64,000 nt of DNA from Kordiimonas lipolytica. Its GTDB lineage: Bacteria > Pseudomonadota > Alphaproteobacteria > Sphingomonadales > Kordiimonadaceae. Position numbers and translations under genes: made by a program. Location of the stretch: NCBI RefSeq assembly GCF_001550065.1, contig NZ_LRUB01000029.1, forward strand, positions 1-64,000, read 5' to 3'. Positions 1-64,000 of this stretch are shown in pieces (position 1 is the stretch's first letter; each line of letters opens with the position of its first letter). Below the pieces are notes generated by a model. That model was not told the origin of the DNA. It ran no database searches and saw nothing but the letters and a program-made list of their open reading frames with translations.

Positions 1-902
1 GTGGCAACACAGACGCGCGCGCGCCCATCCCGCATCGCCTGCAGGGCGTGGCTGCGTTCGTTCTGACTCAGTTCACCCGACAAGGCCACAACCGAAAAGC
101 CACGGTTATTGAGGCGGCTCGTCATATGGTTCACTTCAGCACGCGTGCTGCAAAAGATGATGGTGTTCGGCGCTTCGAAATAACGGATCACATTGATGAT
201 GCCGTTTTCTTTGTCATTGGGTGCCAGCATCAGGGCGCGATATTCGATGTCCTGGTGCTGCTTCGTATCGCTTTTGGTTTCAATGCGGATGGCATCGCGC
301 TGATAGCGTTTGGCAAGCCCCATAATCGATTTCGGCACGGTCGCAGAGAACAAAAGCGTCCGGCGGTGATCCGGCGCTGTATCCAGCATATATTCCAGAT
401 CATCCCGAAAACCGAGATCAAGCATTTCGTCAGCTTCATCAAGAACAACAGCACGCAGCGCTGTCATATCAAGCGAGCCCCGTTCAATATGGTCGCGCAA
501 CCGGCCGGGTGTGCCAACCACAATGTGCGCGCCCCGGTCCAGACTGCGGCGCTCCGTGCGCATATCCATCCCGCCAACACAGGTGGCAATGGTTGCCCCA
601 GCCAGTTCATAGAGCCATTCAAGCTCGCGCTTCACTTGAAGGGCAAGCTCACGCGTGGGCGCGATCACGAGCGCCAGTGGCGCGTGTGCCTGGGTGAGCT
701 TTTCAGCCCCCTCAAGAATATCGGGCGCAAGGGCAAGGCCGAAAGCAACTGTTTTGCCAGACCCCGTTTGTGCAGAAACGAGAGCGTCAGCGCCAACAAG
801 GCCCGGGGCCAGCATTTCTTTCTGCACGGGTGTGAGAGAAGTATAGCCGCGTTTTGTTAACGCCTGGCCAAGCGCCGGAACGACACCATCAAATTCTGTC
901 AT
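1..902 (-). CDS. DEAD-box ATP-dependent RNA helicase (partial, C-terminus outside window)
   Basis: Read on the minus strand, the protein starts MTEFDGVVPALGQAL and carries the helicase motifs in order: the Q-motif region (LTPVQKEML), Walker A AQTGSGKT near residue 46, PTRELA, the GG and TPGR motifs, DEAD within VLDEADEMLDLGF, and SAT within LFSATVP. The start of the second RecA-like lobe follows. The family unwinds or remodels RNA duplexes using ATP, typically in ribosome assembly, cold adaptation or RNA decay. The coding frame runs off the left edge of the window, so the C-terminal tail that separates RhlE, DeaD/CsdA and DbpA types is not visible and no symbol is given. Confidence 0.93.
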   Translation of the reverse strand, partial: MTEFDGVVPALGQALTKRGYTSLTPVQKEMLAPGLVGADALVSAQTGSGKTVAFGLALAPDILEGAEKLTQAHAPLALVIAPTRELALQVKRELEWLYELAGATIATCVGGMDMRTERRSLDRGAHIVVGTPGRLRDHIERGSLDMTALRAVVLDEADEMLDLGFRDDLEYMLDTAPDHRRTLLFSATVPKSIMGLAKRYQRDAIRIETKSDTKQHQDIEYRALMLAPNDKENGIINVIRYFEAPNTIIFCSTRAEVNHMTSRLNNRGFSVVALSGELSQNERSHALQAMRDGRARVCVA

Positions 903-1303
903 TGTTTTCTTTCGGAAACGGGTTTTAAGCGCAAAACTGCCAGCTAACCGCCTTAACCAGCTCATCGCATTAGGAAGACCGCAGGGATACTGCCAAGCGT
1001 GCGCCAAAACAAGCTCAATTTTGCCTGCCTATTGTAGACCGAGTTCAGGCGAAGCACCATGAAAAGCTGCGCCCTATGACTAAGATGTTTCATTACCTAT
1101 GAAATTTTTCGATTGATGTAGAATAAAGGCACGAAACCGCAAGGGTGGAAAAGCAGCCAGTCCATGACAACGGGTTGAATGTCGGCTATCGGCCAGAAGC
1201 GGACGTGAGGAAGCCACATTATCTTGTCGTAAGAATAGTCACTTTCTGACCCAAAGAAGACGTGTGATGTCGGCTTTTCGCTATAAACCGAGTACCAACA
1301 AAA
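903..1303. other. gene-free interval with degenerate palindromic motifs
   Basis: No convincing coding frame is seen between the helicase start and the amidohydrolase stop. The helicase promoter must lie here. The interval also contains a short inverted repeat (TTTCAT/ATGAAA, 1088-1104) and two stretches, 1179-1208 and 1244-1263, that resemble degraded copies of a GTCCGCTTTGGGTC-type repeat. A similar stretch occurs at 21364-21383. Confidence 0.5.
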
Positions 1304-3064
1304 CTAATCATTGCGCTCAAAAACCTTGCTTCCATCGATATAGACCTGCAGCGTAGTGGTTTCATGGATGCGGTTGCTCTGCACTTTATAGGGGTTCTGG
1401 CCCACCAGGATCATGTCGGCCTTCATCCCAAGGTCGAGGATGCCAACCTCATCGGCATCACCCATCGCCCGAGCGCCATTTTGGGTCATGATCTTCATGG
1501 CCTCTTCGATGCTAATGGCCTGCCCTGTGTTCAGCGGTTCTCCTGTGCCCGGTGTGCGCCTGGTCACCATCGTCTCAATCGCCAGCCAAGGGTTAACGGA
1601 CGGCACCACGGACCAGTCCGATCCAGCGATCACGTTGGCGCCGCTCATCAGCGCGTCGCGAATGGGAACAAAGCGATCCATCCGGCCCCAGCCAACCGCC
1701 TTGGCGACATCAGCTGTGATGGGTGTCGGGTACCAGATGTAGGGAGAAAACTCCCACGTCACGCCCGCCTGTTTGGCTTTTGCGAAATCTTCTGGTGCCA
1801 CGAAACTGGCGTGCGCCACCGTATGGGCGGGACCGCCATCGCCATTTTCCTGTCGAGCGTGCGCCACCACCTCTATGGCGGCCCGCACGGCTGCGTCCCC
1901 CGTTGCATGGAATTTGACATGCAGTCCCTCCCGGTCAAAGCGAGTTACAACATCCCGGAGCATGTCTGACGGCACAAAAAGGATGCCTTTTGTTGCCGCT
2001 TCGTCGTGGCTTGCGCGCACATAGGGCTCCAGCATCGCGCCTGTGTGGCTTTCCGTTGGCACACCGTCGAGGAACATTTTCACGCAGTCCAGCTTCAACC
2101 GGCCTTTGGCATAGTGGAAGCGGTCACGGATCAAGGCTTCGGTTGCCGTGCGGGAAAATTCGGGCGCAGGGTTCCAGACGATACAGCCGCGCACGCGCTG
2201 CTTGATGGCGCCCGATGCTGCAAGGTCAGACAGGGCCTGGATATCGCCGTAGCGTGTGGACGCGTTGGTGAAAGACGTGATGCCGTACGAAAGCATGGTC
2301 TGGCTTGCGTATTCAATAGCCTGCCGCTTGGCTTCAAGACTTGGCGGCGGCATATGGCGGATCACCAGGTCAACCGCAGTTTCACGAAATACACCTGTCG
2401 GCTCGCCGTTTTCATCGCGTTCGATCACACCGCCCGAAACTTCCGGCGTATCGCGGCCAATACCTGCCTGTTTCAGGGCGGCCGAGTTGACCCAGATGCT
2501 GTGGTGCGCCTCGTCATTCAGGACAACCGGATTGTCAGGCGACACGTCATCAAGATATTTGCGGTGCATCTCGCCCTGCGCAAAAGCGCCCGCGACCCAG
2601 TTTCCGCCTTCGATCCAGTCGCCAGCATTTGACCGCGCCACACAGTTCCGCACAATTTCCGTCACGGCCCCAAGGCCCGCCGAAGATGGCAACGAACAGG
2701 AAAACAGTTTCTCCATGCCGGCGAACTGGGCGTGCACATGCATGTCGTAAAGGCCGGGCAGCATCGTTTTGCCCGCAAGGTCGATCACTTGCGTATCCGG
2801 CCCGGTGAAGGCATCCACATCCTGACCCAGAGCGACAATAACGCCTTCCCGAACGGCGAGCGCCGACGTCCAGCCGGTTGCTGTCTTGATCTCGCCATTC
2901 AGGAACACCGTATCGGCCTTCACCGCCTGGCGGGCTTCATACATGTCAGGATCCACGACCGCAGACTGTGCCCAACCTAGCTGACTGGCCGCCAGAGGTG
3001 CCAGTGCCAGGGCAAGGCCGAAAAAGGTCTTAAGATAGCGTCTAGGTCTGATATCCGTGGTCAT
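1304..3064 (-). CDS. Secreted metal-dependent amidohydrolase (Amidohydro_3 / YtcJ-like)
   Basis: The 586-residue protein has an N-terminal signal peptide: basic RPRRYLK, a hydrophobic stretch, and likely cleavage after about residue 33 (GWAQS). It therefore probably acts in the periplasm. The amidohydrolase core shows the HxH metal pair at H109/H111 (DMHVHAQF), later histidine sites (HATGDA) and the distal Asp region GSDWSVVPSVNPW. The family hydrolyses amide, imide or related C-N bonds on small molecules. A good ribosome-binding site (AAGGAAGG) precedes the ATG at 3064. It lies at the outer edge of the catabolic island, so it could release a substrate for uptake, but the substrate is unknown. 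Length is normal for YtcJ-type enzymes. Confidence 0.85.
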   Translation of the reverse strand: MTTDIRPRRYLKTFFGLALALAPLAASQLGWAQSAVVDPDMYEARQAVKADTVFLNGEIKTATGWTSALAVREGVIVALGQDVDAFTGPDTQVIDLAGKTMLPGLYDMHVHAQFAGMEKLFSCSLPSSAGLGAVTEIVRNCVARSNAGDWIEGGNWVAGAFAQGEMHRKYLDDVSPDNPVVLNDEAHHSIWVNSAALKQAGIGRDTPEVSGGVIERDENGEPTGVFRETAVDLVIRHMPPPSLEAKRQAIEYASQTMLSYGITSFTNASTRYGDIQALSDLAASGAIKQRVRGCIVWNPAPEFSRTATEALIRDRFHYAKGRLKLDCVKMFLDGVPTESHTGAMLEPYVRASHDEAATKGILFVPSDMLRDVVTRFDREGLHVKFHATGDAAVRAAIEVVAHARQENGDGGPAHTVAHASFVAPEDFAKAKQAGVTWEFSPYIWYPTPITADVAKAVGWGRMDRFVPIRDALMSGANVIAGSDWSVVPSVNPWLAIETMVTRRTPGTGEPLNTGQAISIEEAMKIMTQNGARAMGDADEVGILDLGMKADMILVGQNPYKVQSNRIHETTTLQVYIDGSKVFERND

Positions 3065-3102
3065 AACCAGCCTTCCTTTGCCCGTAGCGGTGCACCTGTG
3101 GT

Positions 3103-3669
3103 CTAGAATTTATATACTTTCAGAAGAACGGTCAAAAGCCCGCGTATTTTTGACCCTCCGGCCAGGTCGGTGGCAAGACGGTCCAATGTGTCATAGAAAC
3201 CCAGGGCGGGTAACGCCTCATTGACCCGCGCAACCTGCGCAGGCTTGAGGCCATGCCTGACCTTGCCCTTGGTGGCATCCACCCAGTCCGCCTTCCTGAC
3301 GGCATTCACCACGTCAGCATTCGGCCCCTTGTAGGCGGATATCTTGTGGTGCCAATGGATGATGGCCCGCAAAAGCCCCTCATCAAGACCCCAGCCGTGT
3401 TCTGCATTGGCTGCCAGCGCCGCCTGTTCTGAAGGCTCAAGATACGCCAGCGCATTGTCAGTCCAGAGGCCAATATCATGATACACAAGGGTAACCTCAA
3501 CGGCCTTCTTGTGGGTTTCATCCCCTTGCAGAAAATGGAGGCTATAGGTCAGCACGCGGTAGATATGATTTCGGTAACCCGGAAGGTCGTCGCCGATTAC
3601 AGGAGCAAGCTCCTGCAGCAGCGCCTCCACCACTTCAGACTCCGTGATAATCTGCAATTCTCCGGTCAT
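3103..3669 (-). CDS. HD-domain small hydrolase-like protein
   Basis: A 188-residue protein. The ATG at 3669 (MTGELQIITE) is preferred over the longer open frame because the extra N-terminal part looks non-coding and AGGGGC precedes this ATG. An HD-type metal-binding pattern is visible: an early histidine in NHIYRVLTY, the HD doublet in VYHDIGLW, and later histidines in AEHGW and IIHWHHK. HD proteins hydrolyse phosphate esters, often of nucleotides, but this subgroup has no defined substrate. It lies 38 bp upstream of the amidohydrolase on the same strand and may share its transcript. The link to the catabolic cluster is by position only. Confidence 0.7.
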   Translation of the reverse strand: MTGELQIITESEVVEALLQELAPVIGDDLPGYRNHIYRVLTYSLHFLQGDETHKKAVEVTLVYHDIGLWTDNALAYLEPSEQAALAANAEHGWGLDEGLLRAIIHWHHKISAYKGPNADVVNAVRKADWVDATKGKVRHGLKPAQVARVNEALPALGFYDTLDRLATDLAGGSKIRGLLTVLLKVYKF

Positions 3670-3851
3670 GCCAGCCCCTGTATCTTGAGAATGTCTTCGC
3701 CGCAGACTAGCTGCACCAGCCATCTGATGACTTTGCAGACGCGGCCAAACTGGTACGATCAACGCCCTAAGGCGAAAATTGACCGGAAATGCCATGATCT
3801 CCGGGCCAGTATCGACGACGTTTGGAAACGTAAAACAACCGGAGCCCGCGA

Positions 3852-5042
3852 ATGTCCCTTTTTCGAGCCAGATCGGATTTCGATCCTGATCGCACATCGT
3901 CTATTACAGCTGCGGTCCTCCTCAGCATATCCGCCAACATCTCCTTCATTATCCAGCCGGGGCTGGTTGGCGGTTTCGTTGAAGTGCTTGGCCTGAGCGA
4001 AGAGGCTGCGGGACAACTGGCGGCCATGGAAATGTTTGGTGTTGCGAGCGCCACCATTGTACTCGCGATTGCCAGCCTTCGGGTGAACTGGCGTACGAGC
4101 CTCGCGCTTTTTGCCCTGATCGCTGTAGTGGGGAACTATTTTTCCGCCAATGCGGACGGGATGGAACAGCTGTCACAAGCGCGGTTCGTCGCTGGGTTCG
4201 GGCACGGAGGGCTGATTTCGCTCAGTTTCTCTGCCATTGGCCTGACGACAAGAACAGACAGGAACCTGGGCATCTATCTGACCGTGCTTTTGTCCTATGG
4301 TGCACTAGGCCTCTTGTTCATGCCGTACCTATTGGACAGTATCGGCATCAACGGCTTGTTCATCGCGTTCGGCGTTGCAGCCCTGATGGCCCTGTTCGCC
4401 CTGCCCTTCATGCCGTCAGGCCCCAAGAAGGCAGAGGAAATTGAAGTACCAAGCGGGCCCATGCGCTGGAAGCTTTTGCTTCCCACGCTATTGGGTTTTC
4501 TGGCCTACAATATCAGCCAGGGTATCGCCTGGGCCTATCTGTTCCTGATCGGGCTTTCTGGCGGCCTTGAAGAACAGGCCGTGGCCAATGCCATGTTCAT
4601 CTCGCAGGTATTTGGCGTAGTGGGTGCCATCCTCGCCGTTGTTATTTCCGCCAAGGTGTTTGGCCGCTTTGGGCCGATCACCCTGGGCGTGCTGGGTGGG
4701 GCGGCCTTTATCGCGCTCCTGATGCCTGGCGTTACCTTCGTGACTTACCTGGTGGCCGTCTGCGGCTTTAACCTGGCCTGGAACAAGGTGCTTCCCTTCA
4801 TTCTGGCCGCCATTGCTGATTTCGACGTGCGCGGACGCGTGATGAGTTTTGCGCTGGCGATCCAGATGGGCGGGCTTGCCATCGGCCCCTATATCGCATC
4901 GCGTGTAGTCGGCGATGGCAACTTTTTCGCAGTCGAGCTTGCGAGCGTGCTGTTCTTTATTGTCGGGTATGTGCTTCTGATCATCCCCATCATGGCGCAC
5001 CAGAAAGTTCTGCGCGTCCATCACACATCAGCAGAAGCGTAG
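3852..5042 (+). CDS. Major facilitator superfamily transporter
   Basis: A 396-residue integral membrane protein with about twelve hydrophobic segments in two halves, the usual MFS length. The ATG at 3852 is preceded by GGAG at suitable spacing. It is transcribed divergently from the HD protein and converges with the aldehyde dehydrogenase that ends at 5064, leaving only 21 bp. Its position in the island suggests uptake of the substrate or export of an intermediate. MFS substrate cannot be inferred from the sequence. Confidence 0.88.
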   Translation: MSLFRARSDFDPDRTSSITAAVLLSISANISFIIQPGLVGGFVEVLGLSEEAAGQLAAMEMFGVASATIVLAIASLRVNWRTSLALFALIAVVGNYFSANADGMEQLSQARFVAGFGHGGLISLSFSAIGLTTRTDRNLGIYLTVLLSYGALGLLFMPYLLDSIGINGLFIAFGVAALMALFALPFMPSGPKKAEEIEVPSGPMRWKLLLPTLLGFLAYNISQGIAWAYLFLIGLSGGLEEQAVANAMFISQVFGVVGAILAVVISAKVFGRFGPITLGVLGGAAFIALLMPGVTFVTYLVAVCGFNLAWNKVLPFILAAIADFDVRGRVMSFALAIQMGGLAIGPYIASRVVGDGNFFAVELASVLFFIVGYVLLIIPIMAHQKVLRVHHTSAEA

Positions 5043-5063
5043 GAAAATGGGATCGGTGCCAGC

Positions 5064-6494
5064 CTATGCGCTGGCACCGTAAACGGATTTGAGTTCCAGG
5101 AATTCTTCAAGGCCGTATCGGCCCCATTCCCGCCCATTGCCGGACATCTTGTAGCCACCGAACGGTGCGGCGCTATCAAGCCCTGCACCATTGATGTGGA
5201 CCATACCGGACCTCAGTTCATTCGCGACAGCGACAGCCTCTTCCCGGTTTTCCGCCCATACGGCACCAGAGAGGCCATAATCTGAATCGTTGGCAATCTC
5301 GATCGCCTCTTCCTTACTGTCGTAGCCCATCAAGGCAGCAACAGGCCCGAAGATTTCTTCGCGGAAGATTGTCATATCCCGGCGCACATCACCAAACAGG
5401 GTTGGAGCTACGAAATAGCCCCGGTCAAGCCCTGCCGGGCGGTCAGGGCCGCCCGTGAGGCATGTAGCCCCTTCCCTGATGCCCGCTTCGATCATGCTGA
5501 CAACCCGGCCATACTGGGTTTTGTTGGCGACGGGTCCAAGGTCGACATCCTCATCGGGGTTGCCCACCTTCAGCGCCTCTGCAGCTTTCACCGCAATCGT
5601 CACCGCTTCTTCATATCGGTCATTGGGAACGAGAATGCGGGTTCTGGCGTTGCAGGACTGGCCGCTGTTGTCCATCACGCCCTGAACGCATTTGGTAACG
5701 GCCGTTTCAAGGTCTGCGCTGGGCAAGATGATGGCCGCGGACTTGCCGCCCAGTTCCAGCGACACCCGCTTGATGGAAGGTGCTGCTGCCTGGGAAATGG
5801 CGACGCCCGCGCGGGTAGAGCCCGTGAAGGAAACCATATCCACGTCCCGGTGGCTGGTGAGCGGGGCACCAACCCCGACACCATCCCCATGCACCAGGTT
5901 GAACACGCCCTTCGGCACACCAACTTCATGCATGACTTCGGCAAGGATCACCGCGTCAAACGGCGCGAGCTCGCTAGGTTTCAGCACCATGGTGCAGCCG
6001 GCGGCCAACGCCGGTGCCACCTTGGTCGCGATCTGGTTAAGCGGCCAGTTCCAAGGCGTGATCAGGGCACAAACCCCAATAGGCTCATGCCTGACCGTCG
6101 TGGTACCAAGCTTTTCTGAAAAAGCGAAGCTATCCAGCTCCCTGATGACCTGACCGAAATGCTGGGGCCCGGAAGGCGCCTGCGCGCCCTTGGCCAAGGC
6201 CATCGGCGCACCCATCGCCTGCGATATGCCGTAAGCGATCTCATCATTGCGCTCGATCAGCTTGGCGTTGATGGCCTCAAGCAGCTCCCGGCGTTCTGCC
6301 ACACTTGTGCGCGCGAAAGCCGGGAACGCGGCTTTGGCGGCCGCGACTGCCCGGTCCACATCCGCTGCTGTGCCGAATGCAATCTCCGCCACCGATTCCT
6401 CGGTGGCGGGGTTGATCACCGCGTGGGTTTCACACCCCCCGGGCTGGTACCAGGCACCATCAACATAGAAGCGGGTGGCGTCAGGCAGCTGCAT
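5064..6494 (-). CDS. NAD(P)-dependent aldehyde dehydrogenase
   Basis: Start at 6494 (MQLPDATRFYVDG) gives 476 residues. GGAGG lies just upstream, and the preceding gene ends 4 bp away, so the two are translationally close. Typical ALDH features are present: ITPWNWP, the FTGSTRAG cofactor loop, the general base E247 in LELGGKS, and the catalytic C281 in GQSCNAR. The enzyme oxidises an aldehyde to a carboxylate in the cytoplasm. It forms a two-gene operon with the FAH-fold enzyme, which points to a role in a ring-cleavage or side-chain oxidation route. The aldehyde substrate is unknown. Confidence 0.9.
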   Translation of the reverse strand: MQLPDATRFYVDGAWYQPGGCETHAVINPATEESVAEIAFGTAADVDRAVAAAKAAFPAFARTSVAERRELLEAINAKLIERNDEIAYGISQAMGAPMALAKGAQAPSGPQHFGQVIRELDSFAFSEKLGTTTVRHEPIGVCALITPWNWPLNQIATKVAPALAAGCTMVLKPSELAPFDAVILAEVMHEVGVPKGVFNLVHGDGVGVGAPLTSHRDVDMVSFTGSTRAGVAISQAAAPSIKRVSLELGGKSAAIILPSADLETAVTKCVQGVMDNSGQSCNARTRILVPNDRYEEAVTIAVKAAEALKVGNPDEDVDLGPVANKTQYGRVVSMIEAGIREGATCLTGGPDRPAGLDRGYFVAPTLFGDVRRDMTIFREEIFGPVAALMGYDSKEEAIEIANDSDYGLSGAVWAENREEAVAVANELRSGMVHINGAGLDSAAPFGGYKMSGNGREWGRYGLEEFLELKSVYGASA

Positions 6495-6498
6495 TGGG

Positions 6499-7383
6499 TC
6501 AATCCTCCAGCTTGGATTTGTAGAATTTGGCGCCCTGGCCACCAGCTGCGCGCTTGCCGCGGTGCTCCCAGTCGCCACCCATGGCTGTGGAAATCACCTC
6601 TTCCGATTCCGTTGGCTGGGCGCCAACATCATCGCGGATTGGCGCCGGGCCTTCAACAATGCGGTTCGTCAGCTTGCCAAGGCCTTCGACTTCCACTTCA
6701 ACCACATCACCGGGCTGGACCGGGCGGCTGTTCGCGGGCGTGCCGGACAAGAGGACATCGCCCGGTTCCAGCGTAATGGTACGCGCGATATCGGCCACCA
6801 GATAGTGCATGTCCCATTCCATGTTGTCGGTATTGTCTTCCTGAACCACCTTGCCGTTCACGATGGTACGGATCACCTTGTTCTTGAAATCCCACCCTTC
6901 CACAAGGCCGGGGCCCAAGGGGCAAAGCGTGTCAGAGCCTTTGACCCGCAGCATGGAGCCGGCATCCGTATCGCGGAAGTCATGAAGGCCATAGTCGTTC
7001 GCGACGGTATAGCCCGCGATATAGTCACCGGCTTCATCGGGCGAGATATTCTTGCAGTGCTTGCCAATGACAATAGCGATCTCACCTTCATAGTTCAGGT
7101 ATTTGCAACGCTTCGGCCGCACGATGTCGCCCTTGTGGGTATTGAGGGCCGTCAGCGGCTTGTGGAAATAGGTTGGCGAGCTGCCAAGCTTGGTCATGAA
7201 CTCATCTACCCGGCTATGGTAATTCAGGTGCACACAGATAATCTTGCTGGGGGCAACAGGCGGCAGATGAACGGCCTCGTCCACATGCACTTTCCTGCCA
7301 TCCTTGGCCACCAGCCAGTCGCCGTCACGCGTTGTCAGAATCGGGTAACCGTCCAGCAGAATTTTGCGATACTCAGTTGTCAT
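6499..7383 (-). CDS. Fumarylacetoacetate hydrolase-fold enzyme (HpaG/FAH type)
   Basis: Start at ATG 7383 (MTTEYRKILLDG) gives 294 residues. A GTG three codons earlier is open but sits less well relative to AAGG. The conserved FAH core is visible: the metal-site region YEGEIAIVIGK, then AGYTVANDYGLHDFRD, then GDVLLSGTPAN and the EVEVEGLG strand. Family members hydrolyse or decarboxylate/isomerise beta-diketo or 2-oxo-alkenedioate products of aromatic ring cleavage, for example HpaG in the homoprotocatechuate pathway. Together with the extradiol dioxygenase at 13019 and the ALDH at 8771 it would supply three steps of such a meta route. The exact reaction is inferred. Confidence 0.88.
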   Translation of the reverse strand: MTTEYRKILLDGYPILTTRDGDWLVAKDGRKVHVDEAVHLPPVAPSKIICVHLNYHSRVDEFMTKLGSSPTYFHKPLTALNTHKGDIVRPKRCKYLNYEGEIAIVIGKHCKNISPDEAGDYIAGYTVANDYGLHDFRDTDAGSMLRVKGSDTLCPLGPGLVEGWDFKNKVIRTIVNGKVVQEDNTDNMEWDMHYLVADIARTITLEPGDVLLSGTPANSRPVQPGDVVEVEVEGLGKLTNRIVEGPAPIRDDVGAQPTESEEVISTAMGGDWEHRGKRAAGGQGAKFYKSKLED

Positions 7384-7552
7384 TTTCTTCACCTTGGTCG
7401 GGACAGAGATAAAAATTCAAGCTTACCTTAAGTCGATCCTGTTCCCACTTTCTTGGCTAATGAGGACAAAAACAGTCCCCCCAGTAGCCAGCCCCCGGAA
7501 GTTCAGGGATAGTTGCAGTCGAAGTTTCAGTTCCAAATACAAGGGAATGCAC

Positions 7553-8356
7553 ATGACTGGTTTTTACTATCCCCGGACACAGTCCGGCAAATCGGCGATC
7601 CTGCCCCCGGTGCCATGGCACTATTCCGGTGAGTTGATCACCCTGGAATATCGCACACACCCGGAAGCTGTTGCAGCCCTTCTGCCGGAAGGGTTCGAGC
7701 TAGCCGACGACGATCCGGGCGCTGTTGCTGCCATCTGGGCAGACTGGCAAAGTTGCTCAGACGATTTCAATGAAATCCTTGACCCCGTGCGGTGCCAATA
7801 CAAGGAAATGTTCATCGTGATCCGGTGCAAGTACAAGGGCAAGCATTATTCCCGCTGCGCCTTTATCTGGGTTGATAAGGACTTTGCCATCCTGCGCGGC
7901 CAGCACCAGGGCTACCCCAAGAAGCTGGGCTCCATTCACATGAGCCGCCCGGTTACCCTTGGCAAAGCAGGCCCGCGCCTTGAAGCTGGTGGCAAATTCG
8001 GCGTAACGCTGGCGGCTTATGACCGGCGGCTGGCGGAAGGTGTCTTCACCATTACGGAAGAAGCCGAAAAGCCAGGCTTCGTCAATGGCCTGCCGATGGC
8101 GCACAATCGCTGGTATCCGGCGATTGAGACCAATGGCACCGACAGCCTTTCCGAAGTGGTGACCATGTCCGGCTTTGACGGCGAGATGGGGCGTTGCTTC
8201 ATGGGCGATTTCGACTTGACGTATTTCCCGTCACCGGTCGAGGAACTGGTTGACCTGCCAATAGTTGAGAAGATCGCCGGCTATTGGCACGAAGTGGGCG
8301 TTTCCTGGAAGGCCGGCACCACTCTTTCCCGCAAGACACTGCCTGACTTTCGGTGA
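7553..8356 (+). CDS. Acetoacetate decarboxylase-like protein
   Basis: Start at ATG 7553 (MTGFYYPRTQ) gives 267 residues. AAGGG stands 7-8 bases upstream, whereas the ATG at 7547 is too close to it. The acetoacetate decarboxylase fold is recognised by PEAVAALLPEGFEL near the N-terminus and GYPKKLGS, whose adjacent lysines K123/K124 match the Schiff-base lysine pair of true decarboxylases. A beta-keto acid decarboxylation is therefore plausible. Many family members act instead as aldolase- or dehydratase-like enzymes on pathway intermediates. It is divergent from the FAH gene, and its stop overlaps the next gene's GTG start. Confidence 0.82.
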   Translation: MTGFYYPRTQSGKSAILPPVPWHYSGELITLEYRTHPEAVAALLPEGFELADDDPGAVAAIWADWQSCSDDFNEILDPVRCQYKEMFIVIRCKYKGKHYSRCAFIWVDKDFAILRGQHQGYPKKLGSIHMSRPVTLGKAGPRLEAGGKFGVTLAAYDRRLAEGVFTITEEAEKPGFVNGLPMAHNRWYPAIETNGTDSLSEVVTMSGFDGEMGRCFMGDFDLTYFPSPVEELVDLPIVEKIAGYWHEVGVSWKAGTTLSRKTLPDFR

Positions 8357-8685
8357 TAACTAACCCCAGCATCTGTCATGCCCATGTCTATTTTGATGTG
8401 GGCATGACGCACGTTGCCACAAACGTTTGCCGCAGGGCAGCCGAAAAGTTTTCGCTTCAGATGGGGCGGGTTCATCAAAAGCCAGTCGGCCCGCATTCAA
8501 AGCCCAGCTGCCAACTGATCATTCCCCTCCCCAAACTTGAAACAGTCCTTCCCTGGCTGGACCATCACCGGCAGGGTCTGTCCGTCCTCATCCATTCGGT
8601 AACCGGCGATGACCTGGCCGACCATACGGACGGCTGTTTCTGGCTGGGCACGCCGCACCCTCTAAAGCTCAACATCTTCCAGTGA
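8353..8685 (+). CDS. DOPA 4,5-dioxygenase-like small protein
   Basis: A 110-residue protein starting at GTG 8353, overlapping the stop of the preceding gene by 4 bp (GTGA), so translational coupling is likely. The DOPA-dioxygenase family signature is seen: HAHVYFD near the start (H9, H11), VGPHSKPSCQ, a PWL segment, then GLSVLIHSVTGDDLADH and WLG. Plant and fungal members cleave the ring of DOPA. Bacterial homologues of this length are mostly uncharacterised but keep the histidines. Here it sits in a cluster that also has an unrelated class III extradiol dioxygenase. Confidence 0.82.
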   Translation: MITNPSICHAHVYFDVGMTHVATNVCRRAAEKFSLQMGRVHQKPVGPHSKPSCQLIIPLPKLETVLPWLDHHRQGLSVLIHSVTGDDLADHTDGCFWLGTPHPLKLNIFQ

Positions 8686-8694
8686 AAAAGCAAA

Positions 8695-8726
8695 TGGGCG
8701 GAGAGCCATGTTTGGCGCTCCGCCCA
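8695..8726 (+). terminator. Inverted repeat between convergent genes, probable terminator
   Basis: TGGGCGGAG pairs with CTCCGCCCA around a short loop, 10 bp after the DOPA-dioxygenase-like gene and before the convergent ALDH stop at 8771. There is no clear T-run, so intrinsic termination is possible but not strong. Confidence 0.5.
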
Positions 8727-8770
8727 ATCATTTCGGGCCGCTAGGAAGGGGAGGAAGTGAAAGCCCGAAA

Positions 8771-10231
8771 CTAGCTTGTAGACCCTTCCAGGATCTGCAG
8801 CGTCTTGAGATCCGAATGGAATTCAAGCGCATAATGCCCGCCTTCGCGCCCAAGGCCGCTCTGGCCAATGCCGCCGAAGGGCGCCGTCAGATCACGCACC
8901 AGGAAGGTGTTCACCCACACGGTACCGCCCCGGACCGCACGGCCAACGCGCTCGGCACGCTCGCGCGAGCCGGTGTAGATAATGCCTGAAAGGCCGTAGA
9001 CGGTGGAGTTCGCCAGCGCCACGCCCTCTTCTTCGGTTTTGAACGTCTGGAACGTGAGGACGGGACCAAAGATCTCGCTTTGAACGACCTCAGACTGGTT
9101 GCTTTTCGGCTTGATCAACGTGGGCTCGACCCACAGGCCGCCTTCCTTGTAGAGCTTGCCGCCACGGACGATATCATCGCCATTGGCGCGTGCGCGGTCG
9201 ATAAAGCCCAGCACACGGTCCACATGCACAGGGTGGATCATCGCCGACATTGTGGTGTCCGCATCGCGGCTGTCGCCCATCACGTGCTGGTCGGCATATT
9301 TGTGGAACAGGGCTTCGAACTCCGCCGCCACGCTTTCTTCCACGATGATGCGCGTGCCCGCCATGCAGACCTGCCCGCTATCGTCAAACTGGCCCGCTGC
9401 TCTCTTCGCCGCTGCATCGATATCCGCATCCGCGAACACCAGAAGGCAGGATTTCCCGCCAAGCTCAGCAGTAAAGGGCACGATGTTTTCCGCCGCTGCC
9501 CTACCAATCACACGGGCGGTCGGCACCGAACCGGTGAAGGAAATCCGCTTCACTCGAGGGTCGTTGACCAGATGGTTGCCCAGTTCGCTCCCCAATCCCT
9601 GAACGATGTTGAACACGCCGGGCGGGAACCCGGCCTTATCGATCAGGTCAGCGAGAACGCTGGCCGACAGGGGCGACCATTCGGCAGGCTTCAGGATCAC
9701 CGTGTTACCGGCTGCAAGCGCTGGCGCACACTTCCAGGTCGACAGCATGAAAGGCGCATTCCACGGCGTGATGATCACGGCCGGTCCTGCAGGCATCCGG
9801 ATCACCCTGTTGTGGGTTCCCTTGCTATCCCAAACACGTTCTTCGTGCTCAACCGCCAGGTCTGCATAGTTTCGGAAATTCAAGGCGCCACGCGGAACGA
9901 GCCGCAGTTCAAGGCTTTCCTGCAGCATGGCCATATCAAGGCATTCGACCGTCGCGATGTCTTTCTTATGCTCGTCAATCAGGTCCGCCAGCCGGTGCAT
10001 ATAGGCGGCGCGTTCCTTGGGCGAAAGTGCTGCCCAGGCAGGGAATGCCGCCTCGGCCGCCGCCACGGCCTGCTCAGCGGTGTCCGCGTCCCCGCGTGAG
10101 ATGTTGCCAAGCAGCATCGACCAGTCCATCGGGCTTCGCGTCTCAAAGGTCGTGGGCGACGACACGCGTTCCCCGCCGATATAATGATCGGGCGATACGG
10201 ATACATGGCCAACGGTAAATCTGTCTCTCAT
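8771..10231 (-). CDS. Aldehyde dehydrogenase, hydroxymuconic-semialdehyde dehydrogenase-like
   Basis: A 486-residue ALDH with ITPWNAP, the FTGSVPTAR loop, general base E256 in AELGGKS and catalytic C289 in GQVCMAG. The overall look (DHYIGGERV start, INTFLVRDLTAPFGG-type C-terminus) resembles enzymes that oxidise ring-cleavage semialdehydes such as HpaE/XylG, but many related ALDHs exist. AGGA precedes the ATG at 10231. It is the last gene of a tight three-gene unit, P450 - GS-like - ALDH, with 18-bp gaps, so it probably acts in the same pathway as the P450 and the ligase. It is not closely similar to the ALDH at 5064. Confidence 0.88.
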   Translation of the reverse strand: MRDRFTVGHVSVSPDHYIGGERVSSPTTFETRSPMDWSMLLGNISRGDADTAEQAVAAAEAAFPAWAALSPKERAAYMHRLADLIDEHKKDIATVECLDMAMLQESLELRLVPRGALNFRNYADLAVEHEERVWDSKGTHNRVIRMPAGPAVIITPWNAPFMLSTWKCAPALAAGNTVILKPAEWSPLSASVLADLIDKAGFPPGVFNIVQGLGSELGNHLVNDPRVKRISFTGSVPTARVIGRAAAENIVPFTAELGGKSCLLVFADADIDAAAKRAAGQFDDSGQVCMAGTRIIVEESVAAEFEALFHKYADQHVMGDSRDADTTMSAMIHPVHVDRVLGFIDRARANGDDIVRGGKLYKEGGLWVEPTLIKPKSNQSEVVQSEIFGPVLTFQTFKTEEEGVALANSTVYGLSGIIYTGSRERAERVGRAVRGGTVWVNTFLVRDLTAPFGGIGQSGLGREGGHYALEFHSDLKTLQILEGSTS

Positions 10232-10249
10232 CGTATGGTTCCTCGTCGC

Positions 10250-11545
10250 CTAGATATAGTGGCCGTAATAATCGAACTGGCCCGCGGCATCCTTGCCGTC
10301 CAGTTCCTTCACTTCCGCTTCCTTGATCGCAATATAGTTGTCGATCATCAGCTGGCTGATAGCAGCTGTGAGGGTCGTATCATTCTTGAGCGCATCAAGG
10401 GCGTCGGTCAGGTTTGTCGGCACATGGCGCTCCGTGTTGACGCTCTCAAGCCCATCACCGGTTTCGGCAGGCGGCAGGTCATACCCTTTTTCAACCCCGA
10501 GAAGAGCTGCGTTCAGGACCGCCGCCACCGCAAAATACGGGCTTGCCGCACAGTCGCCCACCCGGTGTTCGATGCGAGCGGCCTTGCCCGTTTCGGCTGA
10601 CACACGCACCGCGACACCCCTGTGGTCATAGCCCCAGTTCGCCCAATAGCCGCTCAAGCTTGCGGGGGTCAGGCGCTCATAGGAATTCACAATCGGCGCC
10701 AGAATACCACACATGCTCTCATGATGGTGTATGAGGCCGGCAATACAGCCCTTCACCAGATCAGACAAGTTGTCCTTGTCTGTGCCGCCCGCGAAAGCAT
10801 TTTCGCCCTTCTCATTGAGGAAGCTGATGTTGACATGCAGGCCGCTGCCCGCAAGGCCTGGTATCGGCTTGGGCAGGAAACTCAAGAGGTAGCCCTTCTT
10901 GTACATCAGCTCCCGCGCCATGGTTCGGAACAGGAAGAAGTTGTCGCACGCCGCAAGCGCATCGGTGTACCCGAGCGTCATCTCGAACTGCGGGCTGTCA
11001 TATTCGGCATTGAAGGATTCCACATTCAGGCCGATGGACTGTGCCACCGCCCAGACCTCATCCGTCAAACCGGCCGGGTCTGTGAAGGGGCCGGTGCCAT
11101 AAACAAAGGCGCCCGGCGTGTCATACGGAACCCAGCCACCGTCTTCACCGCGCTGGAAGATAAAGGCTTCACCTTCAAGGCCGATCATGGGCGTCAAGCC
11201 ACGCGCCTGCCACTTGGCAATGACATTCTTGAGCGCGGTGCGACCACAAAGCCCGCTCGGGCCGTTTGCGTCACGGATGTCCGCCAAGGCAATCTTCGTG
11301 TTGGGCTCCCACCCATCGCGCAGCGACTTCGGATCAAAGACGCCTTCAATATCCGGCAGCCCCCCTTCAACGCCTGCCCCAGGTGCTGCGATCAGATCAC
11401 GCGAATAAGTCACGGCATAGGCACCAGCGCAGAAGCGGGCATGCCCGCCTTCAGCAAAAGCACTTGGCAAATATTTACCGCGCGCCAGGTTCAGTTGGTC
11501 TGAAAACAGAACCCTTACACGGCTCATGGCATCAGGCGTATTCAT
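10250..11545 (-). CDS. Glutamine synthetase-like gamma-glutamyl-amine ligase
   Basis: A 431-residue GS-fold protein preceded by AAGGGG. GS catalytic elements are visible in order: GLEGEAF (E124, E126), ESFNAEYDSPQFE (E181, E188), GSGLHVNIS (H237), NSYERLTP with the following WANWGYDHRG, and the C-terminal ASPYFAVAA. The N-terminal half is shorter and unlike housekeeping GlnA, as in PuuA, IpuC and AtdA1. Those relatives join glutamate to an amine using ATP. It is co-transcribed with the P450 and an ALDH, and a class I amidotransferase lies nearby, so gamma-glutamylation of an amine substrate is the best inference. A true ammonia-assimilating role is less likely. Confidence 0.85.
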   Translation of the reverse strand: MNTPDAMSRVRVLFSDQLNLARGKYLPSAFAEGGHARFCAGAYAVTYSRDLIAAPGAGVEGGLPDIEGVFDPKSLRDGWEPNTKIALADIRDANGPSGLCGRTALKNVIAKWQARGLTPMIGLEGEAFIFQRGEDGGWVPYDTPGAFVYGTGPFTDPAGLTDEVWAVAQSIGLNVESFNAEYDSPQFEMTLGYTDALAACDNFFLFRTMARELMYKKGYLLSFLPKPIPGLAGSGLHVNISFLNEKGENAFAGGTDKDNLSDLVKGCIAGLIHHHESMCGILAPIVNSYERLTPASLSGYWANWGYDHRGVAVRVSAETGKAARIEHRVGDCAASPYFAVAAVLNAALLGVEKGYDLPPAETGDGLESVNTERHVPTNLTDALDALKNDTTLTAAISQLMIDNYIAIKEAEVKELDGKDAAGQFDYYGHYI

Positions 11546-11563
11546 GTTGAACCCCTTTTTGAT

Positions 11564-12844
11564 TTAGACGGCAGTCATGCGAACAGGCAGGCGCTTCAGG
11601 CCCAGAATAAAGTTTGACCGCAGATAGTCGTGGTTCTTGGTTTGCTCGATGGTCGCAACCCGGCGCGCCAGTTCCTCAAGAACGATCCGCACCTCAAGCT
11701 TCGCCAGCCACATACCAAGGCACACGTGCGGGCCGCCCTGCCCGAACGACACAAAGCGGTTCGGCTTGCGCTCAAGATTAAGCGTGAAGGGTTCATCAAA
11801 AGCCTCTGGGTCGCGGTTGCCAGACGCAAACCAAAGGACGATCTTGTCGCCTTCCTTGATCTGCTTGCCTTCATATTCGAAATCCTTGGTGGCCGTCCGG
11901 CGGAAGTGCGTGGTCGGCGACGCCCAGCGGATCATCTCATCGGCTGCGGAAATCATGAACTCTTCATTGTCGAGGTTGTCCTTGATCTGCTGGAAAAGAT
12001 GCGGCTGGTTCGCCAGGGCGTGGATGGAGGCCGCGATACTGTAGCGCGTTGTGTCATTTCCCGCCGCCACCAGAAGACAGAAGAAATTGCGGAATTCATC
12101 ATGAGTCATCTTGGTGCCGCCCTTGGTTTCACCAAGTACGAGGTTCAGCACACCGAAGCTCTCGCCCGCTTCCATGCGGTTCAGAAGATCATTGGCATAA
12201 TCAAACAGCTCAACAGCCGCGGGCGACCGGAACGGCAACAGCCGGTATTCTTCAGTATCGACCTTGTCGACGACGAAATCGGTATAATCAGGGTCGGAGT
12301 TTGAGATCAGGGCATCGCCCTTTTCCACGAGCCACCCAAGGTCTTCCTCCGGCACGCCGATAATCTGCCCCAACATACGCATGGGCAACTGGCGAGCGAT
12401 CATTTCAGTGGCATCGAACTCACCTTTTTCAAGCGCTTTATCGATAAGGCTGCCCGTGATTTCCCGGATCTGGTCTTCAAACTGGGCCACCGAATTGCGG
12501 GAGAAGGCTTTGTTCACCAGCATCCGGAAGTAGGTGTGCTGCGGGGCATCCGTTTCCTGGAAGGTTTTGCGTGCTTCATACTCTTCCTCGGACTGGTCCT
12601 CGATCCGGATACCCTTTGCGGAGCTGAGGAGATCAGGCTGGCGGTTCAGTTTCATGATATGCTCATGGCTGGTGACCGACCAGAAACCGCGCCCGCCGGT
12701 CTCTTCAGTCCAGGTTACACCGCCTTCGCCGCGCATGCGCTCGAAGGTTTTGTAGGGTGCGCCCTGATTGAAGGCATCAAGTGATGATAGATCGACGTTT
12801 GAATCTTCGGATTGCGAAAACGGATATTGCCAAGCGTTGCTCAT
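11564..12844 (-). CDS. Cytochrome P450 (bacterial class I)
   Basis: Start at 12844 (MSNAWQYPFSQ), chosen because AAGGA lies seven bases upstream; 426 residues, no membrane anchor. The oxygen-binding helix has AGNDTT (about 261-266), the ExxR motif is EMIR (303-306), and the heme loop is FGQGGPHVC with ligand C375. Soluble bacterial P450s hydroxylate small molecules and take electrons from a ferredoxin. Matching ferredoxin and ferredoxin reductase genes are at 17207-18779. The acid-alcohol region fits families acting on terpenoid, steroid or aromatic substrates, but specificity cannot be read. First gene of the P450 - GS-like - ALDH unit. Confidence 0.95.
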   Translation of the reverse strand: MSNAWQYPFSQSEDSNVDLSSLDAFNQGAPYKTFERMRGEGGVTWTEETGGRGFWSVTSHEHIMKLNRQPDLLSSAKGIRIEDQSEEEYEARKTFQETDAPQHTYFRMLVNKAFSRNSVAQFEDQIREITGSLIDKALEKGEFDATEMIARQLPMRMLGQIIGVPEEDLGWLVEKGDALISNSDPDYTDFVVDKVDTEEYRLLPFRSPAAVELFDYANDLLNRMEAGESFGVLNLVLGETKGGTKMTHDEFRNFFCLLVAAGNDTTRYSIAASIHALANQPHLFQQIKDNLDNEEFMISAADEMIRWASPTTHFRRTATKDFEYEGKQIKEGDKIVLWFASGNRDPEAFDEPFTLNLERKPNRFVSFGQGGPHVCLGMWLAKLEVRIVLEELARRVATIEQTKNHDYLRSNFILGLKRLPVRMTAV

Positions 12845-13018
12845 TGCCCATTCCTTGTCTTTATGGGGATAGGTCACCGACCATTCCAATTTCCATCAGA
12901 CTATCTGCTGGCAGGCGGAGCATCTTGGCAGATGTGGACATTGTAAGCCCCCCTGGTACCGAAGTCCCGGGAAATGAGTATTGTTAGAGAGAAGAATTTA
13001 ATCATTTAGGAGGTCGCC
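12845..13018. promoter_or_regulatory. Divergent promoter region between P450 operon and ring-cleavage dioxygenase
   Basis: This 174-bp interval must hold promoters for both directions. Two related half-sites, ATCTGCTGGCAG (12903-12914) and ATCTTGGCAG (12922-12931), are direct repeats near the middle, the kind of arrangement AraC-family activators use. The dioxygenase side ends in a very strong ribosome-binding site, TTTAGGAGGTCGCC, before the ATG. Confidence 0.4.
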
Positions 13019-13918
13019 ATGGGCGAAATCGTGGGTGCAGGGCTCGTCTCGCATGTACCAACCATCATGACACCGGACGAAGATCGTCTGGAAATCTATG
13101 ATGGCAAAGACACCACCCTTATCAAGGGGCTGGAGCGGATCAGGAAAGAGGTGCTGGACGTATTGAAGCCAGACGCTGTGATCGTCTTTGACACGCACTG
13201 GGCAACGCTGATCGAATTTATTGTTACCTCCCATGAACGCCGCACCGGCAAGTTCACATCGGAGGAACTGCCGAGGGGCATGAGCCAGGTTCCTTACGAC
13301 CTGAAGGGCGACCCTGAGCTTGCCCTGCTGATTGAACGGGAAGTAAACGGCGTCGGCACCCGCTGCACCGCAATCGACGACCCTTACCTGCCCATCAACT
13401 ATGGTACCGTCAATGTGGCCCATCACCTGAAGAAGGATGAAGCGTGGCTCAGTGTCGGCGTGTGCATGTCTGCGGACGCCAATGACTATCTGTCGGTTGG
13501 CGAAGGCATCCGCTGCGCCATCGAAAAATCGGACCGCAGGGTCGTCCTTTTGGCCAGCGGTTCCATGAGTCATACGTTCCGCCCCTTCCGGGACATCAGC
13601 ATCGGCAAATATGAAGCCGCAAACCCTGAGTTTGTCTTCTCCGCAGAAGCCCGCGAGGCAGACTATGAACGCCTGGCCTGGTTCAAGGAAGGCAACCACG
13701 CCGCAGTCATCGACACCATGGGGGACTATTACAGGCACAGACCTGAAGGCGGCTTTGGCCATTACCTGATGATGGTGGGCGCACTGGGCGCGCGCAACTG
13801 TCGGGCAAAAGGGCGTCAATTCAGCGAATATGAAAACTCTGTCGGCACCAGCCAGGTACACGTATGGTTCGACCGCCCGGAAGACGGCTGGAACGGACTG
13901 GACAACAACGAGTCCTAA
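13019..13918 (+). CDS. Class III extradiol ring-cleavage dioxygenase (LigB/HpaD family)
   Basis: A 299-residue protein of the LigB superfamily, close in length to homoprotocatechuate 2,3-dioxygenase. Conserved histidines are in LVSHVPTI (about H12), FDTHWATL, SGSMSHTF and GGFGHYLMM, and an acidic segment follows GNHAAVID. These enzymes use Fe(II) to open a catechol ring next to the hydroxyl pair. The start is fixed by an excellent ribosome-binding site. The gene stands alone, divergent from the P450 operon, and ends in an intrinsic terminator. With the FAH-fold enzyme and the ALDHs it outlines a meta-cleavage route; the catechol it opens is not known. Confidence 0.88.
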   Translation: MGEIVGAGLVSHVPTIMTPDEDRLEIYDGKDTTLIKGLERIRKEVLDVLKPDAVIVFDTHWATLIEFIVTSHERRTGKFTSEELPRGMSQVPYDLKGDPELALLIEREVNGVGTRCTAIDDPYLPINYGTVNVAHHLKKDEAWLSVGVCMSADANDYLSVGEGIRCAIEKSDRRVVLLASGSMSHTFRPFRDISIGKYEAANPEFVFSAEAREADYERLAWFKEGNHAAVIDTMGDYYRHRPEGGFGHYLMMVGALGARNCRAKGRQFSEYENSVGTSQVHVWFDRPEDGWNGLDNNES

Positions 13919-13945
13919 ATCTTCAGCCATTCCAAAAAGAAAATG

Positions 13946-13980
13946 AAAAGCCGCGGAGGAATACCCTTCACGGCTTTTTT
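13946..13980 (+). terminator. Intrinsic terminator after the extradiol dioxygenase
   Basis: AAAAGCCG pairs with CGGCTTTT and is followed by a run of six T residues on the plus strand, 27 bp after the dioxygenase stop. Confidence 0.8.
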
Positions 13981-14011
13981 CTTTGCTGGTAACCTGTCGC
14001 CGAACAACACA

Positions 14012-14845
14012 TCAGCGCAGGCAGTGGGTCACCCAATTGATGATCTCAGCCCGCCGGATGTGGGGGTCAAGAATATCTTCGTCGATCCCCAGCTGCCAGG
14101 CGATGGCCTTGTTGGATGGATTTTCAATCAGCGCATCAATCTGGGCGCGGTAGCCATCCGCAGCAACTTCCGTGTGGAAGAAATCCTGCTCCAGCAGGTC
14201 CTGCTTATACAGCCGGAAAAGCATGGACAATTGTTCCAGATCGAACTCCGGGTGATACTGGACCGCCCAGACCTCGGACCGCCCAACAGGTATCACCGCA
14301 CCCTGGATTTCGCTGTGGCGGTTGGTACATAGAAGCGTCGCGTTCGCGGGAAGCTTTGTCACCTCGTCATAATGGATGCAGGGCGCGTCGAACGTGTGCC
14401 GCTTGCCGCGGAAATAAGGGTGTTCCCTGCCCGCATCAGTCAGCAGGATTTTCCGCGCGAAACCGATCTCGCGGCCGTTCGGGCTGGCCTCCACCGTGCC
14501 GCCGGCGGCAATGGCGGCAATCTGAAGCCCCCAGCAACTGCCAAGCACGGGCTTGCCCGTTTCGCCAAACTTTTTCAGGATCTCGATCTGGTTTCTGACC
14601 GCGAATGTATCGTCGAACGCGCGCAGGCTGGAGCCGCTGATCACCATGCCGTCAAAATCGTCGAAGCTGGCGCCTTCCGGCAAGGCGGCGTCCTTGTCAG
14701 CACCATTCAGGACCGTCATTTCAATGTCAGGGAAATGGGCGCTAATGGCTTCCGCATACACCTGGCTTGCGGCACGCACGCCGATACTGTCTGCGCGCAC
14801 GCGGACTTTCCTGGGGTTTCCCTCCAGCAGCAATAGATGGGGCAT
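14012..14845 (-). CDS. Class I glutamine amidotransferase (GMP-synthase/PuuD/AtdA2-like)
   Basis: Start at 14845 (MPHLLLLEGNPRKV) gives 277 residues. A longer in-frame start would read through a terminator hairpin (14883-14908), and GAGG supports the shorter one. The full catalytic triad of class I GATases is present: C104 in GSCWGLQ, H198 and E200 in YHPEF. The protein has no synthetase domain, so it either hydrolyses gamma-glutamyl amides itself or serves an unknown partner. Standalone relatives include PuuD and AtdA2, which act with a GS-like ligase in amine catabolism. The GS-like gene 2.5 kb away makes that pairing plausible here. Confidence 0.85.
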   Translation of the reverse strand: MPHLLLLEGNPRKVRVRADSIGVRAASQVYAEAISAHFPDIEMTVLNGADKDAALPEGASFDDFDGMVISGSSLRAFDDTFAVRNQIEILKKFGETGKPVLGSCWGLQIAAIAAGGTVEASPNGREIGFARKILLTDAGREHPYFRGKRHTFDAPCIHYDEVTKLPANATLLCTNRHSEIQGAVIPVGRSEVWAVQYHPEFDLEQLSMLFRLYKQDLLEQDFFHTEVAADGYRAQIDALIENPSNKAIAWQLGIDEDILDPHIRRAEIINWVTHCLR

Positions 14846-14882
14846 TTCCGCCTCTTTCAAAAAAATCCGGGGTGCAGATATA

Positions 14883-14908
14883 GCAAAGCCCGCTTGCGCG
14901 GGCTTTGC
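14883..14908 (-). terminator. Intrinsic terminator between AraC regulator and amidotransferase
   Basis: Perfect 11-bp arms GCAAAGCCCGC/GCGGGCTTTGC with a 4-base loop, 33 bp after the AraC stop on the minus strand. The T-run is short (TTTGCTAT), but the arms are strong and the position fits. Confidence 0.65.
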
Positions 14909-14941
14909 CATTGAGGACATTTTGGGAGGACATTCTAGTTT

Positions 14942-15952
14942 TTACGAAGCCAGTTGCCTGAACTGCTGTGGCGCCATGCCGGCCCAGCGCATGAACGCGC
15001 GAGAGAAGGTGCTGTGTTCCGAATATCCGAGCTTGAGCGCCATTTCGGACAACGACTGCGTCTTGCAGATCTTGAACTCAAGCGACGCCGCGCGCATCCG
15101 GCACTCATCGAGGATCGACTGAAAGGATTCGCCCTCGCCCGCAAGTTTGCGCCGCAGGGTCCGGCGGGACATGCCAAGTTCAAGGGCAATATGATCCTGG
15201 TTGACCTTGCCTTTACTCAGCCCCTCGAAAATCTTCTGCCGGGTCCGGTCGCTTGCAGGCATACGGCGCTTCTGCTCTGACAGAAGCCGCGACAATCTTT
15301 TCATATGATCACCATCCACCGCCGGCAAAAGATCAAGTTCCCTGTTCAGAAGGCTGGTCGGGAAGCGGAAACCATTGCTTTCAGCTTTGTATTCGACGTT
15401 GGTTTTCACAATGTCGCTGACATCCCGTTTGATGGTCTCGGCGTCACATTCAACAAACATCTCAACCGAATGCCAGGCATCTGGCGCGGCCGACTTGATG
15501 AAAGTTGCGAAAATGCCCAGCGAATAAAGCGCATCTTCGGTCCGCGGCCAGATATCCGGGTCCAGAATACGGTAGCTGAGTGTGGACCATTGTTCGCCCA
15601 CATCGAAGGTTACTTGGGTATCATCCTGGATCAGCGGGTAATATTGCGCCAAACGGCTGAAAGCCGTTCCCAGGTTCTTTGCCCCAAGGACAGCGCGCCC
15701 AGCATAGCCCCGTTTGGAATAGTTGGAGGCATGCCCTACGGCCCACGACAGGCCCGCACTGTCTTTTACCTGCCCGACCTGCTCAAGAAAGGAGACAAAC
15801 TCTTTCAGGTCCACAACCAGAGAGCCGCCGTCCTCGCTGTGGTCAGACGCTTTCAAAGACAGGTTACCAAAGTTTCCTGCGTCCAGCCCGCGTGAGGCCA
15901 GAACGCCTTGCCAGTCGGCCACGGCCGAGGCGTTTACAAAGGAGTTTTTCAT
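14942..15952 (-). CDS. AraC-family transcriptional regulator (arabinose-binding-like N-terminus)
   Basis: Start at 15952 (MKNSFVNASAVADW) after GGGGAAG gives 336 residues. The N-terminal two thirds resemble the ligand-sensing domain of the OruR/ArgR-like AraC group. The C-terminus carries the paired helix-turn-helix: HIALELGMSRRTLRRKLAGEG, then the second helix pair in SLSEMALKLGYSEHSTFSRAF. It is divergently arranged with a second AraC-family gene at 16071, with 118 bp between starts. Both probably control genes of the island in response to substrate or an intermediate. Ligand unknown. Confidence 0.9.
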   Translation of the reverse strand: MKNSFVNASAVADWQGVLASRGLDAGNFGNLSLKASDHSEDGGSLVVDLKEFVSFLEQVGQVKDSAGLSWAVGHASNYSKRGYAGRAVLGAKNLGTAFSRLAQYYPLIQDDTQVTFDVGEQWSTLSYRILDPDIWPRTEDALYSLGIFATFIKSAAPDAWHSVEMFVECDAETIKRDVSDIVKTNVEYKAESNGFRFPTSLLNRELDLLPAVDGDHMKRLSRLLSEQKRRMPASDRTRQKIFEGLSKGKVNQDHIALELGMSRRTLRRKLAGEGESFQSILDECRMRAASLEFKICKTQSLSEMALKLGYSEHSTFSRAFMRWAGMAPQQFRQLAS

Positions 15953-16019
15953 TTCGCTTCCCCGTTTCATCTCTGGATCAGACGATGATGGGAAAGCCGA
16001 TCTTGCGCTTGTCAATTTC

Positions 16020-16035
16020 TATCAATATTATGATA
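16020..16035. promoter_or_regulatory. AT-rich palindrome between the divergent AraC genes
   Basis: TATCA and TGATA flank ATATTA in the 118-bp gap between the two AraC-family starts. The surrounding DNA is distinctly AT-rich. It could be an operator or a promoter element shared by the two genes; this is position-based inference. Confidence 0.4.
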
Positions 16036-16070
16036 ATCTCTATCACGCGAAAGAATTGGACCCTTGCCAG

Positions 16071-17120
16071 ATGTTGGAAGCAGCAAAATTACAAAAAATT
16101 AAGCAAGAACCACATATCTGGTCATCTGTTATCCGAAGCCTGCGCGCCCCCCTGAAGGAAAACGACATCGACGCTGATCAACTGATGGCAGAGGTTGGCA
16201 TCTCCAAACATGACGTCGATCTGACCAATGGGGAAATCCCCCTAAAGGGTTGGATGAATTTTATGGAAAAAGCGGCAGTCAATGCCGGAAATCCATTGCT
16301 AGGGGTGGACCTGGCCCGCACGGCCGGGCCTGAAACATTGGGTGCCGTCGGCTTCCTGTTTCTGTCGTCACCCACCATTCACGAAGCCTTCTTGAATATG
16401 TGCCACTATATGAATTTGCTACAGGGCGTGACCAACGCCCATCTGGTTATAGACGACTATGAGACCGCTTGGGTTTACCAGATCATGCATGTGGATGAGC
16501 TGAAGTGCATCCAGGACGTGGAGTTTTCACTGACCCTCACGAAACGCATGATCAAGATTTTCGCCGAAGACAAGATCGATGTCCTTAGCGTCAACTTCCG
16601 TCATTCCCCACAAATGGATCGCCGCGAATATGAAAAGCGCATCAAGGTGCCGGTTCACTTCAACCAGGAGGTAAACAGCGTGGTCATCCCTACGCAGCAT
16701 TTGAACATGACAGGCAAAATCCTGGATTCGAGCCTGGCGCCTATCCTGAAAGCATACCTGGACGAAGAACAGGCAAGCTTCAACAAGATCAAGACACTGT
16801 CAGACCAGGTCCGATACGTCCTGTACGGCCAGCGCATTCCCCTTCCCATCACGGCAAAGAAGGTGGCTCGCCATGTTGGCCTCTCTGAAGCCAGCCTGTA
16901 TCGGAAATTGAAGAGCGAAGGCGTGCGTTTTTCCGATCTGCTGGAAGAAAGGAATTTCGGCCTTGCGAAGGAATATCTCTCGACATCGGATATGACTGTC
17001 ACTCAGGTTGCCCACATTATCGGCTTTGCCGATTCCTCAAGTTTCTGCCGCGCTTTCACGCGCTGGTCGGGTGGCATCACACCGTCTGAATTTCCGAAAA
17101 GCGAGAATTCCGGCCTCTAG
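16071..17120 (+). CDS. AraC-family transcriptional regulator
   Basis: ATG at 16071 (MLEAAKLQKIKQEP) gives 349 residues, the usual size. The frame is open far upstream, but that part is antisense to the other AraC gene and unlike the family. The ribosome-binding site is weak, so the start is not certain. The N-terminal sensing domain resembles the arabinose-binding-like type, and the C-terminus has two helix-turn-helix motifs (ARHVGLSEASLYRKLKSEG and VTQVAHIIGFADSSSFCRAF). It precedes the ferredoxin reductase by 86 bp on the same strand. It is a different protein from its divergent neighbour, so the island has at least two regulators. Confidence 0.87.
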   Translation: MLEAAKLQKIKQEPHIWSSVIRSLRAPLKENDIDADQLMAEVGISKHDVDLTNGEIPLKGWMNFMEKAAVNAGNPLLGVDLARTAGPETLGAVGFLFLSSPTIHEAFLNMCHYMNLLQGVTNAHLVIDDYETAWVYQIMHVDELKCIQDVEFSLTLTKRMIKIFAEDKIDVLSVNFRHSPQMDRREYEKRIKVPVHFNQEVNSVVIPTQHLNMTGKILDSSLAPILKAYLDEEQASFNKIKTLSDQVRYVLYGQRIPLPITAKKVARHVGLSEASLYRKLKSEGVRFSDLLEERNFGLAKEYLSTSDMTVTQVAHIIGFADSSSFCRAFTRWSGGITPSEFPKSENSGL

Positions 17121-17206
17121 ACACAGCCCATCTCTTTGGCCGGATTTGCACGGCAGGGCCTGCGACAATCCCTTATCACCCTTGGGGAAGATAAGGAGAC
17201 CGTCTT

Positions 17207-18451
17207 ATGTCGCTTGCATCCAAAGACCGGATCGTCATTGTGGGGGCTGGGCAGGCTGCGATCCAGCTGGCCCAAACCCTGCGCATGAAGGGCCACGCCG
17301 GCCCCATCACATTGCTTGGCGAGGAGTCTGCGCCTCCCTACCAGCGGCCACCGCTTTCCAAAGCCTTTATGAAAGGCGACCTGGCCGAGGAAAAGCTATT
17401 CCTCAAGCCGCTCTCATTTTACGAGAACAAGGATGTCGGCCTTTGCCTGAACACGCGCGTAACCGGCATAGACCGTGCGAATAAAACCGTCACCTGCGCG
17501 GACGGCACAAGCCATGACTATGACCGGCTGGTCCTGGCCACCGGTTCACGTCCGCGTATGCTCGATAGCATCGCACACCTTGAGAATGTTCAGGTACTTC
17601 GGGGCCTTGAGGACGCAAAAGCACTGAAGGCACGCCTTTCTGATCTCAAGCATGTCACCGTGCTGGGGGGCGGCTATATCGGGCTTGAGGCCGCGGCCGT
17701 GCTGCGCGGCATGGGGATTGACGTGGTTGTCCTTGAACGGATGCCGCGCCTGCTGGCACGTGTAACCGGCGAGACAATATCAGACTATTTCCTGCGCCTG
17801 CACAGGCATCACGGCGTGAATATCCTGTGCGATGTGGAAGTGACCGAGTATGTATCGTCCGATGACCGACTAACTGCGGTCAAGCTTGCCGATGGCCGTG
17901 ACATTGCAACGGACCTTCTTCTTGTGGGCATTGGCGTACTTCCGAACCAGGAGCTGGCAGAAGAGGCCGGGCTTGAGTGCGGCAACGGCATCATCGTCGA
18001 TGAAGACAGCCGGACAAGCGACGAACGCATTTACGCTATTGGCGACTGCAGCATGCGTCCCCTTCAGGGCCAGCCGCAGAAACTGCGCCTGGAGAGCGTG
18101 CCCAACGCCATCGACCAGGCAGATATTGTGGCGGCCCATATTCTTGGGGCCGAACGCCCCGGCTATAACCCGCCCTGGTTCTGGTCAGACCAGTATGACA
18201 TCAAAATCCAGACAGCAGGCCTGTTCACAGGCCACACCCACACGGTCGTGCGCGGCGATATCGAAGTCGGTCGCTTTGCCGTCTTTTATTTTGAAAGCGA
18301 CCGCTTCATCGCGGTCGACGCTATCAACGACCCACAGTCTTTCATGGCTGGCAAACAAGTCCTGAAATTATCAATCCCGCTCAAGCGGCATCACCTGGAA
18401 GAAACGGATGAGCCGATGATGAGCATCGTCAAGAAACTGCAGCAGAAGTGA
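17207..18451 (+). CDS. FAD/NAD(P)-dependent ferredoxin reductase (P450 redox partner type)
   Basis: A 414-residue flavoprotein like putidaredoxin or rhodocoxin reductase. An FAD-binding GAGQAA motif is near residue 13, followed by the typical [12 protein letters not shown] segment, an NAD-binding [13 protein letters not shown] motif near mid-protein, and the second FAD contact in YAIGDCS. AAGGAG precedes the ATG. It passes electrons from NAD(P)H to a 2Fe-2S ferredoxin. The ferredoxin gene follows after 7 bp, so the two form an operon and complete the electron chain for the P450 encoded at 11564-12844. It could also serve other P450s in the cell. Confidence 0.93.
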
Positions 18452-18458
18452 GAAGACC

Positions 18459-18779
18459 ATGACGAAAATTACCTTTGTAAGCCCTGACGGCGAAGAACGG
18501 ATCATTGACGCAGAGGACGGCGATACCGTCATGGATGCGGCGATCAACAATGATGTGCCCGGCATCCTGGCCGAGTGCGGCGGTGCCTGTGCCTGCGCCA
18601 CATGCCATGTTTATGTGGATGACGCTTTCATGGACAAGGTGGGCACCCCGAGCGAAATGGAAGAATCCATGCTGGAATTTAACGAACACCGGCAGGAAAA
18701 CTCGCGCCTGTCATGCCAGATCAAAGTATCCCCGGACCTTGAAGGTCTGCGAGTGACAGCGCCTGAAAGCCAATATTGA
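18459..18779 (+). CDS. 2Fe-2S ferredoxin, adrenodoxin/putidaredoxin type
   Basis: A 106-residue ferredoxin with the cluster ligands C40, C46, C49 and C86 in the spacing typical of adrenodoxin-type proteins (C-x5-C-x2-C-x36-C). An additional C44 lies inside the loop. The protein is acidic around residues 54-80, the usual docking surface for reductase and P450. It delivers single electrons from the upstream reductase to a P450. It is the last gene of the reductase-ferredoxin pair. A long inverted repeat begins 14 bp after its stop. Confidence 0.95.
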
Positions 18780-18792
18780 ATGCTGAACAAGG

Positions 18793-18843
18793 GCTAGGAT
18801 CATTTTTGACCGGTATTGCCAATCGCGGCTGAGTGATCCTAGC
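18793..18843. promoter_or_regulatory. 10-bp perfect inverted repeat upstream of the TonB receptor
   Basis: GCTAGGATCA (18793-18802) and TGATCCTAGC (18834-18843) are exact reverse complements separated by 31 bp. They lie between the ferredoxin stop and the receptor start, 70 bp upstream of the ATG. There is no T-run, so an operator bound by a dimer, with DNA between the sites looped or covered, is more likely than a terminator. Confidence 0.5.
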
Positions 18844-18912
18844 TAATATATCCCTTTCAACGTAGGCGATAGATGACCTTCGCCGTGGAGACCGTTGTTA
18901 GGGGAAGCACAT

Positions 18913-21237
18913 ATGAAACGTCTTAGTAAAGCAAGCCTGCTTGCTTCATGTTCAATAGTCTACGCCGTAGCCGGCGGACAAATGGCGCAAGCGCAGGTAT
19001 TTGAAGAAATCGTGGTCACCGCCCAGAAGCGGGACCAGTCGCTGTCGGATGTGGGGGTATCTGTTACAGCATTTTCCGGCGAGTCACTCAGGAATTTTGG
19101 CTTCACGAACAGTGTCGATGTTGCGGCCCAAGTGCCCGGACTGAACATCGGCACTCCAGTAGGTGAAGGCAACAACCCTTCCTTCACGCTGCGCGGTGTG
19201 GGGCTGAATGACTTCAACGACAACAACGAAGCCCCGATCGCAATCTATCAAGACGGCGTCTATATGGCTGCCCTACCTGGCCTGACCTTCCAGCTTTTTG
19301 ACACGGAGCGCGTCGAAGTGCTGCGCGGGCCCCAGGGTACGCTCTATGGCCGGAACGCAACCGGCGGCCTGATCCATTTCATTGCCAAGAAACCAACTGA
19401 TGAGTTTGAGGCCTTTGGCCAACTCACCTATGGCAGCCACAACGAGCTGTCGTTTGAAGGCGCCGTCAGTGGCCCGCTTTCTGACAGCATCCGCGGCCGC
19501 CTCTCTGTGGCGCGGAAAAGCTATGACGGTTATGTTGAAAACCGGATTGGCAAGGATGCAAACGAGGCAGACAGCTACGCCCTTCGCGGCCAGCTTGATT
19601 TCGACCTCAGCGATACAGGGTCGCTGCTTCTCAAGGGCAACTATGCGTCCTCAAACACGGTAGCACCGCAGTATCAGCATGAAGCATCTGACGGCGTCGC
19701 CGACATTTATGGCTATGCCGACACTGACGGCGATAATTTCGCAGGCGATTATAGCCGCGAAGGTGTTCTGGACATCGAATCCTGGGGCGGCTCGGCAACC
19801 TATACCGACACATTCGGCAATGTGGATGTGACCAACATCCTCTCCTATAGCAAGACTGAAAAGCTGCACAAAGAGGACACCGATGTCGGCCCGAATGCCG
19901 GTATCGAGCCAACCTTTGCCTCAAACATCAAAGTCTTTACCGAGGAACTCACGCTCAGTGGCGGCGACAACGACTTCAACTGGACAGTTGGTGCCTATTT
20001 CTTTGATTCCAAGGTTGAAGGCGACCTTGAACTGGCAGTGAACTGGTTTGCCGGCTTCGCCCAGTTCCTGGACAGCGACCCAACGGTCTTTGACGGCCTC
20101 CTCGGTGCAGGCACTCCGTCACTCGCGACAGCCGACCCGGATGCTCTGCTCCCAGCCATCCTTTATGACGTGAACTATGAGCAGAACACCCAGTCCATCT
20201 CTGGCTACGGCCAGGTCGAATATGCCCTGAGCGATACCGTCAAACTGACAGGCGGCCTGCGCTACAGCAGCGAAGACAAGGACATGGAATATCTGAACGA
20301 TATGCCCTCCGGCTATCTGCTGAACGATGCGTTCGGCGGCATTCTCGGTATGCAAAGTTGGATGGACTTCCGCACAGGTGGCAACAACAACGCAACCGGC
20401 ATCCCTGACCTGGATGCGGGCGCAGTCGGCGACCTGAACAACATTGATGCCAGCAACCTTTCCGGCAAGATCGGTATCGATTTCACGCCAAACGACAACA
20501 CGCTTTTCTATGCAAGCGTAAGCCGGGGCTTCAAGAGCGGCGGCTTCAATGCCGGCTTCTCTGACGCCACAGACGGCATCAAGACCAGCCAGATTCCGTA
20601 TGACGAGGAAATCCTGACGTCCTATGAAGCCGGTGTAAAATGGTCAAGCGAAGGCGGGAAAGTATCGGTCAACGCCGCAGCCTTCTACTATGACTATAAA
20701 GACTTCCAGGCACTGACGTTCCAGGGTCTGTCGCAGGTGATCACCAACTCAGATGCCACCTACAAGGGCGCTGAAATCGAGATTGGTGCCCGTCCGACAG
20801 ACGGCCTGAGCATGCAACTGGCAGCGAGCTTCCTGGATGCCAACGTTGACGGAGTATCCGTTAACGGTGAATTCCTGCCTGACCGCCGCCCTGTGCTTGC
20901 ACCCAAGTTCACGGCCAGCGGCTTCATCCAGTATGAAAAACCGGTTGAGTCCCTCAAAGGCTATCTATCTGGGAACGTAAGCTTCAACCACCAGGGCGCC
21001 CACTATTTCGATATCACCAACAGCCCACAGTCGCGTGAAGAAGCCTACACACTCGTTGATGCCCGCATCGCCTACCGAAATGACGATGACACCATCGAGG
21101 TGGCCGGCTTCGTGAAGAACCTCTTCAACACCGACTACCGGGTCTATACATTCGATTTTGGTGCCATTGCGGGCTTCAACCAGCAGTTCTTCGGCAAGCC
21201 ACGCTGGTTCGGAATCCAGCTCACCCTGAGGAACTAA
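18913..21237 (+). CDS. TonB-dependent outer-membrane receptor
   Basis: ATG at 18913 (MKRLSKASLLAS) follows AGGGGAA and gives 774 residues with a signal peptide cut after about residue 28 (AQAQ). The TonB-box-like segment EEIVVTAQKRDQSL opens the mature protein, then the plug domain (RGVGLNDF, EVLRGPQGTLYGRNATGG) and a 22-strand barrel region ending in FGIQLTLRN. The family imports large or scarce compounds using the TonB system. This sequence type is common for catabolic clusters in sphingomonad-like bacteria rather than siderophores. It follows the P450 redox genes, so uptake of the island's substrate is a reasonable inference. Confidence 0.93.
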   Translation: MKRLSKASLLASCSIVYAVAGGQMAQAQVFEEIVVTAQKRDQSLSDVGVSVTAFSGESLRNFGFTNSVDVAAQVPGLNIGTPVGEGNNPSFTLRGVGLNDFNDNNEAPIAIYQDGVYMAALPGLTFQLFDTERVEVLRGPQGTLYGRNATGGLIHFIAKKPTDEFEAFGQLTYGSHNELSFEGAVSGPLSDSIRGRLSVARKSYDGYVENRIGKDANEADSYALRGQLDFDLSDTGSLLLKGNYASSNTVAPQYQHEASDGVADIYGYADTDGDNFAGDYSREGVLDIESWGGSATYTDTFGNVDVTNILSYSKTEKLHKEDTDVGPNAGIEPTFASNIKVFTEELTLSGGDNDFNWTVGAYFFDSKVEGDLELAVNWFAGFAQFLDSDPTVFDGLLGAGTPSLATADPDALLPAILYDVNYEQNTQSISGYGQVEYALSDTVKLTGGLRYSSEDKDMEYLNDMPSGYLLNDAFGGILGMQSWMDFRTGGNNNATGIPDLDAGAVGDLNNIDASNLSGKIGIDFTPNDNTLFYASVSRGFKSGGFNAGFSDATDGIKTSQIPYDEEILTSYEAGVKWSSEGGKVSVNAAAFYYDYKDFQALTFQGLSQVITNSDATYKGAEIEIGARPTDGLSMQLAASFLDANVDGVSVNGEFLPDRRPVLAPKFTASGFIQYEKPVESLKGYLSGNVSFNHQGAHYFDITNSPQSREEAYTLVDARIAYRNDDDTIEVAGFVKNLFNTDYRVYTFDFGAIAGFNQQFFGKPRWFGIQLTLRN

Positions 21238-21241
21238 GCCT

Positions 21242-21313
21242 CTTCCCGCACATGTGCGGGGAGCCCCTAATGACAATCAAGACGGCCGCTGATCCCACAA
21301 GGAACAGCGGCCG
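21242..21313 (+). terminator. Two hairpins downstream of the TonB receptor
   Basis: The first hairpin, CCCGCACATGTGCGGG, is within 21242-21262. The second has arms CGGCCGCTG (21283-21291) and CAGCGGCCG (21305-21313). Neither has a good T-run on the plus strand, but together they probably end the receptor transcript. A GTCCGCTTTGGGTC-like repeat remnant follows at 21364-21383. Confidence 0.5.
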
Positions 21314-21395
21314 CTTCTGGCGAAGGGCGGATATCCAGCCGCGTCTGAATGTTCATCGCTCAAACGTCCGCTTTGGGTCGAAAACTACCAGCCTA

Positions 21396-22028
21396 CTATG
21401 CGGCCTTCACCCTCTTGCCGCCCCTTCGCTTCCACCGCAGCGCCATCAGGCCCAGATAAATCGCGCCGTAGATAAGCGGCTCAAGCTGGAAGCCCTTGCG
21501 CATCATGAAGAAATGGATCACGGCCAAAGGGGCGATGACATACACAAGCTTATGAAGCCGCTGCCACCTTTTCGCGCCCAGGCGTTTGATCATGCCCTTG
21601 GTGCTTGTGATCGCCATGGGGGTAAGCATGAGGAAAGCGGCCATTCCCACGGTGATATAAACCCGCTTGATGATATCCGCCCACAAGCCTGCCCAGTCCC
21701 ACAACAGGTCCAGCCACAGGTAGCTTAGGATATGGGTGCAAACGTAAAAGTAGGCGAACAGCCCCAGCATGCGCCGGAACAGGATCGGCTTTGGCGACTT
21801 AAGCACGCGCGAGAGCGGCGTTACCGCGAGTGAAATCAACAGAAACCGAAGCGCCCAGTCGCCCGAAAAGCGGTTGGATGTCTCATTTGGGTTGAACCCC
21901 AGGTCGTGCGGCGCGCCCGCAAACGCCTGCCACCAGTTGAAGGCCAGCCAGGCGAACGGGATAAGGCAGGCGGCAAACACCAGTGGTTTGCCAAAGCGCC
22001 TGAGGTTTGGGACACTAAAAATCTGCAT
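21396..22028 (-). CDS. msrQ: MsrQ, heme-binding membrane subunit of methionine sulfoxide reductase
   Basis: Start at 22028 (MQIFSVPNLRRFGK) gives 210 residues, matching E. coli MsrQ length. The protein is a ferric-reductase-like membrane domain with about six hydrophobic segments. Heme-ligand candidate histidines are in VCTHILSY, RLHKLVYV and AVIHFFMM. MsrQ carries electrons from the respiratory chain to periplasmic MsrP. It lies downstream of msrP on the same strand, with a REP-like element in the 150-bp gap. The start has a weak ribosome-binding site, but in-frame upstream sequence lies inside the repeat. Confidence 0.9.
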   Translation of the reverse strand: MQIFSVPNLRRFGKPLVFAACLIPFAWLAFNWWQAFAGAPHDLGFNPNETSNRFSGDWALRFLLISLAVTPLSRVLKSPKPILFRRMLGLFAYFYVCTHILSYLWLDLLWDWAGLWADIIKRVYITVGMAAFLMLTPMAITSTKGMIKRLGAKRWQRLHKLVYVIAPLAVIHFFMMRKGFQLEPLIYGAIYLGLMALRWKRRGGKRVKAA

Positions 22029-22094
22029 CAAGACATCCGGCCTTTTCGACAATTCATATTTCTGGTCATATTTCTGGCCATGCCCACCCCAATC

Positions 22095-22170
22095 GTCACT
22101 CGCCGACCCGATCGGCGAGTCCACGCCACGCTCTTACCGCATGGATTCGCCGGTCAAGCCGGCGAATGAC
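22095..22170. repeat. REP-like double-palindrome element
   Basis: Two hairpins are joined by about 24 bp: ACTCGCCGA/TCGGCGAGT (22098-22120) and ATTCGCCGG/CCGGCGAAT (22145-22167). They are bounded by GTCA and TGAC. The second half resembles the dispersed CATTCGCCGGCTTGACCGGCG-type extragenic palindromes seen across alphaproteobacteria. It lies between msrP and msrQ and could shape or stabilise the transcript. Only this copy is clear in the window. Confidence 0.65.
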
Positions 22171-22181
22171 GACAACACTAT

Positions 22182-23144
22182 TCAATAATATTTCGCCAAA
22201 TCCATGCCGTCATACATATGCGCCACCTGATCCGCGTAGCCATTGAACATGAGCGTCTTCCTTTTGCCGAACTCGCCAATGCGGCGCTCGGACGCCTGGC
22301 TCCAGCGCGGGTGGCTCACGCGCGGGTTCACGTTCGAATAGAAACCATATTCCGATGGCGCGGACATGTTCCAGCTGGTCTTTGGTTCCTTGTCAGTGAA
22401 ATGGATGCGCACGATGGATTTGATGGATTTGAAGCCGTATTTCCACGGCACCACAAGGCGGATGGGTGCGCCGTTCTGGTTCGGCAGTTCCTTGCCGTAA
22501 AGCCCCACGGCCAGGAAGGTCAGCTCATTCATCGCTTCGTCCATCCGAAGCCCCTCGCGGTAAGGCCAATCGAGCACGTTAAAGAAGCTTTTCACGCCCG
22601 GCATCTGGCCCTTGTCCGCCAGCGTTTCAAACGCAACATATTTGGCGCCCGACTGTGGAGCGACCTTCTTGAGGACACCCGAAAGCGGCACGCCAAGCCA
22701 TGGGATCACCATCGACCAGGCCTCCACGCAGCGAAGCCGGTAGATGCGTTCTTCGAGTGCCGAATAGTCGATCAGGTCTTCAAGCGCATAATCGCCCGGC
22801 TTGTCGGTCATGCCGTCCACTTTCACCGACCATGGCGCAACCTTCAGCCGCCAGGCGTTCTCCGACGGGTCACCCTTACCGGTACCGAATTCATAATAAT
22901 TATTATAGTTGGTCACCGCGTCATATGGCGTCAGCGTCTCGCCGGGGTCAAAGGCAGTTTTGGTGTGCGCCAGTGTCTTGAGCTGCCGCTCTGTCGCCGC
23001 CTGCAGTGCTCCTGTGCCCGCAAGTGCTGCCGCACCCGCAAGCGCGCCCGCGCCCGTCATGAAGCGCCGCCGGTCCAGATAGACCGCCTCGGGGGTGACT
23101 TCACTTTCGCTCAAGTGCCAGCTTTTTGTCCGCTTGATAAACAT
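22182..23144 (-). CDS. msrP: MsrP, periplasmic molybdopterin methionine sulfoxide reductase
   Basis: A 320-residue protein with a Tat signal (RRRFMTGAG, residues 25-33) that exports the folded molybdoenzyme. The molybdenum ligand C139 is in LRCVEAWSM, and the sulfite-oxidase-like fold is evident from GVPLSGVL and the C-terminal [23 protein letters not shown] segment. It reduces methionine sulfoxide in oxidised periplasmic proteins, receiving electrons from MsrQ encoded downstream. Length and domain order are normal for YedY/MsrP. Confidence 0.95.
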
Positions 23145-23571
23145 GCCATACTCCGGTTTCTGCTTAGCTTAAATCTAGCAAAGGTCTTGATCCGGTCCAG
23201 TCACGCTTTGGTGCACGCGGCGTGAGCGAGCCGGGAAATCCTTTGTATTTGCGCAACACAAAACCAAAACACCCCTGGCTTTACGCGCAGCGGGGGCCAA
23301 CGGATGCACCAAGGCAACGCAAAATAAGGGCGAAACATGTGTTCTTTTGGTTGAAAAGGCTTGCAAATACCCCCTCATTCGCTAACTATCTGGTCACTTG
23401 TCGAGGGGTCGACATCGTGGAAAAATGCGGGGATGGGCCGTATTCAATCACGTTTTGGCCTGTACCGCGCCAAGAAGGCTTGCGGCACGCCCTGCACTGG
23501 GCACTTGACGGAATTGTGACTTTCGCCAATGGATTTGGCCTCAAGTTTAGGGTTTAAAGGCCAGTAACTGG
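23145..23571. other. Intergenic region between divergent msrP and PAS gene
   Basis: About 427 bp without a supported gene. A 111-codon open frame at 23222-23557 (plus strand) has no recognisable domain and an unnatural composition, so it is not called. The interval should contain the msrP promoter and that of the PAS-domain gene. No clear operator was found. Confidence 0.5.
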
Positions 23572-24180
23572 ATGACTGACGCGCTCGAAAAGCTGCAACA
23601 TTCGAAGGCAACGCAACAGCTTGTTCAATTCTGGCTGAATTTGCCCCGCCCTGAAGGACAGGTTTGCCCCCGGCGATCCGACTTTTCTTCCGCCCAGATT
23701 AACGGGTCAATTTCCGAAGTATTCCTGAGCGAATGGGAAGACAGCGAAGTCCTGCGGGTCGTACAGGCTGGTACCGTGCTGGACCGCCATATCGGCATTG
23801 ACATGACGGGGACAAATATTTTCGACATGACGCCAGAGGAACTGGTTGAAGACGAACGCACCTACTATAAAGCGCTCCGCGACCAGCCTTGCGCCGGCAT
23901 GATCACGCGCAGCATGATCAATTTCGCCGATGTGCCGTTCGTCTATCGTACCATCCAGCTACCGCTCCTCGACCCGTTCGGCAAGGTCGTCTATTTTGTC
24001 GGCACAGGGGTGGTAATCGAAGGCGATGACCTGGTGGCGCAATTCGGCCGCAGAAGTTTCCGGCGCACCCGTCTGGTGGAACGGCATTTCTTCGACATTG
24101 GCGCCGGTACGCCGCCGCCGGAAAAAGCAGGCCAACTGAGCCTGGGCGGTCCGCTGCATCCGCCAGCGCCGCGCGGCTAA
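23572..24180 (+). CDS. PAS-domain protein of the PAS_5 family
   Basis: A 202-residue soluble protein whose residues about 15-165 fit the PAS_5 family, which is almost confined to alphaproteobacteria: QLVQFWLNLPRP at the start, RVVQAGTVLDRHIGIDMTG in the middle, and the QLPLLDPFGKVVYFVGTGV strand near the end. No output domain is attached. Members are thought to sense small ligands or act in stress and cell-cycle signalling, but few have known roles. The tail is proline- and glycine-rich. It is a single gene ending at a bidirectional terminator. Confidence 0.8.
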   Translation: MTDALEKLQHSKATQQLVQFWLNLPRPEGQVCPRRSDFSSAQINGSISEVFLSEWEDSEVLRVVQAGTVLDRHIGIDMTGTNIFDMTPEELVEDERTYYKALRDQPCAGMITRSMINFADVPFVYRTIQLPLLDPFGKVVYFVGTGVVIEGDDLVAQFGRRSFRRTRLVERHFFDIGAGTPPPEKAGQLSLGGPLHPPAPRG

Positions 24181-24209
24181 ACTCACCGACCATCCGCCAA
24201 CAGCAAAAC

Positions 24210-24246
24210 GGGCACAACCAGTGTGCCCGCCGTGTGCCTTTTTTTT
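24210..24246. terminator. Bidirectional terminator between PAS gene and astB
   Basis: On the plus strand, GGCACA and TGTGCC bracket a loop and are followed by eight T residues. On the minus strand, the overlapping stem GGGCACAC/TTGTGCCC is followed by GTTTTGC. It fits both converging genes. Confidence 0.8.
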
Positions 24247-24275
24247 ACTGAGCTGTGCCCTTTTCCAAGGCGCGC

Positions 24276-25610
24276 TTAACGCTGGAAATCATAGACGCTG
24301 CCAAGCTTCAGGATCTGCGTCAGCTCGTCCAGTGCGCTGAAGCTTTCCTCCATCAGCTGCGGGTCCGCCAGATCGTCAACCGCAAGGCGGTCACGGTAAT
24401 GCTTGTTCGCCCAGGCTTTCAGCGTTTCCGTGAGCGCGTCATCAAGGATGCTGTTCGATCCCATGGCATTGATATCATCGTCAGACATGGCCACGCGAAG
24501 GCGCAGACACGCCGGGCCACCGCCGTTACGCATGCTTTGGCGCACATCCAGATAGTCCGCGTGGGCAATCGGCCCGCCAGAGCTAACCAGCTGATCCACA
24601 TAGGCTTTTGTGGATGGCGTTTCCGCAACTTCCGTCGGTAGGATCAGTGTCATACCTTCTCGTTTCGGTGCCGAAATAAGCTGGCTGTTGAACAGATAGC
24701 TCTTGACCGCGTCCGCAATTGGCACTGCGCTGGCGGGTACGCGCACGAACTGCATCTCCACATCGCCCATCGCCGCCTGGATATCGCGGTCCAGCTGGTC
24801 CGGGTTCTCAAACGCCTGCTCGTGGTAGAAATGCACATTCTTGTTCGACACCGCCACCACATCATTATGGAAGGCGCCGGCGTTGATCGCCGCCGGATTC
24901 TGCCGCACGAACAAGGTCTTATCGCCGCGTGTCGCATGCATGCGCGCGATGGCGCGGCTTGCTTCCTCGGTTTGGCGCCCCGGGTATGTGAGGTCTGCTG
25001 CCGTCTCGAACGCGCCCCGACCATAGACATAAAGCGCCACACCGGCCTCGCCGTAATCAGCGCAGAAGCGGCTGTGGTTGGCCGCGCCCTCGTCGCCCAT
25101 GTGGGTGCCGCCGACAAGCGGGTCATGGTGCTTGAACCGCTCACCTTCCGGGAACATCACCTTCAATATCCGCCCCGTCACCCGTGCCTCGATGGACCGG
25201 TGGTACATGGCCGCCAGGTTTGCAGGCGTAAAATGCGTGCGGCCGTCCGCCGTGTCGGGCGCCGGCGAAATGGTCGCCGCGTTCGCCGTCCACATGGTTG
25301 CTGACGAACATATATTGGCTACTAGCGCCGGGCTTGCCTTCCAGGCAGCCGCCAGCATTTCGGCGTCAGAGCCGGTGAAGCCGTGGTCTCGAAGCGTCTT
25401 CAGGTGCGGCCGGTCATGGGGTGGCAGGACGCCCTGTGTCATACCCAGGGACTGCAAATGGTTTGCCTTTTCAAGACCTTGCAGCACGCCTTCGCGCGGG
25501 TTCGCCACCATGCCCTTGTGCTTCGCCGACGCCACGTTGCCGTAGGAAAGCCCCGCATAATTGTGGGTGGGGCCAACGATGCCGTCGAAATTTACTTCAC
25601 GCCAAGCCAT
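24276..25610 (-). CDS. astB: N-succinylarginine dihydrolase (AstB)
   Basis: A 444-residue protein clearly of the AstB family: EVNFDGIVGPTHNYAG at the N-terminus, FTPANLAAMYHRSIEA, the GDEGAANHSRFC segment, and the RNGGGPACLRLRV segment holding the catalytic cysteine near residue 365. It converts N2-succinylarginine to N2-succinylornithine, CO2 and ammonia, the second AST step. Its ATG shares one base with the astD stop, so translation is coupled. It is the last gene of an astA-astD-astB unit. Confidence 0.96.
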   Translation of the reverse strand: MAWREVNFDGIVGPTHNYAGLSYGNVASAKHKGMVANPREGVLQGLEKANHLQSLGMTQGVLPPHDRPHLKTLRDHGFTGSDAEMLAAAWKASPALVANICSSATMWTANAATISPAPDTADGRTHFTPANLAAMYHRSIEARVTGRILKVMFPEGERFKHHDPLVGGTHMGDEGAANHSRFCADYGEAGVALYVYGRGAFETAADLTYPGRQTEEASRAIARMHATRGDKTLFVRQNPAAINAGAFHNDVVAVSNKNVHFYHEQAFENPDQLDRDIQAAMGDVEMQFVRVPASAVPIADAVKSYLFNSQLISAPKREGMTLILPTEVAETPSTKAYVDQLVSSGGPIAHADYLDVRQSMRNGGGPACLRLRVAMSDDDINAMGSNSILDDALTETLKAWANKHYRDRLAVDDLADPQLMEESFSALDELTQILKLGSVYDFQR

Positions 25611-27088
25611 CAGCCTTCTCCTTCATTGAAATTGAGCCCTGTTGGCAGCGCGCCCACAGCAACCTTGCCCTCTGCCTGCTCCATCGTGGCCACGCCGTAG
25701 GAGCAATAGTCCGCCGCATAATAGGCGCTTGGCCGGTGGTTGCCTGAAAGGCCAATGCCGCCGAACGGCGCGGTAGAGGCCGCGCCCGTCAGCTGCTGGT
25801 TCCAGTTAACGATCCCGGCTTTGGCACGCGGGTAGAAGGCGTCATAGTTGTTACGGTTGTCTGAAATCAGGCCAGAGGCCAGCCCGAACCGGGTGTTGTT
25901 AGCCTCACGGATGGCGCTCTCGAAATCCGGCACGCGAATGAGCTGCAGGAACGGCCCGAAGACTTCCTCATCCGGGCGGTCAGCTACATCTGTCACATCC
26001 ATCAGGCCTGGCGTGAGGTATGCGTCGCCGCGCGCAAGCTTCTCAACCCGGCGGATCACCTTGCCGCCCGCAGCTTCCAGCGCTTCCTGCGCTTTCAGAA
26101 CATTATTCGCAGCATGGCCGCTGACCACCGGCCCCATGTAGGGCTGCGGGTCATCGTTCCAGGCACCAACGGTGATGCCGTCGATCGCGCGGGTGAGCGT
26201 GTCGATAAAAGCATCACCTTCTGCACCAACCGGCACAATCAAACGCCTCGCGCATGTACAGCGCTGGCCACTTGAGATAAAGGCGCTCTGCACCGTCATC
26301 ACTGCCGCTGCGGCATGGTCTTCCACTTCATGGACGATCAGCGGGTTGTTGCCTCCAAGTTCCAGCGCCTGAATGACATTCGGTCGGTCCACCAGTTCGC
26401 GTGCGATGATCTGCCCGGTACGGGCGCTGCCAGTAAACAGAAGGCCGTCGATATGCTTGTTGGCGATAAGCGCCGCGCCCGTGTCGCGGCCGCCCTGCAC
26501 CAGATTGAGCACGCCTTTCGGTAGTCCTGCATCATCCCAGCATTTCACCATCAGCTCTGCCACGGCTGGCGTCAGCTCGCTGGGCTTGAACACGATGGTG
26601 TTGCCCGCGATCAGCGCCGGTACAATATGGCCGTTTGGCAAGTGACCGGGGAAATTATAAGGGCCAAAGACCGCCATCACGCCGTGTGGCCGGTGCGCCA
26701 GCTTCGACCGGATCGCGCCGTTCACCGCTTCCTTGAAGCCTGTGCGCTCGTCATAGGCCTTGAGGCTGATCTCAATCTTGTTGGCCATGGCTGTGGCTTC
26801 GCCGGTGGCGTCCCACAGGGTCTTGCCTGCGTCCTTCGCCACCAGTTCAGCCAGCTCCGCCTTGCGCTCAACCAGAATTTCGGCATAGCGACGAGCGATC
26901 GAGACACGGTCTTCGAACGGCGTCATAGCCCAGGTGTCAGCCATGCGCGCCGCGGCGCTTACTGCCGCGTCGACTTGGTCGGCCGTCGCTTCACGGCCGG
27001 TCCAGATGACCTCGCCGTCTGCAGGGTTCACGGAACGAAATTCTTCACCGGCACCCTCAAGCCAGGCACCGTCAATAAAATGTGTCAT
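25610..27088 (-). CDS. astD: Succinylglutamate-semialdehyde dehydrogenase (AstD)
   Basis: Start at 27088 (MTHFIDGAWLEGAG) after AGGGAG gives 492 residues, the same as E. coli AstD. The longer open frame runs into the upstream astA gene. ALDH landmarks are present: FGPYNFPGHLPNGH, FTGSARTG, QALELGGNN with the general base Glu, and SSGQRCTCARR with the catalytic Cys. It oxidises N-succinylglutamate semialdehyde to N-succinylglutamate with NAD. It lies 10 bp after astA. Confidence 0.95.
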   Translation of the reverse strand: MTHFIDGAWLEGAGEEFRSVNPADGEVIWTGREATADQVDAAVSAAARMADTWAMTPFEDRVSIARRYAEILVERKAELAELVAKDAGKTLWDATGEATAMANKIEISLKAYDERTGFKEAVNGAIRSKLAHRPHGVMAVFGPYNFPGHLPNGHIVPALIAGNTIVFKPSELTPAVAELMVKCWDDAGLPKGVLNLVQGGRDTGAALIANKHIDGLLFTGSARTGQIIARELVDRPNVIQALELGGNNPLIVHEVEDHAAAAVMTVQSAFISSGQRCTCARRLIVPVGAEGDAFIDTLTRAIDGITVGAWNDDPQPYMGPVVSGHAANNVLKAQEALEAAGGKVIRRVEKLARGDAYLTPGLMDVTDVADRPDEEVFGPFLQLIRVPDFESAIREANNTRFGLASGLISDNRNNYDAFYPRAKAGIVNWNQQLTGAASTAPFGGIGLSGNHRPSAYYAADYCSYGVATMEQAEGKVAVGALPTGLNFNEGEG

Positions 27089-27098
27089 GACAAACTCC

Positions 27099-28145
27099 CT
27101 ACTCTGCCAGTTGCGGTGGCACGCGGCGACCGATAGGCGCATACATGATTGGGTCCCCAGCCTTGAGGTGCAGGGCCGCGGCTGCTTCTTCCGGAATCCA
27201 AAGGCCACTAGAGCCTTCAACCACGTTCGTGAGCACCACGCGGAAGTCATCCAGGGACGGATTACAGGCCATGTGCATCGGGTCATGCCCGCCGCCTTCA
27301 ACGGTACCGCCAAGCTCGCCAGACACGCTTTTGCGCAAGGTCCAGATGCCGCGCTTGTGCACTTCCATCGCCGGGCCACCATCGAAGATGTCTACCGAGC
27401 GGGAGAAGCGGAAACCTTCTTTCTCAAGGAGCTTGATCGCCGGGCGCGCGCTGTCGTGTGGCTTGCCGATCACGGCTTTGGCTTCTTCAGGCAGCAGCGC
27501 CGTATAGATCGGGAACTTTGGCATCAGGTCAGAAATGAACTGGCTGTTGCCAAGGCCGTTGATCCGGTCTGCGGTCTTGAAATCCATGCCGAAGAAGTGA
27601 CGACCCAAAGCTTCCCAGAACGGTGAGTTGCCGTTTTCGTCCACCCAGCCGCGGATTTCGGAAATCACCTGATCCGAGAAACGGTCCGGGTGCGCAGCCA
27701 TAAGGAGATAACGCGCCTTTGACATCAGCTTGCCGACATTCTCTTTGCGGTAATCTTCATCCACAAAAAGCGTCGCAACTTCAGTAGCACCCACGAAATC
27801 GTTCGATAGCTGCAACAGTTCAGTATCCACCCGCATTTCGGGCTCGTGGCTCACCTGCGTCTGGTGCAGGATGCGGTAGCTATAGAAAGGCTTATCCAGG
27901 CCCACACCTACGAGGAGCGCGCTTGTGCCGACAATCTTGCCCTCCTTCGGGTCTTCCATGACCAGGAGATAGCTGGTCTTCTTGTTCATGTCCGGCGGGT
28001 TTGAGAAGGCCTCCATGGATTCCCTGACTTTTGCCTCAAGCGCCTTCTTGTCCACCGGCAGGGTTGTCAGCCCCGTGCCTGTTTTTTTGGCGAGCGCCTG
28101 CAGGCCATCAAGATCTTTCAATCGTGCTGGTCGCACCACATACAT
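27099..28145 (-). CDS. astA: Arginine N-succinyltransferase (AstA)
   Basis: A 348-residue protein with the AstA signature: YVVRPARLKDLDGLQALA at the start, FYSYRILHQTQVS, LFVDEDYRKENVGKLMSKAR, and a C-terminal GDPIMYAP segment. It transfers succinyl from succinyl-CoA to the alpha-amine of arginine, the committing step of the ammonia-releasing AST route. First gene of the ast unit. No astC (aminotransferase) or astE (M14-type desuccinylase) is in the window. Confidence 0.95.
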   Translation of the reverse strand: MYVVRPARLKDLDGLQALAKKTGTGLTTLPVDKKALEAKVRESMEAFSNPPDMNKKTSYLLVMEDPKEGKIVGTSALLVGVGLDKPFYSYRILHQTQVSHEPEMRVDTELLQLSNDFVGATEVATLFVDEDYRKENVGKLMSKARYLLMAAHPDRFSDQVISEIRGWVDENGNSPFWEALGRHFFGMDFKTADRINGLGNSQFISDLMPKFPIYTALLPEEAKAVIGKPHDSARPAIKLLEKEGFRFSRSVDIFDGGPAMEVHKRGIWTLRKSVSGELGGTVEGGGHDPMHMACNPSLDDFRVVLTNVVEGSSGLWIPEEAAAALHLKAGDPIMYAPIGRRVPPQLAE

Positions 28146-28259
28146 GTGCCATATCCCTTATTCTGTGTCCGGGCAGCATATCAGGGCCCCGGTTGCCTAA
28201 GTGGCCTTTTGGCCAAGTCTTCAAACCTCAGTGATGCGCGAAATCCCCTTCTGTGCGCA

Positions 28260-29522
28260 TCATGCGGTTTTGGCTTTCACCACGTCGTCGAGCTGACCGC
28301 TCGCGAAAGCCAGAAGAATAAGAGCGGAAAGTTTAGCCCTTTCCGCAAAACTGTCCACGCAAACGAACTCGTCCGCGCTATGGATGTTCGCGCCGCGCAC
28401 ACCCAGTGTATCCACGTTTGGCAGGCCCGCAGCCGCCAGGTTATTGCCCTCGCAGCAGCCGCCAGTGGGCACGTAATCGATTTCAATCCCAAGGTCCGCG
28501 CCGCATGCCTTGATGGCGTCCATCAGCTTCTGGTTGGCGTCACTGAGTGCCTTGGGCGGGCGGTTGATGCCGCCATGAAGCGACACATCAAAGCCGTCCT
28601 CGGCCCCAAAGCGCGCGACAATCTTGTCCAGCTCAGCCTGGAACCATGTGGCGTCTTCCGGCTCCTTCAGGCGCACGTTGAAGCGGCACCATGCCATATC
28701 AGGCACAACATTCGGCGCCACCCCGCCACTGATCACCGCCGGGTTCACCGTCAGTTCCGGCCGACCGTCCGTAAGCGCCGCCAGGTCAGCAATGATCTTT
28801 GACAGGTGCACCACGGCATTACGACCCGCATGGAATTCGCGCCCCGCATGGGCGGCCTTGCCGCGCACCACGATGGTGAAATTGCCGCTGCCCTTCCGGG
28901 CGCCCGCCAGCGTGCCGTCCGCGAGCGCAGGCTCATAAGTCAGGCCGATATCCGCCGCCTTGGCGCGCTCTGCGAGCAATGGGGCCGTAGCCAGCGAGCC
29001 GGTCTCTTCGTCCGGCGACAGCAAAATTTCCCAGCCCACGCTTGAAGCAAGCGGCGTTTCCTCAAACGCCATCAGCGCATTGAGGATAACGATGATGCCG
29101 CCCTTCATGTCAGCCACACCCGGGCCATTGAGCGTGCCCGCGTCAAGCCACACAGGTTCCTGAAACGGGTGATCCTTGGCGAACACCGTATCTGTATGGC
29201 CTGTCATCAACACCTTGCGGTTGGCATGCGGGCGCTTGAAGATACGGATGGTTCGGCCATTCTTTACCGTGACCACCTCGCCCTTCTCATTGACCGCCTC
29301 GCCGTCCGCAAGGTCGATCAGCTCCACCTCAGCACCAAGGGGCTCAAACGCCTCAAGGATCAGCGCTTCCATTTCAGCCAGCCCCTCAAGGTTCCGACTG
29401 CCGCTGTTCACGCGCGACCAAGCAATCACCGTGTCGACCATATCTTGCTGGCGCGCGTCGATGCGGTCCAGGGCAGTCCTGGCTTCATCATAAGACGGCA
29501 GATTCTTCAGCAGGCTGGTCAT
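28260..29522 (-). CDS. M20-family metallo-hydrolase (carboxypeptidase G2-like) beside the ast genes
   Basis: A 420-residue M20 peptidase with zinc ligands H109 in GHTDTVFA, D138 in GVADMKGG, the catalytic/ligand pair E172-E173 in SPDEETGS, and a C-terminal His in IHSADEF. The dimerisation insert is present (GKAAHAGREFHAGRNA). Relatives release glutamate from N-acyl-glutamates (carboxypeptidase G2) or deacylate N-acyl amino acids. It is 114 bp upstream of astA on the same strand. Because no astE is visible, it might replace succinylglutamate desuccinylase; that is inference from context. Confidence 0.87.
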   Translation of the reverse strand: MTSLLKNLPSYDEARTALDRIDARQQDMVDTVIAWSRVNSGSRNLEGLAEMEALILEAFEPLGAEVELIDLADGEAVNEKGEVVTVKNGRTIRIFKRPHANRKVLMTGHTDTVFAKDHPFQEPVWLDAGTLNGPGVADMKGGIIVILNALMAFEETPLASSVGWEILLSPDEETGSLATAPLLAERAKAADIGLTYEPALADGTLAGARKGSGNFTIVVRGKAAHAGREFHAGRNAVVHLSKIIADLAALTDGRPELTVNPAVISGGVAPNVVPDMAWCRFNVRLKEPEDATWFQAELDKIVARFGAEDGFDVSLHGGINRPPKALSDANQKLMDAIKACGADLGIEIDYVPTGGCCEGNNLAAAGLPNVDTLGVRGANIHSADEFVCVDSFAERAKLSALILLAFASGQLDDVVKAKTA

Positions 29523-29841
29523 ACAGGCTCCGTTTTCACTGGTTGATGCGTGTTTCGGTATCCCTCATGGGTACGGGGAATCCCCCACCATCGTCAAGGG
29601 ACCGGCGGGGCCGAAAGCCCAGTATCCTAGATTATACGGTCGCAGCTTGCCTAAACCGCAGAAATGGCGGTTCGGCTCATCGCATCCCGCGCTCAATTCA
29701 TCGCATCATCCCAAAGTTCCATCACTTTTTGCGTAAAGTGAAAGTACAAAAAAACATGAGAGATATGAGGTTCACTTATATTTCACTTGTCCTAAAAGAA
29801 CCGCAAAGGGTGTGGGGCAAGAAAAAAAGCGAGGATGTGTT
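29523..29841. promoter_or_regulatory. Divergent intergenic region, M20 gene / response regulator
   Basis: About 319 bp without a gene. On the response-regulator side there is an inverted repeat CACTTT/AAAGTG (29723-29740) and two further TTCACTT motifs at 29771 and 29782, in AT-rich DNA about 55-120 bp before the ATG. These repeated motifs could be an operator for autoregulation. Confidence 0.4.
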
Positions 29842-30567
29842 ATGAAAGCTCTGATTGTTGATGGGGAAGAACTTCTCCGTCTCTCCCTTAGGGAAGTGAT
29901 TCTGGTATCCGGTAATTTCCAGGAAATTATGGAAGCCAGCAGTGAACATGAATTTCTGGCGAAAACCGCCAATCATGATGACCTTTCCCTGATTATTGTT
30001 CACCCCGGATCTTTGGGCAACGACGGCATCGACTGCATGAAGCTGGTGCGCCGCCTGTATCCTGACGCCGCAGTTGTGACGATACTGGACCGCGAGGGCC
30101 AACGCACCAATGACTGCGCCGGTGCCGTGAGCGTGGAACGCGGCGCCAGCGTGGCAGAGATGGTCACCGCCATCCGTCGGGCGCTCAAACTGCCGCTTGA
30201 TGGTTTCGGCGCTGTTGCAAGCAGCCCTGCTGCCCCGAACGTGCGCGGTGCGCTTGAAAGCGGCATGGGCCGTGCGCCCGCACCCCGCCACACGGTTGCG
30301 GAGTCGGTGGACCTGAGCCGCCTTTCCTATCGCCAGAAGCAAATCCTGGCCATGGCCGCAGACGGCCTGCCAAACAAAGAAATCGCCGCGCGGCTTGATA
30401 TCGCGGAAGGCACTGTGAAGGCGCATATGCATGCCATCTTCAAGGTGCTGGGTGTGTCGAACCGCACGCAGGCGGTGATCCGCTATGGTGCTGTTGGCCG
30501 CGGGCCAGCGCAGTCGAGCGGAACCTCCCAAAACTCCCCCAGCTGGGCCTATGCGGCCGCAAGCTGA
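29842..30567 (+). CDS. LuxR-type response regulator with degenerate receiver domain
   Basis: ATG at 29842 (MKALIVDGEELLRL) follows GAGG; 241 residues. The N-terminal 1-120 is a receiver fold, but the phosphorylation pocket is altered. The strand that should carry the acceptor Asp reads LIIVHPG, with His at about residue 54. The acidic pair is only D7, and the usual late lysine is absent. A linker rich in Ala and Pro leads to a clear LuxR/GerE helix-turn-helix (LSYRQKQILAMAADG, then KEIAARLDIAEGTVKAHM). It likely binds DNA without aspartyl phosphorylation. No partner kinase is adjacent. Confidence 0.9.
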   Translation: MKALIVDGEELLRLSLREVILVSGNFQEIMEASSEHEFLAKTANHDDLSLIIVHPGSLGNDGIDCMKLVRRLYPDAAVVTILDREGQRTNDCAGAVSVERGASVAEMVTAIRRALKLPLDGFGAVASSPAAPNVRGALESGMGRAPAPRHTVAESVDLSRLSYRQKQILAMAADGLPNKEIAARLDIAEGTVKAHMHAIFKVLGVSNRTQAVIRYGAVGRGPAQSSGTSQNSPSWAYAAAS

Positions 30568-30594
30568 TAACAATACGCACTAGCTGCCAAGAAG

Positions 30595-30626
30595 AAGGCC
30601 CGAGCAGACATGCCCGGGCCTTTTTC
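30595..30626. terminator. Terminator between response regulator and orphan gene
   Basis: AAGGCCCG and CGGGCCTT form a stem followed by TTTTT on the plus strand. On the minus strand the stem is followed by CTTCTTCTT, so it may also act on the convergent orphan gene that ends 4 bp away. Confidence 0.8.
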
Positions 30627-30629
30627 TAC

Positions 30630-31025
30630 TTAGCGGCGGAACAAACCCGCCCAACGGCTTTGGATTCCCTTATCATCCAGATGCTCCAGAACGTCCTCAT
30701 GCCTAACTCCTTCGAAGCGCTTTAAGACTGAAGCCAACGCAACCTTGAAGTCTTCGGCAACCGCCACAGAGGCATGCCCTTCGTAGCACTCCAAACAAAT
30801 CGACTCCTCTTTGCCATCGAAAAATGTGACAATGTTTGCAGAGTCCACATAGAGTTCAATTCTGACTAACTTGTCTGCTGTCAAAAAACCGCAATATGGC
30901 TCATCGTCTACCGCTGGAAGATGTTCAAACTCTGCAGCAAACCCGATTCCCCGTTCTGCCAGCATTGTAGCCGTGAAAGTGGAAAGGTCTCGTTGAAAGA
31001 AGGTTCTTCGCGGGAGCAAGTCCAT
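30630..31025 (-). CDS. Hypothetical protein, unknown family
   Basis: A 131-residue soluble protein that I do not recognise. It has no signal peptide or membrane segment. It is acidic with an alpha/beta look, and two cysteines lie close together (SICLECYEG). The C-terminus ends in SRWAGLFRR. Base composition is visibly more AT-rich than the neighbours, which may mean recent acquisition. AAAGG lies about ten bases before the ATG. It sits alone between the response regulator and mmsB, 31 bp upstream of the mmsB stop. Small immunity or inhibitor proteins have similar size and charge, but nothing specific supports that. Confidence 0.6.
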   Translation of the reverse strand: MDLLPRRTFFQRDLSTFTATMLAERGIGFAAEFEHLPAVDDEPYCGFLTADKLVRIELYVDSANIVTFFDGKEESICLECYEGHASVAVAEDFKVALASVLKRFEGVRHEDVLEHLDDKGIQSRWAGLFRR

Positions 31026-31056
31026 TTCAAACTAGCCTTTCTACAAGCAAAGACTT

Positions 31057-31938
31057 CTATAACTTACCAGCCAGATGCTTGATCACGGCGGAGAAGTCTT
31101 TGCCGCCGAAGCCCGCGTCGTCCATCGCTTTGTAAATCTCGCGGGAAAGCGCACCAAGGGGCGTGTTCGCACCGGTGTCGCCCGCCGCATCCATGGCGAT
31201 GCCGAGGTCCTTGAGCATCAGGTTGGTGGCGAAGCCGGGGTTATAGTCGTTGTTCGATGGGGCCGTGGGCACAGGGCCCGGCGCCGGGCAATAGGTGGTC
31301 AGGGACCAGCACTGGCCGCTTGCGTTCGATGCCACGTCAAAAAACGTCTGGTCATCCAAACCGAGCGCACGACCCAGGTTGAAGGCTTCGGATACCCCGA
31401 TCATGGAGATGGCCAGCAGCATGTTGTTGCAGGCCTTGGACGCCTGGCCGTTGCCTGCATCGCCGCAATGCACGATCTTGCCCGCCATGGGCTCCAGCAC
31501 AGGTTTGGCGCGCTCAAACGCCTCCGCGCTACCACCGACCATGAAGGCGAGTGTGCCTGCGGCCGCACCGCCCACACCGCCGGAAACCGGCGCGTCAACC
31601 ATTTCAAAACCGGCGTGATGGGCGCGGTCAGCGACCTTGCGGGCTGTTGCCACATCGATAGTGGAGCTGTCGACAAACAGCGCGCCGTCCTTGGCCGCCT
31701 TGGTGACATCTGCATACACACTTTCAACGATCTTGGCGTTCGGCAGCATGGTGATCACCACATCCGCGCCGTCGACCGCGTCATGAACGCTGTCGAACGC
31801 CTGGCCACCAGCTTCAACGAGGCCCGCTTTGGCATCAGCCGACAGGTCAAACCCGCGTACGGTCATGCCGCCGGAGACCAGATTTTTCGCCATTGGCAGG
31901 CCCATGTTTCCAAGGCCGATGAATGCAACTGTTGTCAT
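31057..31938 (-). CDS. mmsB: 3-hydroxyisobutyrate dehydrogenase
   Basis: A 293-residue beta-hydroxyacid dehydrogenase. The N-terminal NAD motif is FIGLGNMGLPMAKNL, the substrate-binding loop DAPVSGGVGGAAAGT is near residue 118, and the catalytic lysine region is GNGQASKACNN near 170. It oxidises 3-hydroxyisobutyrate to methylmalonate semialdehyde in valine breakdown. It follows the hydrolase gene by 11 bp, and AGGGAG precedes its start. The order acyl-CoA dehydrogenase - hydrolase - mmsB matches consecutive pathway steps. Confidence 0.94.
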   Translation of the reverse strand: MTTVAFIGLGNMGLPMAKNLVSGGMTVRGFDLSADAKAGLVEAGGQAFDSVHDAVDGADVVITMLPNAKIVESVYADVTKAAKDGALFVDSSTIDVATARKVADRAHHAGFEMVDAPVSGGVGGAAAGTLAFMVGGSAEAFERAKPVLEPMAGKIVHCGDAGNGQASKACNNMLLAISMIGVSEAFNLGRALGLDDQTFFDVASNASGQCWSLTTYCPAPGPVPTAPSNNDYNPGFATNLMLKDLGIAMDAAGDTGANTPLGALSREIYKAMDDAGFGGKDFSAVIKHLAGKL

Positions 31939-31949
31939 CTGTTCTCTCC

Positions 31950-33008
31950 CTACTCGGCAATATCAAGTTCCAGATCGTCCAGCGACCTGAAATAGGTTTC
32001 AATCTCTTCGTCCGACACGCGGTCCAGCGTGTTCGGGTTCCACTGCGGGTTATTGTCCTTGTCCAGAAGGATGGCGCGCACGCCCTCGGAAAAATCATTC
32101 CCGGCCATCACCCGGTTCACCATGCGGTATTCCATGCGCATGTTGTCGCGGAACGTCTCCAGCACCTCACCGCGGCGCAGTTGCGCGAACGTCAGCTTCA
32201 GGCTGGTGGGTGACTTGGTCATCAAAATCTTGAACTGCTTCTGCGCCCACTCGCTTTCGTCGATTTCAAGCGCGTGCAGGACTTCCTCCACGCGAACGCC
32301 CGCGAACGCGCCGTCGATTTCATCGAACACTTCGGCCATTGGCGCGGGCTCTGGGTCCTTGTGGAATTCATCCAGCACCACCTGCACGCAGTCCTCGCAT
32401 TTGATCTCTTTCTGGCTCAGCTTGTAGACGATGGCGTCGATGTCATTGCTTGAAACCACATGGCTGGCGATCCCGAGAGCATACAGGTCAGGCGCCTTGA
32501 TACGCGCGCCAGTAAGCGCCAGATACATGCCGGTTTCGCCCGGAAGGCGCGGTAGGAACCAGCCACCGCCCACATCAGGGAACAGGCCAAGGCCGGTTTC
32601 CGGCATGGCGAACAACGTTTTTTCTGTCGCGACCCAGAAATCACCGGGGATCGAAACGCCAACGCCGCCGCCCATGGTGATGCCGTCCACCAGCGCCACA
32701 TAGGGCTTGGGGAACTCATCGATGGCGATGTTCATCAGATATTCGTCGTGGAAGAAATCACGCCACTCGGTGGTGCCGTCTTTGTAAGACTGCGTTACCT
32801 TCACCACGTCGCCGCCGGCGCAGAAGGCCTTGTCGCCGGCGCCCACAACCACAACCGCCTGCACAGACGGCATGATCGCCCATTCCTTAAGCTGGCGGGT
32901 GATCTCCACCGCCATATTGTGCGTCAGGCTATTCAGCGCCTTGGGGCGGTTGAGCGTGATCAGGCCGATGGTGCCGCGATGCTCGAACAGTACTTCAGCG
33001 TCCGTCAT
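31950..33008 (-). CDS. 3-hydroxyisobutyryl-CoA hydrolase (crotonase superfamily)
   Basis: A 352-residue crotonase-fold protein, longer than simple enoyl-CoA hydratases and matching 3-hydroxyisobutyryl-CoA hydrolase. Key segments are LNRPKALNSLTH, KAFCAGGDVV (oxyanion hole), the GGGVGVSIPGDF loop and PETGLGLFPDVGGG with the catalytic Glu/Asp pair. The C-terminal RMEYRMVNRV helix and LDKDNNPQWNP segment are typical for the hydrolase. It releases CoA from 3-hydroxyisobutyryl-CoA, the valine step before MmsB. It starts 3 bp after the acyl-CoA dehydrogenase stop. Confidence 0.92.
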   Translation of the reverse strand: MTDAEVLFEHRGTIGLITLNRPKALNSLTHNMAVEITRQLKEWAIMPSVQAVVVVGAGDKAFCAGGDVVKVTQSYKDGTTEWRDFFHDEYLMNIAIDEFPKPYVALVDGITMGGGVGVSIPGDFWVATEKTLFAMPETGLGLFPDVGGGWFLPRLPGETGMYLALTGARIKAPDLYALGIASHVVSSNDIDAIVYKLSQKEIKCEDCVQVVLDEFHKDPEPAPMAEVFDEIDGAFAGVRVEEVLHALEIDESEWAQKQFKILMTKSPTSLKLTFAQLRRGEVLETFRDNMRMEYRMVNRVMAGNDFSEGVRAILLDKDNNPQWNPNTLDRVSDEEIETYFRSLDDLELDIAE

Positions 33009-33011
33009 GGT

Positions 33012-34151
33012 CTAGTCCTTCAAAAGCGAGCGGGAGATGACAACCCGCATGATCTCGTTGGTGCCCTCGAGAATCTGGTGCACGCGCAGGTCACGGAGGA
33101 TACGCTCAATCGGGTAATCCTGCAGATAACCATAGCCGCCATGCAGCTGCAGTGACGCGTTCACCACATCAAAGCCCGTGTCGGTGGCCAGGCGCTTGGC
33201 CATGGCAGCAGCGGCTGCCGCATCTGGCGCCTTGTTGGTGACCTTCTGGGCGGCGGCGTACAGAAGAAGCCGCGCGGCCTCAAGCTCGGTCGCCATATCC
33301 GCCAGCTTGAACTGGGTGGCCTGGAAGTCGGCAATGGACTTGCCGAACTGCTTGCGGTCCTTGGTGTAGGTGACGGCTTCATCAAGCGCGCGCTGCGCCC
33401 CGCCGATGGAGCAGGCACCGATGTTAAGGCGGCCGCCATCAAGGCCCTGCATGGCGATTTTAAAGCCCAGGCCTTCCGCGCCCACAAGGTTCGCAGCCGG
33501 AATGCGGCAATCATCGAACATCACAGCAGCGGTTGGTTGGCTGTGCCAGCCCAGTTTCTTTTCCTGCGCGCCGAACGACAGGCCCGGTGTGTCTTTTTCA
33601 ACGATGAAGCAGCTGATGCCCTTTGCGCCGTCGTCTGATGTGCGCGCCATCACGACATAGACGTCGCTGGTGCCACCGCCCGAGATAAACGCCTTTGAGC
33701 CATTGAGGACATATTCGTCGCCGTCGCGCACCGCCTTTGTCTTGAGGCTTGCTGCGTCAGACCCGGCGCCGGGTTCGGTCAGGCAATAGCTTGCCATCTT
33801 TTCAAGCGTTGAAAGCTCGCCTACAAAGCGTGCGCGCTGGTCGTCATTGCCGAAGCAATCGATCATCCAGGTCGCCATATTGTGGATTGAGATCATCGCC
33901 GCGGTCGATGGGCAGCCCATGGAAAGCTGTTCGAAAATCAGCACGCTTTCCACCCGGCTGAGGCCACAGCCCCCGCCTTCCTCGGACACATAGATGCTGC
34001 CGAAGCCAAGCTCGCCAGCGGCCTTCGCCACATCTGCGGGCCACACCTTGTCTTCGTCCCACTTGTGGGCTTCCGGTGTGATCATGTCGGCGGTGAAACT
34101 GCGTGCCATATCCTGGATGGCGCGTTGATCTTCATTAAGTGAAAAGTCCAA
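33012..34151 (-). CDS. Acyl-CoA dehydrogenase, probably isobutyryl-CoA
   Basis: A 379-residue FAD-dependent dehydrogenase with YCLTEPGAGSDAASL, FISGGGTSDVYVVMART, and the C-terminal LHGGYGYLQDYPIERILRD containing the region around the catalytic base; the ending EGTNEIMRVVISRSLL is typical. The gene leads a three-gene operon with 3-hydroxyisobutyryl-CoA hydrolase and mmsB. That context argues for isobutyryl-CoA as substrate, giving methacrylyl-CoA. No methacrylyl-CoA hydratase is adjacent, so that step must be encoded elsewhere. Confidence 0.93.
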   Translation of the reverse strand: MDFSLNEDQRAIQDMARSFTADMITPEAHKWDEDKVWPADVAKAAGELGFGSIYVSEEGGGCGLSRVESVLIFEQLSMGCPSTAAMISIHNMATWMIDCFGNDDQRARFVGELSTLEKMASYCLTEPGAGSDAASLKTKAVRDGDEYVLNGSKAFISGGGTSDVYVVMARTSDDGAKGISCFIVEKDTPGLSFGAQEKKLGWHSQPTAAVMFDDCRIPAANLVGAEGLGFKIAMQGLDGGRLNIGACSIGGAQRALDEAVTYTKDRKQFGKSIADFQATQFKLADMATELEAARLLLYAAAQKVTNKAPDAAAAAAMAKRLATDTGFDVVNASLQLHGGYGYLQDYPIERILRDLRVHQILEGTNEIMRVVISRSLLKD

Positions 34152-34314
34152 GACTACCCCCTTGGGTTTATCTCATTGGAGGCACGCCCCGTGCCCCATA
34201 CGCCAGCCCGACTGTTGCCGGGGATACTAAATATGCCGTCCCGAATTTGCCCAAGCGGGATGGCCGGTTGGTGCGGGCGGCGCCGAAGCGCAACCCGCAA
34301 TACTCTATGTCGGT

Positions 34315-37110
34315 TTACTCGACCTTGTTGCCGTCTGCGTCCCAAACCTCGACATTGCCGAGATCCAGTTCACTGATGCCTTCCTTGATCGCTGACCAGT
34401 CACCCACGATCAGCCAGGTCAGCTTCTCTGGGTGGATATTGGCCTGCGCCGCGGCCTTGATTTTTTCGATATCAAGCGCCTTATATTTGGCGGTCAGGCT
34501 TGGCACATAGTCGTTCGAGCGACCAAAGCGGTCATTCGACAGCAGGCTGCCCAGCACAGAACCAGACGTTTCAAACTGGCCCGGCAGGCTGTTCACGGCG
34601 TCAGCAACGAACACTTCAAGCTCTTCAGCTGTCGCAGGCTTGTTGCCCAGGTACGCTGCGAACTCTTTTTCCAGTTCCTGCAGGGACTCTTTCGTCTTGT
34701 CCGTTTGTACCGGTGCATAAACAAGCCACATGCGCTGGCCGCGGGCATCGGTCGTGAAGGTGTAGGCGCCGTAAGCCCAGCCCTTGTCCTCGCGCAGGTT
34801 CATGTTAACCCGGCTAGTGAAATCACCACCCAGGATGCTGCTTGCCATTTCCTGCGTCATGTAGGCTTCGTCGCCCGTCGACGGGAACAAGTGACCTGCA
34901 AGGATCAGCGACTGCGGTGAGCCCGGCTTGTCCATAACAATCACGCGGCCTTCGCTTGGCAACGCCACTTCAGCGACATTCTTGGACGGAACAGGTGTTG
35001 ACGGTGCCCGCCAGTTGCCGAATGCCTTTTCAAGCGCTGCTGTGGCTTCATCCAAAGTGATGTCACCCACCATGAAGATCTTGGCATTGTCCGGGCGGAT
35101 CCAGTCCGTATGGAACTGCACCAGGTCGCTACGCTCCATGCCTTCAATCGCGGCTTCTGTGCCGGAACCGGTATATGGCACGCTGTAGCTATGGCCTGTG
35201 CCGTATAGAAGCGGTGGCAGCGTGCGAAGCGCAAGCTGAACCGGCTGTGCCTTTTCCTGAGCAATGCCCTGAATCCAGCGTGGCTTCAGGCGATCGATTT
35301 CCTCTTGCGGGAAGGCCGGGTTGCGCACCAGGTCAGACGCCAGTGCAAGCGACGATTCCATATTCGCCTTCAGCATGGACATGCTGACATTGCTCATATC
35401 CAGGTTGGAGCCTGTCGAGAGCGTCGCACCCAGGCTTTCAAGCTCAGCCGCCACTTCAAGTGACGTGCGCGTTGGCGTGCCTTCGTCCAGCATCGCGAGC
35501 GCGAAGCTTGCGGTGCCGAGCGGTCGACCGGCATCAGCCGCATAGCCCGCGTCAAACTGCAGGGCCATATTCACAACCGGCACGGTTGGGCGGTTTGCAA
35601 CAACAACCTTCATGCCGTTCGACAGTATCGCTTCCTGAATTTCAGGGAACGTCAGGTCTGGCATTGCACCAACCTCAGGCAGGCCCTTGGACCGGTCAAC
35701 CTGGCTTTCGGCTGTCTGGTATTTCGGATAGGGGCGTACTGTCAGCTGATAGTAGCCCTGGCCCAGCCACTTGTTGGCCGCTTCCTTCACTTCACCCATG
35801 CCCGCATTGTTCAGATGATCCAGGAGGTTCGAATAGAAGCCAGGATCACCGGCATACAGTTCTGAGCGCGCAAGCGCTGTTGCCTTGCCGCCAAAGCCGC
35901 CAATCTGCTCAAGCCCGCGAATTCGGCCAGCCAGAATGCTGGTTTTCGCGCGCTTCAGTTCTTCAGCCGTTGGACCTTCCGCAAGGAACTTGTCCATCTC
36001 GGCGTCGATCAGGCGCTGTACTTCAGCTTCGTCCACGCCTGGCTTCAAGGTCGCCTGAATTTCAAACATAGAAGCAAGCTCAAACGGCTGCGCGCTCACA
36101 TTCACGCTGACCGCAAGCTGGTTCTTGTATACAAGCGCCTGATAGAGGCGCGAGTTCTTGCCGCCGCCAAGCACGTCGGCTGCCAACACCAGTTCGGCAT
36201 AGTCCATGTCCGTGCGTGGTGCCACGGCCCAGTTGCGGTAAACCCGAACCTGCGGGGCTTTCTGGTCCACCATTTCTTCAATGGTGTTGTTTTCGCGCGT
36301 CGGCACCCAGGCCTTGTGTTGCTTCAGCGGCGGGCCTGCCGGGATATCGCCAAAGAATTTGTTCATCTTCTCTTTGGCGGTCTCGACATCAATGTCACCC
36401 GCCAGAACAATCACCGTGTTGGCGGCGCCATAATATTCCTTGAACCAACCCTTCACGTCATCGAGCGACGCGGCGGAAAGGTCTTCCATCGAGCCGATGG
36501 TGGAATGACGGTATGGGTGGCCAACAGGGAACAGACCTTCAAGCTGGCGGTATTCCACCAGGCCATATGGTGCATTGTCGCCCTGGCGTTTTTCGTTCTG
36601 TACAACGCCAATCTGGTTATCCAGCTTTTCCTGCGTCACAGCCCCCAGAAGGTGGCCCATGCGGTCCGATTCCATCCACAGCGCCATATCAAGCGCCGGC
36701 GTTGGAACGTTCTGGAAATAGTTCGTGCGGTCAAACCAGGTGGTGCCGTTCATCGCAGTTGCGCCAACGGCCTTGAAAGGCTTGAAGAATTCGTCGTCAT
36801 AGTTTTCCGACCCGTTGAACATAAGGTGTTCAAACAGGTGGGCAAAACCGGTCTTGCCTTCAGGCTCGTCTTTCGAACCCACATGATACCAAACGCTGAC
36901 AGCCACAATCGGCGCCTTGCGGTCTTCGTGTACGATGACCCGGAGGCCATTATCGAGCGTAAATTTTTCAAATGGAATATCGACCTTCAGGTCCACACTG
37001 GTGTCGACTTCTGCTGCAACAGGCTGAGACTTTGTGTTGCCTTCTTCTGGCTGGCAGGCTGCCAGAGCCGTAAGCGCCACAGCGCCAAGTAGTAGTGATT
37101 TGAAATTCAT
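34315..37110 (-). CDS. M16-family zinc peptidase, double-domain lipoprotein
   Basis: Start at 37110 (MNFKSLLLGAVAL); the earlier ATG at 37119 abuts the GGGGAG ribosome-binding site. This gives 931 residues with a lipobox (LTALAAC) whose Cys would be lipidated, so the enzyme is membrane-anchored in the periplasm. Two M16 units are fused: the first has the inverted zinc motif HLFEH near residue 80 and a distal Glu, and the second (from about 480) lacks an HxxEH, as in pitrilysin-like proteins. It degrades small proteins or peptides. It lies between the two parts of the valine cluster but has no evident link to it. Confidence 0.93.
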   Translation of the reverse strand: MNFKSLLLGAVALTALAACQPEEGNTKSQPVAAEVDTSVDLKVDIPFEKFTLDNGLRVIVHEDRKAPIVAVSVWYHVGSKDEPEGKTGFAHLFEHLMFNGSENYDDEFFKPFKAVGATAMNGTTWFDRTNYFQNVPTPALDMALWMESDRMGHLLGAVTQEKLDNQIGVVQNEKRQGDNAPYGLVEYRQLEGLFPVGHPYRHSTIGSMEDLSAASLDDVKGWFKEYYGAANTVIVLAGDIDVETAKEKMNKFFGDIPAGPPLKQHKAWVPTRENNTIEEMVDQKAPQVRVYRNWAVAPRTDMDYAELVLAADVLGGGKNSRLYQALVYKNQLAVSVNVSAQPFELASMFEIQATLKPGVDEAEVQRLIDAEMDKFLAEGPTAEELKRAKTSILAGRIRGLEQIGGFGGKATALARSELYAGDPGFYSNLLDHLNNAGMGEVKEAANKWLGQGYYQLTVRPYPKYQTAESQVDRSKGLPEVGAMPDLTFPEIQEAILSNGMKVVVANRPTVPVVNMALQFDAGYAADAGRPLGTASFALAMLDEGTPTRTSLEVAAELESLGATLSTGSNLDMSNVSMSMLKANMESSLALASDLVRNPAFPQEEIDRLKPRWIQGIAQEKAQPVQLALRTLPPLLYGTGHSYSVPYTGSGTEAAIEGMERSDLVQFHTDWIRPDNAKIFMVGDITLDEATAALEKAFGNWRAPSTPVPSKNVAEVALPSEGRVIVMDKPGSPQSLILAGHLFPSTGDEAYMTQEMASSILGGDFTSRVNMNLREDKGWAYGAYTFTTDARGQRMWLVYAPVQTDKTKESLQELEKEFAAYLGNKPATAEELEVFVADAVNSLPGQFETSGSVLGSLLSNDRFGRSNDYVPSLTAKYKALDIEKIKAAAQANIHPEKLTWLIVGDWSAIKEGISELDLGNVEVWDADGNKVE

Positions 37111-37220
37111 GAGAATCATCTCCCCGCGTTCTCGTGTTTGGTGGGGCTATGCCCCGCTCCCTCGTTGCTTCGAAGGTATTGATTTACTTGGAACTTTTCT
37201 GTCTCACCCCCAAAACAGAC

Positions 37221-37250
37221 GGGCCCGGAAACACATCATGCTCCGGGCCC
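37221..37250 (-). terminator. Hairpin downstream of mmsA
   Basis: GGGCCCGGA and TCCGGGCCC form a perfect 9-bp stem with a 12-base loop, 8 bp after the mmsA stop on the minus strand. It is followed by GTCTGTTTTG, a modest T-run. Confidence 0.65.
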
Positions 37251-37257
37251 TAGTAAT

Positions 37258-38763
37258 TTAGCTGTTCAGCGTTGGAATTACAAACTCTGCGCCGGACCGG
37301 ATACCCGTTGGCCAACGGGAGGTCACAGTTTTGGTTTTGGTGTAGAAACGAACACCTTCCATGCCGTGCTGGTTGATGTCACCAAAGGCGGAGTTTTTCC
37401 AGCCGCCGAAGGTGTGGAACGCCAGCGGCACAGGGATCGGCACATTGACGCCAACCATGCCCACTTCAACGCGGTTCACATATTCGCGCGCAGTGTCGCC
37501 GTCGCGGGTGTAGATCGAAGTGCCGTTGCCATATTCATGGATGGACGGCAGGCTTGCGGCTTCGTCGAAGCTTTCAGTGCGCATGATCTGCAGCGTCGGA
37601 CCGAATATCTCTTCCTTGTAGGTACGCATCTCCGGCTTGACGTTGTCGAACAGGGAACCACCAAGATAGTAGCCGTTCTCAAAGCCCTGCATCTTATATT
37701 CGAAGTTCCGGCCATCAACGACCACGGAAGCGCCTTCCTGCTCAGCCAGGTCAAGATAACCGCGTACTTTCGCCAGATGGTCAGCTGTCACCAGCGGGCC
37801 CATTTCGGCTTCCATGTCCATGGAGTGGCCGATCTTCAGCGCTTCAACACGTGGCTTCAGCATCTCAACCAGCTTGTCAGCAGTTGCCTTGCCCACAGGA
37901 ACAGCCACGGAAATCGCCATGCAGCGCTCGCCTGCAGAACCATAGGCCGCTCCGATCAGCGCATCGCTTACCTGCTCAAGGTCAGCATCCGGCATGATCA
38001 GCATGTGGTTCTTCGCGCCACCCATTGCCTGGCAGCGTTTGCCATGCGCGGTTGCGGTTGCGTAAACATACTGTGCGATCGGCGTGGAGCCCACAAAGGA
38101 CACGGCCTTCACGCGTGGGTCGGTACAAACTGTATCAACAGCTTCTTTGTCGCCGTTCACTACGTTGAACACACCATCCGGCAGGCCAGCTTCGGCCCAG
38201 CATTTGGCCAGCATCAGCGGCACAGTCGGGTCTTTTTCCGATGGCTTCAGAACGTATGTGTTGCCGCAAGCAATCGCCACACAGCTCATCCACAGCGGGA
38301 TCATGGCCGGGAAGTTGAACGGCGTGATGCCCGCAACAACGCCCAGCGGCTTGCGCATGCTATACATGTCGATACCGGTAGAAACATTATCGGAAAATTC
38401 GCCCTTGATCAGGTGCGGGATGCCTTGTGCGAACTCGGCAACCTCAAGGCCGCGCTGCACATCGCCCTGCGCGTCAGAGAACACCTTGCCGTGCTCAGAC
38501 GCCAGCGCTTCAGCAAGCGCGTCCTTTTCGCGGTACAGAATGTGCACCAGGTTCTGCAGAACGCGCGCGCGCTTTACAACAGACGTTGCGGCCCATGCCG
38601 GAAATGCTGCATCCGCTGCCGCGATCGCGTCTTCAACCTGCGCCTTGCTGGCCAGCGATACCTTACCTGCCTGCTCGCCCGTGGATGGGTTGAAAATCGG
38701 ACCAAACCGGCCGGACGTGCCTTCTACGTCCTTGCCGCCAATATAGTGATGACGCTCATACAT
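37258..38763 (-). CDS. mmsA: Methylmalonate-semialdehyde dehydrogenase (CoA-acylating)
   Basis: A 501-residue CoA-dependent ALDH with the MmsA-type start (HYIGGKDVEGTSGRFGPIFNP), ITPFNFPAMIPLWM, FVGSTPIAQYV, AMGGAKNHM (where the usual general-base Glu is replaced, as in CoA-acylating members), and GSAGERCMAI with the catalytic Cys near residue 285. It converts methylmalonate semialdehyde to propionyl-CoA, the last step of valine breakdown, and also acts in inositol catabolism. The gene is divergent from a LysR regulator and shares a region with a strong inverted repeat. Confidence 0.95.
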   Translation of the reverse strand: MYERHHYIGGKDVEGTSGRFGPIFNPSTGEQAGKVSLASKAQVEDAIAAADAAFPAWAATSVVKRARVLQNLVHILYREKDALAEALASEHGKVFSDAQGDVQRGLEVAEFAQGIPHLIKGEFSDNVSTGIDMYSMRKPLGVVAGITPFNFPAMIPLWMSCVAIACGNTYVLKPSEKDPTVPLMLAKCWAEAGLPDGVFNVVNGDKEAVDTVCTDPRVKAVSFVGSTPIAQYVYATATAHGKRCQAMGGAKNHMLIMPDADLEQVSDALIGAAYGSAGERCMAISVAVPVGKATADKLVEMLKPRVEALKIGHSMDMEAEMGPLVTADHLAKVRGYLDLAEQEGASVVVDGRNFEYKMQGFENGYYLGGSLFDNVKPEMRTYKEEIFGPTLQIMRTESFDEAASLPSIHEYGNGTSIYTRDGDTAREYVNRVEVGMVGVNVPIPVPLAFHTFGGWKNSAFGDINQHGMEGVRFYTKTKTVTSRWPTGIRSGAEFVIPTLNS

Positions 38764-38867
38764 GCGTTAAGTCTCCAAAATGATACACGCGGCCGCCGTC
38801 CGGGAAATCGGACATTCAAAGGTCGTGGGCCGCGACTCCGCCCCAAAATCCGGCACACCCTATAACA

Positions 38868-38933
38868 TGCAATATTGCACGTCACTGAGAAGTTTTGCAT
38901 TATAGTTTGTGCAATTATGCACAAACTATAATG
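38868..38933. promoter_or_regulatory. LysR-type operator: 12-bp palindrome plus 16-bp perfect inverted repeat
   Basis: The mmsA-lysR gap contains TGCAATATTGCA (38868-38879) and a perfect 16-bp inverted repeat, CATTATAGTTTGTGCA and TGCACAAACTATAATG, around a 4-base centre (38898-38933), ending 10 bp before the LysR ATG. Both share the TGCA core and fit T-N11-A boxes. This is the likely binding site for the LysR protein controlling itself and mmsA. Confidence 0.75.
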
Positions 38934-38943
38934 GTGCCTCAAA

Positions 38944-39840
38944 ATGTTCGATTGGAACGACATGCGCTATTTCCTGGAGCTGGCGCGGCGCGGCAAGCTG
39001 GCTGCGGCAGCGCTCAGGCTGGGCGTTGATCACACAACGGTTTCGCGCCGCATTACAGCGCTTGAAAAGGAACTGGGCATTGAGCTGTTCGACCGGGAAA
39101 ATCGGGCCTACAAGCTGAACGCCGACGGGCGCCGCATGCTTGCCTATGCCGAAAGGATGGAGGCCAGTTCACTTGCGCTGATGGACGAGGTGGCACCTGT
39201 GGCCTCAGGCCCCCAGGGTACGGTGCGACTTTCCACGCCCGAAGCCTTCGGCAGCCAGTTTCTGGTTCGCCACTGCATGGGCTTCCGCCAAAGGAACCCG
39301 GGCATCACGCTCGAGCTGGTCGCAGAGACCCGGTCACTGAACCTGAGCAGGCGGGAAGCAGACGCCGCCATCACGCTGGCACGGCCAAGCCACGGCCGGA
39401 TCGTCAGCGAAAAGGCGGGGGTTTACCGCCTGCGCCTTTATGCGGCGCCAAGCTATCTGCAGCAACACCCACCCATCGTCAGCCTGTCTGACCTGAAGCA
39501 TCACCATTTCATCTGGTATGTGGATGACCTGCTGCCGCTGCCGGAACTGCAGATGCTGGATAAGGCCATCAGTGACCCGCATGTGATTTTTCGCACCACC
39601 AGCGTAACCGGGCAGGCAAACGCCGCCGAGGCGGGCCTTGGGATCGCACTTCTGCCCTGCTATTTGGCAGACCGCATCAAGGGCATTACGCCAGTCCTGC
39701 CAAGCGAAATTTCTGTGCTCCGCGACCTATGGCTGGTGGTTCATGACGACCTCAGACCAGAAGCCCATATGGACCAGGTCTGTACTTTCCTGACCACGCT
39801 GATTGCTTCGGAACGGCGCACGCTTTTGGGGGCTCTGTAA
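38944..39840 (+). CDS. LysR-family transcriptional regulator
   Basis: A 298-residue LysR regulator. The winged helix-turn-helix covers residues 1-60 (RYFLELARRGKLAAAALRLG, then TVSRRITALEKELGIELFDR), and the C-terminal effector-binding domain follows from about residue 90. The ribosome-binding site is weak, and a long inverted repeat sits just upstream of the start. It is divergent from mmsA and is the obvious candidate to regulate it, in response to a valine-pathway intermediate or another ligand. This sequence type belongs to the large single-gene LTTR group of alphaproteobacteria. Confidence 0.92.
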   Translation: MFDWNDMRYFLELARRGKLAAAALRLGVDHTTVSRRITALEKELGIELFDRENRAYKLNADGRRMLAYAERMEASSLALMDEVAPVASGPQGTVRLSTPEAFGSQFLVRHCMGFRQRNPGITLELVAETRSLNLSRREADAAITLARPSHGRIVSEKAGVYRLRLYAAPSYLQQHPPIVSLSDLKHHHFIWYVDDLLPLPELQMLDKAISDPHVIFRTTSVTGQANAAEAGLGIALLPCYLADRIKGITPVLPSEISVLRDLWLVVHDDLRPEAHMDQVCTFLTTLIASERRTLLGAL

Positions 39841-39848
39841 AGTAACAG

Positions 39849-41000
39849 CTATTCAGCCGCTTTCGTAATCACGCGCTCTTTGGGGAACTTCAGGCAGATA
39901 TTAGTGCCCACACCCTTCTGGCTTTCGATAAAGATATCGCCACCATGAAGCTGGATGAAGGTTCGCACCAGTGACAAACCAAGGCCCGTACCTTCGTGGC
40001 TCCGTGTCAGCACGCTTTCGATCTGGCCGAAGGGCTCAAGGGCGGTTGCAATTTCTTCGTCTGTCATGCCTTCACCTGTATCCTTGACGATGATGGCATA
40101 GCTGTTGTCTGGCAGCACAGTGCATCCTGCGGTAATGGTTCCGCCCGCCGGTGTGAATTTGATGGCGTTCGACAGAAGATTCAATAGCATCTGCTTGACG
40201 ATGCGGCGGTCCGCCCAGACATGCAGCTCACGCGTGATCTCCGAATCAACAAGAAGCCCTTTTTCCTTGGCGTTGAACTCAACAATTGGCAGGCATTCAT
40301 CCACCAACTCATCAAGGCAGAATTCTTCTTCGTCCAGTTCAAGCTTGCCGGCTTCCACCTTGGCAAGGTCAAGAATGTCGCTGATGATATCCAAGAGTAA
40401 CTTGCCGCTGCGGTTGATCAGGTGGCTGTATTCCTGGTAGCGCTCTTCTCCTAGACGGCCAAAAACCTGCAGGTTCATCACTTCTGAAAAGCCAATGATG
40501 GCATTGAGCGGCGTCCTCAGTTCATGGCTCATTTTCGCCAGGAATTCGGTTTTGGCGCGATTGGCCCGCTCTGCTTCTTCAACAGCGCGCTGCAGTTCCT
40601 GCGTGCGCTGCAGAAGGTCCGCTTCCGCTTTCTTACGGCGGCGCACTTCGTCTTCCCACAGCAGCGAAATCTTGAACCAGCGCGAAAGGCCCAGCGCCAT
40701 CAGGAAAATACCCGGCACATAGCCAAATGCCGCAACCATCAGGTTCCAGGTATCCTTGCCCGCCATGGCATCCATATGGGACTTCAGCGTGGTTTCTTCG
40801 AGATAGTCGACAAGGGCAGCAACGCTGAGGATCGCCGACCCGAGGAGAATCATCTTCAGGCCACGATCAAGGCCCTTGATCCGCCTGACTTTGGCAAGCA
40901 GCATCAAGGGTACCATGGTGATACCCAGGAAAATCAGAAGATCAGCGTGCACTATTCCCACTCGTGCCCCCCAATGGCAAGGAATAGCCCTCTCGGGCAC
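39849..41000 (-). CDS. Membrane sensor histidine kinase
   Basis: A 383-residue kinase. Three hydrophobic segments lie at about 18-36, 48-65 and 88-105, then a coiled-coil-like linker (about 115-150), the H-box [19 protein letters not shown] with phosphorylated H159, and an HATPase_c domain with [10 protein letters not shown] (N-box), DTGEGM (G1) and GTGLGLSL (G2). The start used is a GTG at 41000; a second GTG fourteen codons in would also fit. No response regulator gene is adjacent, so it is an orphan kinase or works with a distant partner. It converges with the LysR gene, 8 bp apart. Confidence 0.9.
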
Positions 41001-41279
41001 TATTTCCCTCCCTATGCCGCGCAGCCAATGGCGTCCGCAAACAATCGGGAGATAATCCGCTAGACCTTTAAGGTCCTCTTTCTGTTAATAGTTCGCTCCG
41101 CCCGGTTCGGCAACTATTACCTGCAGCAGCAGCACCAAATACTAACCCATATTTCTTGTTGTTGTCACTTGAGCGTCCCCCATGCGGCAGCTTGCCGCAA
41201 GAAATGCTTTCATTTGATTACAAAGCCCCTAACCGATAAAGATAGCCTGCAGTCGGGCTTCAGGCATTCGGGGAAACAC
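41001..41279. other. Intergenic region with two hairpins upstream of the PhyH-like gene
   Basis: The divergent promoters of the kinase and the PhyH-like gene lie here. AATAGTT/AACTATT flank a GC-rich centre near 41085-41117, and TGCGGCA-GCT-TGCCGCA forms a hairpin at 41183-41199 in the likely leader of the plus-strand gene. No gene or known riboswitch was recognised. Confidence 0.35.
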
Positions 41280-42305
41280 ATGCGTCGCGCCTTCAAAATA
41301 CATATGTGGCCTGTCTGGATTCTGGCCCTTGGGACCCAGGGCAAGTCCTTCAAGGCCAATCCGATCATCGGGTCCCCTATCCTGAACAGGCTTGGACTGC
41401 ATATGATCAGGGTCCTGCTTGCGCGCGCGACAGCACACCTCCGTTGGATGATGCTTGCCCACAAAATGCCGAAAGCCCTGCGCCAGACCTTCCAGCGTGA
41501 TGGCTTTTGCATGGTGCCTGACTTCCTGAACAAGGAAACGCTGGAGAATATCCGGGCGGAGGTAGCTGCATACGACGGTGAAGTGCGGCAGATGACACAG
41601 GGCAATACAGCCACGCAGCGCATCCTGCTGGATCACGCGGCGCTTGAAGGCCGCCCAGCGCTGAAGTCTGCGACTGAGAACAAGCGCTTCCTTGACCTTC
41701 TGGCCTATGGCGGCGCCACCGCCATTCGGCCGATGCTTTATATCCAGCGAATCCGCAACGGCTTCAGAAGCGGCAAGGCTGACCCCCAAAAAACGATGCA
41801 TGCAGACACCTTCCACCCCACCATGAAAGCCTGGCTGTTCCTTGAGGACGTTGAGGTAGAAGACGGCCCCTTCACCTATGTTCGTGGGTCGAACCGGCTA
41901 TCGTGGAAGCGCTTCAAATGGGAATACCGGCGGTCCTGCGTGGCAGCTAACATCGGGGATGGCTATTCCGAAAAAGGCTCATTCCGTGCCGGGCCCGAGG
42001 ACCTGGAGGCCATGGGCCTGCCCGCACCAGAAGGCCTTACAGCCAAGGCAGGCACGCTCGTAATTGCCAACACCAACGGCTTCCACGGTCGCGGCCAGGC
42101 CAAGGACGGCGCCAACAGGATCGAGCTGTGGGCCTACAGCCGCCATAATCCGTTTTCCATCCTGCCCGGTTTCGGCCTCCGGTGGCGCATGCGGCTGGAG
42201 CACGCGATTTTGCACCGTTTCTGGCGCCACAAGGACAAGGTCGCAGCGTCGAAAAACAGCCGCGCCAGCTGGCACCTGATCAATGCGCATGACATGCTGG
42301 ACTGA
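41280..42305 (+). CDS. Phytanoyl-CoA dioxygenase-like Fe(II)/2-oxoglutarate enzyme
   Basis: ATG at 41280 (MRRAFKIHMWPVWI) follows GGGGAA; 341 residues. A PhyH-like double-stranded beta helix is supported by the RQTFQRDGFCMVPDFL start of the fold, a likely metal pair in MHADTFHP (HxD), the LFLEDVEVEDGPFTYVRGSNR strand typical of the family, and a distal His in NGFHGRGQ. A basic residue for 2-oxoglutarate lies about ten residues later (NRIELW). The family hydroxylates diverse small molecules. The N-terminal 50 residues look membrane-associated. It is a lone gene, so the substrate is unknown. Confidence 0.83.
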   Translation: MRRAFKIHMWPVWILALGTQGKSFKANPIIGSPILNRLGLHMIRVLLARATAHLRWMMLAHKMPKALRQTFQRDGFCMVPDFLNKETLENIRAEVAAYDGEVRQMTQGNTATQRILLDHAALEGRPALKSATENKRFLDLLAYGGATAIRPMLYIQRIRNGFRSGKADPQKTMHADTFHPTMKAWLFLEDVEVEDGPFTYVRGSNRLSWKRFKWEYRRSCVAANIGDGYSEKGSFRAGPEDLEAMGLPAPEGLTAKAGTLVIANTNGFHGRGQAKDGANRIELWAYSRHNPFSILPGFGLRWRMRLEHAILHRFWRHKDKVAASKNSRASWHLINAHDMLD

Positions 42306-42416
42306 TTACTGCCCCATTCCGATACACGAGTTTCAAAAAAAGGCCTGAATTCTGTTTAGAAATCAGGTATCTGCCGTTATGCTTCACGCAAACGGGCATC
42401 AGGGGGATGTTATTCT

Positions 42417-43784
42417 ATGCCGCATAAAGACCTAGCTGTCGTAGTCCTGGCCGCCGGCAAGGGAACCCGCATGAAATCGGCGCTGCATAAAGTGCTGCAC
42501 CCTGTTGGCGGGCGCCCCATGCTGCATCACCTGCTGGCAACCGTTGACGCGCTTCAGCCCAGCCGGAAAATCCTGGTGGTCGGTGCCGGGCGCGAACAGG
42601 TGGAAGCCGCTACAAGCGGCTGCGAGATTGTTACGCAGGCGGAACAACATGGCACAGGCCACGCCGTCATGGTTGCCCGCGATGCCCTTGAAGGCCACAG
42701 CGGAGACGTACTGGTGCTATATGGCGACGTACCTTTTGTTCCGCTGGAAGTAATGCATTCCATGATCGATGCCCGCACGCGCGACACCAATGCAGGCCTT
42801 GTTGTGTTGGGCTTCACACCGGAAGACCCGGGCCGCTACGGCCGTCTGGTACTGGATGACGGTGGCACGCTGGAGCGTATTGTCGAATATAAGGACGCCA
42901 CAGAGGCCGAGCGCGCCATCACGCTTTGCAACAGCGGCATGATGCTGATTGACGGCAGCGCGCTTTTTGGCTGGCTGGACCAACTGTCGAACAACAATGC
43001 GGCGGGTGAATATTACCTGACTGACCTTGTAGCTGTTGCCCGCAAGGACGGGCGCACCATCGCCGTGACCCTGGCGGCCGAAGAAGACGTGCTTGGTGTC
43101 AACAGCCGCGCCGACCTGGCGCTGGCCGAAGCCTGCTTCCAAAGAGCCAAACGCGAAGAGGCCATGGCCGCAGGCGTGACCCTGATCGATCCCGCCACCA
43201 CCTATTTCAGCTATGACACAGTAATCGGCCAGGATGTCACCATTGAGCCCGGCGTCTTCTTCGGCCCCGGCGTAACAGTGGAAAACGGCGCCACCATCAA
43301 GGCATACAGCCACCTGGAAGGCGCAACAGTGCGCAAGGGCGCAAGCGTTGGCCCGTTCGCGCGCCTCAGGACCGCCGCCGACATCGGCGAAGGTGCCAAG
43401 ATCGGCAACTTCGTGGAGGTCAAGAAAGCCACACTGGACAAGGGCGTGAAAGTAAGCCACCTGAGCTATATTGGCGATGCCACCATCGGCGCTGACGCCA
43501 ACATTGGCGCAGGCACCATCACCTGCAATTATGACGGCTTCCTCAAGTTCCAGACCATCATTGGTGCAGGCGCCTTTATCGGCTCGAACACCGCGCTTGT
43601 GGCACCCGTGACAGTGGGCGAAGGTGCCATGGTGGGCGCAGGCAGCGTGATCACCAAGGATGTGGATGACCACGCCCTCGCGGTTGGCCGCGGCAAACAG
43701 ATGGGCAAGGCAGGCTTCGCCGCCAAGTTCCGGGAAGAACAGGCCGCCAAGAAAGCGGCTGAAAAGAACAAGAAAGGGTCCTGA
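42417..43784 (+). CDS. glmU: GlmU, bifunctional GlcN-1-P acetyltransferase / GlcNAc-1-P uridylyltransferase
   Basis: A 455-residue enzyme. The N-terminal uridylyltransferase has VVLAAGKGTRMKS (residues about 9-20), QHGTGHAV and LYGDVP. The C-terminal half is a left-handed beta-helix of hexapeptide repeats, with FVEVKKATLDKG and NYDGFLKFQT, carrying the acetyltransferase site. It makes UDP-GlcNAc for peptidoglycan and lipopolysaccharide. glmS follows after 4 bp, so the two consecutive enzymes of the pathway are co-expressed. GGGGG lies about a dozen bases before the ATG. Confidence 0.97.
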   Translation: MPHKDLAVVVLAAGKGTRMKSALHKVLHPVGGRPMLHHLLATVDALQPSRKILVVGAGREQVEAATSGCEIVTQAEQHGTGHAVMVARDALEGHSGDVLVLYGDVPFVPLEVMHSMIDARTRDTNAGLVVLGFTPEDPGRYGRLVLDDGGTLERIVEYKDATEAERAITLCNSGMMLIDGSALFGWLDQLSNNNAAGEYYLTDLVAVARKDGRTIAVTLAAEEDVLGVNSRADLALAEACFQRAKREEAMAAGVTLIDPATTYFSYDTVIGQDVTIEPGVFFGPGVTVENGATIKAYSHLEGATVRKGASVGPFARLRTAADIGEGAKIGNFVEVKKATLDKGVKVSHLSYIGDATIGADANIGAGTITCNYDGFLKFQTIIGAGAFIGSNTALVAPVTVGEGAMVGAGSVITKDVDDHALAVGRGKQMGKAGFAAKFREEQAAKKAAEKNKKGS

Positions 43785-43788
43785 GGAA

Positions 43789-45606
43789 ATGTGCGGCATC
43801 GTTGGAATACTCGGGACATCTCCTGCCACCCCACGCATTCTTGAAAGCCTGGCCCGGCTTGAATACCGCGGGTATGACAGCGCCGGCATCGCCACCATTG
43901 AGGGGGGTAAATTGGACCGCCGCCGCGCGCCCGGCAAGCTGAGCGAGCTTAGGGCTGTGATCGAAGCCCAGCCGCTGTCTGGCAATAACGGCATTGGCCA
44001 CACCCGCTGGGCAACTCACGGCGAACCCACTAAAGCCAACGCCCATCCGCATATGACCGACCAGGTCGCAATTGTGCATAACGGCATCATCGAAAATTTC
44101 CGCCCCCTGAAGGAAGAGCTGCTGGCGAAAGGCGTAACGTTTGAAGGTGAAACCGACACCGAGGTGGTGGCGCGCCTTTTGACCGCATATCTGAATGAGG
44201 GCATGGCCCCGCGCGATGCCTTCCAGAAAACCCTTGGCCGTCTTGTCGGTGCCTTTGCGCTATGCGTGCTAATAAAGGGCGAGGACGACCTGATGTTCGG
44301 TGCGCGCGAAGGCAGCCCGCTGGTGGTTGGTTTCGGCGAAGGCGAAAATTATCTGGGCTCAGACGCCATGGCGCTCGCGAGCCTCTCGAGCAAGCTGATT
44401 TACCTTGAGGAAGGCGACTGGGCTGAACTGACCCACGATAGCGTGCAAGTGTTTGACAAGGCAGGCAAAGCCGTCAAGCGCCCCACCACCATTAGTCAGG
44501 TGGCGGCCACCATGGTGGACAAAGGCAATCACCGCCACTTCATGCAGAAAGAGATTTTCGAGCAGCCGACGGTAGTGGCCCAGGCGCTTGGGCGCTATCT
44601 GGACCCAGTGGCTGGCAAGGTGCGCCTGCCCCACATGCCGTTTGAACTGGCGACGGTTCCTAAGGTGACGCTCGTAGCCTGCGGCACCAGCTATTACGCC
44701 GCCCTTGTGGCGCGCTACTGGATTGAAAAACTGGCCCGCGTGCCGGTTGAGGTGGATATCGCCAGTGAGTTCCGCTACCGCGAGCCTGTATACATGGATG
44801 GCGGCCTGGCCATCTTCATTTCCCAGTCGGGTGAAACGGCAGACACACTGGCGGCCCTGAGGCACGCAAAGGCGGCAGGCCAGCGCGTGGCAACTATCGT
44901 GAATGTGATGGGCTCTACTATGGCACGGGAAGCTGACGTGGTGCTGCCGATCCACGCGGGCGCAGAAATCGGCGTGGCCAGCACCAAGGCCTTCACCTGC
45001 CAACTGAGCGTGCTTGCGGCCCTGGCAGTAGACTTGGCCGCTGCCAAGGGGCAGATCGATGAAGCACAGGAAGCAGCCTTCGTTCAGGAGCTGGAAACCG
45101 CACCCAAGCTGATGGCGCAGGTACTGGCCAATGACGAAGCAATTGAGGAAATCGCCCGCGCGATCGCCCCTGCACGCGACGTCCTGTTCGTGGGCCGCGG
45201 CATCCATTTCCCCATCGCCATGGAAGGTGCGCTGAAGCTGAAGGAAATCAGCTATATCCACGCCGAAGGCTATGCCGCTGGTGAGCTAAAGCACGGCCCC
45301 ATCGCGCTGATAGACGAAAATGTGCCCGTCATCGGCATCGCACCGAATGACGAGCTGATCGATAAGACAGTTTCAAACCTGCAGGAAATCATGGCCCGCC
45401 AGGGCAAGGTGATTCTGCTGTCGGACAATGCGGAAAGCGAGGCCGAAGGCATGTTCGCACGCCTTGAAATGCCATCCGCCGGCGAATTGGTAACACCGAT
45501 CCTCTATGCAATCCCCGTCCAGCTACTGGCCTATTATGCCGCCGTTGAAAAGGGCACGGACGTGGACCAGCCGCGGAATCTGGCGAAATCAGTAACCGTG
45601 GAATGA
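43789..45606 (+). CDS. glmS: GlmS, glutamine-fructose-6-phosphate aminotransferase
   Basis: Start at 43789 (MCGIVGILGTSPAT), where Met removal exposes the catalytic cysteine; 605 residues and GAGG at the start. The N-terminal class II amidotransferase domain (RLEYRGYDSAG, GHTRWATHG, HNGIIENF) releases ammonia. Two SIS domains (GTSYYAALVARYW, SQSGETADTLAAL, GRGIHFPIAMEGALKLKE) carry the isomerase site, and the end DQPRNLAKSVTVE is typical. It makes glucosamine-6-phosphate. No glmS ribozyme would be expected and none is seen, given the 4-bp gap to glmU. Confidence 0.98.
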   Translation: MCGIVGILGTSPATPRILESLARLEYRGYDSAGIATIEGGKLDRRRAPGKLSELRAVIEAQPLSGNNGIGHTRWATHGEPTKANAHPHMTDQVAIVHNGIIENFRPLKEELLAKGVTFEGETDTEVVARLLTAYLNEGMAPRDAFQKTLGRLVGAFALCVLIKGEDDLMFGAREGSPLVVGFGEGENYLGSDAMALASLSSKLIYLEEGDWAELTHDSVQVFDKAGKAVKRPTTISQVAATMVDKGNHRHFMQKEIFEQPTVVAQALGRYLDPVAGKVRLPHMPFELATVPKVTLVACGTSYYAALVARYWIEKLARVPVEVDIASEFRYREPVYMDGGLAIFISQSGETADTLAALRHAKAAGQRVATIVNVMGSTMAREADVVLPIHAGAEIGVASTKAFTCQLSVLAALAVDLAAAKGQIDEAQEAAFVQELETAPKLMAQVLANDEAIEEIARAIAPARDVLFVGRGIHFPIAMEGALKLKEISYIHAEGYAAGELKHGPIALIDENVPVIGIAPNDELIDKTVSNLQEIMARQGKVILLSDNAESEAEGMFARLEMPSAGELVTPILYAIPVQLLAYYAAVEKGTDVDQPRNLAKSVTVE

Positions 45607-45741
45607 ACCCCCACATAAGATATCTGCTACTTGCAGGCCGAGAAGCCCCCAATAGGCCCGAGAGAAAGCGCGGGGCTTGGGCCTTGAGGCCGGGCCGATT
45701 TTCTGAAATGATGTGTACCTCAGTCTCGGGGGCGAGCGGCA

Positions 45742-46791
45742 ATGGCCATGAAACAACCCGGCACAGCGCGTTGGCGTGATGCAAACGGCCGGACAACAGA
45801 TGCTTTTAACTACGATAGCTTGACTGCCGCACCTGAGCGGATGACCGTCTTGAGCTTCGAAACCAGCGCCCTCGCGCAGAAAGAACAGTTCGACGGCTGG
45901 TATGATTTTCGCGGGCAGGTTGGGACGTTGACGCGCCCCGGCCCCTACGCAGCCTCATTTGAAGCGGGTATGGAGGAAGCTAAGACAAGCGTTTCCTCCC
46001 TGTCGCGCTGCTGGGTCAACAGCGAAGCCACTATCAACCGCAATGGCAAATTCATTGATCAACCCGGTTGCGATATCATGGCATTCCAGTTTCAGGTGCA
46101 TGGCGGTGACGCGACGACCGAATATGCCCACGGCAAACTGATCCGGCCCGGCCAGATCCGCATCGTCGACCTTGCCCAACCGATGCATATCTCCAGCCAG
46201 GGGTTTGAGAACCTGACGCTTGCGATGCCCAAGTCGGTCATGCTTGAGCGCATGCCCATGCTGGCTGACATGCACGGCGATATATTAGAGGAAACACCGA
46301 TGGTGTTCCTGGCATGGCGGTTCATGCGCATGGCGATGGACTCCTTGCACCAGCTAACTGTTGCGGAAGCCGAGGCGGTTAGCCACAGCGCGCTCGACCT
46401 TATGGAAACAGCGCTACTTGGCTACAGCGATTCCCGGCGGCTTGAGTCGGCAACCACAGACGCAGCCGTGTACAGTGCGGTCGAGCGATATATCAGCGAA
46501 AACCTTCATAACCCTGCCCTGTCGCCCGACATGATCGCCCATCATGTCGCAGTCTCCCGGCGTAAGCTTTACCGGGCTTGCAAACCTTACGGCACCCCCA
46601 TGGAGTTGGTTAAGCGGGCGCGGCTGAATTGGGCGCTTGAACAGATTAAGCTTGGGCGCGTCCGGAATGTCACGCAACTGGCGTTTGACGCCGGCTTTGA
46701 AAGCCGCGAAACCTTCAGCCGCCAGTTCAAGCGCGCCTTCGGCTATTCCGCGCGGGAGTTTATGATGTCTGCCCAGACTGGTAGCACATAA
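45742..46791 (+). CDS. AraC-family transcriptional regulator (cupin-like N-terminus)
   Basis: A 349-residue regulator with an N-terminal AraC_binding_2-like sensing domain (residues about 40-210), then the double helix-turn-helix (SPDMIAHHVAVSRRKLYRAC and NVTQLAFDAGFESRETFSRQ, with FKRAFGYSAREF). The start ATG at 45742 has a second ATG two codons on; neither has a strong ribosome-binding site. It differs from the two AraC genes of the island, which have the arabinose-binding-like sensor. No adjacent operon suggests the target. It is followed by a fragment resembling an RTX protein end. Confidence 0.87.
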   Translation: MAMKQPGTARWRDANGRTTDAFNYDSLTAAPERMTVLSFETSALAQKEQFDGWYDFRGQVGTLTRPGPYAASFEAGMEEAKTSVSSLSRCWVNSEATINRNGKFIDQPGCDIMAFQFQVHGGDATTEYAHGKLIRPGQIRIVDLAQPMHISSQGFENLTLAMPKSVMLERMPMLADMHGDILEETPMVFLAWRFMRMAMDSLHQLTVAEAEAVSHSALDLMETALLGYSDSRRLESATTDAAVYSAVERYISENLHNPALSPDMIAHHVAVSRRKLYRACKPYGTPMELVKRARLNWALEQIKLGRVRNVTQLAFDAGFESRETFSRQFKRAFGYSAREFMMSAQTGST

Positions 46792-46872
46792 GCCAGCTCA
46801 GGCCAAAGCGCGACTAGCTACAATCTGCTCACTCAACTCCTGCACTCAAGCCTGCCGCCAAATAGGCACGCA

Positions 46873-47001
46873 GCCTCATCTTTTCAGGCAGCGGCCACCG
46901 CCGTGAACAGTGGCGTCCTGATCGACCCCCGTGGGGCAGGCAGGCTGTTCCTTGAAGGGCTCAATACTGCCGACCTCACAGGCATGACCATCCTGCTTTA
47001 G
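46873..47001 (+). pseudogene. Possible C-terminal remnant of an RTX/type I-secreted protein
   Basis: A frame of 43 codons ending in TAG reads like the last part of calcium-binding secreted proteins: alternating small and hydrophobic residues (AAATAVNSGVLIDPRGAG), then LFLEGLNTADLTGMTILL, resembling the usual L-x-G-v-t-x-a-D-L-T end. There is no start codon or ribosome-binding site. It faces the intact RTX gene on the other strand. It looks like the tail of a decayed relative; the match is by eye. Confidence 0.4.
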
Positions 47002-47075
47002 GTGGCTGTTGACCCACATCGAAGCAGACGAACTGCAAACACCACCCGAATACAATACTTTATTGTCCAGCTACT

Positions 47076-49019
47076 TCATCCCAGGGTGACGGACGCCAAA
47101 TCATCCAGTTGCAGGCCAATGATGAAGATGCTTTCGCCTTCGCCGAGGGTAATCAGCACGCCGTCCTGGCCATCAACTGACTGTTCCGCTGACGCGGCTT
47201 GCAGACCTGCCAGGTCGGTAATACCCGCAAAGCTCACCAACAACACATCGTCGCCCAGATCAAAATCGGTGATAGTGTCGTTGCCGGAAACAGCACCGAA
47301 GATGAAAACGTCAGCGCCACTGCCGCCTGTCAGCACATCATCGCCCGCACCGCCCCAAAGGGTATCCGCCCCGGAACCACCATCAAGCGTGTCGTTGCCT
47401 TCGCCGCCGTAGATCAGGTCTGCACCGCGGCCGCCCTCAATGCTATCGGCCTCTGTGCCACCGCCCAGCGTATCATTGCCCAACCCGCCATAAACAACAT
47501 CGTCACCAGCACCCGCCCAAACAATGTTGCCGCTGACATCGCCATTTTCATTGGCTATGTTGGTGGCATAGATGCGGTCATCGCCCGCCCCACCAAGGAT
47601 AAGGTCAGCGCCGTCGCCGCCCTCGATGGTGTCATTGCCAGCACCGCCGCTGACCGTGTCATCGCCCTGGCCGCCATCCACATAGTCATCGCCGCTGCCT
47701 GCCGCGACCGTGTCGTCATCCACGCCGAATTCAAGAGTGTCATTGCCGTCTGTAGCGGTCGTCGTATCCAGGCTTGAAGTCGGCTGTTCAGAGTGGTCCG
47801 GCGTGCTCGGCAATGAAAAAGAAAACGCCCGTGCTGCGATGCCTGAGCTGTCACCGTCAACCGCAGGATCGCTACTGACCCATGTAAACGCCACATCATC
47901 GCCACTTAGATAGGTAACTGCAGAATGGTTCTGGGCACTTGCGACACGCTCGTTGATCGTCGTCTCATCACCTACCTTATTGCCGTTCGCATCAAACAGC
48001 TGCGCGGCTATGCTGGTGCCATCACCGTCACCGCCTGCAGCATTCTGCGTCCAGGAGATAACGAACCCACCTTTTGAGACGGCAGTAACAGATGGCTGCG
48101 TCTGAACGCTGGACGTCAAGGTGTTGACTATAAACTCATCCCCCTTGGGGGTGCCTGAGGCGTCAAAAATACGGGCAGAAACAGCATTAAGGTCACCATC
48201 CGCATCTGTAGCGCCATTTCGCCATGTAATCACGAAGCCACCGTTCGTAAGCCCGGCAATATCCGGCTCATCCTGAGCGCCCTGGCTTACCGTATTGACG
48301 GTAAATTCGCCCCCCACCGGGTTACCTGAGGCGTCAAATATCTGGGCAGCAATACCCGAGCTGTCCCCATCCACATCAGGATCACCGCTTTCCCAGGCGA
48401 TAACGAAACCACCACCGCTCAAGCCTGCAACGACGGCTTTCTCCTGCGTCCCTTCCGCTTCGGTATTGACAACGAATTCGCTGCCTACCTTGTTACCAGC
48501 GGCATCGAATATCTGGCCGGCTATACCGTAACCATCCCCATCCACATCAGGATCAGTGCTTTCCCAGGTAACGACAAAACCGCCACCTGCGAGACTGGTA
48601 ACATCGGGCGTTAACTGAAAGCCCTCAACCTCGGTATTGACAGCAAATTCACCGCCTACCTTGTTGCCCGAAGCGTCAAATATCTGCCCAGAAACAGCGG
48701 CATTGTCCCCGTCCACATCCAGATCATTGGAGCCCCAGGTTACAATAAAGCCGCCCCCCGGCAGGCCCGTAACGGCTACATTGTCTTGATTGTCCTCAAA
48801 CTCAGTGTTTACGGTAAACTCAGCGCCCACCGGGTTGCCATCGCTATCAAAAACTTGTCCTGCCAGGCCGTAACCATCACCGTCGTATGCTGCACTGAAG
48901 TTTGTCCAGACCACAACATAACCGCCGCCTTCAAGGCTGGCTATTTCCGGTCGAACCTGACCCACACTAGTATAAGTATTTGCGGTAAATTCGTTACCGT
49001 TTGCGGTTAAACCGGGCAT
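47076..49019 (-). CDS. RTX-type repeat protein, probable type I-secreted adhesin
   Basis: A 647-residue protein without a classical signal peptide. Residues about 10-398 are seven tandem units of roughly 55 residues (EF-x-VNT, GGGFV-x-W, DGDG, FDASGN-x-VG), acidic and Asp-rich. From about 415 to 565 there are glycine-rich nonapeptides (GGAGNDTIEG, GGEGNDTLDG) that bind calcium. The end FIFGAVSGNDTITDFDLGDDVLL and final aliphatic segment match type I secretion tails. It is likely exported through an ABC-type I system encoded elsewhere and folds with calcium outside the cell, for adhesion or surface structure. No protease or enzyme domain was seen. Confidence 0.9.
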   Translation of the reverse strand: MPGLTANGNEFTANTYTSVGQVRPEIASLEGGGYVVVWTNFSAAYDGDGYGLAGQVFDSDGNPVGAEFTVNTEFEDNQDNVAVTGLPGGGFIVTWGSNDLDVDGDNAAVSGQIFDASGNKVGGEFAVNTEVEGFQLTPDVTSLAGGGFVVTWESTDPDVDGDGYGIAGQIFDAAGNKVGSEFVVNTEAEGTQEKAVVAGLSGGGFVIAWESGDPDVDGDSSGIAAQIFDASGNPVGGEFTVNTVSQGAQDEPDIAGLTNGGFVITWRNGATDADGDLNAVSARIFDASGTPKGDEFIVNTLTSSVQTQPSVTAVSKGGFVISWTQNAAGGDGDGTSIAAQLFDANGNKVGDETTINERVASAQNHSAVTYLSGDDVAFTWVSSDPAVDGDSSGIAARAFSFSLPSTPDHSEQPTSSLDTTTATDGNDTLEFGVDDDTVAAGSGDDYVDGGQGDDTVSGGAGNDTIEGGDGADLILGGAGDDRIYATNIANENGDVSGNIVWAGAGDDVVYGGLGNDTLGGGTEADSIEGGRGADLIYGGEGNDTLDGGSGADTLWGGAGDDVLTGGSGADVFIFGAVSGNDTITDFDLGDDVLLVSFAGITDLAGLQAASAEQSVDGQDGVLITLGEGESIFIIGLQLDDLASVTLG

Positions 49020-49056
49020 GAATATTCGCTCCCCAATCTGTTAAATAGAAAGAAAC

Positions 49057-49245
49057 TTAGCGCAAAACTGCGGGCCGTATGTGACGCTGAGTGCCAATCA
49101 TGTGAGGCTGTGTGCTTATTTGCCATCCGCTGCTCACAGCGGTGGCCGCGCCACCTTCCAGGCGGGCGGTTACCGGATAGTCCTGAAAATGTGCCGCGGA
49201 AGTGTAGATGGTATATTCATCACCGTTTGCGGTTAAATTTGGCAT
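49057..49245 (-). pseudogene. Truncated paralogue of the N-terminus of the RTX protein
   Basis: A 62-residue frame starting MPNLTANGDEYTIYTS closely parallels the start of the adjacent RTX protein (MPGLTANGNEFTANTYTS), and LEGG follows at the same place in both. After about residue 34 the similarity is lost and the frame stops. It lies directly upstream of the RTX start on the same strand. The simplest reading is a partial duplication that has decayed. A short expressed peptide is possible but unsupported. Confidence 0.65.
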
Positions 49246-49406
49246 GATCACTCGCCCCCTGACTGAATGGCGAATGCTCTTTTATCGCAAAAGCCAACAA
49301 AGTAAAACCGTCGCGGTACAATTTAATGAATGATCGGACATTTAATCTACAAAATGCTGCTATAGGCGGCATTAAGCCCTTTAGCCATCCGGCATGCCCG
49401 TAACAA

Positions 49407-49445
49407 GAAAGGCGGCCCCGGAGCTTCTTCCTGGCACCGCCTTTC
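49407..49445 (-). terminator. Intrinsic terminator after the small lipoprotein gene
   Basis: GAAAGGCGG and CCGCCTTTC pair around a GC-rich loop 20 bp after the stop at 49466. On the minus strand the stem is followed by TTGTTACGG, a short T-rich stretch. Confidence 0.65.
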
Positions 49446-49465
49446 ATCAATTTTCTGTAGGGGTA

Positions 49466-49891
49466 TTAGTTCCGCGGTGTGACCGTAATTGTAAGGTCCG
49501 TCGCGCGACCGCGCTCGATCTGGATCACAGCAACCCGCGTGGGCTTCTGGAATGTCAGCAGGATATCATCGTCCTGGATTTCACTGATCAGTCCCCATCC
49601 TTGGGTTGGCATGTTTTCCTTGTAAAACTGCATCACTTTGATCTGCTTGGCTTTTACCTGGGCAATGATCTTGCCAAAGGCGTTTGCCCCGTTCCCCAGA
49701 ATAATGGAATCCTTGGCGTCCATCGCCGAACCCGCAGGCATCACGATATCGCCGATCATCTCGCCGCTCGGCAGTGTCATATCTTCAGCGACCTTGGGCA
49801 CGCCATCGTCCATTGCGTTCGTTGCGGTGCCGCATGCACCAACACCGAGAATAAGAAAGGCCCCCAAGATGCCTGCCTTCAACTGTGCCAT
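49466..49891 (-). CDS. Small putative lipoprotein, unknown function
   Basis: A 141-residue protein with a lipoprotein signal: hydrophobic AGILGAFLILGVGAC, the Cys at about residue 20 fitting the lipobox. The mature part is small and mixed alpha/beta, with a segment VKAKQIKVMQFYKENMPTQG that resembles small outer-envelope domains in which a peptide strand is compared before and after a step (FYKENM-x-x-x-GW). I do not recognise a named family with confidence. It is a single gene with its own terminator, divergent from the methyltransferase at 50055. Confidence 0.75.
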   Translation of the reverse strand: MAQLKAGILGAFLILGVGACGTATNAMDDGVPKVAEDMTLPSGEMIGDIVMPAGSAMDAKDSIILGNGANAFGKIIAQVKAKQIKVMQFYKENMPTQGWGLISEIQDDDILLTFQKPTRVAVIQIERGRATDLTITVTPRN

Positions 49892-50054
49892 TTACGCCCT
49901 CCCTGGATATCTTATGCCCGGCCTGTGACCCGCCGGCGCGCTATACATACCTACTTGTAGTAAAGACTGCCGCCCAGACACAATGCTAAAATGAAAAGCC
50001 TGACCTGAATTTGCTGTGATATAAAGGAGGCGATTAAACGAATGGGGGATAAAC

Positions 50055-50861
50055 ATGGCAAGGGAAGGCATCGAGAAACCAACCGCAACGCCGGAATTCG
50101 GCAAAACCGCATCAGCCTATGCCGTGCACCGGTTGGGATTTCCTGTTTCCATGTATGACCGCTGGGCCTTACTCGGCCTACTGCCGGCCGGGAGCGGCAA
50201 GGCGCTCGACATGGGAACTGGGACCGGCACAATCGCACGCACCTTGGCCAGCATGGGCCATAAGGTAACCGCGACAGATATTGATGCGGAAATGCTGGAA
50301 ACAGCCCGGAGCCTCGCAAGCAAACAGCAGTTGGAAATTAACTTTCTCCAGCGTCCGTCAGAGAATACGGGCCTTGATGGAAAGCAGTTCGATTTCATCA
50401 CCGCCGGTCAGTGCTGGCATTGGTTTGACCGCAGGGCCGCCGCTCTTGAAGCGCACCGCCTTTTAAAGCCTAGTGGAATGATGATGATCTGCCATTTTGA
50501 TTGGCTTCCACTTCCCGGAAACATTGTTGAAGGCACCGAAAAACTGATCCTGAATTATAACCCGGACTGGAAAGCCAGTGGCGGCACAGGTATTTACCCA
50601 GCTTGGTTCGGCGACCTCGCTGGCGGTGAATTCACGAACATCCAGTCGTTCAGCTATGACGAAGGCGCACCTTACAGTCAGGAAGCCTGGGTTGGCAGGA
50701 TTGAGGCCAGCGCTGGGATCGCCATGTTGCCAGCGGAAAAGCGCGCCGCCTTCAAATTGGAACTGGCAGCCTACCTTAAGCAGACGTATGGTGGTGCCGC
50801 ACTCATGGTCCCCCACCGGGTTTTCTGTGTTTGGGGGCACAAGAACCAAGCTGCGATTTAG
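50055..50861 (+). CDS. Class I SAM-dependent methyltransferase
   Basis: A 268-residue protein with a Rossmann-type methyltransferase core: motif I LDMGTGTGTIAR (residues 51-62), an acidic second strand VTATDIDAEMLE, and the motif FDFITAGQCWHWFD where product or substrate would be oriented. The start GEGI-like region and the WHW segment resemble UbiE/Methyltransf_11 proteins that act on small molecules. GGGGG lies eight bases before the ATG. The next gene starts 18 bp downstream and may be co-transcribed. The methyl acceptor is unknown. Confidence 0.85.
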   Translation: MAREGIEKPTATPEFGKTASAYAVHRLGFPVSMYDRWALLGLLPAGSGKALDMGTGTGTIARTLASMGHKVTATDIDAEMLETARSLASKQQLEINFLQRPSENTGLDGKQFDFITAGQCWHWFDRRAAALEAHRLLKPSGMMMICHFDWLPLPGNIVEGTEKLILNYNPDWKASGGTGIYPAWFGDLAGGEFTNIQSFSYDEGAPYSQEAWVGRIEASAGIAMLPAEKRAAFKLELAAYLKQTYGGAALMVPHRVFCVWGHKNQAAI

Positions 50862-50879
50862 GGAAAACAGGTTTGAATT

Positions 50880-51488
50880 ATGAAACGCGCCATCATTGAC
50901 CTGCATTTGGACCCGCGCGTCTACACCATTGCCGACTTTGTCAGTGATGCTGAATGTTCGCACCTGATTGCCCGCGCCAAAACCAAGACGATGGAGCGTG
51001 CCAAGGTCTCCGGCGGCACGGAGGGCGTACTCTCCAAAGGGCGGACCAACGATGTCTGTTGGGTGGACCATACGGCGGATATCGCCTGCAAACGGATTGC
51101 AGAAAGGGTCGCTGGACTTGTTGGCATGCCGCTTAATCATGCCGAACATTTCCAGATTATCCGCTACGGCGTGGGCGAGGAATATCGCCCCCACTTTGAC
51201 GCGTTTGATCCGGAAACCGAGGCCGGGAAGCGAAACTGGGAAGGCGGCGGCCAACGGATCATCACCGTTCTTGGCTACCTTACCAATGTGAAGAAGGGCG
51301 GCCAGACCGAGTTCCCCAAACTGAAAATCAGCGTGCCGCCCGAGAAGGGCAAGCTGCTGGTCTTTCACAACTGCAATGCTGGCACCACCGTGCGCCATCC
51401 CTTGTCCCTTCATGCCGGCTGTCCGGTGGAGGAAGGCGAGAAATGGGCCTTCAATTTGTGGTTCCGCGCGGAGAAACGGCGAGACTGA
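50880..51488 (+). CDS. Prolyl 4-hydroxylase-like Fe(II)/2-oxoglutarate dioxygenase
   Basis: A 202-residue 2OG-Fe(II) oxygenase of the P4H type. The metal triad is H105 and D107 in RPHFDAFDP and H178 in LSLHAGCPV, with K188 in GEKWAFNLWFR for 2-oxoglutarate. The strand GQRIITVLGYLTNVKKGGQT and FPKLKISVPPEKGKLLVF are characteristic. Bacterial members hydroxylate prolyl residues in selected proteins or act on small molecules. The gene is 18 bp after the methyltransferase, suggesting a shared transcript. Confidence 0.9.
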   Translation: MKRAIIDLHLDPRVYTIADFVSDAECSHLIARAKTKTMERAKVSGGTEGVLSKGRTNDVCWVDHTADIACKRIAERVAGLVGMPLNHAEHFQIIRYGVGEEYRPHFDAFDPETEAGKRNWEGGGQRIITVLGYLTNVKKGGQTEFPKLKISVPPEKGKLLVFHNCNAGTTVRHPLSLHAGCPVEEGEKWAFNLWFRAEKRRD

Positions 51489-51606
51489 TAAGAAGAACTT
51501 CCGCCATGAAAACGAAATAATTGCGGCTATAATGCCGCGAAAGCCATTGCAATAATTGGCAGCGCTGTCATTTTAAGATCCAATTGGAAACAGCAGGTTG
51601 AAAAAT

Positions 51607-52881
51607 ATGTTCAGTTATTCTTTTGGAAGTGAAAGCCTCGCCAGTCAGCTTGAGGCTCTCGGCATTTCAGCATCATTTCAAAAAAACCTCGATAAAGCCG
51701 TGCGTTATGCGACAAAACTCAGCGCCGATGGCCTGCTGCCTTTTGCCCGCCAAGCGCATGACGGCCCGGATGCTGGCCCGATTGAGGCTGCTGCTGCACG
51801 CATCAAGGCAACTTGCGATGACCTGATTGTGCTCGGTACTGGCGGTTCCAGCCTTGGCGCACAGGCGGCCATCGCTATCGCGCGCTTCCATAAAGGCCCA
51901 GTGCGCATCCACACGCCCGACAGCCTCTGCCCGTTCGAGATGGATCTTTTGTTCAAGGAGCTGGACACAGCCCGCACCCACGTGCTGGCGATTTCAAAGT
52001 CAGGCACCACCGCTGAAACGCTGGCGCAACTTCTGGCCTGCCGCGCGTGGCTTGAAGCCGGGGACCACAGCGACAACCTTGGCGACCATTTCACCTTCAT
52101 CACCGAACCGGGCGAACGCCCGTTGCGCACGTACGGCGAAAAGCTTGGGTCCCCGATCCTGGCCCATCCAACCGATGTGGGCGGCCGCTTCAGCGTACTC
52201 ACCAACGTTGGTATGCTGCCCGTGGCGGTCTCCGGCCTGTCGGTCGAGGCCTTCCGCAAGGGTGCCGAAGCAGTGTGCGACCAGTTCAAGGCAGATCCGG
52301 CTTCCGCCACAGCCGTTGTGGGCGCCGCGCTCACGCACACGCTGGAGCAGGAAAAAGGCGTTACCCAGGTGCTGGTGATGCCCTATGCGGAAAGCTTGCG
52401 CGCCTTCACCCGCTGGCACGGCCAATTGTGGGCCGAAAGCCTGGGTAAGGACGGCCTTGGCACCACCCCAATTCGCGCCATCGGGCCGGTGGACCAGCAC
52501 AGCCAGCTGCAACTGTTCCTTGATGGCCCAAATGACAAATTCTGTACTTTCATCACAGTGCCAAGCTATGGCAAAGGCCCACGCATCGATGCCGCAGAGG
52601 CGAAAGCTTACGGCCTCGACTATATGGCAAACCGCACCATCGGTGACACGGTAACGTGCCAAAGTCGTGCAACACAGGAAACGCTCAGGAAGAAAGACCG
52701 CACAGTCAGGGAAATCGTGATCGATTCCCTGTCAGAAGAAAATTTGGGTGGCCTTTTCGTTTCCTTCATGCTTGAAACGGTGGTGACGGCGCACCTGATG
52801 GGCGTAAATGCCTTTGATCAGCCAGCCGTTGAAGAAGGCAAGATTTTGACCAGGCAATATCTGTCGGAATTGCCTGAATAA
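51607..52881 (+). CDS. pgi: Glucose-6-phosphate isomerase
   Basis: ATG at 51607 (MFSYSFGSESLAS) is preferred over the TTG at 51598 because of AGG spacing; 424 residues, shorter than the E. coli enzyme but typical of the compact bacterial form. The PGI signatures are LGTGGSSLGAQ, SKSGTTAETLAQ, and GPVDQHSQLQLFLDGP with the catalytic region. It interconverts glucose-6-P and fructose-6-P. galU follows after 12 bp, linking it to sugar-nucleotide supply for the surface polysaccharide genes downstream. Confidence 0.93.
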   Translation: MFSYSFGSESLASQLEALGISASFQKNLDKAVRYATKLSADGLLPFARQAHDGPDAGPIEAAAARIKATCDDLIVLGTGGSSLGAQAAIAIARFHKGPVRIHTPDSLCPFEMDLLFKELDTARTHVLAISKSGTTAETLAQLLACRAWLEAGDHSDNLGDHFTFITEPGERPLRTYGEKLGSPILAHPTDVGGRFSVLTNVGMLPVAVSGLSVEAFRKGAEAVCDQFKADPASATAVVGAALTHTLEQEKGVTQVLVMPYAESLRAFTRWHGQLWAESLGKDGLGTTPIRAIGPVDQHSQLQLFLDGPNDKFCTFITVPSYGKGPRIDAAEAKAYGLDYMANRTIGDTVTCQSRATQETLRKKDRTVREIVIDSLSEENLGGLFVSFMLETVVTAHLMGVNAFDQPAVEEGKILTRQYLSELPE

Positions 52882-52893
52882 CGGGGGAAATTC

Positions 52894-53763
52894 ATGAACA
52901 GGCCGATCAAGAAGATCGTTCTTCCAGTAGCGGGGCTAGGCACCCGTTTCCTGCCAGCGACCAAAGCAATTCCAAAGGAAATGCTGCCGGTGCTTGATAA
53001 GCCGCTGATCCAGTATGCGGTTGAAGAGGCCGTTGAAGCCGGGATCGAGGAGATCATCCTGGTCACGGGCCGCAACAAGCAGGTGATGGAAGACCATTTT
53101 GATCACGCCTATGAGCTTGAAAACATCCTGCAGGAAAAAGGCAAAGGCGCAGCTTTCGATGTTGCGCGCTCCATGCTTCAGGAAGAAGGCCGCATCGTAT
53201 ACGTGCGCCAGATGCGCCCGCTGGGGCTTGGACACGCCATCTGGTGCGCCCGCCACCTGGTGAACGGTCACCCGTTTGCCGTTGCCTTGCCGGATGATCT
53301 GATCAAAGGTAAACCCGGTGCGCTCAAGCAAATGGTCAACTCATACAATGAGCTTGGCGGCAACATGGTTGCTACCATGGATGTCGCGCGCGAAGACACG
53401 TCCAAATATGGTGTAATCACTCCGGGCTCCAGAGACGGCAAGCGCATCGAGGTCAAAGGCCTTGTGGAAAAGCCGCACCCGGCTGACGCCCCTTCCACGT
53501 CTGCTGTGGTGGGCCGCTATATCCTGCAGCCTGAGGTAATGGATATCCTCAGCGACACCAAAGCTGGGGCAGGCGGCGAGATCCAGCTCACGGACGCCAT
53601 GGCGAAACTGATCGGCAAACAGCCGTTCCACGCATTGGAATTCGAAGGTCGCCGCTTTGATTGCGGCAGCAAGCTTGGCTGGCTTCAGGCGAACTTGGCG
53701 ATGGCGGCGGAAGACCCGCACATGGCCGCAGGCGTCAAGGCTATGATCAGCTCGTTCAAATAA
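52894..53763 (+). CDS. galU: UTP-glucose-1-phosphate uridylyltransferase
   Basis: A 289-residue nucleotidyltransferase with the GalU start VLPVAGLGTRFLPATKAIPK (residues about 8-27), KEMLPVLDKPLIQYAVEEA, ALPDDLIKGKPG and the LKGLVEKPHP-type central region. It makes UDP-glucose for envelope glycans. GGGGG precedes the ATG. Last gene of pgi-galU; a strong terminator follows. Confidence 0.97.
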   Translation: MNRPIKKIVLPVAGLGTRFLPATKAIPKEMLPVLDKPLIQYAVEEAVEAGIEEIILVTGRNKQVMEDHFDHAYELENILQEKGKGAAFDVARSMLQEEGRIVYVRQMRPLGLGHAIWCARHLVNGHPFAVALPDDLIKGKPGALKQMVNSYNELGGNMVATMDVAREDTSKYGVITPGSRDGKRIEVKGLVEKPHPADAPSTSAVVGRYILQPEVMDILSDTKAGAGGEIQLTDAMAKLIGKQPFHALEFEGRRFDCGSKLGWLQANLAMAAEDPHMAAGVKAMISSFK

Positions 53764-53777
53764 GCACTATAAACAGT

Positions 53778-53806
53778 GGAGCCGACCAATTAGGTCGGCT
53801 CCTTTC
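53778..53806. terminator. Bidirectional terminator between galU and manC
   Basis: GGAGCCGACC and GGTCGGCTCC form a perfect 10-bp stem with a 5-base loop, then TTTC on the plus strand. On the minus strand the stem follows the manC stop and is followed by ACTGTTTAT. Confidence 0.75.
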
Positions 53807-53809
53807 ATT

Positions 53810-55243
53810 CTATTTCTCACCTTCTCGGTGGAAGTCGTCCTCCAGTCGGACTATGTCATCTTCGCCCAGATAAGAGCCCGACTGCACCTCAATAAGCCTG
53901 AGGGGGATCTTGCCTGGGTTCTCCAGCCGGTGCACGGCGCCAAGCGGCAGATAGATCGACTGGTTCTCACTCATCTGATGGGTTTCATCATCGCGGGTTA
54001 CAATCGCTGTCCCCTCCACGATCACCCAATGTTCTGCCCTGTGATGGTGTTTCTGCAGGCTCAGGCGTTTGCCGGGGTAAACCTCAATCTCCTTGACCTG
54101 ATACCGGTCCCCCATAGCGAGGGTCCTATAGTTCCCCCAGGGGCGATAGACGATCGAATGGAAATGCGCTTCCTCGCGCCCTTCAGCGTTCAACCGATCA
54201 ACAATCTTTTTGACATCCTGGTCGCGGCTCTTGTCCGCCACCAGCACGGCGTCATCTGACGTGACAACAATCAAATCCTTCACCCCAAGGGTGGCCACAA
54301 GCATGCCATCGCCCTGGTGAATGAAGCTATTTGATGTATCTTCCATCATCACGTCGCCGTGCGCCACATTGCCGGAAGCATCCTTTTCTTGCACATCCGC
54401 GAGGGCCGTGAAGCTGCCCACATCCGACCAACCGAATTCCGCTGGCACAACGGCAGCCTTATCGGTGGGTTCCATAATGGCATAATCGATTGATTCTGCG
54501 GGCACGGCGGCAAAGTCCGCTTCTTCCATGCGCAGGAAATTCAGGTCTTTTCGGGCACCCAAAAGGGCCTTTTCGGTTGCGGTAAGCATGTCCGCCTGGT
54601 GACGCCGGAACTCTTCCAAAATCACATCCGCGCGAAATAGGAACATGCCGCTGTTCCAGCTGTAAGTCCCGGCTTCAAGGTACCCCTGGGCCGTAGCCGC
54701 GTCAGGCTTTTCCTTGAAGGCGTCAATATGAAACGCACCGTCGCAGCCCTCAAGCGCTTCGCCTGCAGCGATATAGCCGTAGCCGGTTTCCGGCCGTGTG
54801 GGCGTCATGCCGAAGCAGCACAACTGCCCAGCTACCGCAGCCTCCGCCGCCTTTTTGACAGCCTTGTGGAAACCCGGTGTATCCATAATCACATGGTCAG
54901 ACGGCAGGAACAGAAGAAGCGCCTCAGGATCATCCTTCGCGGCCAGCAGCGCGGCGGCGGCGATCGCGGGCGCAGTGTTGCGCCCCAGTGGCTCCAGCAA
55001 AACCTGGGGCTCGCTGACACCCACTTTTTCGGCCTGTTCGTTCACAATGAAGCGGTGATGCTCGTTCGCGACCACGAGCGGTGCGTCGAAGCCATAATCC
55101 GCCCCTATCCGCTCAAGGGTTTGGGCAAACAGGCTCTTGCTCCCCAGAAGCGGTAAAAACTGCTTCGGATATTTTGACCGCGACAAGGGCCAAAGTCTGG
55201 ACCCGGAACCACCGGAAAGAATGACGGGCTTGATCTTTTTCAC
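53810..55243 (-). CDS. manC: Mannose-1-phosphate guanylyltransferase / mannose-6-phosphate isomerase (ManC type)
   Basis: A 477-residue type II bifunctional enzyme. The nucleotidyltransferase half has VILSGGSGSRLWPLSRSKYP at the start, EPLGRNTAPAI and LFLPSDHVI. The C-terminal cupin (from about residue 350) has LSLQKHHHRAEHW with metal-binding histidines, and VHRLENPG. It supplies GDP-mannose for surface polysaccharide and, if further enzymes exist, GDP-fucose or rhamnose. It ends the minus-strand unit of glycosyltransferase - unknown protein - manC, with 48 bp before it. Confidence 0.95.
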   Translation of the reverse strand: MKKIKPVILSGGSGSRLWPLSRSKYPKQFLPLLGSKSLFAQTLERIGADYGFDAPLVVANEHHRFIVNEQAEKVGVSEPQVLLEPLGRNTAPAIAAAALLAAKDDPEALLLFLPSDHVIMDTPGFHKAVKKAAEAAVAGQLCCFGMTPTRPETGYGYIAAGEALEGCDGAFHIDAFKEKPDAATAQGYLEAGTYSWNSGMFLFRADVILEEFRRHQADMLTATEKALLGARKDLNFLRMEEADFAAVPAESIDYAIMEPTDKAAVVPAEFGWSDVGSFTALADVQEKDASGNVAHGDVMMEDTSNSFIHQGDGMLVATLGVKDLIVVTSDDAVLVADKSRDQDVKKIVDRLNAEGREEAHFHSIVYRPWGNYRTLAMGDRYQVKEIEVYPGKRLSLQKHHHRAEHWVIVEGTAIVTRDDETHQMSENQSIYLPLGAVHRLENPGKIPLRLIEVQSGSYLGEDDIVRLEDDFHREGEK

Positions 55244-55291
55244 GAAACCACCAATATTTTATCTTTTAAATTCATATACTTAATCAATTGC

Positions 55292-56284
55292 CTATGGCGC
55301 AATGCAGGATTGTACGACCTGACCGCCTGGCGTTTCAAGGAAACTCGCGCCGGTGTCAAAAACAAGCCAGTCCCCAAGCCCTTGGGGCGCTGCCCGGAAT
55401 GCTTCCCAATCCAGTTCCACCGTCAATTCTGGCGTCTGGCGCTTCACCATCACGGCGACCAGAAGGCGACCAAGCTGTTGATATCCTTGCGGAATTTTGA
55501 TCCCACCACTGCCACCAACACGCAAGTCCCGCACCAGGCAGCGGGCTTCACGCCGAAGCGCTTTCCCAAGAGGTAGACTTGCAAGATTGGCTCTCAGGTG
55601 CGAACGGTCATAAAGGTACACATTCTGCCCCAAGGGCACTCCAGGGGCACAGTCATTGGGCCCAAAAGCCAGGATGCGTTCAGCATCATCGAGAGACTGC
55701 AGGCTTCTGGCGAACCGGGGATCGTGACTGAGGAAACAGATGCGCGCGAGAAGCGCACGGGCACGGGTGCGGTCCTGCACGCCAACCAAATCCTCCAGCA
55801 GGTGATGCATGGCGGACAGATCCCTGGACGCGACGACCTCATCGAACAAGTCAAGGCCTGGACGCATGGGGGCGCGCCCCAGCTTCAGCCGTCCATCAAG
55901 GGCCACCTGCTGGCCCCGCACTGCGCGCGAAAAGGACACTTCCGCGAACATGGCGCGCTTGGGGGGATCAAGCCACAGGCGCTGCACGCCCGCTTGGTCT
56001 GCCGGGTCTGCGAACAGGCGGTGTACGACCGGCTGCCTGAGAGCCACGCCCCGCATACCGCGGTAGCGGATTGTAACATCCACAGCGCCGCGCGCCATTT
56101 CCTGCTGGTCAGTAACAAAACTGATATCCAGATAACGCGGCCCGTTCTGCGGCAAAGCAAACAGGCGACGCACCGGCCGTTTCTTCAGCTTGATCTTCTG
56201 GTGCCCAAGCATGCCGAAGGCGGCAAGACGCGATGCGGCAAAATCCCGCCGGCCCAGCTCTCGATATCCCTGAAGCGCCGTCAT
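55292..56284 (-). CDS. Hypothetical protein in the polysaccharide locus
   Basis: A 330-residue protein with no family I can name. There is no signal peptide or membrane segment. The composition is rich in Leu, Arg and Gln with many charged residues, and the C-terminal part reads like beta-strands (LTVELDWEAFR, LGDWLVFDTGASF). Its ATG overlaps the stop of the glycosyltransferase gene by 4 bp (ATGA), so the two are translated together, and manC follows in 48 bp. A role in glycan assembly is implied by coupling only. Codon use matches the neighbours, so it appears a real gene rather than a shadow. Confidence 0.75.
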   Translation of the reverse strand: MTALQGYRELGRRDFAASRLAAFGMLGHQKIKLKKRPVRRLFALPQNGPRYLDISFVTDQQEMARGAVDVTIRYRGMRGVALRQPVVHRLFADPADQAGVQRLWLDPPKRAMFAEVSFSRAVRGQQVALDGRLKLGRAPMRPGLDLFDEVVASRDLSAMHHLLEDLVGVQDRTRARALLARICFLSHDPRFARSLQSLDDAERILAFGPNDCAPGVPLGQNVYLYDRSHLRANLASLPLGKALRREARCLVRDLRVGGSGGIKIPQGYQQLGRLLVAVMVKRQTPELTVELDWEAFRAAPQGLGDWLVFDTGASFLETPGGQVVQSCIAP

Positions 56285-57447
56285 GGCAAATCCTGCAAAC
56301 GAGGCAAAAGCGCCTTAAAGAAACGATCAGAGATTTCTTCCGGACTATTAGCCGCCGCCCAGTTACTCAGCGTAACTGCTGTGTGACCTTCTGCTGCTTT
56401 CTCAAGCGCCTGCAGGCAGGCCTGATGGCAGCTATCCATATCGCCAGGCTCGAACGCCTGCACGCAATCTTCCGTACCCGGCAGCGACCGTGCCATCACA
56501 TCCGGCACCACGGAAGGCCTGCCGAAGGTAGCTGCCGTTGCCATCACGCCGGAATTCAGCCCAATGGGATATGGACAAACAACAACATCCGCCGCCTTGA
56601 AAAATGTCTGAACAGACTGGTCGTCCACATGCGCCCTCAGGAGCCGCATGTCTGCGCGGCCTGACGTCAGCGCCAGTATTTCATCCATGAAGTCCGGCGC
56701 CCCTGGCGATCCTGCAACCAGCACCCTGCCCTTGCCTTCAAGCTTTTCCTGAAGCCTGTCAAAAGCCGCCAGGAACTGGCGCGTGCCCTTGTGTGGCCCC
56801 AGCGACCCAAACAGCAGGAACACCTTGTCATCCGGGTTCAGGTCCAGATCGAAACGGGCCTGGCGGGCGCAAATATAGTCGCCGTAAACGCCCTGGTACG
56901 AAGGGTGCGGCACGGAAACCAGCCTGGCGTCATCAAGGGTGTATTGCGGTGCGCATAAGTCTCGCGTCTGTGGGTTCATTACGTGAATCACATCGGCAAT
57001 ATCCGCCATGCCGGCGCGAAGTGCCTTTTCCTCATCCGGAAAGCGCGCGGCATGGGACAGGATATTATGGACGGTCCAAAGCAGGGTATGCCCGTCGTCC
57101 TTCTGGCGCTTCAACCTGTCCAGGAAATGATCCGTCGCCTTTTTTGCCTGACGGATGGTATCGCATTTGTCGAACACCCGGTGCAGCCAGTGGTAATGCA
57201 TCACCAGCTTCAGATCATCCGGCAGGCCTTCTACCTCACCAAGGTCAGCCAGGGGAAAGCAGGCGAATCCATGGTTAAAGCCGCGCGCATATAGCATGCG
57301 CTGATAGGGATTTCGGCTGACGGGCGGAAAGAACGCGAGCAGCCTGGCTGCCTCACCACTGAAGCCAGCCGCCGCGAGCGCATCCATGCCGTCCGTGCAT
57401 TCCTCGTAAAGAGACCGCCCCAATCCATGCTGCCTGATACCGCGCAT
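56281..57447 (-). CDS. Glycosyltransferase (GT-B fold, group 1-like)
   Basis: A 388-residue protein. The C-terminal half has the nucleotide-sugar-binding domain of GT4-like enzymes: KVFLLFGSLGPHKGTRQFLAAF near 205-225, VLVAGSPGAPDF, then VVCPYPIGLNSGVMATAATFG, where an EX7E-like pattern is weak. The N-terminal half is an acceptor domain with HYHWLHRVF and LLWTVHNILSH. It probably adds a sugar in the cytoplasm to a lipid-linked chain. It is first in the unit with the unknown gene and manC, and divergent from rfbC. Confidence 0.85.
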   Translation of the reverse strand: MRGIRQHGLGRSLYEECTDGMDALAAAGFSGEAARLLAFFPPVSRNPYQRMLYARGFNHGFACFPLADLGEVEGLPDDLKLVMHYHWLHRVFDKCDTIRQAKKATDHFLDRLKRQKDDGHTLLWTVHNILSHAARFPDEEKALRAGMADIADVIHVMNPQTRDLCAPQYTLDDARLVSVPHPSYQGVYGDYICARQARFDLDLNPDDKVFLLFGSLGPHKGTRQFLAAFDRLQEKLEGKGRVLVAGSPGAPDFMDEILALTSGRADMRLLRAHVDDQSVQTFFKAADVVVCPYPIGLNSGVMATAATFGRPSVVPDVMARSLPGTEDCVQAFEPGDMDSCHQACLQALEKAAEGHTAVTLSNWAAANSPEEISDRFFKALLPRLQDLP

Positions 57448-57568
57448 ATATGCCGCATTTCCCGATTATCGAAACTCTGCCTTTGCAAGGCCTTATCCTT
57501 TTAATATAAAGGCGACCATATTGATACCACATCTATTTTTGCCATTAGTGATTTGGCAAGGGGGCCAG

Positions 57569-58138
57569 ATGAAAGTTGAAGAATTCCCGATCAAGGGGCT
57601 GTATGCCTTCACGCCGAAACAATTTGGCGACGGGCGCGGCTTCTTTTCCGAGACCTTCAATGCACGGGCTTTTGAAGAAGTGGTGCCTGGCATCACCTTT
57701 GTGCAGGACAATCATTCCCTTTCACGCGACCCGGGTGTGATCCGCGGCCTGCATTTTCAGAACCCACCCCATGCGCAGGGCAAGCTGGTGCGCGTCACCC
57801 GCGGCCGTGTGCTGGATGTAGCCGTGGATCTCCGCAAGGGATCCCCCACGTATGGGAGCCATGTGGCTGTGGAACTGAGCGCCGAGAACTGGAAACAATT
57901 CTGGGTACCCGCAGGTTTCGCCCACGGTTTCTGCACGCTCGAGCCGGACACAGAATTCCTTTATAAGGTGACCGACTATTACGCACCGGATTGCGACAGC
58001 GGCATCGCCTTTGACGACCCGGACCTAGGCATCGACTGGCCGTTTGATCGCGCAAGCGCCACCCTTTCCGGCAAGGATGCGGTTCTTCAGCCGTTCCGTG
58101 AATTCGATTCGCCCTTCACATATGACGACAAGGCATAA
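57569..58138 (+). CDS. rfbC: dTDP-4-dehydrorhamnose 3,5-epimerase
   Basis: Start at 57569 (MKVEEFPIKGLYAF) gives 189 residues with GGGGG upstream; the 16-codon upstream extension is unlike the family. RmlC signatures are GRGFFSETFN, SRDPGVIRGLHFQN with the catalytic His, KLVRVTRGRVLDVAVDLR, and WVPAGFAHGFCTLE. It epimerises the dTDP-4-keto sugar made by RfbB. It opens an rfbC-B-D-A operon with gaps of 12, 4 and 54 bp, giving dTDP-rhamnose for the cell surface. Confidence 0.97.
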   Translation: MKVEEFPIKGLYAFTPKQFGDGRGFFSETFNARAFEEVVPGITFVQDNHSLSRDPGVIRGLHFQNPPHAQGKLVRVTRGRVLDVAVDLRKGSPTYGSHVAVELSAENWKQFWVPAGFAHGFCTLEPDTEFLYKVTDYYAPDCDSGIAFDDPDLGIDWPFDRASATLSGKDAVLQPFREFDSPFTYDDKA

Positions 58139-58150
58139 GGCAGCATTTCC

Positions 58151-59206
58151 ATGAAAGTATTGGTAACAGGCGGCGCAGGTTTTATTGGTTCGGCGGTTTG
58201 CCGCTATCTGGTGGGCGAGCTGGGGCACACGGCGATCAATGTGGACAAGCTGACCTATGCGGGCAACCTTTCCACGCTCAAGGAAATTGAGGACAGCCCT
58301 AACTATCATTTCGAGAAAGTGGACATCTGTGACCGCGCAGCTTTGGATGACGTATTCAAGCGTCACAAGCCAGACGCTGTGATGCACCTGGCGGCGGAAA
58401 GCCATGTGGACCGGTCCATCACAGGCGCTGCAGACTTTATCCAGACCAATATCGTTGGCACTTTCCAGATGTTGGAGGCCGCGCGCGACCACTATGGGTC
58501 GCTGGATGACGCCGGCAAGAAAGCCTTCCGTTTCCTGCATGTATCGACAGATGAAGTTTATGGCTCGCTCGGCGCTGATGGCCTGTTTGAGGAAACCACG
58601 CCTTATGATCCGTCTTCGCCTTATTCAGCCTCCAAGGCATCGGCCGACCATCTGGCAAACGCCTGGTTTGAAACCTATGGTCTGCCGGTTGTGATTTCCA
58701 ACTGTTCGAACAACTACGGACCTTACCACCTGCCTGAAAAGCTGATCCCGCTGATGATCCTGAACGCGCTGGACGGCAAACCATTGCCTGTCTATGGCGA
58801 TGGCTCGAACGTGCGCGACTGGCTCTATGTGGATGACCACGCCAAGGCCCTGTTCACCATCATGACCACCGGACGGCTGGGCGAAAAATATAACGTGGGC
58901 GGCAGGAACGAGCGCACCAACCTGGAAGTAGTTGAGCGCATCTGCGATATTCTTGAAGAACTCCGCCCCAAGAACACGCCTTACAGCGAACAGATCACCT
59001 TCGTGACCGACCGCCCGGGCCATGATGCGCGCTATGCCATCGATGCCACCAAACTTGAGGACGAACTGGGCTGGAAGGCTGAAGAAAACTTCGAGAGCGG
59101 CATCAAGAAAACCATCCAGTGGTATCTTGATAACGAATGGTGGTGGGCGCCGCTTCGCGAGCACGCAGGCGAACGCAAGGGTGTGCTGGCTGCAAAGAAA
59201 GACTAA
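58151..59206 (+). CDS. rfbB: dTDP-glucose 4,6-dehydratase
   Basis: A 351-residue short-chain dehydrogenase/reductase. The NAD motif [12 protein letters not shown] is at residues 4-15, the catalytic YSASKASAD follows [10 protein letters not shown], and the substrate region includes [10 protein letters not shown] and [12 protein letters not shown]. It converts dTDP-glucose to dTDP-4-keto-6-deoxyglucose. Second gene of the rhamnose operon. Confidence 0.97.
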
Positions 59207-59210
59207 AGCT

Positions 59211-60119
59211 GTGGACCGTAAAGAACGCATATTTGTTATCGGCAGCGACGGACAGCTTGCCCTGTCGCTACTTGAGGCCGCATCGGCCCGTAACATAACG
59301 CTGGAGGCTTTCGGGCCGCCGTCGGTCGATCTGACAAATCCTTCTTCACTTGAAGCACCCATTCGAAACTTCAAGCCAACGGTGATCGTCAATGCCGCGG
59401 CCTACACGGCCGTGGATGCCGCGGAAGATAACGAAGACCTTGCCCGAAGCATCAACGCCACAGGACCGGAGGTTGCGGCACAAATCGCAGATGAGCTGGA
59501 CATTCCTTTCATTCAGGTATCGACAGACTATGTTTTCGACGGAACCAAAAAGGACGCCTATGTCGAGGATGATCCGACCGGTCCTCAAGGCGCCTATGGC
59601 CGTACCAAACTTGAAGGTGAAGACCTGGTCCTGTCAGCAGCCAACAAGGCCATAGTTCTGCGCACTTCATGGGTCTACAGCCCGTTCGGGAAAAACTTCC
59701 TCAAGACCATGCTGATGCTCGCCAAGACGCGTGATGAGCTGGGCGTTGTCGCGGATCAGGTGGGCAACCCCACCTATGCCCCCGATATCGCGGAGGCTAT
59801 TCTGGCGATTGTGGAACAAATTGCCCAAACCGGCTGGCGTGATGAGTTTCGCGGGGTGTTTCACCTTGCTGGGACCGGCACAGCCAGTTGGCATGAATTC
59901 GCGGAAGCGATTTTTGAGGCGGGTACAGCACATGGCCTGAAGCGCCCGCACGTGAAGGCGCTGACCACCGCAGACTATCCCACGCCTGCCAAGCGGCCAG
60001 CCAACTCGCGCCTCGACTGCAGCAAGCTGGCCGAGACATTTGGCGTACATCTGCCCTCGTGGGAGCAGAGCATGGTCATGTGCGTTAACAGGCTTTCCGA
60101 AGCCGGGGAACTGGGCTAG
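59211..60119 (+). CDS. rfbD: dTDP-4-dehydrorhamnose reductase
   Basis: A GTG at 59211 (MDRKERIFVIGSDGQLALS when read as Met) gives 302 residues and lies 4 bp after the rfbB stop; the ribosome-binding site is weak, so coupling to rfbB is likely. RmlD features are IGSDGQL, VDAAEDNEDLARSINATG, STDYVFDGTKKDAY and the catalytic YGRTKLEGE. It reduces the keto-sugar to dTDP-L-rhamnose with NAD(P)H. Confidence 0.96.
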   Translation: MDRKERIFVIGSDGQLALSLLEAASARNITLEAFGPPSVDLTNPSSLEAPIRNFKPTVIVNAAAYTAVDAAEDNEDLARSINATGPEVAAQIADELDIPFIQVSTDYVFDGTKKDAYVEDDPTGPQGAYGRTKLEGEDLVLSAANKAIVLRTSWVYSPFGKNFLKTMLMLAKTRDELGVVADQVGNPTYAPDIAEAILAIVEQIAQTGWRDEFRGVFHLAGTGTASWHEFAEAIFEAGTAHGLKRPHVKALTTADYPTPAKRPANSRLDCSKLAETFGVHLPSWEQSMVMCVNRLSEAGELG

Positions 60120-60173
60120 GCTCAGCGGGAAATACCCCGGCGCGGGGTAATGAGTAAAACACTGGGGGAAACC

Positions 60174-61055
60174 ATGAAGGGTATCATTCTGGCAGGTGGC
60201 TTGGGCACACGCCTTTATCCAATCACCAAAGCTATCAGCAAGCAGCTGCTGCCGGTTTATGACAAGCCGATGATCTATTATCCGCTGACCACGCTGATGC
60301 TTTCTGGCATCCGCGAGATTCTGATCATCTCCAGCCCTGAACACTTGCCCCTATATAAAAGCCTTTTGGGCGATGGGTCGCAGTGGGGCATTGAGCTTCA
60401 CTATGCCGAACAACCGGACCCAGGCGGGCTGGCCCAGGCCTTCCTGATTGGTGAAGACTTTGTGGGCGGGCAGCCATCCGCGCTGGCGCTGGGTGACAAC
60501 ATCTATTATGCCGCCGGTTTCTCCACTTACCTGAAGCAAGCAGGCAAAGTGGAAAAAGGCGCCTATGTGTTTGCCTACCCTGTGGGCAACCCGGAAGCCT
60601 TCGGTGTCGTGGAAATGAGCAAGGATGGCCGCGCGCTATCGATTGAGGAAAAGCCGGAAAACCCCAAAAGCAACCTGGCGGTTACGGGGCTTTACTTCTA
60701 CGACAAGGATGTGGTGGATATCGCGAAATCCATCGAGCCTTCCGCCCGCGGCGAGCTGGAGATCACCAGCGTCAATGACGTGTACCTGCAGCGCGGGGAC
60801 CTGAATGTTATCAAGCTGCAGCGCGGCACCGCCTGGCTTGACACCGGCACAGTGGACAGCCTGTTGCAGGCCAGCCATTTCGTGCAAACCATTGAAGCGC
60901 GCCAGGGCCTGAAAATCGCCTGCCCCGAAGAAGTGGCATGGCGTGGTGGCTTCATCACGGACGCGCAGCTTGAGGAAGTCGCCTCCGGCTACAAAAACAG
61001 TTACGGCACTTACCTAAAGGGTATCCTGAAATATGGTGCCGACGGCTATCTGTAG
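60174..61055 (+). CDS. rfbA: Glucose-1-phosphate thymidylyltransferase
   Basis: Start at 60174 ([16 protein letters not shown]) is preferred: GGGGG stands directly upstream and the 293-residue product matches RmlA length. An in-frame ATG 24 bases earlier is less likely. RmlA landmarks are [41 protein letters not shown] and [13 protein letters not shown]. It makes dTDP-glucose, the first rhamnose step, though it is encoded last in the operon. Confidence 0.97.
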
Positions 61056-61085
61056 ACCAGGGCCAACCTTTAACGGGAAACAATA

Positions 61086-63452
61086 ATGGTGCGGCGCTGG
61101 TTCAAGAAAAAACCTGAGAAATGCAACAGGGAGGATGTGCGTTTCTTCCTTTTGCTGTGTAACGGCTGCGACCCGGACACCGACACAGACATTTCCCTGA
61201 GAGTGGGTGCCAGCCCCTTCACCCTGTGCAGAACATTGCTGTCCCTGGAGAGCTTTGGCCGAGATATTATCGAACCCCTGCTATTGGGCAGGCTTCCCGC
61301 TTTCTCGCCGTTCAGCACCGAACAACAGGCCACCCTGAAGCTGGGTTTCAAGCGTCACTTCGGCATATCGGCCGCTTCGCCAGAATTGGCGGACCGCCTT
61401 TCATGTATGCGGGTTGCAGTAAAAAGCGATCGCTTCCTGCGAGCCGTTGAGGGCTCAAGCATAGCCGTCTCTGGGTCATGGCTGCGCGAAAAGCTTGCAG
61501 ACATTCCAGCCGCTCCAACCGCGACGCTTGTTGGTGCTGTTGAGAGCATCTCGGCTGGGCACGTGGCAGGATATGCCTTCAGCAAGGCAGATATCAACAA
61601 ACGGCTGACCATCGAGATTTTTGTCAATGGTGAGTTCGTAGGAACCACCAGAACCGAAACGCAGCGCCGCGACATTCAGGAAGTTTTCGGGGGTGATGGC
61701 CTGTCGGGATTTCGTCTGGATTTTGACCTGCCCCAGCACCTTGCCAGTCAAGACAGCCTGAAGGTTCATGCGTTTGACTATGATAGCAAGGTCGCAATAT
61801 GCAAGGGTCAGACGCTCCACAATTTCAGCGTACGGCACGAACACTATCTGAGCAGGCTGCTGGGAGAACTTGCCGCCATTCGCGCTAATCCTGAAGCAGG
61901 AACGGACTCTATCCTGTCCTGCCTGGATCGAATTGAGCAGCAACTGCCCAAGATAAAGCAGTTCGCAGCGCTTCCAATCGAAGACTACAGCCTTCATGCT
62001 CGTCTGTTCCGCCCCTCCACACAACCGCAATTGAACCAGCCCGCGCCAGTTGCCCTTGAAGTTGACCCGGCCGAAATTCAAGCACCAGTCGACGCCGATA
62101 TCCTGGTATTTTCCGGGCCGGACGAAGAACTCGCCGATCATGCTGTGGAGCATATCAAGGCGGCTGCCCTTGCAGCCCCCGAGGCTGTCATATTTTTTGC
62201 CGACCATGACATCCGCACGCCGGCAGGGGATGTTGAAAACCCGACCTTCAAGGCAGCCTTTGACTATGACCTGTTGCTTGCCTGCCCGGGATATGCCGGT
62301 GCGTATGCCATCAAACGGGACGCTTTCGAAAAACTGGGGGGCTTTACCCTTGAAGCCGGTACAGCCATGCATCAAGACCTGTGGCTTCGCACGTATGAGG
62401 CATACGGGGCGCAAGGCTTTAGCCATGTCGACATGGTTCTGTGGCATCAGACACCGGGCCGATCTGCCCCGTCCATCACTGACTCCCAGGGTGTACTGGA
62501 ACACCATTTCCGGCGGCTAAACATCCCTGCATTGGCCAGCCCCCATCAAGACCGCTGGGGCGGAGATGCAGCCGGGTTAATGCAGATCAATTGGCCAAAG
62601 GCTGAACCAACACCCAAACTGGCAGTGATCATTCCAACCCGGGATGCTTATGACCTTACAAGAAATTGCGTCGAAAGCCTGCATGCGACTCTCGCGTTCC
62701 CGGACCAGACCGAGATAATTGTGGTGGACAATGGCAGTACGGATGACGCCTTGCTGCAATGGCTGGATCGAGCCGATGCTGCTGGCGAAATCACCGTGAT
62801 CCGGAGCGACATGGCTTTCAACTGGTCTGCTTTGAACAATCTTGCTGCCCGCCAGACCGATGCTGAATATCTGCTGTTCCTGAACAACGATACAGAAGCA
62901 ACCGACGCGGGCTGGGACGCGGTTCTCAGGGGGCAATTGGCACGCGAAGGAGTTGGCACTGTTGGCGCCCGCCTGTTCTTCGAAGATGGCACAATCCAGT
63001 TCAGCGGCTATGTCTTTGAGCCAGACCGGATTGCGGTGAAGAAAAACTATGGCGAAAGCCCTCGAAGCGGCGGATACCTGCACCTTAGCCAACTTACCCA
63101 TGAGTGTTCGGCCCTGATCGGCGCATTTCTCGCTTGCCGGCGGGCCACCTTTGACCAACTTGGCGGCTTCGATGAAGCTTTGGGTGTGGCTTTCAACGAT
63201 ATCGAATTTACAATTAGAACCAGTTCGCTGGGCCTGCGCAATCTCTACTGCCCTGAGATCAATTTCTACCACTATGAATCAAAGACACGCGGGTATGACG
63301 CAATGGACCCGGAAAAAAAGATGCGCGAGCAAAAAGAACGCGCGCTCCTGCTGGAGAAACATGGCGAGAAACTGGCGCGAGACCTTCATTATCCGAGAGC
63401 ATTCATTTCTTGCGAACCCACATATACTCTGTTAGCACCTCCGAAAGAATAA
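61086..63452 (+). CDS. Large glycosyltransferase (GT2 C-terminal domain)
   Basis: A 788-residue protein. The first 140 residues are not recognised. Residues about 148-235 are a small beta-rich module (GAVESISAGHVAGYA, then IEIFVNGEFVG) common in alphaproteobacterial glycan enzymes. Residues about 330-480 hold a degenerate GT2-like region (HQDLWLRTYEAYG), and about 520-735 a full GT2 domain with IIPTRDAYDLTRNCV, VVDNGSTDDALL, FLNNDTEATDAGW and the GAFLACRR-x-x-FDQLGGFDE acceptor region. It probably builds part of the rhamnose- or mannose-containing surface glycan. Confidence 0.87.
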   Translation: MVRRWFKKKPEKCNREDVRFFLLLCNGCDPDTDTDISLRVGASPFTLCRTLLSLESFGRDIIEPLLLGRLPAFSPFSTEQQATLKLGFKRHFGISAASPELADRLSCMRVAVKSDRFLRAVEGSSIAVSGSWLREKLADIPAAPTATLVGAVESISAGHVAGYAFSKADINKRLTIEIFVNGEFVGTTRTETQRRDIQEVFGGDGLSGFRLDFDLPQHLASQDSLKVHAFDYDSKVAICKGQTLHNFSVRHEHYLSRLLGELAAIRANPEAGTDSILSCLDRIEQQLPKIKQFAALPIEDYSLHARLFRPSTQPQLNQPAPVALEVDPAEIQAPVDADILVFSGPDEELADHAVEHIKAAALAAPEAVIFFADHDIRTPAGDVENPTFKAAFDYDLLLACPGYAGAYAIKRDAFEKLGGFTLEAGTAMHQDLWLRTYEAYGAQGFSHVDMVLWHQTPGRSAPSITDSQGVLEHHFRRLNIPALASPHQDRWGGDAAGLMQINWPKAEPTPKLAVIIPTRDAYDLTRNCVESLHATLAFPDQTEIIVVDNGSTDDALLQWLDRADAAGEITVIRSDMAFNWSALNNLAARQTDAEYLLFLNNDTEATDAGWDAVLRGQLAREGVGTVGARLFFEDGTIQFSGYVFEPDRIAVKKNYGESPRSGGYLHLSQLTHECSALIGAFLACRRATFDQLGGFDEALGVAFNDIEFTIRTSSLGLRNLYCPEINFYHYESKTRGYDAMDPEKKMREQKERALLLEKHGEKLARDLHYPRAFISCEPTYTLLAPPKE

Positions 63453-63528
63453 CCGATATTAACGTTGATCATTGGCCTGCAGGCGTCATCCAAATATTTC
63501 GCCTTCAATAGGATTTGCCGGTAGCGGA

Positions 63529-64000
63529 ATGTTAAAGAAACTCAAATTCCTGCCTCGTACAGTAAAAGGCGATATCAAAGCGCTTCGAGAAACCGGTCTT
63601 TTCCAGGCTGACTGGTATGTCGCCACTTATGAAGATGTCGCAACATCCGGCTATTCGCCAATTGAGCATTTTGTTCGTGTTGGAGAAAAGAAGGGCTACA
63701 ACCCAAACCCATATTTCGATCAGCTCTGGTACACGGGACGCTCACCTGCCGCAAGGCGATTTCCGGGCCCTGCCGCCGTCCACTATGCCAGGCACGCCTG
63801 GCGGAAAGACCGCAGTCCGTCCAAAGAGTTCTCGGTACCGCTTTATCTCAAATTCAATCCGGACGTAGCCAAGGCCAAGCGCGAACCCCTTCGGGAATTC
63901 CTTGAAGAAGGCCAGCAAAAAGGCCGTGTCGCCATGCCCCGCAGGTTCGAGCAGGAAAAATTCGCCGATATGGCGGCAGACATGGACCTGATCGCAAAGT
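63529..64000 (+). CDS. Glycan-locus protein with repeated YxxxYxDVA-type motif (partial)
   Basis: Start at 63529 (MLKKLKFLPRTVKGD) after AGCGGA; 157 codons are visible and the frame is open at the window edge. It begins with the short motif seen at the N-terminus of many alphaproteobacterial glycosyltransferases: WYVATYEDVATSGYSPIEHF, then VGEKKGYNPNPYFDQLWY. A second partial version follows (LYLKFNPDVAKAKREPLREF). The catalytic part would lie beyond the window. It probably continues the polysaccharide operon. Confidence 0.75.
   Translation, partial: MLKKLKFLPRTVKGDIKALRETGLFQADWYVATYEDVATSGYSPIEHFVRVGEKKGYNPNPYFDQLWYTGRSPAARRFPGPAAVHYARHAWRKDRSPSKEFSVPLYLKFNPDVAKAKREPLREFLEEGQQKGRVAMPRRFEQEKFADMAADMDLIAK

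Follow-up and report, generated by a model that had tools for sequence, protein, structure and literature searches.

The window, a 64,000-nt stretch of Kordiimonas lipolytica (GCF_001550065.1, contig NZ_LRUB01000029.1, positions 1-64,000, forward strand), contains a gene cluster that we favour slightly, from its gene families, linkage and co-occurrence, as a pathway in which an arylethylamine, with tyramine or dopamine the likeliest, is degraded with its nitrogen capped by glutamate. The fuller proposal, which we put at even chances, is an undescribed tyramine/dopamine route in which the gamma-glutamyl cap would be kept through P450 hydroxylation and extradiol cleavage and the side chain plus two ring carbons would become gamma-glutamyl-GABA, so that one cluster, found in Alpha- and Gammaproteobacteria, would combine entry as in Ipu, a ring pathway of homoprotocatechuate type and exit as in Puu. 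On the minus strand, the genes for a cytochrome P450, a glutamine synthetase (GS)-like ligase and the aldehyde dehydrogenase ALDH1 make up a compact operon, arranged head to tail with gaps of 18 bases, and around it lie genes for a LigB dioxygenase, a GATase, AraC regulators, a ferredoxin reductase and a ferredoxin. The features are as follows.

3852..5042, plus strand: MFS transporter, possible uptake (MFS_1, 51.9 bits)
5064..6578, minus strand: ALDH2, proposed gamma-glutamyl-aminobutyraldehyde dehydrogenase (Aldedh, 524.8 bits)
6499..7392, minus strand: HpaG-like decarboxylase/isomerase of the FAA-hydrolase family (FAH; FAA_hydrolase, 194.2 bits)
7364..8356, plus strand: ADC-family (acetoacetate-decarboxylase-like) protein, proposed hydratase-aldolase (ADC, 192.9 bits)
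8353..8685, plus strand: small DOPA_dioxygen-family protein (PF08883, 96.3 bits)
8771..10231, minus strand: ALDH1, HpaE-like semialdehyde dehydrogenase (best NCBIfam model HpaE, 467.4 against a cut-off of 638.35)
10250..11545, minus strand: GS-like ligase, predicted to form gamma-glutamyl amides (Pfam Gln-synt_C, 266.8 bits)
11564..12889, minus strand: cytochrome P450, proposed ring hydroxylase of the gamma-glutamyl amine (Pfam p450, 72.9 bits)
13019..13918, plus strand: LigB-type extradiol dioxygenase, HpaD-like (LigB, 105 bits)
14012..14920, minus strand: class I GATase, proposed gamma-glutamyl amide hydrolase (GATase, 65.4 bits)
14942..16015, minus strand: AraC1, AraC-type regulator of the QhpR family (QhpR 333.2, over the cut-off of 250)
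16083..17120, plus strand: AraC2, second AraC-type regulator (QhpR 196.4, below the cut-off of 250)
17207..18451, plus strand: ferredoxin reductase (FdR; Pyr_redox_2, 242.3 bits; Reductase_C, 91.8 bits)
18459..18779, plus strand: 2Fe-2S ferredoxin (Fer2, 50.4 bits)
18895..21237, plus strand: TonB-dependent receptor, possible uptake (TonB_dep_Rec_b-barrel, 117.1 bits; Plug, 64.9 bits)

The genes named in the initial annotation lie where it placed them, and profile hits confirmed their families; it had omitted ALDH1, the DOPA_dioxygen protein, the ADC-like protein, the HpaG-like FAH, ALDH2, the MFS transporter, the TonB receptor and the two AraC-type regulators. Its view that the P450 shares a transcript with the GS-like gene is plausible, as the P450 gene lies 18 bases upstream on the same strand, while the LigB gene is divergent and thus outside this transcript. 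The P450 likely starts at internal Met16, the ADC-like gene probably near 7550, and AraC2 is part of an open frame at 15723-17120 with a provisional start. The GATase triad C129/H223/E225 of the longest frame is C104/H198/E200 when counted from internal Met26, so that the numbering given earlier was right.

We infer all steps of the pathway from gene families, conserved linkage and co-occurrence. The GS-like ligase would convert tyramine to gamma-glutamyl-tyramine, which the P450, with ferredoxin and reductase, would hydroxylate on the ring to gamma-glutamyl-dopamine, a step dispensable if the substrate is dopamine. LigB would then cleave the catechol ring and ALDH1 oxidise the resulting semialdehyde, the cap preventing the amine from cyclising onto it. 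Decarboxylation and isomerisation by the HpaG-like enzyme, followed by hydration and splitting by the ADC-like enzyme, would give pyruvate and gamma-glutamyl-4-aminobutyraldehyde; ALDH2 would oxidise the latter to gamma-glutamyl-GABA, and the GATase would release glutamate and GABA. In many relatives GABA would then be consumed by GABA transaminase and succinate-semialdehyde dehydrogenase. Of the pathway first proposed for a capped amine, glutamylation, P450 oxidation and ring opening stand as the best reading.

The HpaG-like, ADC-like and second ALDH genes complete a ring-cleavage pathway. The best NCBIfam model for LigB is HpaD_Fe (137.7, cut-off 315.95) and its best solved chain, 8iq8, is a 3,4-dihydroxyphenylacetate 2,3-dioxygenase; FAH scores 202.2 against HpaG-C-term (cut-off 276.4), with 1gtt as best solved chain. 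LigB, ALDH1 and FAH all fall short of the curated equivalog cut-offs of HpaD, HpaE and HpaG, as an altered side chain would lead one to expect. The ADC-like protein has MppR (4jm3) as its best solved chain, and a PKK stretch aligns with MppR and 6eej in the region where, as we assume, the MppR active-site lysine lies. That lysine is named in the available part of PMC10367076. The ADC protein is unmatched in locus L023, where HpaH (passing its model) and an HpaI-family gene are present. ALDH2 reaches the cut-off of no specific NCBIfam model among the 25 matches listed and, by sequence, shows no special kinship to PuuC, to which it is 35% identical and ALDH1 39%. The best solved chain for the GATase is gamma-glutamyl peptidase 1, and BLAST gave no hit between it and PuuD, nor with the pTC1 GATase at E 0.01.

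A GS profile alone retrieved 80 loci, 46 with LigB and 34 without, in which co-occurrence was counted regardless of kinship among genomes. A P450 is present in 77 of the 80, in 76 of them next to GS and in the same orientation; since only the GS profile was used for retrieval, the P450-GS linkage is not chance. GATase lies near 55 of the 80 loci, so the co-occurrence of GS, P450 and GATase extends beyond one strain to many genomes, contrary to one of the outcomes by which the initial annotation would have been refuted. It was not found near the other 25, some of them on short contigs; 15 genomes of such loci were searched, and a close homologue lies elsewhere in 4, a distant one in 5 and none at E 1e-20 in 6. 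ALDH1 has a match in all 46 LigB loci; the DOPA_dioxygen protein has one in L028 only, among the 80.

GABA had been recorded as the predicted product before GABA transaminase was tested, and matches to this enzyme occur in 16/46 LigB loci versus 0/34 others (p 4e-5, kinship ignored), with none nearby in 30 of the LigB loci. The three scanned all pass TIGR00700, two of three scanned ALDHs beside them pass SSADH, and the relatives' transaminase is 52% identical to PuuE. A decarboxylase whose nearest relatives are DOPA and tyrosine decarboxylases lies in five GS-P450 clusters, a type found in 39/40 GS-positive versus 13/40 GS-negative Rhodobacteraceae (kinship ignored) and in only 5/28 LigB-type genomes. 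Searching the 64-kb window itself with GABA transaminase, the decarboxylase, HpaH and HpaI as queries gave no match.

These counts bear on whether the same logic serves another aromatic amine, be it a ring-amino (aniline-type) compound, benzylamine, octopamine or tyrosine/DOPA itself, which we consider unlikely. Sequence tools do not resolve substrate specificity, paa genes adjoin the P450-GS core in TM1040, and a GS-like ligase with GATase operates in aniline/chloroaniline systems, according to an excerpt of PMC11335346. However, other side-chain lengths would yield no GABA, the association with the decarboxylase suggests amines derived from aromatic amino acids, AtdA1-type GS proteins fall in a different clade, and the window genes scanned from 1304 to 21237 include none with a Rieske domain. 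Compared with the analogy to aniline degradation drawn initially, a tyramine/dopamine-type substrate is the better fit.

The P450 has CYP125 types as its nearest solved relatives and carries an AGNDTT motif. Its heme stretch, FGQGGPHVCLG by eye, is one residue longer than the textbook pattern FxxGxxxCxG, and a scan for that pattern gave no match. Rather than the ring, this enzyme might hydroxylate the carbon beside the capped nitrogen; such oxidative N-dealkylation would release 4-hydroxyphenylacetaldehyde and glutamine, and the aldehyde, oxidised by ALDH2 and then hydroxylated, would pass through the ordinary homoprotocatechuate pathway to succinic semialdehyde. The closeness of LigB, ALDH1 and FAH to HpaD, HpaE and HpaG, the succinate-semialdehyde dehydrogenase genes in several clusters, and the retention of P450, GS and often GATase in the LigB-poor architecture are all consistent with this scheme. 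It would, however, leave no ring hydroxylase, as HpaB is absent from 21 of the 28 LigB-type genomes, an absence that leaves the P450 as the likely ring hydroxylase; it would also make GABA transaminase and GATase superfluous, and the three enzymes score under the equivalog cut-offs. We therefore regard N-dealkylation as unlikely and slightly favour ring hydroxylation of the capped amine.

Most of loci L050-L080 have an Ipu-like module (GS, P450, GATase and ferredoxin) with no LigB nearby, and 15/28 genomes of this architecture have no LigB match anywhere, which indicates that the P450-GS core also works without the ring-cleavage set. Together with the full precedent of the Ipu pathway, this might suggest that such a module, acting on an aliphatic amine, merely adjoins a ring-cleavage module for another substrate. 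Such a chance neighbourhood is very unlikely given the head-to-tail spacing of P450, GS and ALDH1, the presence of LigB and GS in the same 4/119 Sphingomonadaceae, and the recurrence of the combination in Alpha- and Gammaproteobacteria.

An MFS transporter recurs in 23/80 loci. Several clusters are adjoined by sulfatase and tripartite transporter genes, and we speculate that sulfated arylamines might be natural substrates.

The GS-like protein falls under the NCBIfam cut-offs for GlnT (199.8 against 469.6), GlnA (173.6 against 429.15) and PuuA. In a 36-protein tree built without NpaA1, it and its relatives form their own clade (support 100/100), separate from GlnA, GlnT, PuuA, IpuC and AtdA1-type enzymes; the protein thus groups neither with the ammonia-assimilating enzymes, an outcome by which the initial annotation would have been refuted, nor with any characterised gamma-glutamyl organic amide synthetase in the tree (PuuA, IpuC and AtdA1-type). 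The Gln-synt_C match supports a GS fold, and the Glu, His and Arg positions to which we assign the catalytic roles are conserved. The position equivalent to GlnA Glu327, presumably the ammonium site, is Leu or Met in 10/10 clade members compared. An ordinary ammonia-assimilating role for the GS, in recycling nitrogen freed by the P450 pathway, as a GS beside PipA-like P450s in Gulosibacter is interpreted in the available text of PMC9477822, is highly improbable in view of the separate clade, the Leu or Met substitution and the scores far under both cut-offs.

If correct, the capped route would degrade catecholamine-type compounds without amine oxidases and without a self-cyclising amino-semialdehyde, and would add a P450 acting on a gamma-glutamylated aromatic substrate. 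It would also give a testable annotation to the GS clade, present in 51/248 Rhodobacteraceae genomes, and predict that bacteria of water and sediment turn tyramine or dopamine over to GABA, pyruvate and succinate.

A close known arrangement is the Ipu pathway (Paenarthrobacter aurescens TC1 pTC1/pTC2; Pseudomonas sp. KIE171), where, as in the window, a GS-like ligase, P450, ferredoxin, ferredoxin reductase and GATase occur together. On pTC1 the genes are lined up as GATase, P450, ferredoxin, ferredoxin reductase and ipuC, and isopropylamine is processed, as far as the excerpt of PMC6776027 describes, by IpuC, then by a multicomponent P450 oxidising the capped substrate, and finally by a postulated amidotransferase that uncaps it. 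The earlier statement that no described pathway has this exact set does not hold against this precedent. The Ipu substrate is, however, an aliphatic amine, the 13 kb of pTC1 inspected contain no ring-cleavage gene, and the components are not close to those of the window (P450 29% identical, GS in another clade).

In the AtdA, Tdn and Dca (aniline/chloroaniline) and Npa (1-naphthylamine) systems, a GS-like ligase and GATase likewise feed an oxygenase and a catechol pathway (PMC11335346, in part), and loci L108 and L109 show the aniline/chloroaniline gene order with a GS-like ligase and GATase. These systems use a two-component Rieske dioxygenase instead of a P450, and their GS belongs to a separate clade. 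P450 and glutamine synthetase genes also share a neighbourhood in the actinobacterial PipA/MorA secondary-amine clusters, whose substrates are saturated N-heterocycles and whose GS is read as ammonium assimilation in the available portion of PMC9477822.

The 4-hydroxyphenylacetate (homoprotocatechuate) meta pathway provides HpaD, HpaE and HpaG as closest counterparts of LigB, ALDH1 and FAH, and its step order, as given in an excerpt of PMC12718150, matches that proposed here; the window differs in using a P450 instead of HpaB and an ADC-like gene in place of HpaH/HpaI, both of which are present in L023. The predicted final steps, through gamma-glutamyl-aminobutyraldehyde and gamma-glutamyl-GABA to GABA, resemble the Escherichia coli Puu putrescine pathway, whereas the entry substrate differs, the GATase is not detectably PuuD, and no PuuB-type oxidase was found among the query proteins (the sole match was FdR, over 28 residues). 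The GS, P450 and GATase set is itself not new, given the Ipu precedent; within the searches made, the novelty lies in its coupling to a meta pathway of homoprotocatechuate type with an HpaD/E/G-like set, and in the likely GABA ending.

All of the genes named in the initial annotation are present in the window. P450, the GS-like ligase and ALDH1 follow one another head-to-tail on the minus strand, each separated from the next by 18 bases. LigB diverges from P450 across 129 bases; AraC1 and the GATase pair up on the minus strand, as FdR and Fdx do on the plus strand. The left boundary placed at 10250 has to be moved: although the genes within it stand, the gene set extends further leftwards, taking in ALDH1, a small DOPA_dioxygen protein, ADC, an HpaG-like FAA hydrolase (FAH), ALDH2 and an MFS transporter.

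1304-3064, minus strand: Amidohydro_3 protein, at the window's left edge
3852-5042, plus strand: MFS transporter
5064-6578, minus strand: ALDH2
6499-7392, minus strand: FAH
7364-8356, plus strand: ADC, acetoacetate-decarboxylase-like protein
8353-8685, plus strand: small DOPA_dioxygen-family protein (PF08883), overlapping the end of the ADC gene
8771-10231, minus strand: ALDH1, HpaE-like
10250-11545, minus strand: GS-like ligase
11564-12889, minus strand: P450
13019-13918, plus strand: LigB, HpaD-like extradiol dioxygenase
14012-14920, minus strand: GATase, proposed gamma-glutamyl amide hydrolase
14942-16015, minus strand: AraC1
17207-18451, plus strand: FdR, ferredoxin reductase
18459-18779, plus strand: Fdx, 2Fe-2S ferredoxin
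21396-28145, minus strand: ordinary neighbours, namely a ferric-reductase-like and molybdopterin oxidoreductase pair, AstB, an ALDH and AstA

The last three of these neighbours are arginine-succinyltransferase pathway genes, and the oxidoreductase pair is presumably MsrPQ-like; the 30-64 kb part of the window was surveyed as an ORF list only.

We then used a profile built from 31 GS relatives to collect 80 loci (L001-L080), the best of 462 confirmed relatives, and counted genes by tblastn with window proteins and family representatives (E <= 1e-8). P450 was found in 77 loci (not in L039, L040 and L063), in 76 of them as a same-strand neighbour of GS, and 55 loci have a GATase of one type or the other; the co-occurrence that the initial annotation proposed as a check is thus seen. 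Absences are not firm, because a good number of the loci are short or truncated at a contig end. LigB occurs in 46 loci, all 46 of which match ALDH1; 22 of these also have FAH and 18 have ADC. Kordiimonas marina and K. laminariae (L001, L028) carry the cluster in nearly identical gene order. The cluster is real and conserved, and very probably serves glutamate-capped aromatic-amine catabolism of some sort. Since the Amidohydro_3 protein is also matched in L001, L003, L024 and L029, it is perhaps a cluster member, for instance acting on N-acylated amines. The PF08883 protein, matched among the 80 loci only in K. laminariae, has a possible second ring-opening or accessory role.

Among proteins that carry an organism name, those of Gimibacter soli (73%) and K. 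marina (72%) come closest to the GS-like ligase; another protein reaches 97%. In a maximum-likelihood tree of 36 proteins, the 24 GS sampled from these clusters form a single 100/100 clade on a long stem, separate from GlnA, GlnT, PuuA, IpuC and AtdA1-type enzymes, while the deeper branching order is unsure because some reference branches are very long. The catalytic residues are retained, and the position of GlnA Glu327, which we take to be part of the ammonium site, holds Leu or Met in all 10 clade members printed. The grouping with GlnA or GlnT considered in the initial annotation did not occur, and we reject an ammonium-assimilating enzyme on model scores, tree position and the residue at the Glu327 site. 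In Rhodobacteraceae (broad sense, the family of Lutimaribacter), 51 of 248 genomes carry such a GS, counted by GS alone with limits of E < 1e-110 and 44% identity or more; below these, the best match drops to E 8e-50. In the Novosphingobium family, cluster-type GS and LigB occur in the identical 4 of 119 genomes (Fisher p 1.3e-7). A Streptomyces lunaelactis plasmid (L112, 3127-6287) encodes a GS sister to the cluster clade (97/95), accompanied by an ADC-family gene and a MarR regulator, with a PuuD-type hydrolase gene 3 kb away.

A second architecture, GATase-P450-GS, often with ferredoxin and with no LigB close by (mostly L050-L080), belongs in many cases to Roseobacter relatives. When 28 genomes of this kind and three LigB-type controls were searched for LigB, 15 of the 31 had no match; the 16 that matched comprise the three controls, two with orthologues on other contigs (58% and 53%), nine with HpaD-like proteins (30-35%) and two with very weak matches. 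Two gammaproteobacterial chromosomes (L039, L040) retain GS, ALDH1 and FAH, and neither P450 nor LigB was matched there by tblastn. Upstream frames of 322 and 88 aa in L039, the locus scanned, have no Pfam match, and the oxygenase may therefore have been replaced. The 363-aa ORF that separates GS from ALDH1 in L039 seemed spurious on visual inspection. A sulfatase gene family lies near the GS-P450 core in twelve loci (L033, L035, L037, L043, L044, L045, L046, L049, L053, L059, L076, L077; one member, that of L046, was scanned), often alongside a tripartite tricarboxylate transporter, which hints at sulfated substrates. On the Ruegeria sp. TM1040 megaplasmid (L111, 5091-13284), GntR-GATase-P450-GS stands beside phenylacetyl-CoA epoxidase genes (paaABCD), suggesting a different aromatic fate in some relatives.

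The ring-cleavage proteins resemble those of homoprotocatechuate catabolism at scores below the curated cut-offs: LigB on HpaD_Fe (137.7 against 315.95), ALDH1 on HpaE (467.4 against 638.35) and FAH on the HpaG C-terminal model (202.2 against 276.4), FAH doing slightly better on the general FAA-hydrolase model (225.7 against 444). The nearest solved chains, 8iq8 for LigB and 1gtt for FAH, agree with the HpaD- and HpaG-type matches. In the excerpt of PMC12718150, the classical pathway comprises a dioxygenase, semialdehyde dehydrogenase, isomerase, decarboxylase, second isomerase, hydratase, aldolase and succinate-semialdehyde dehydrogenase. The ADC-like protein, whose closest matches are MppR and entries labelled acetoacetate decarboxylase, retains the lysine region. 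We infer that it is a hydratase-aldolase, because the Paraglaciecola arctica cluster (L023) has a true HpaH (422 against 351.5) together with an HpaI-family gene, and tblastn of that locus (E <= 1e-8) gave no ADC match. The HpaI-family representative, from L060, scored 340.6 against 368.8. Of 28 LigB-type genomes, seven have HpaB and 21 lack it.

Under the proposed scheme, tyramine or dopamine would be gamma-glutamylated, hydroxylated on the ring by P450 and opened by LigB. The opened catechol, bearing CH2-CH2-NH-gamma-Glu, would pass through the classical steps to pyruvate and gamma-glutamyl-4-aminobutyraldehyde, a Puu-pathway intermediate, and end as GABA. This substrate and these steps, taken jointly, we regard as slightly more likely than not. 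The GABA ending was predicted before GABA transaminases were counted: a match was found in 16 of 46 LigB loci versus none of 34 loci without LigB (Fisher p 4e-5), adjoining an ALDH in 15 of the 16. The three transaminases scanned all pass TIGR00700 (531.0, 610.3 and 544.1 bits against 506.65); of three adjoining ALDHs scanned, two pass the SSADH model TIGR01780 (663.7 and 692.4 against 646.35) and the third, at 635.5, falls just below. No GABA transaminase was matched anywhere in the 64 kb of the window, and ALDH2 has no special kinship to PuuC.

The nearest solved relative of the window GATase is gamma-glutamyl peptidase 1, and BLAST gave no match to PuuD. Near 25 of the 80 loci no GATase was matched, nor did 11 GATase references hit the ORFs of these loci at E 1e-4 (BLAST). 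Among 15 of their genomes searched, four have a close homologue elsewhere (50-73%), five a distant one (28-35%) and six none at E 1e-20. L035 and L048 contain two genes that resemble, by eye, an M24-type peptidase and an Asp/Glu-racemase-like protein.

Gene calling placed a pyridoxal-dependent decarboxylase in five clusters (L060, L061, L067, L069, L074), and tblastn matched it in eight loci, L075 at 29% identity only. The best solved relatives of the L060 enzyme are DOPA, tyrosine and aromatic-amino-acid decarboxylases, every NCBIfam score being far under cut-off. Within Rhodobacteraceae, the L060-type decarboxylase (E < 1e-140) occurs in 39 of 40 GS-positive versus 13 of 40 GS-negative genomes (Fisher p 3e-10), and an L098-type HpaD (E < 1e-70) in 18 of 40 versus 3 of 40 (p 2e-4), kinship being ignored in both tests. 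In the comparison locus L098 (8077-13973), the decarboxylase stands in a row with HpaG-like, HpaH and HpaI-family genes and both HpaD types, whose Fe LigB-type and VOC-type models both pass; position and tblastn show the same arrangement in L099 (3693-11094), and both rows belong to Roseobacter relatives. Only 5 of 28 LigB-type genomes have the decarboxylase (E 1e-60), so most would need amine uptake. An amine-dehydrogenase heavy chain was matched in seven loci; the one compared (L010) resembles aromatic-amine dehydrogenase (168 bits) more than methylamine dehydrogenase (125 bits).

A chance neighbourhood of an Ipu-like module is unlikely, because the genes are tightly linked. In aniline systems, a Rieske oxygenase accompanies the ligase and the GATase (excerpt of PMC11335346; gene order in the comparison loci L108 and L109); we reject an aniline-type reading of the cluster, as no Rieske gene is present among the scanned cluster genes and the GS lies in another clade. 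Searches of open-licence literature found no gamma-glutamyl route for breaking down tyramine or dopamine in bacteria, nor a printed account of a glutamate-cap/P450 module united with ring cleavage of the homoprotocatechuate type and an exit through GABA. The initial annotation's remark that it knew of no described pathway with this exact set must be amended, since the Ipu system of plasmid pTC1 combines GS-like ligase, P450, redox partners and GATase, in the order ALDH-SDR-GATase-P450-ferredoxin-ferredoxin reductase-ipuC. Glutamate capping, P450 oxidation and uncapping are already described for this isopropylamine route: in the excerpt of PMC6776027, IpuC forms gamma-glutamyl-isopropylamide, a multicomponent P450 yields gamma-glutamyl-L-alaninol, and release of the product falls to a postulated amidotransferase. 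Set beside these systems, the preferred reading of the cluster is gamma-glutamylation-dependent breakdown of an arylethylamine, a variant that joins known kinds.
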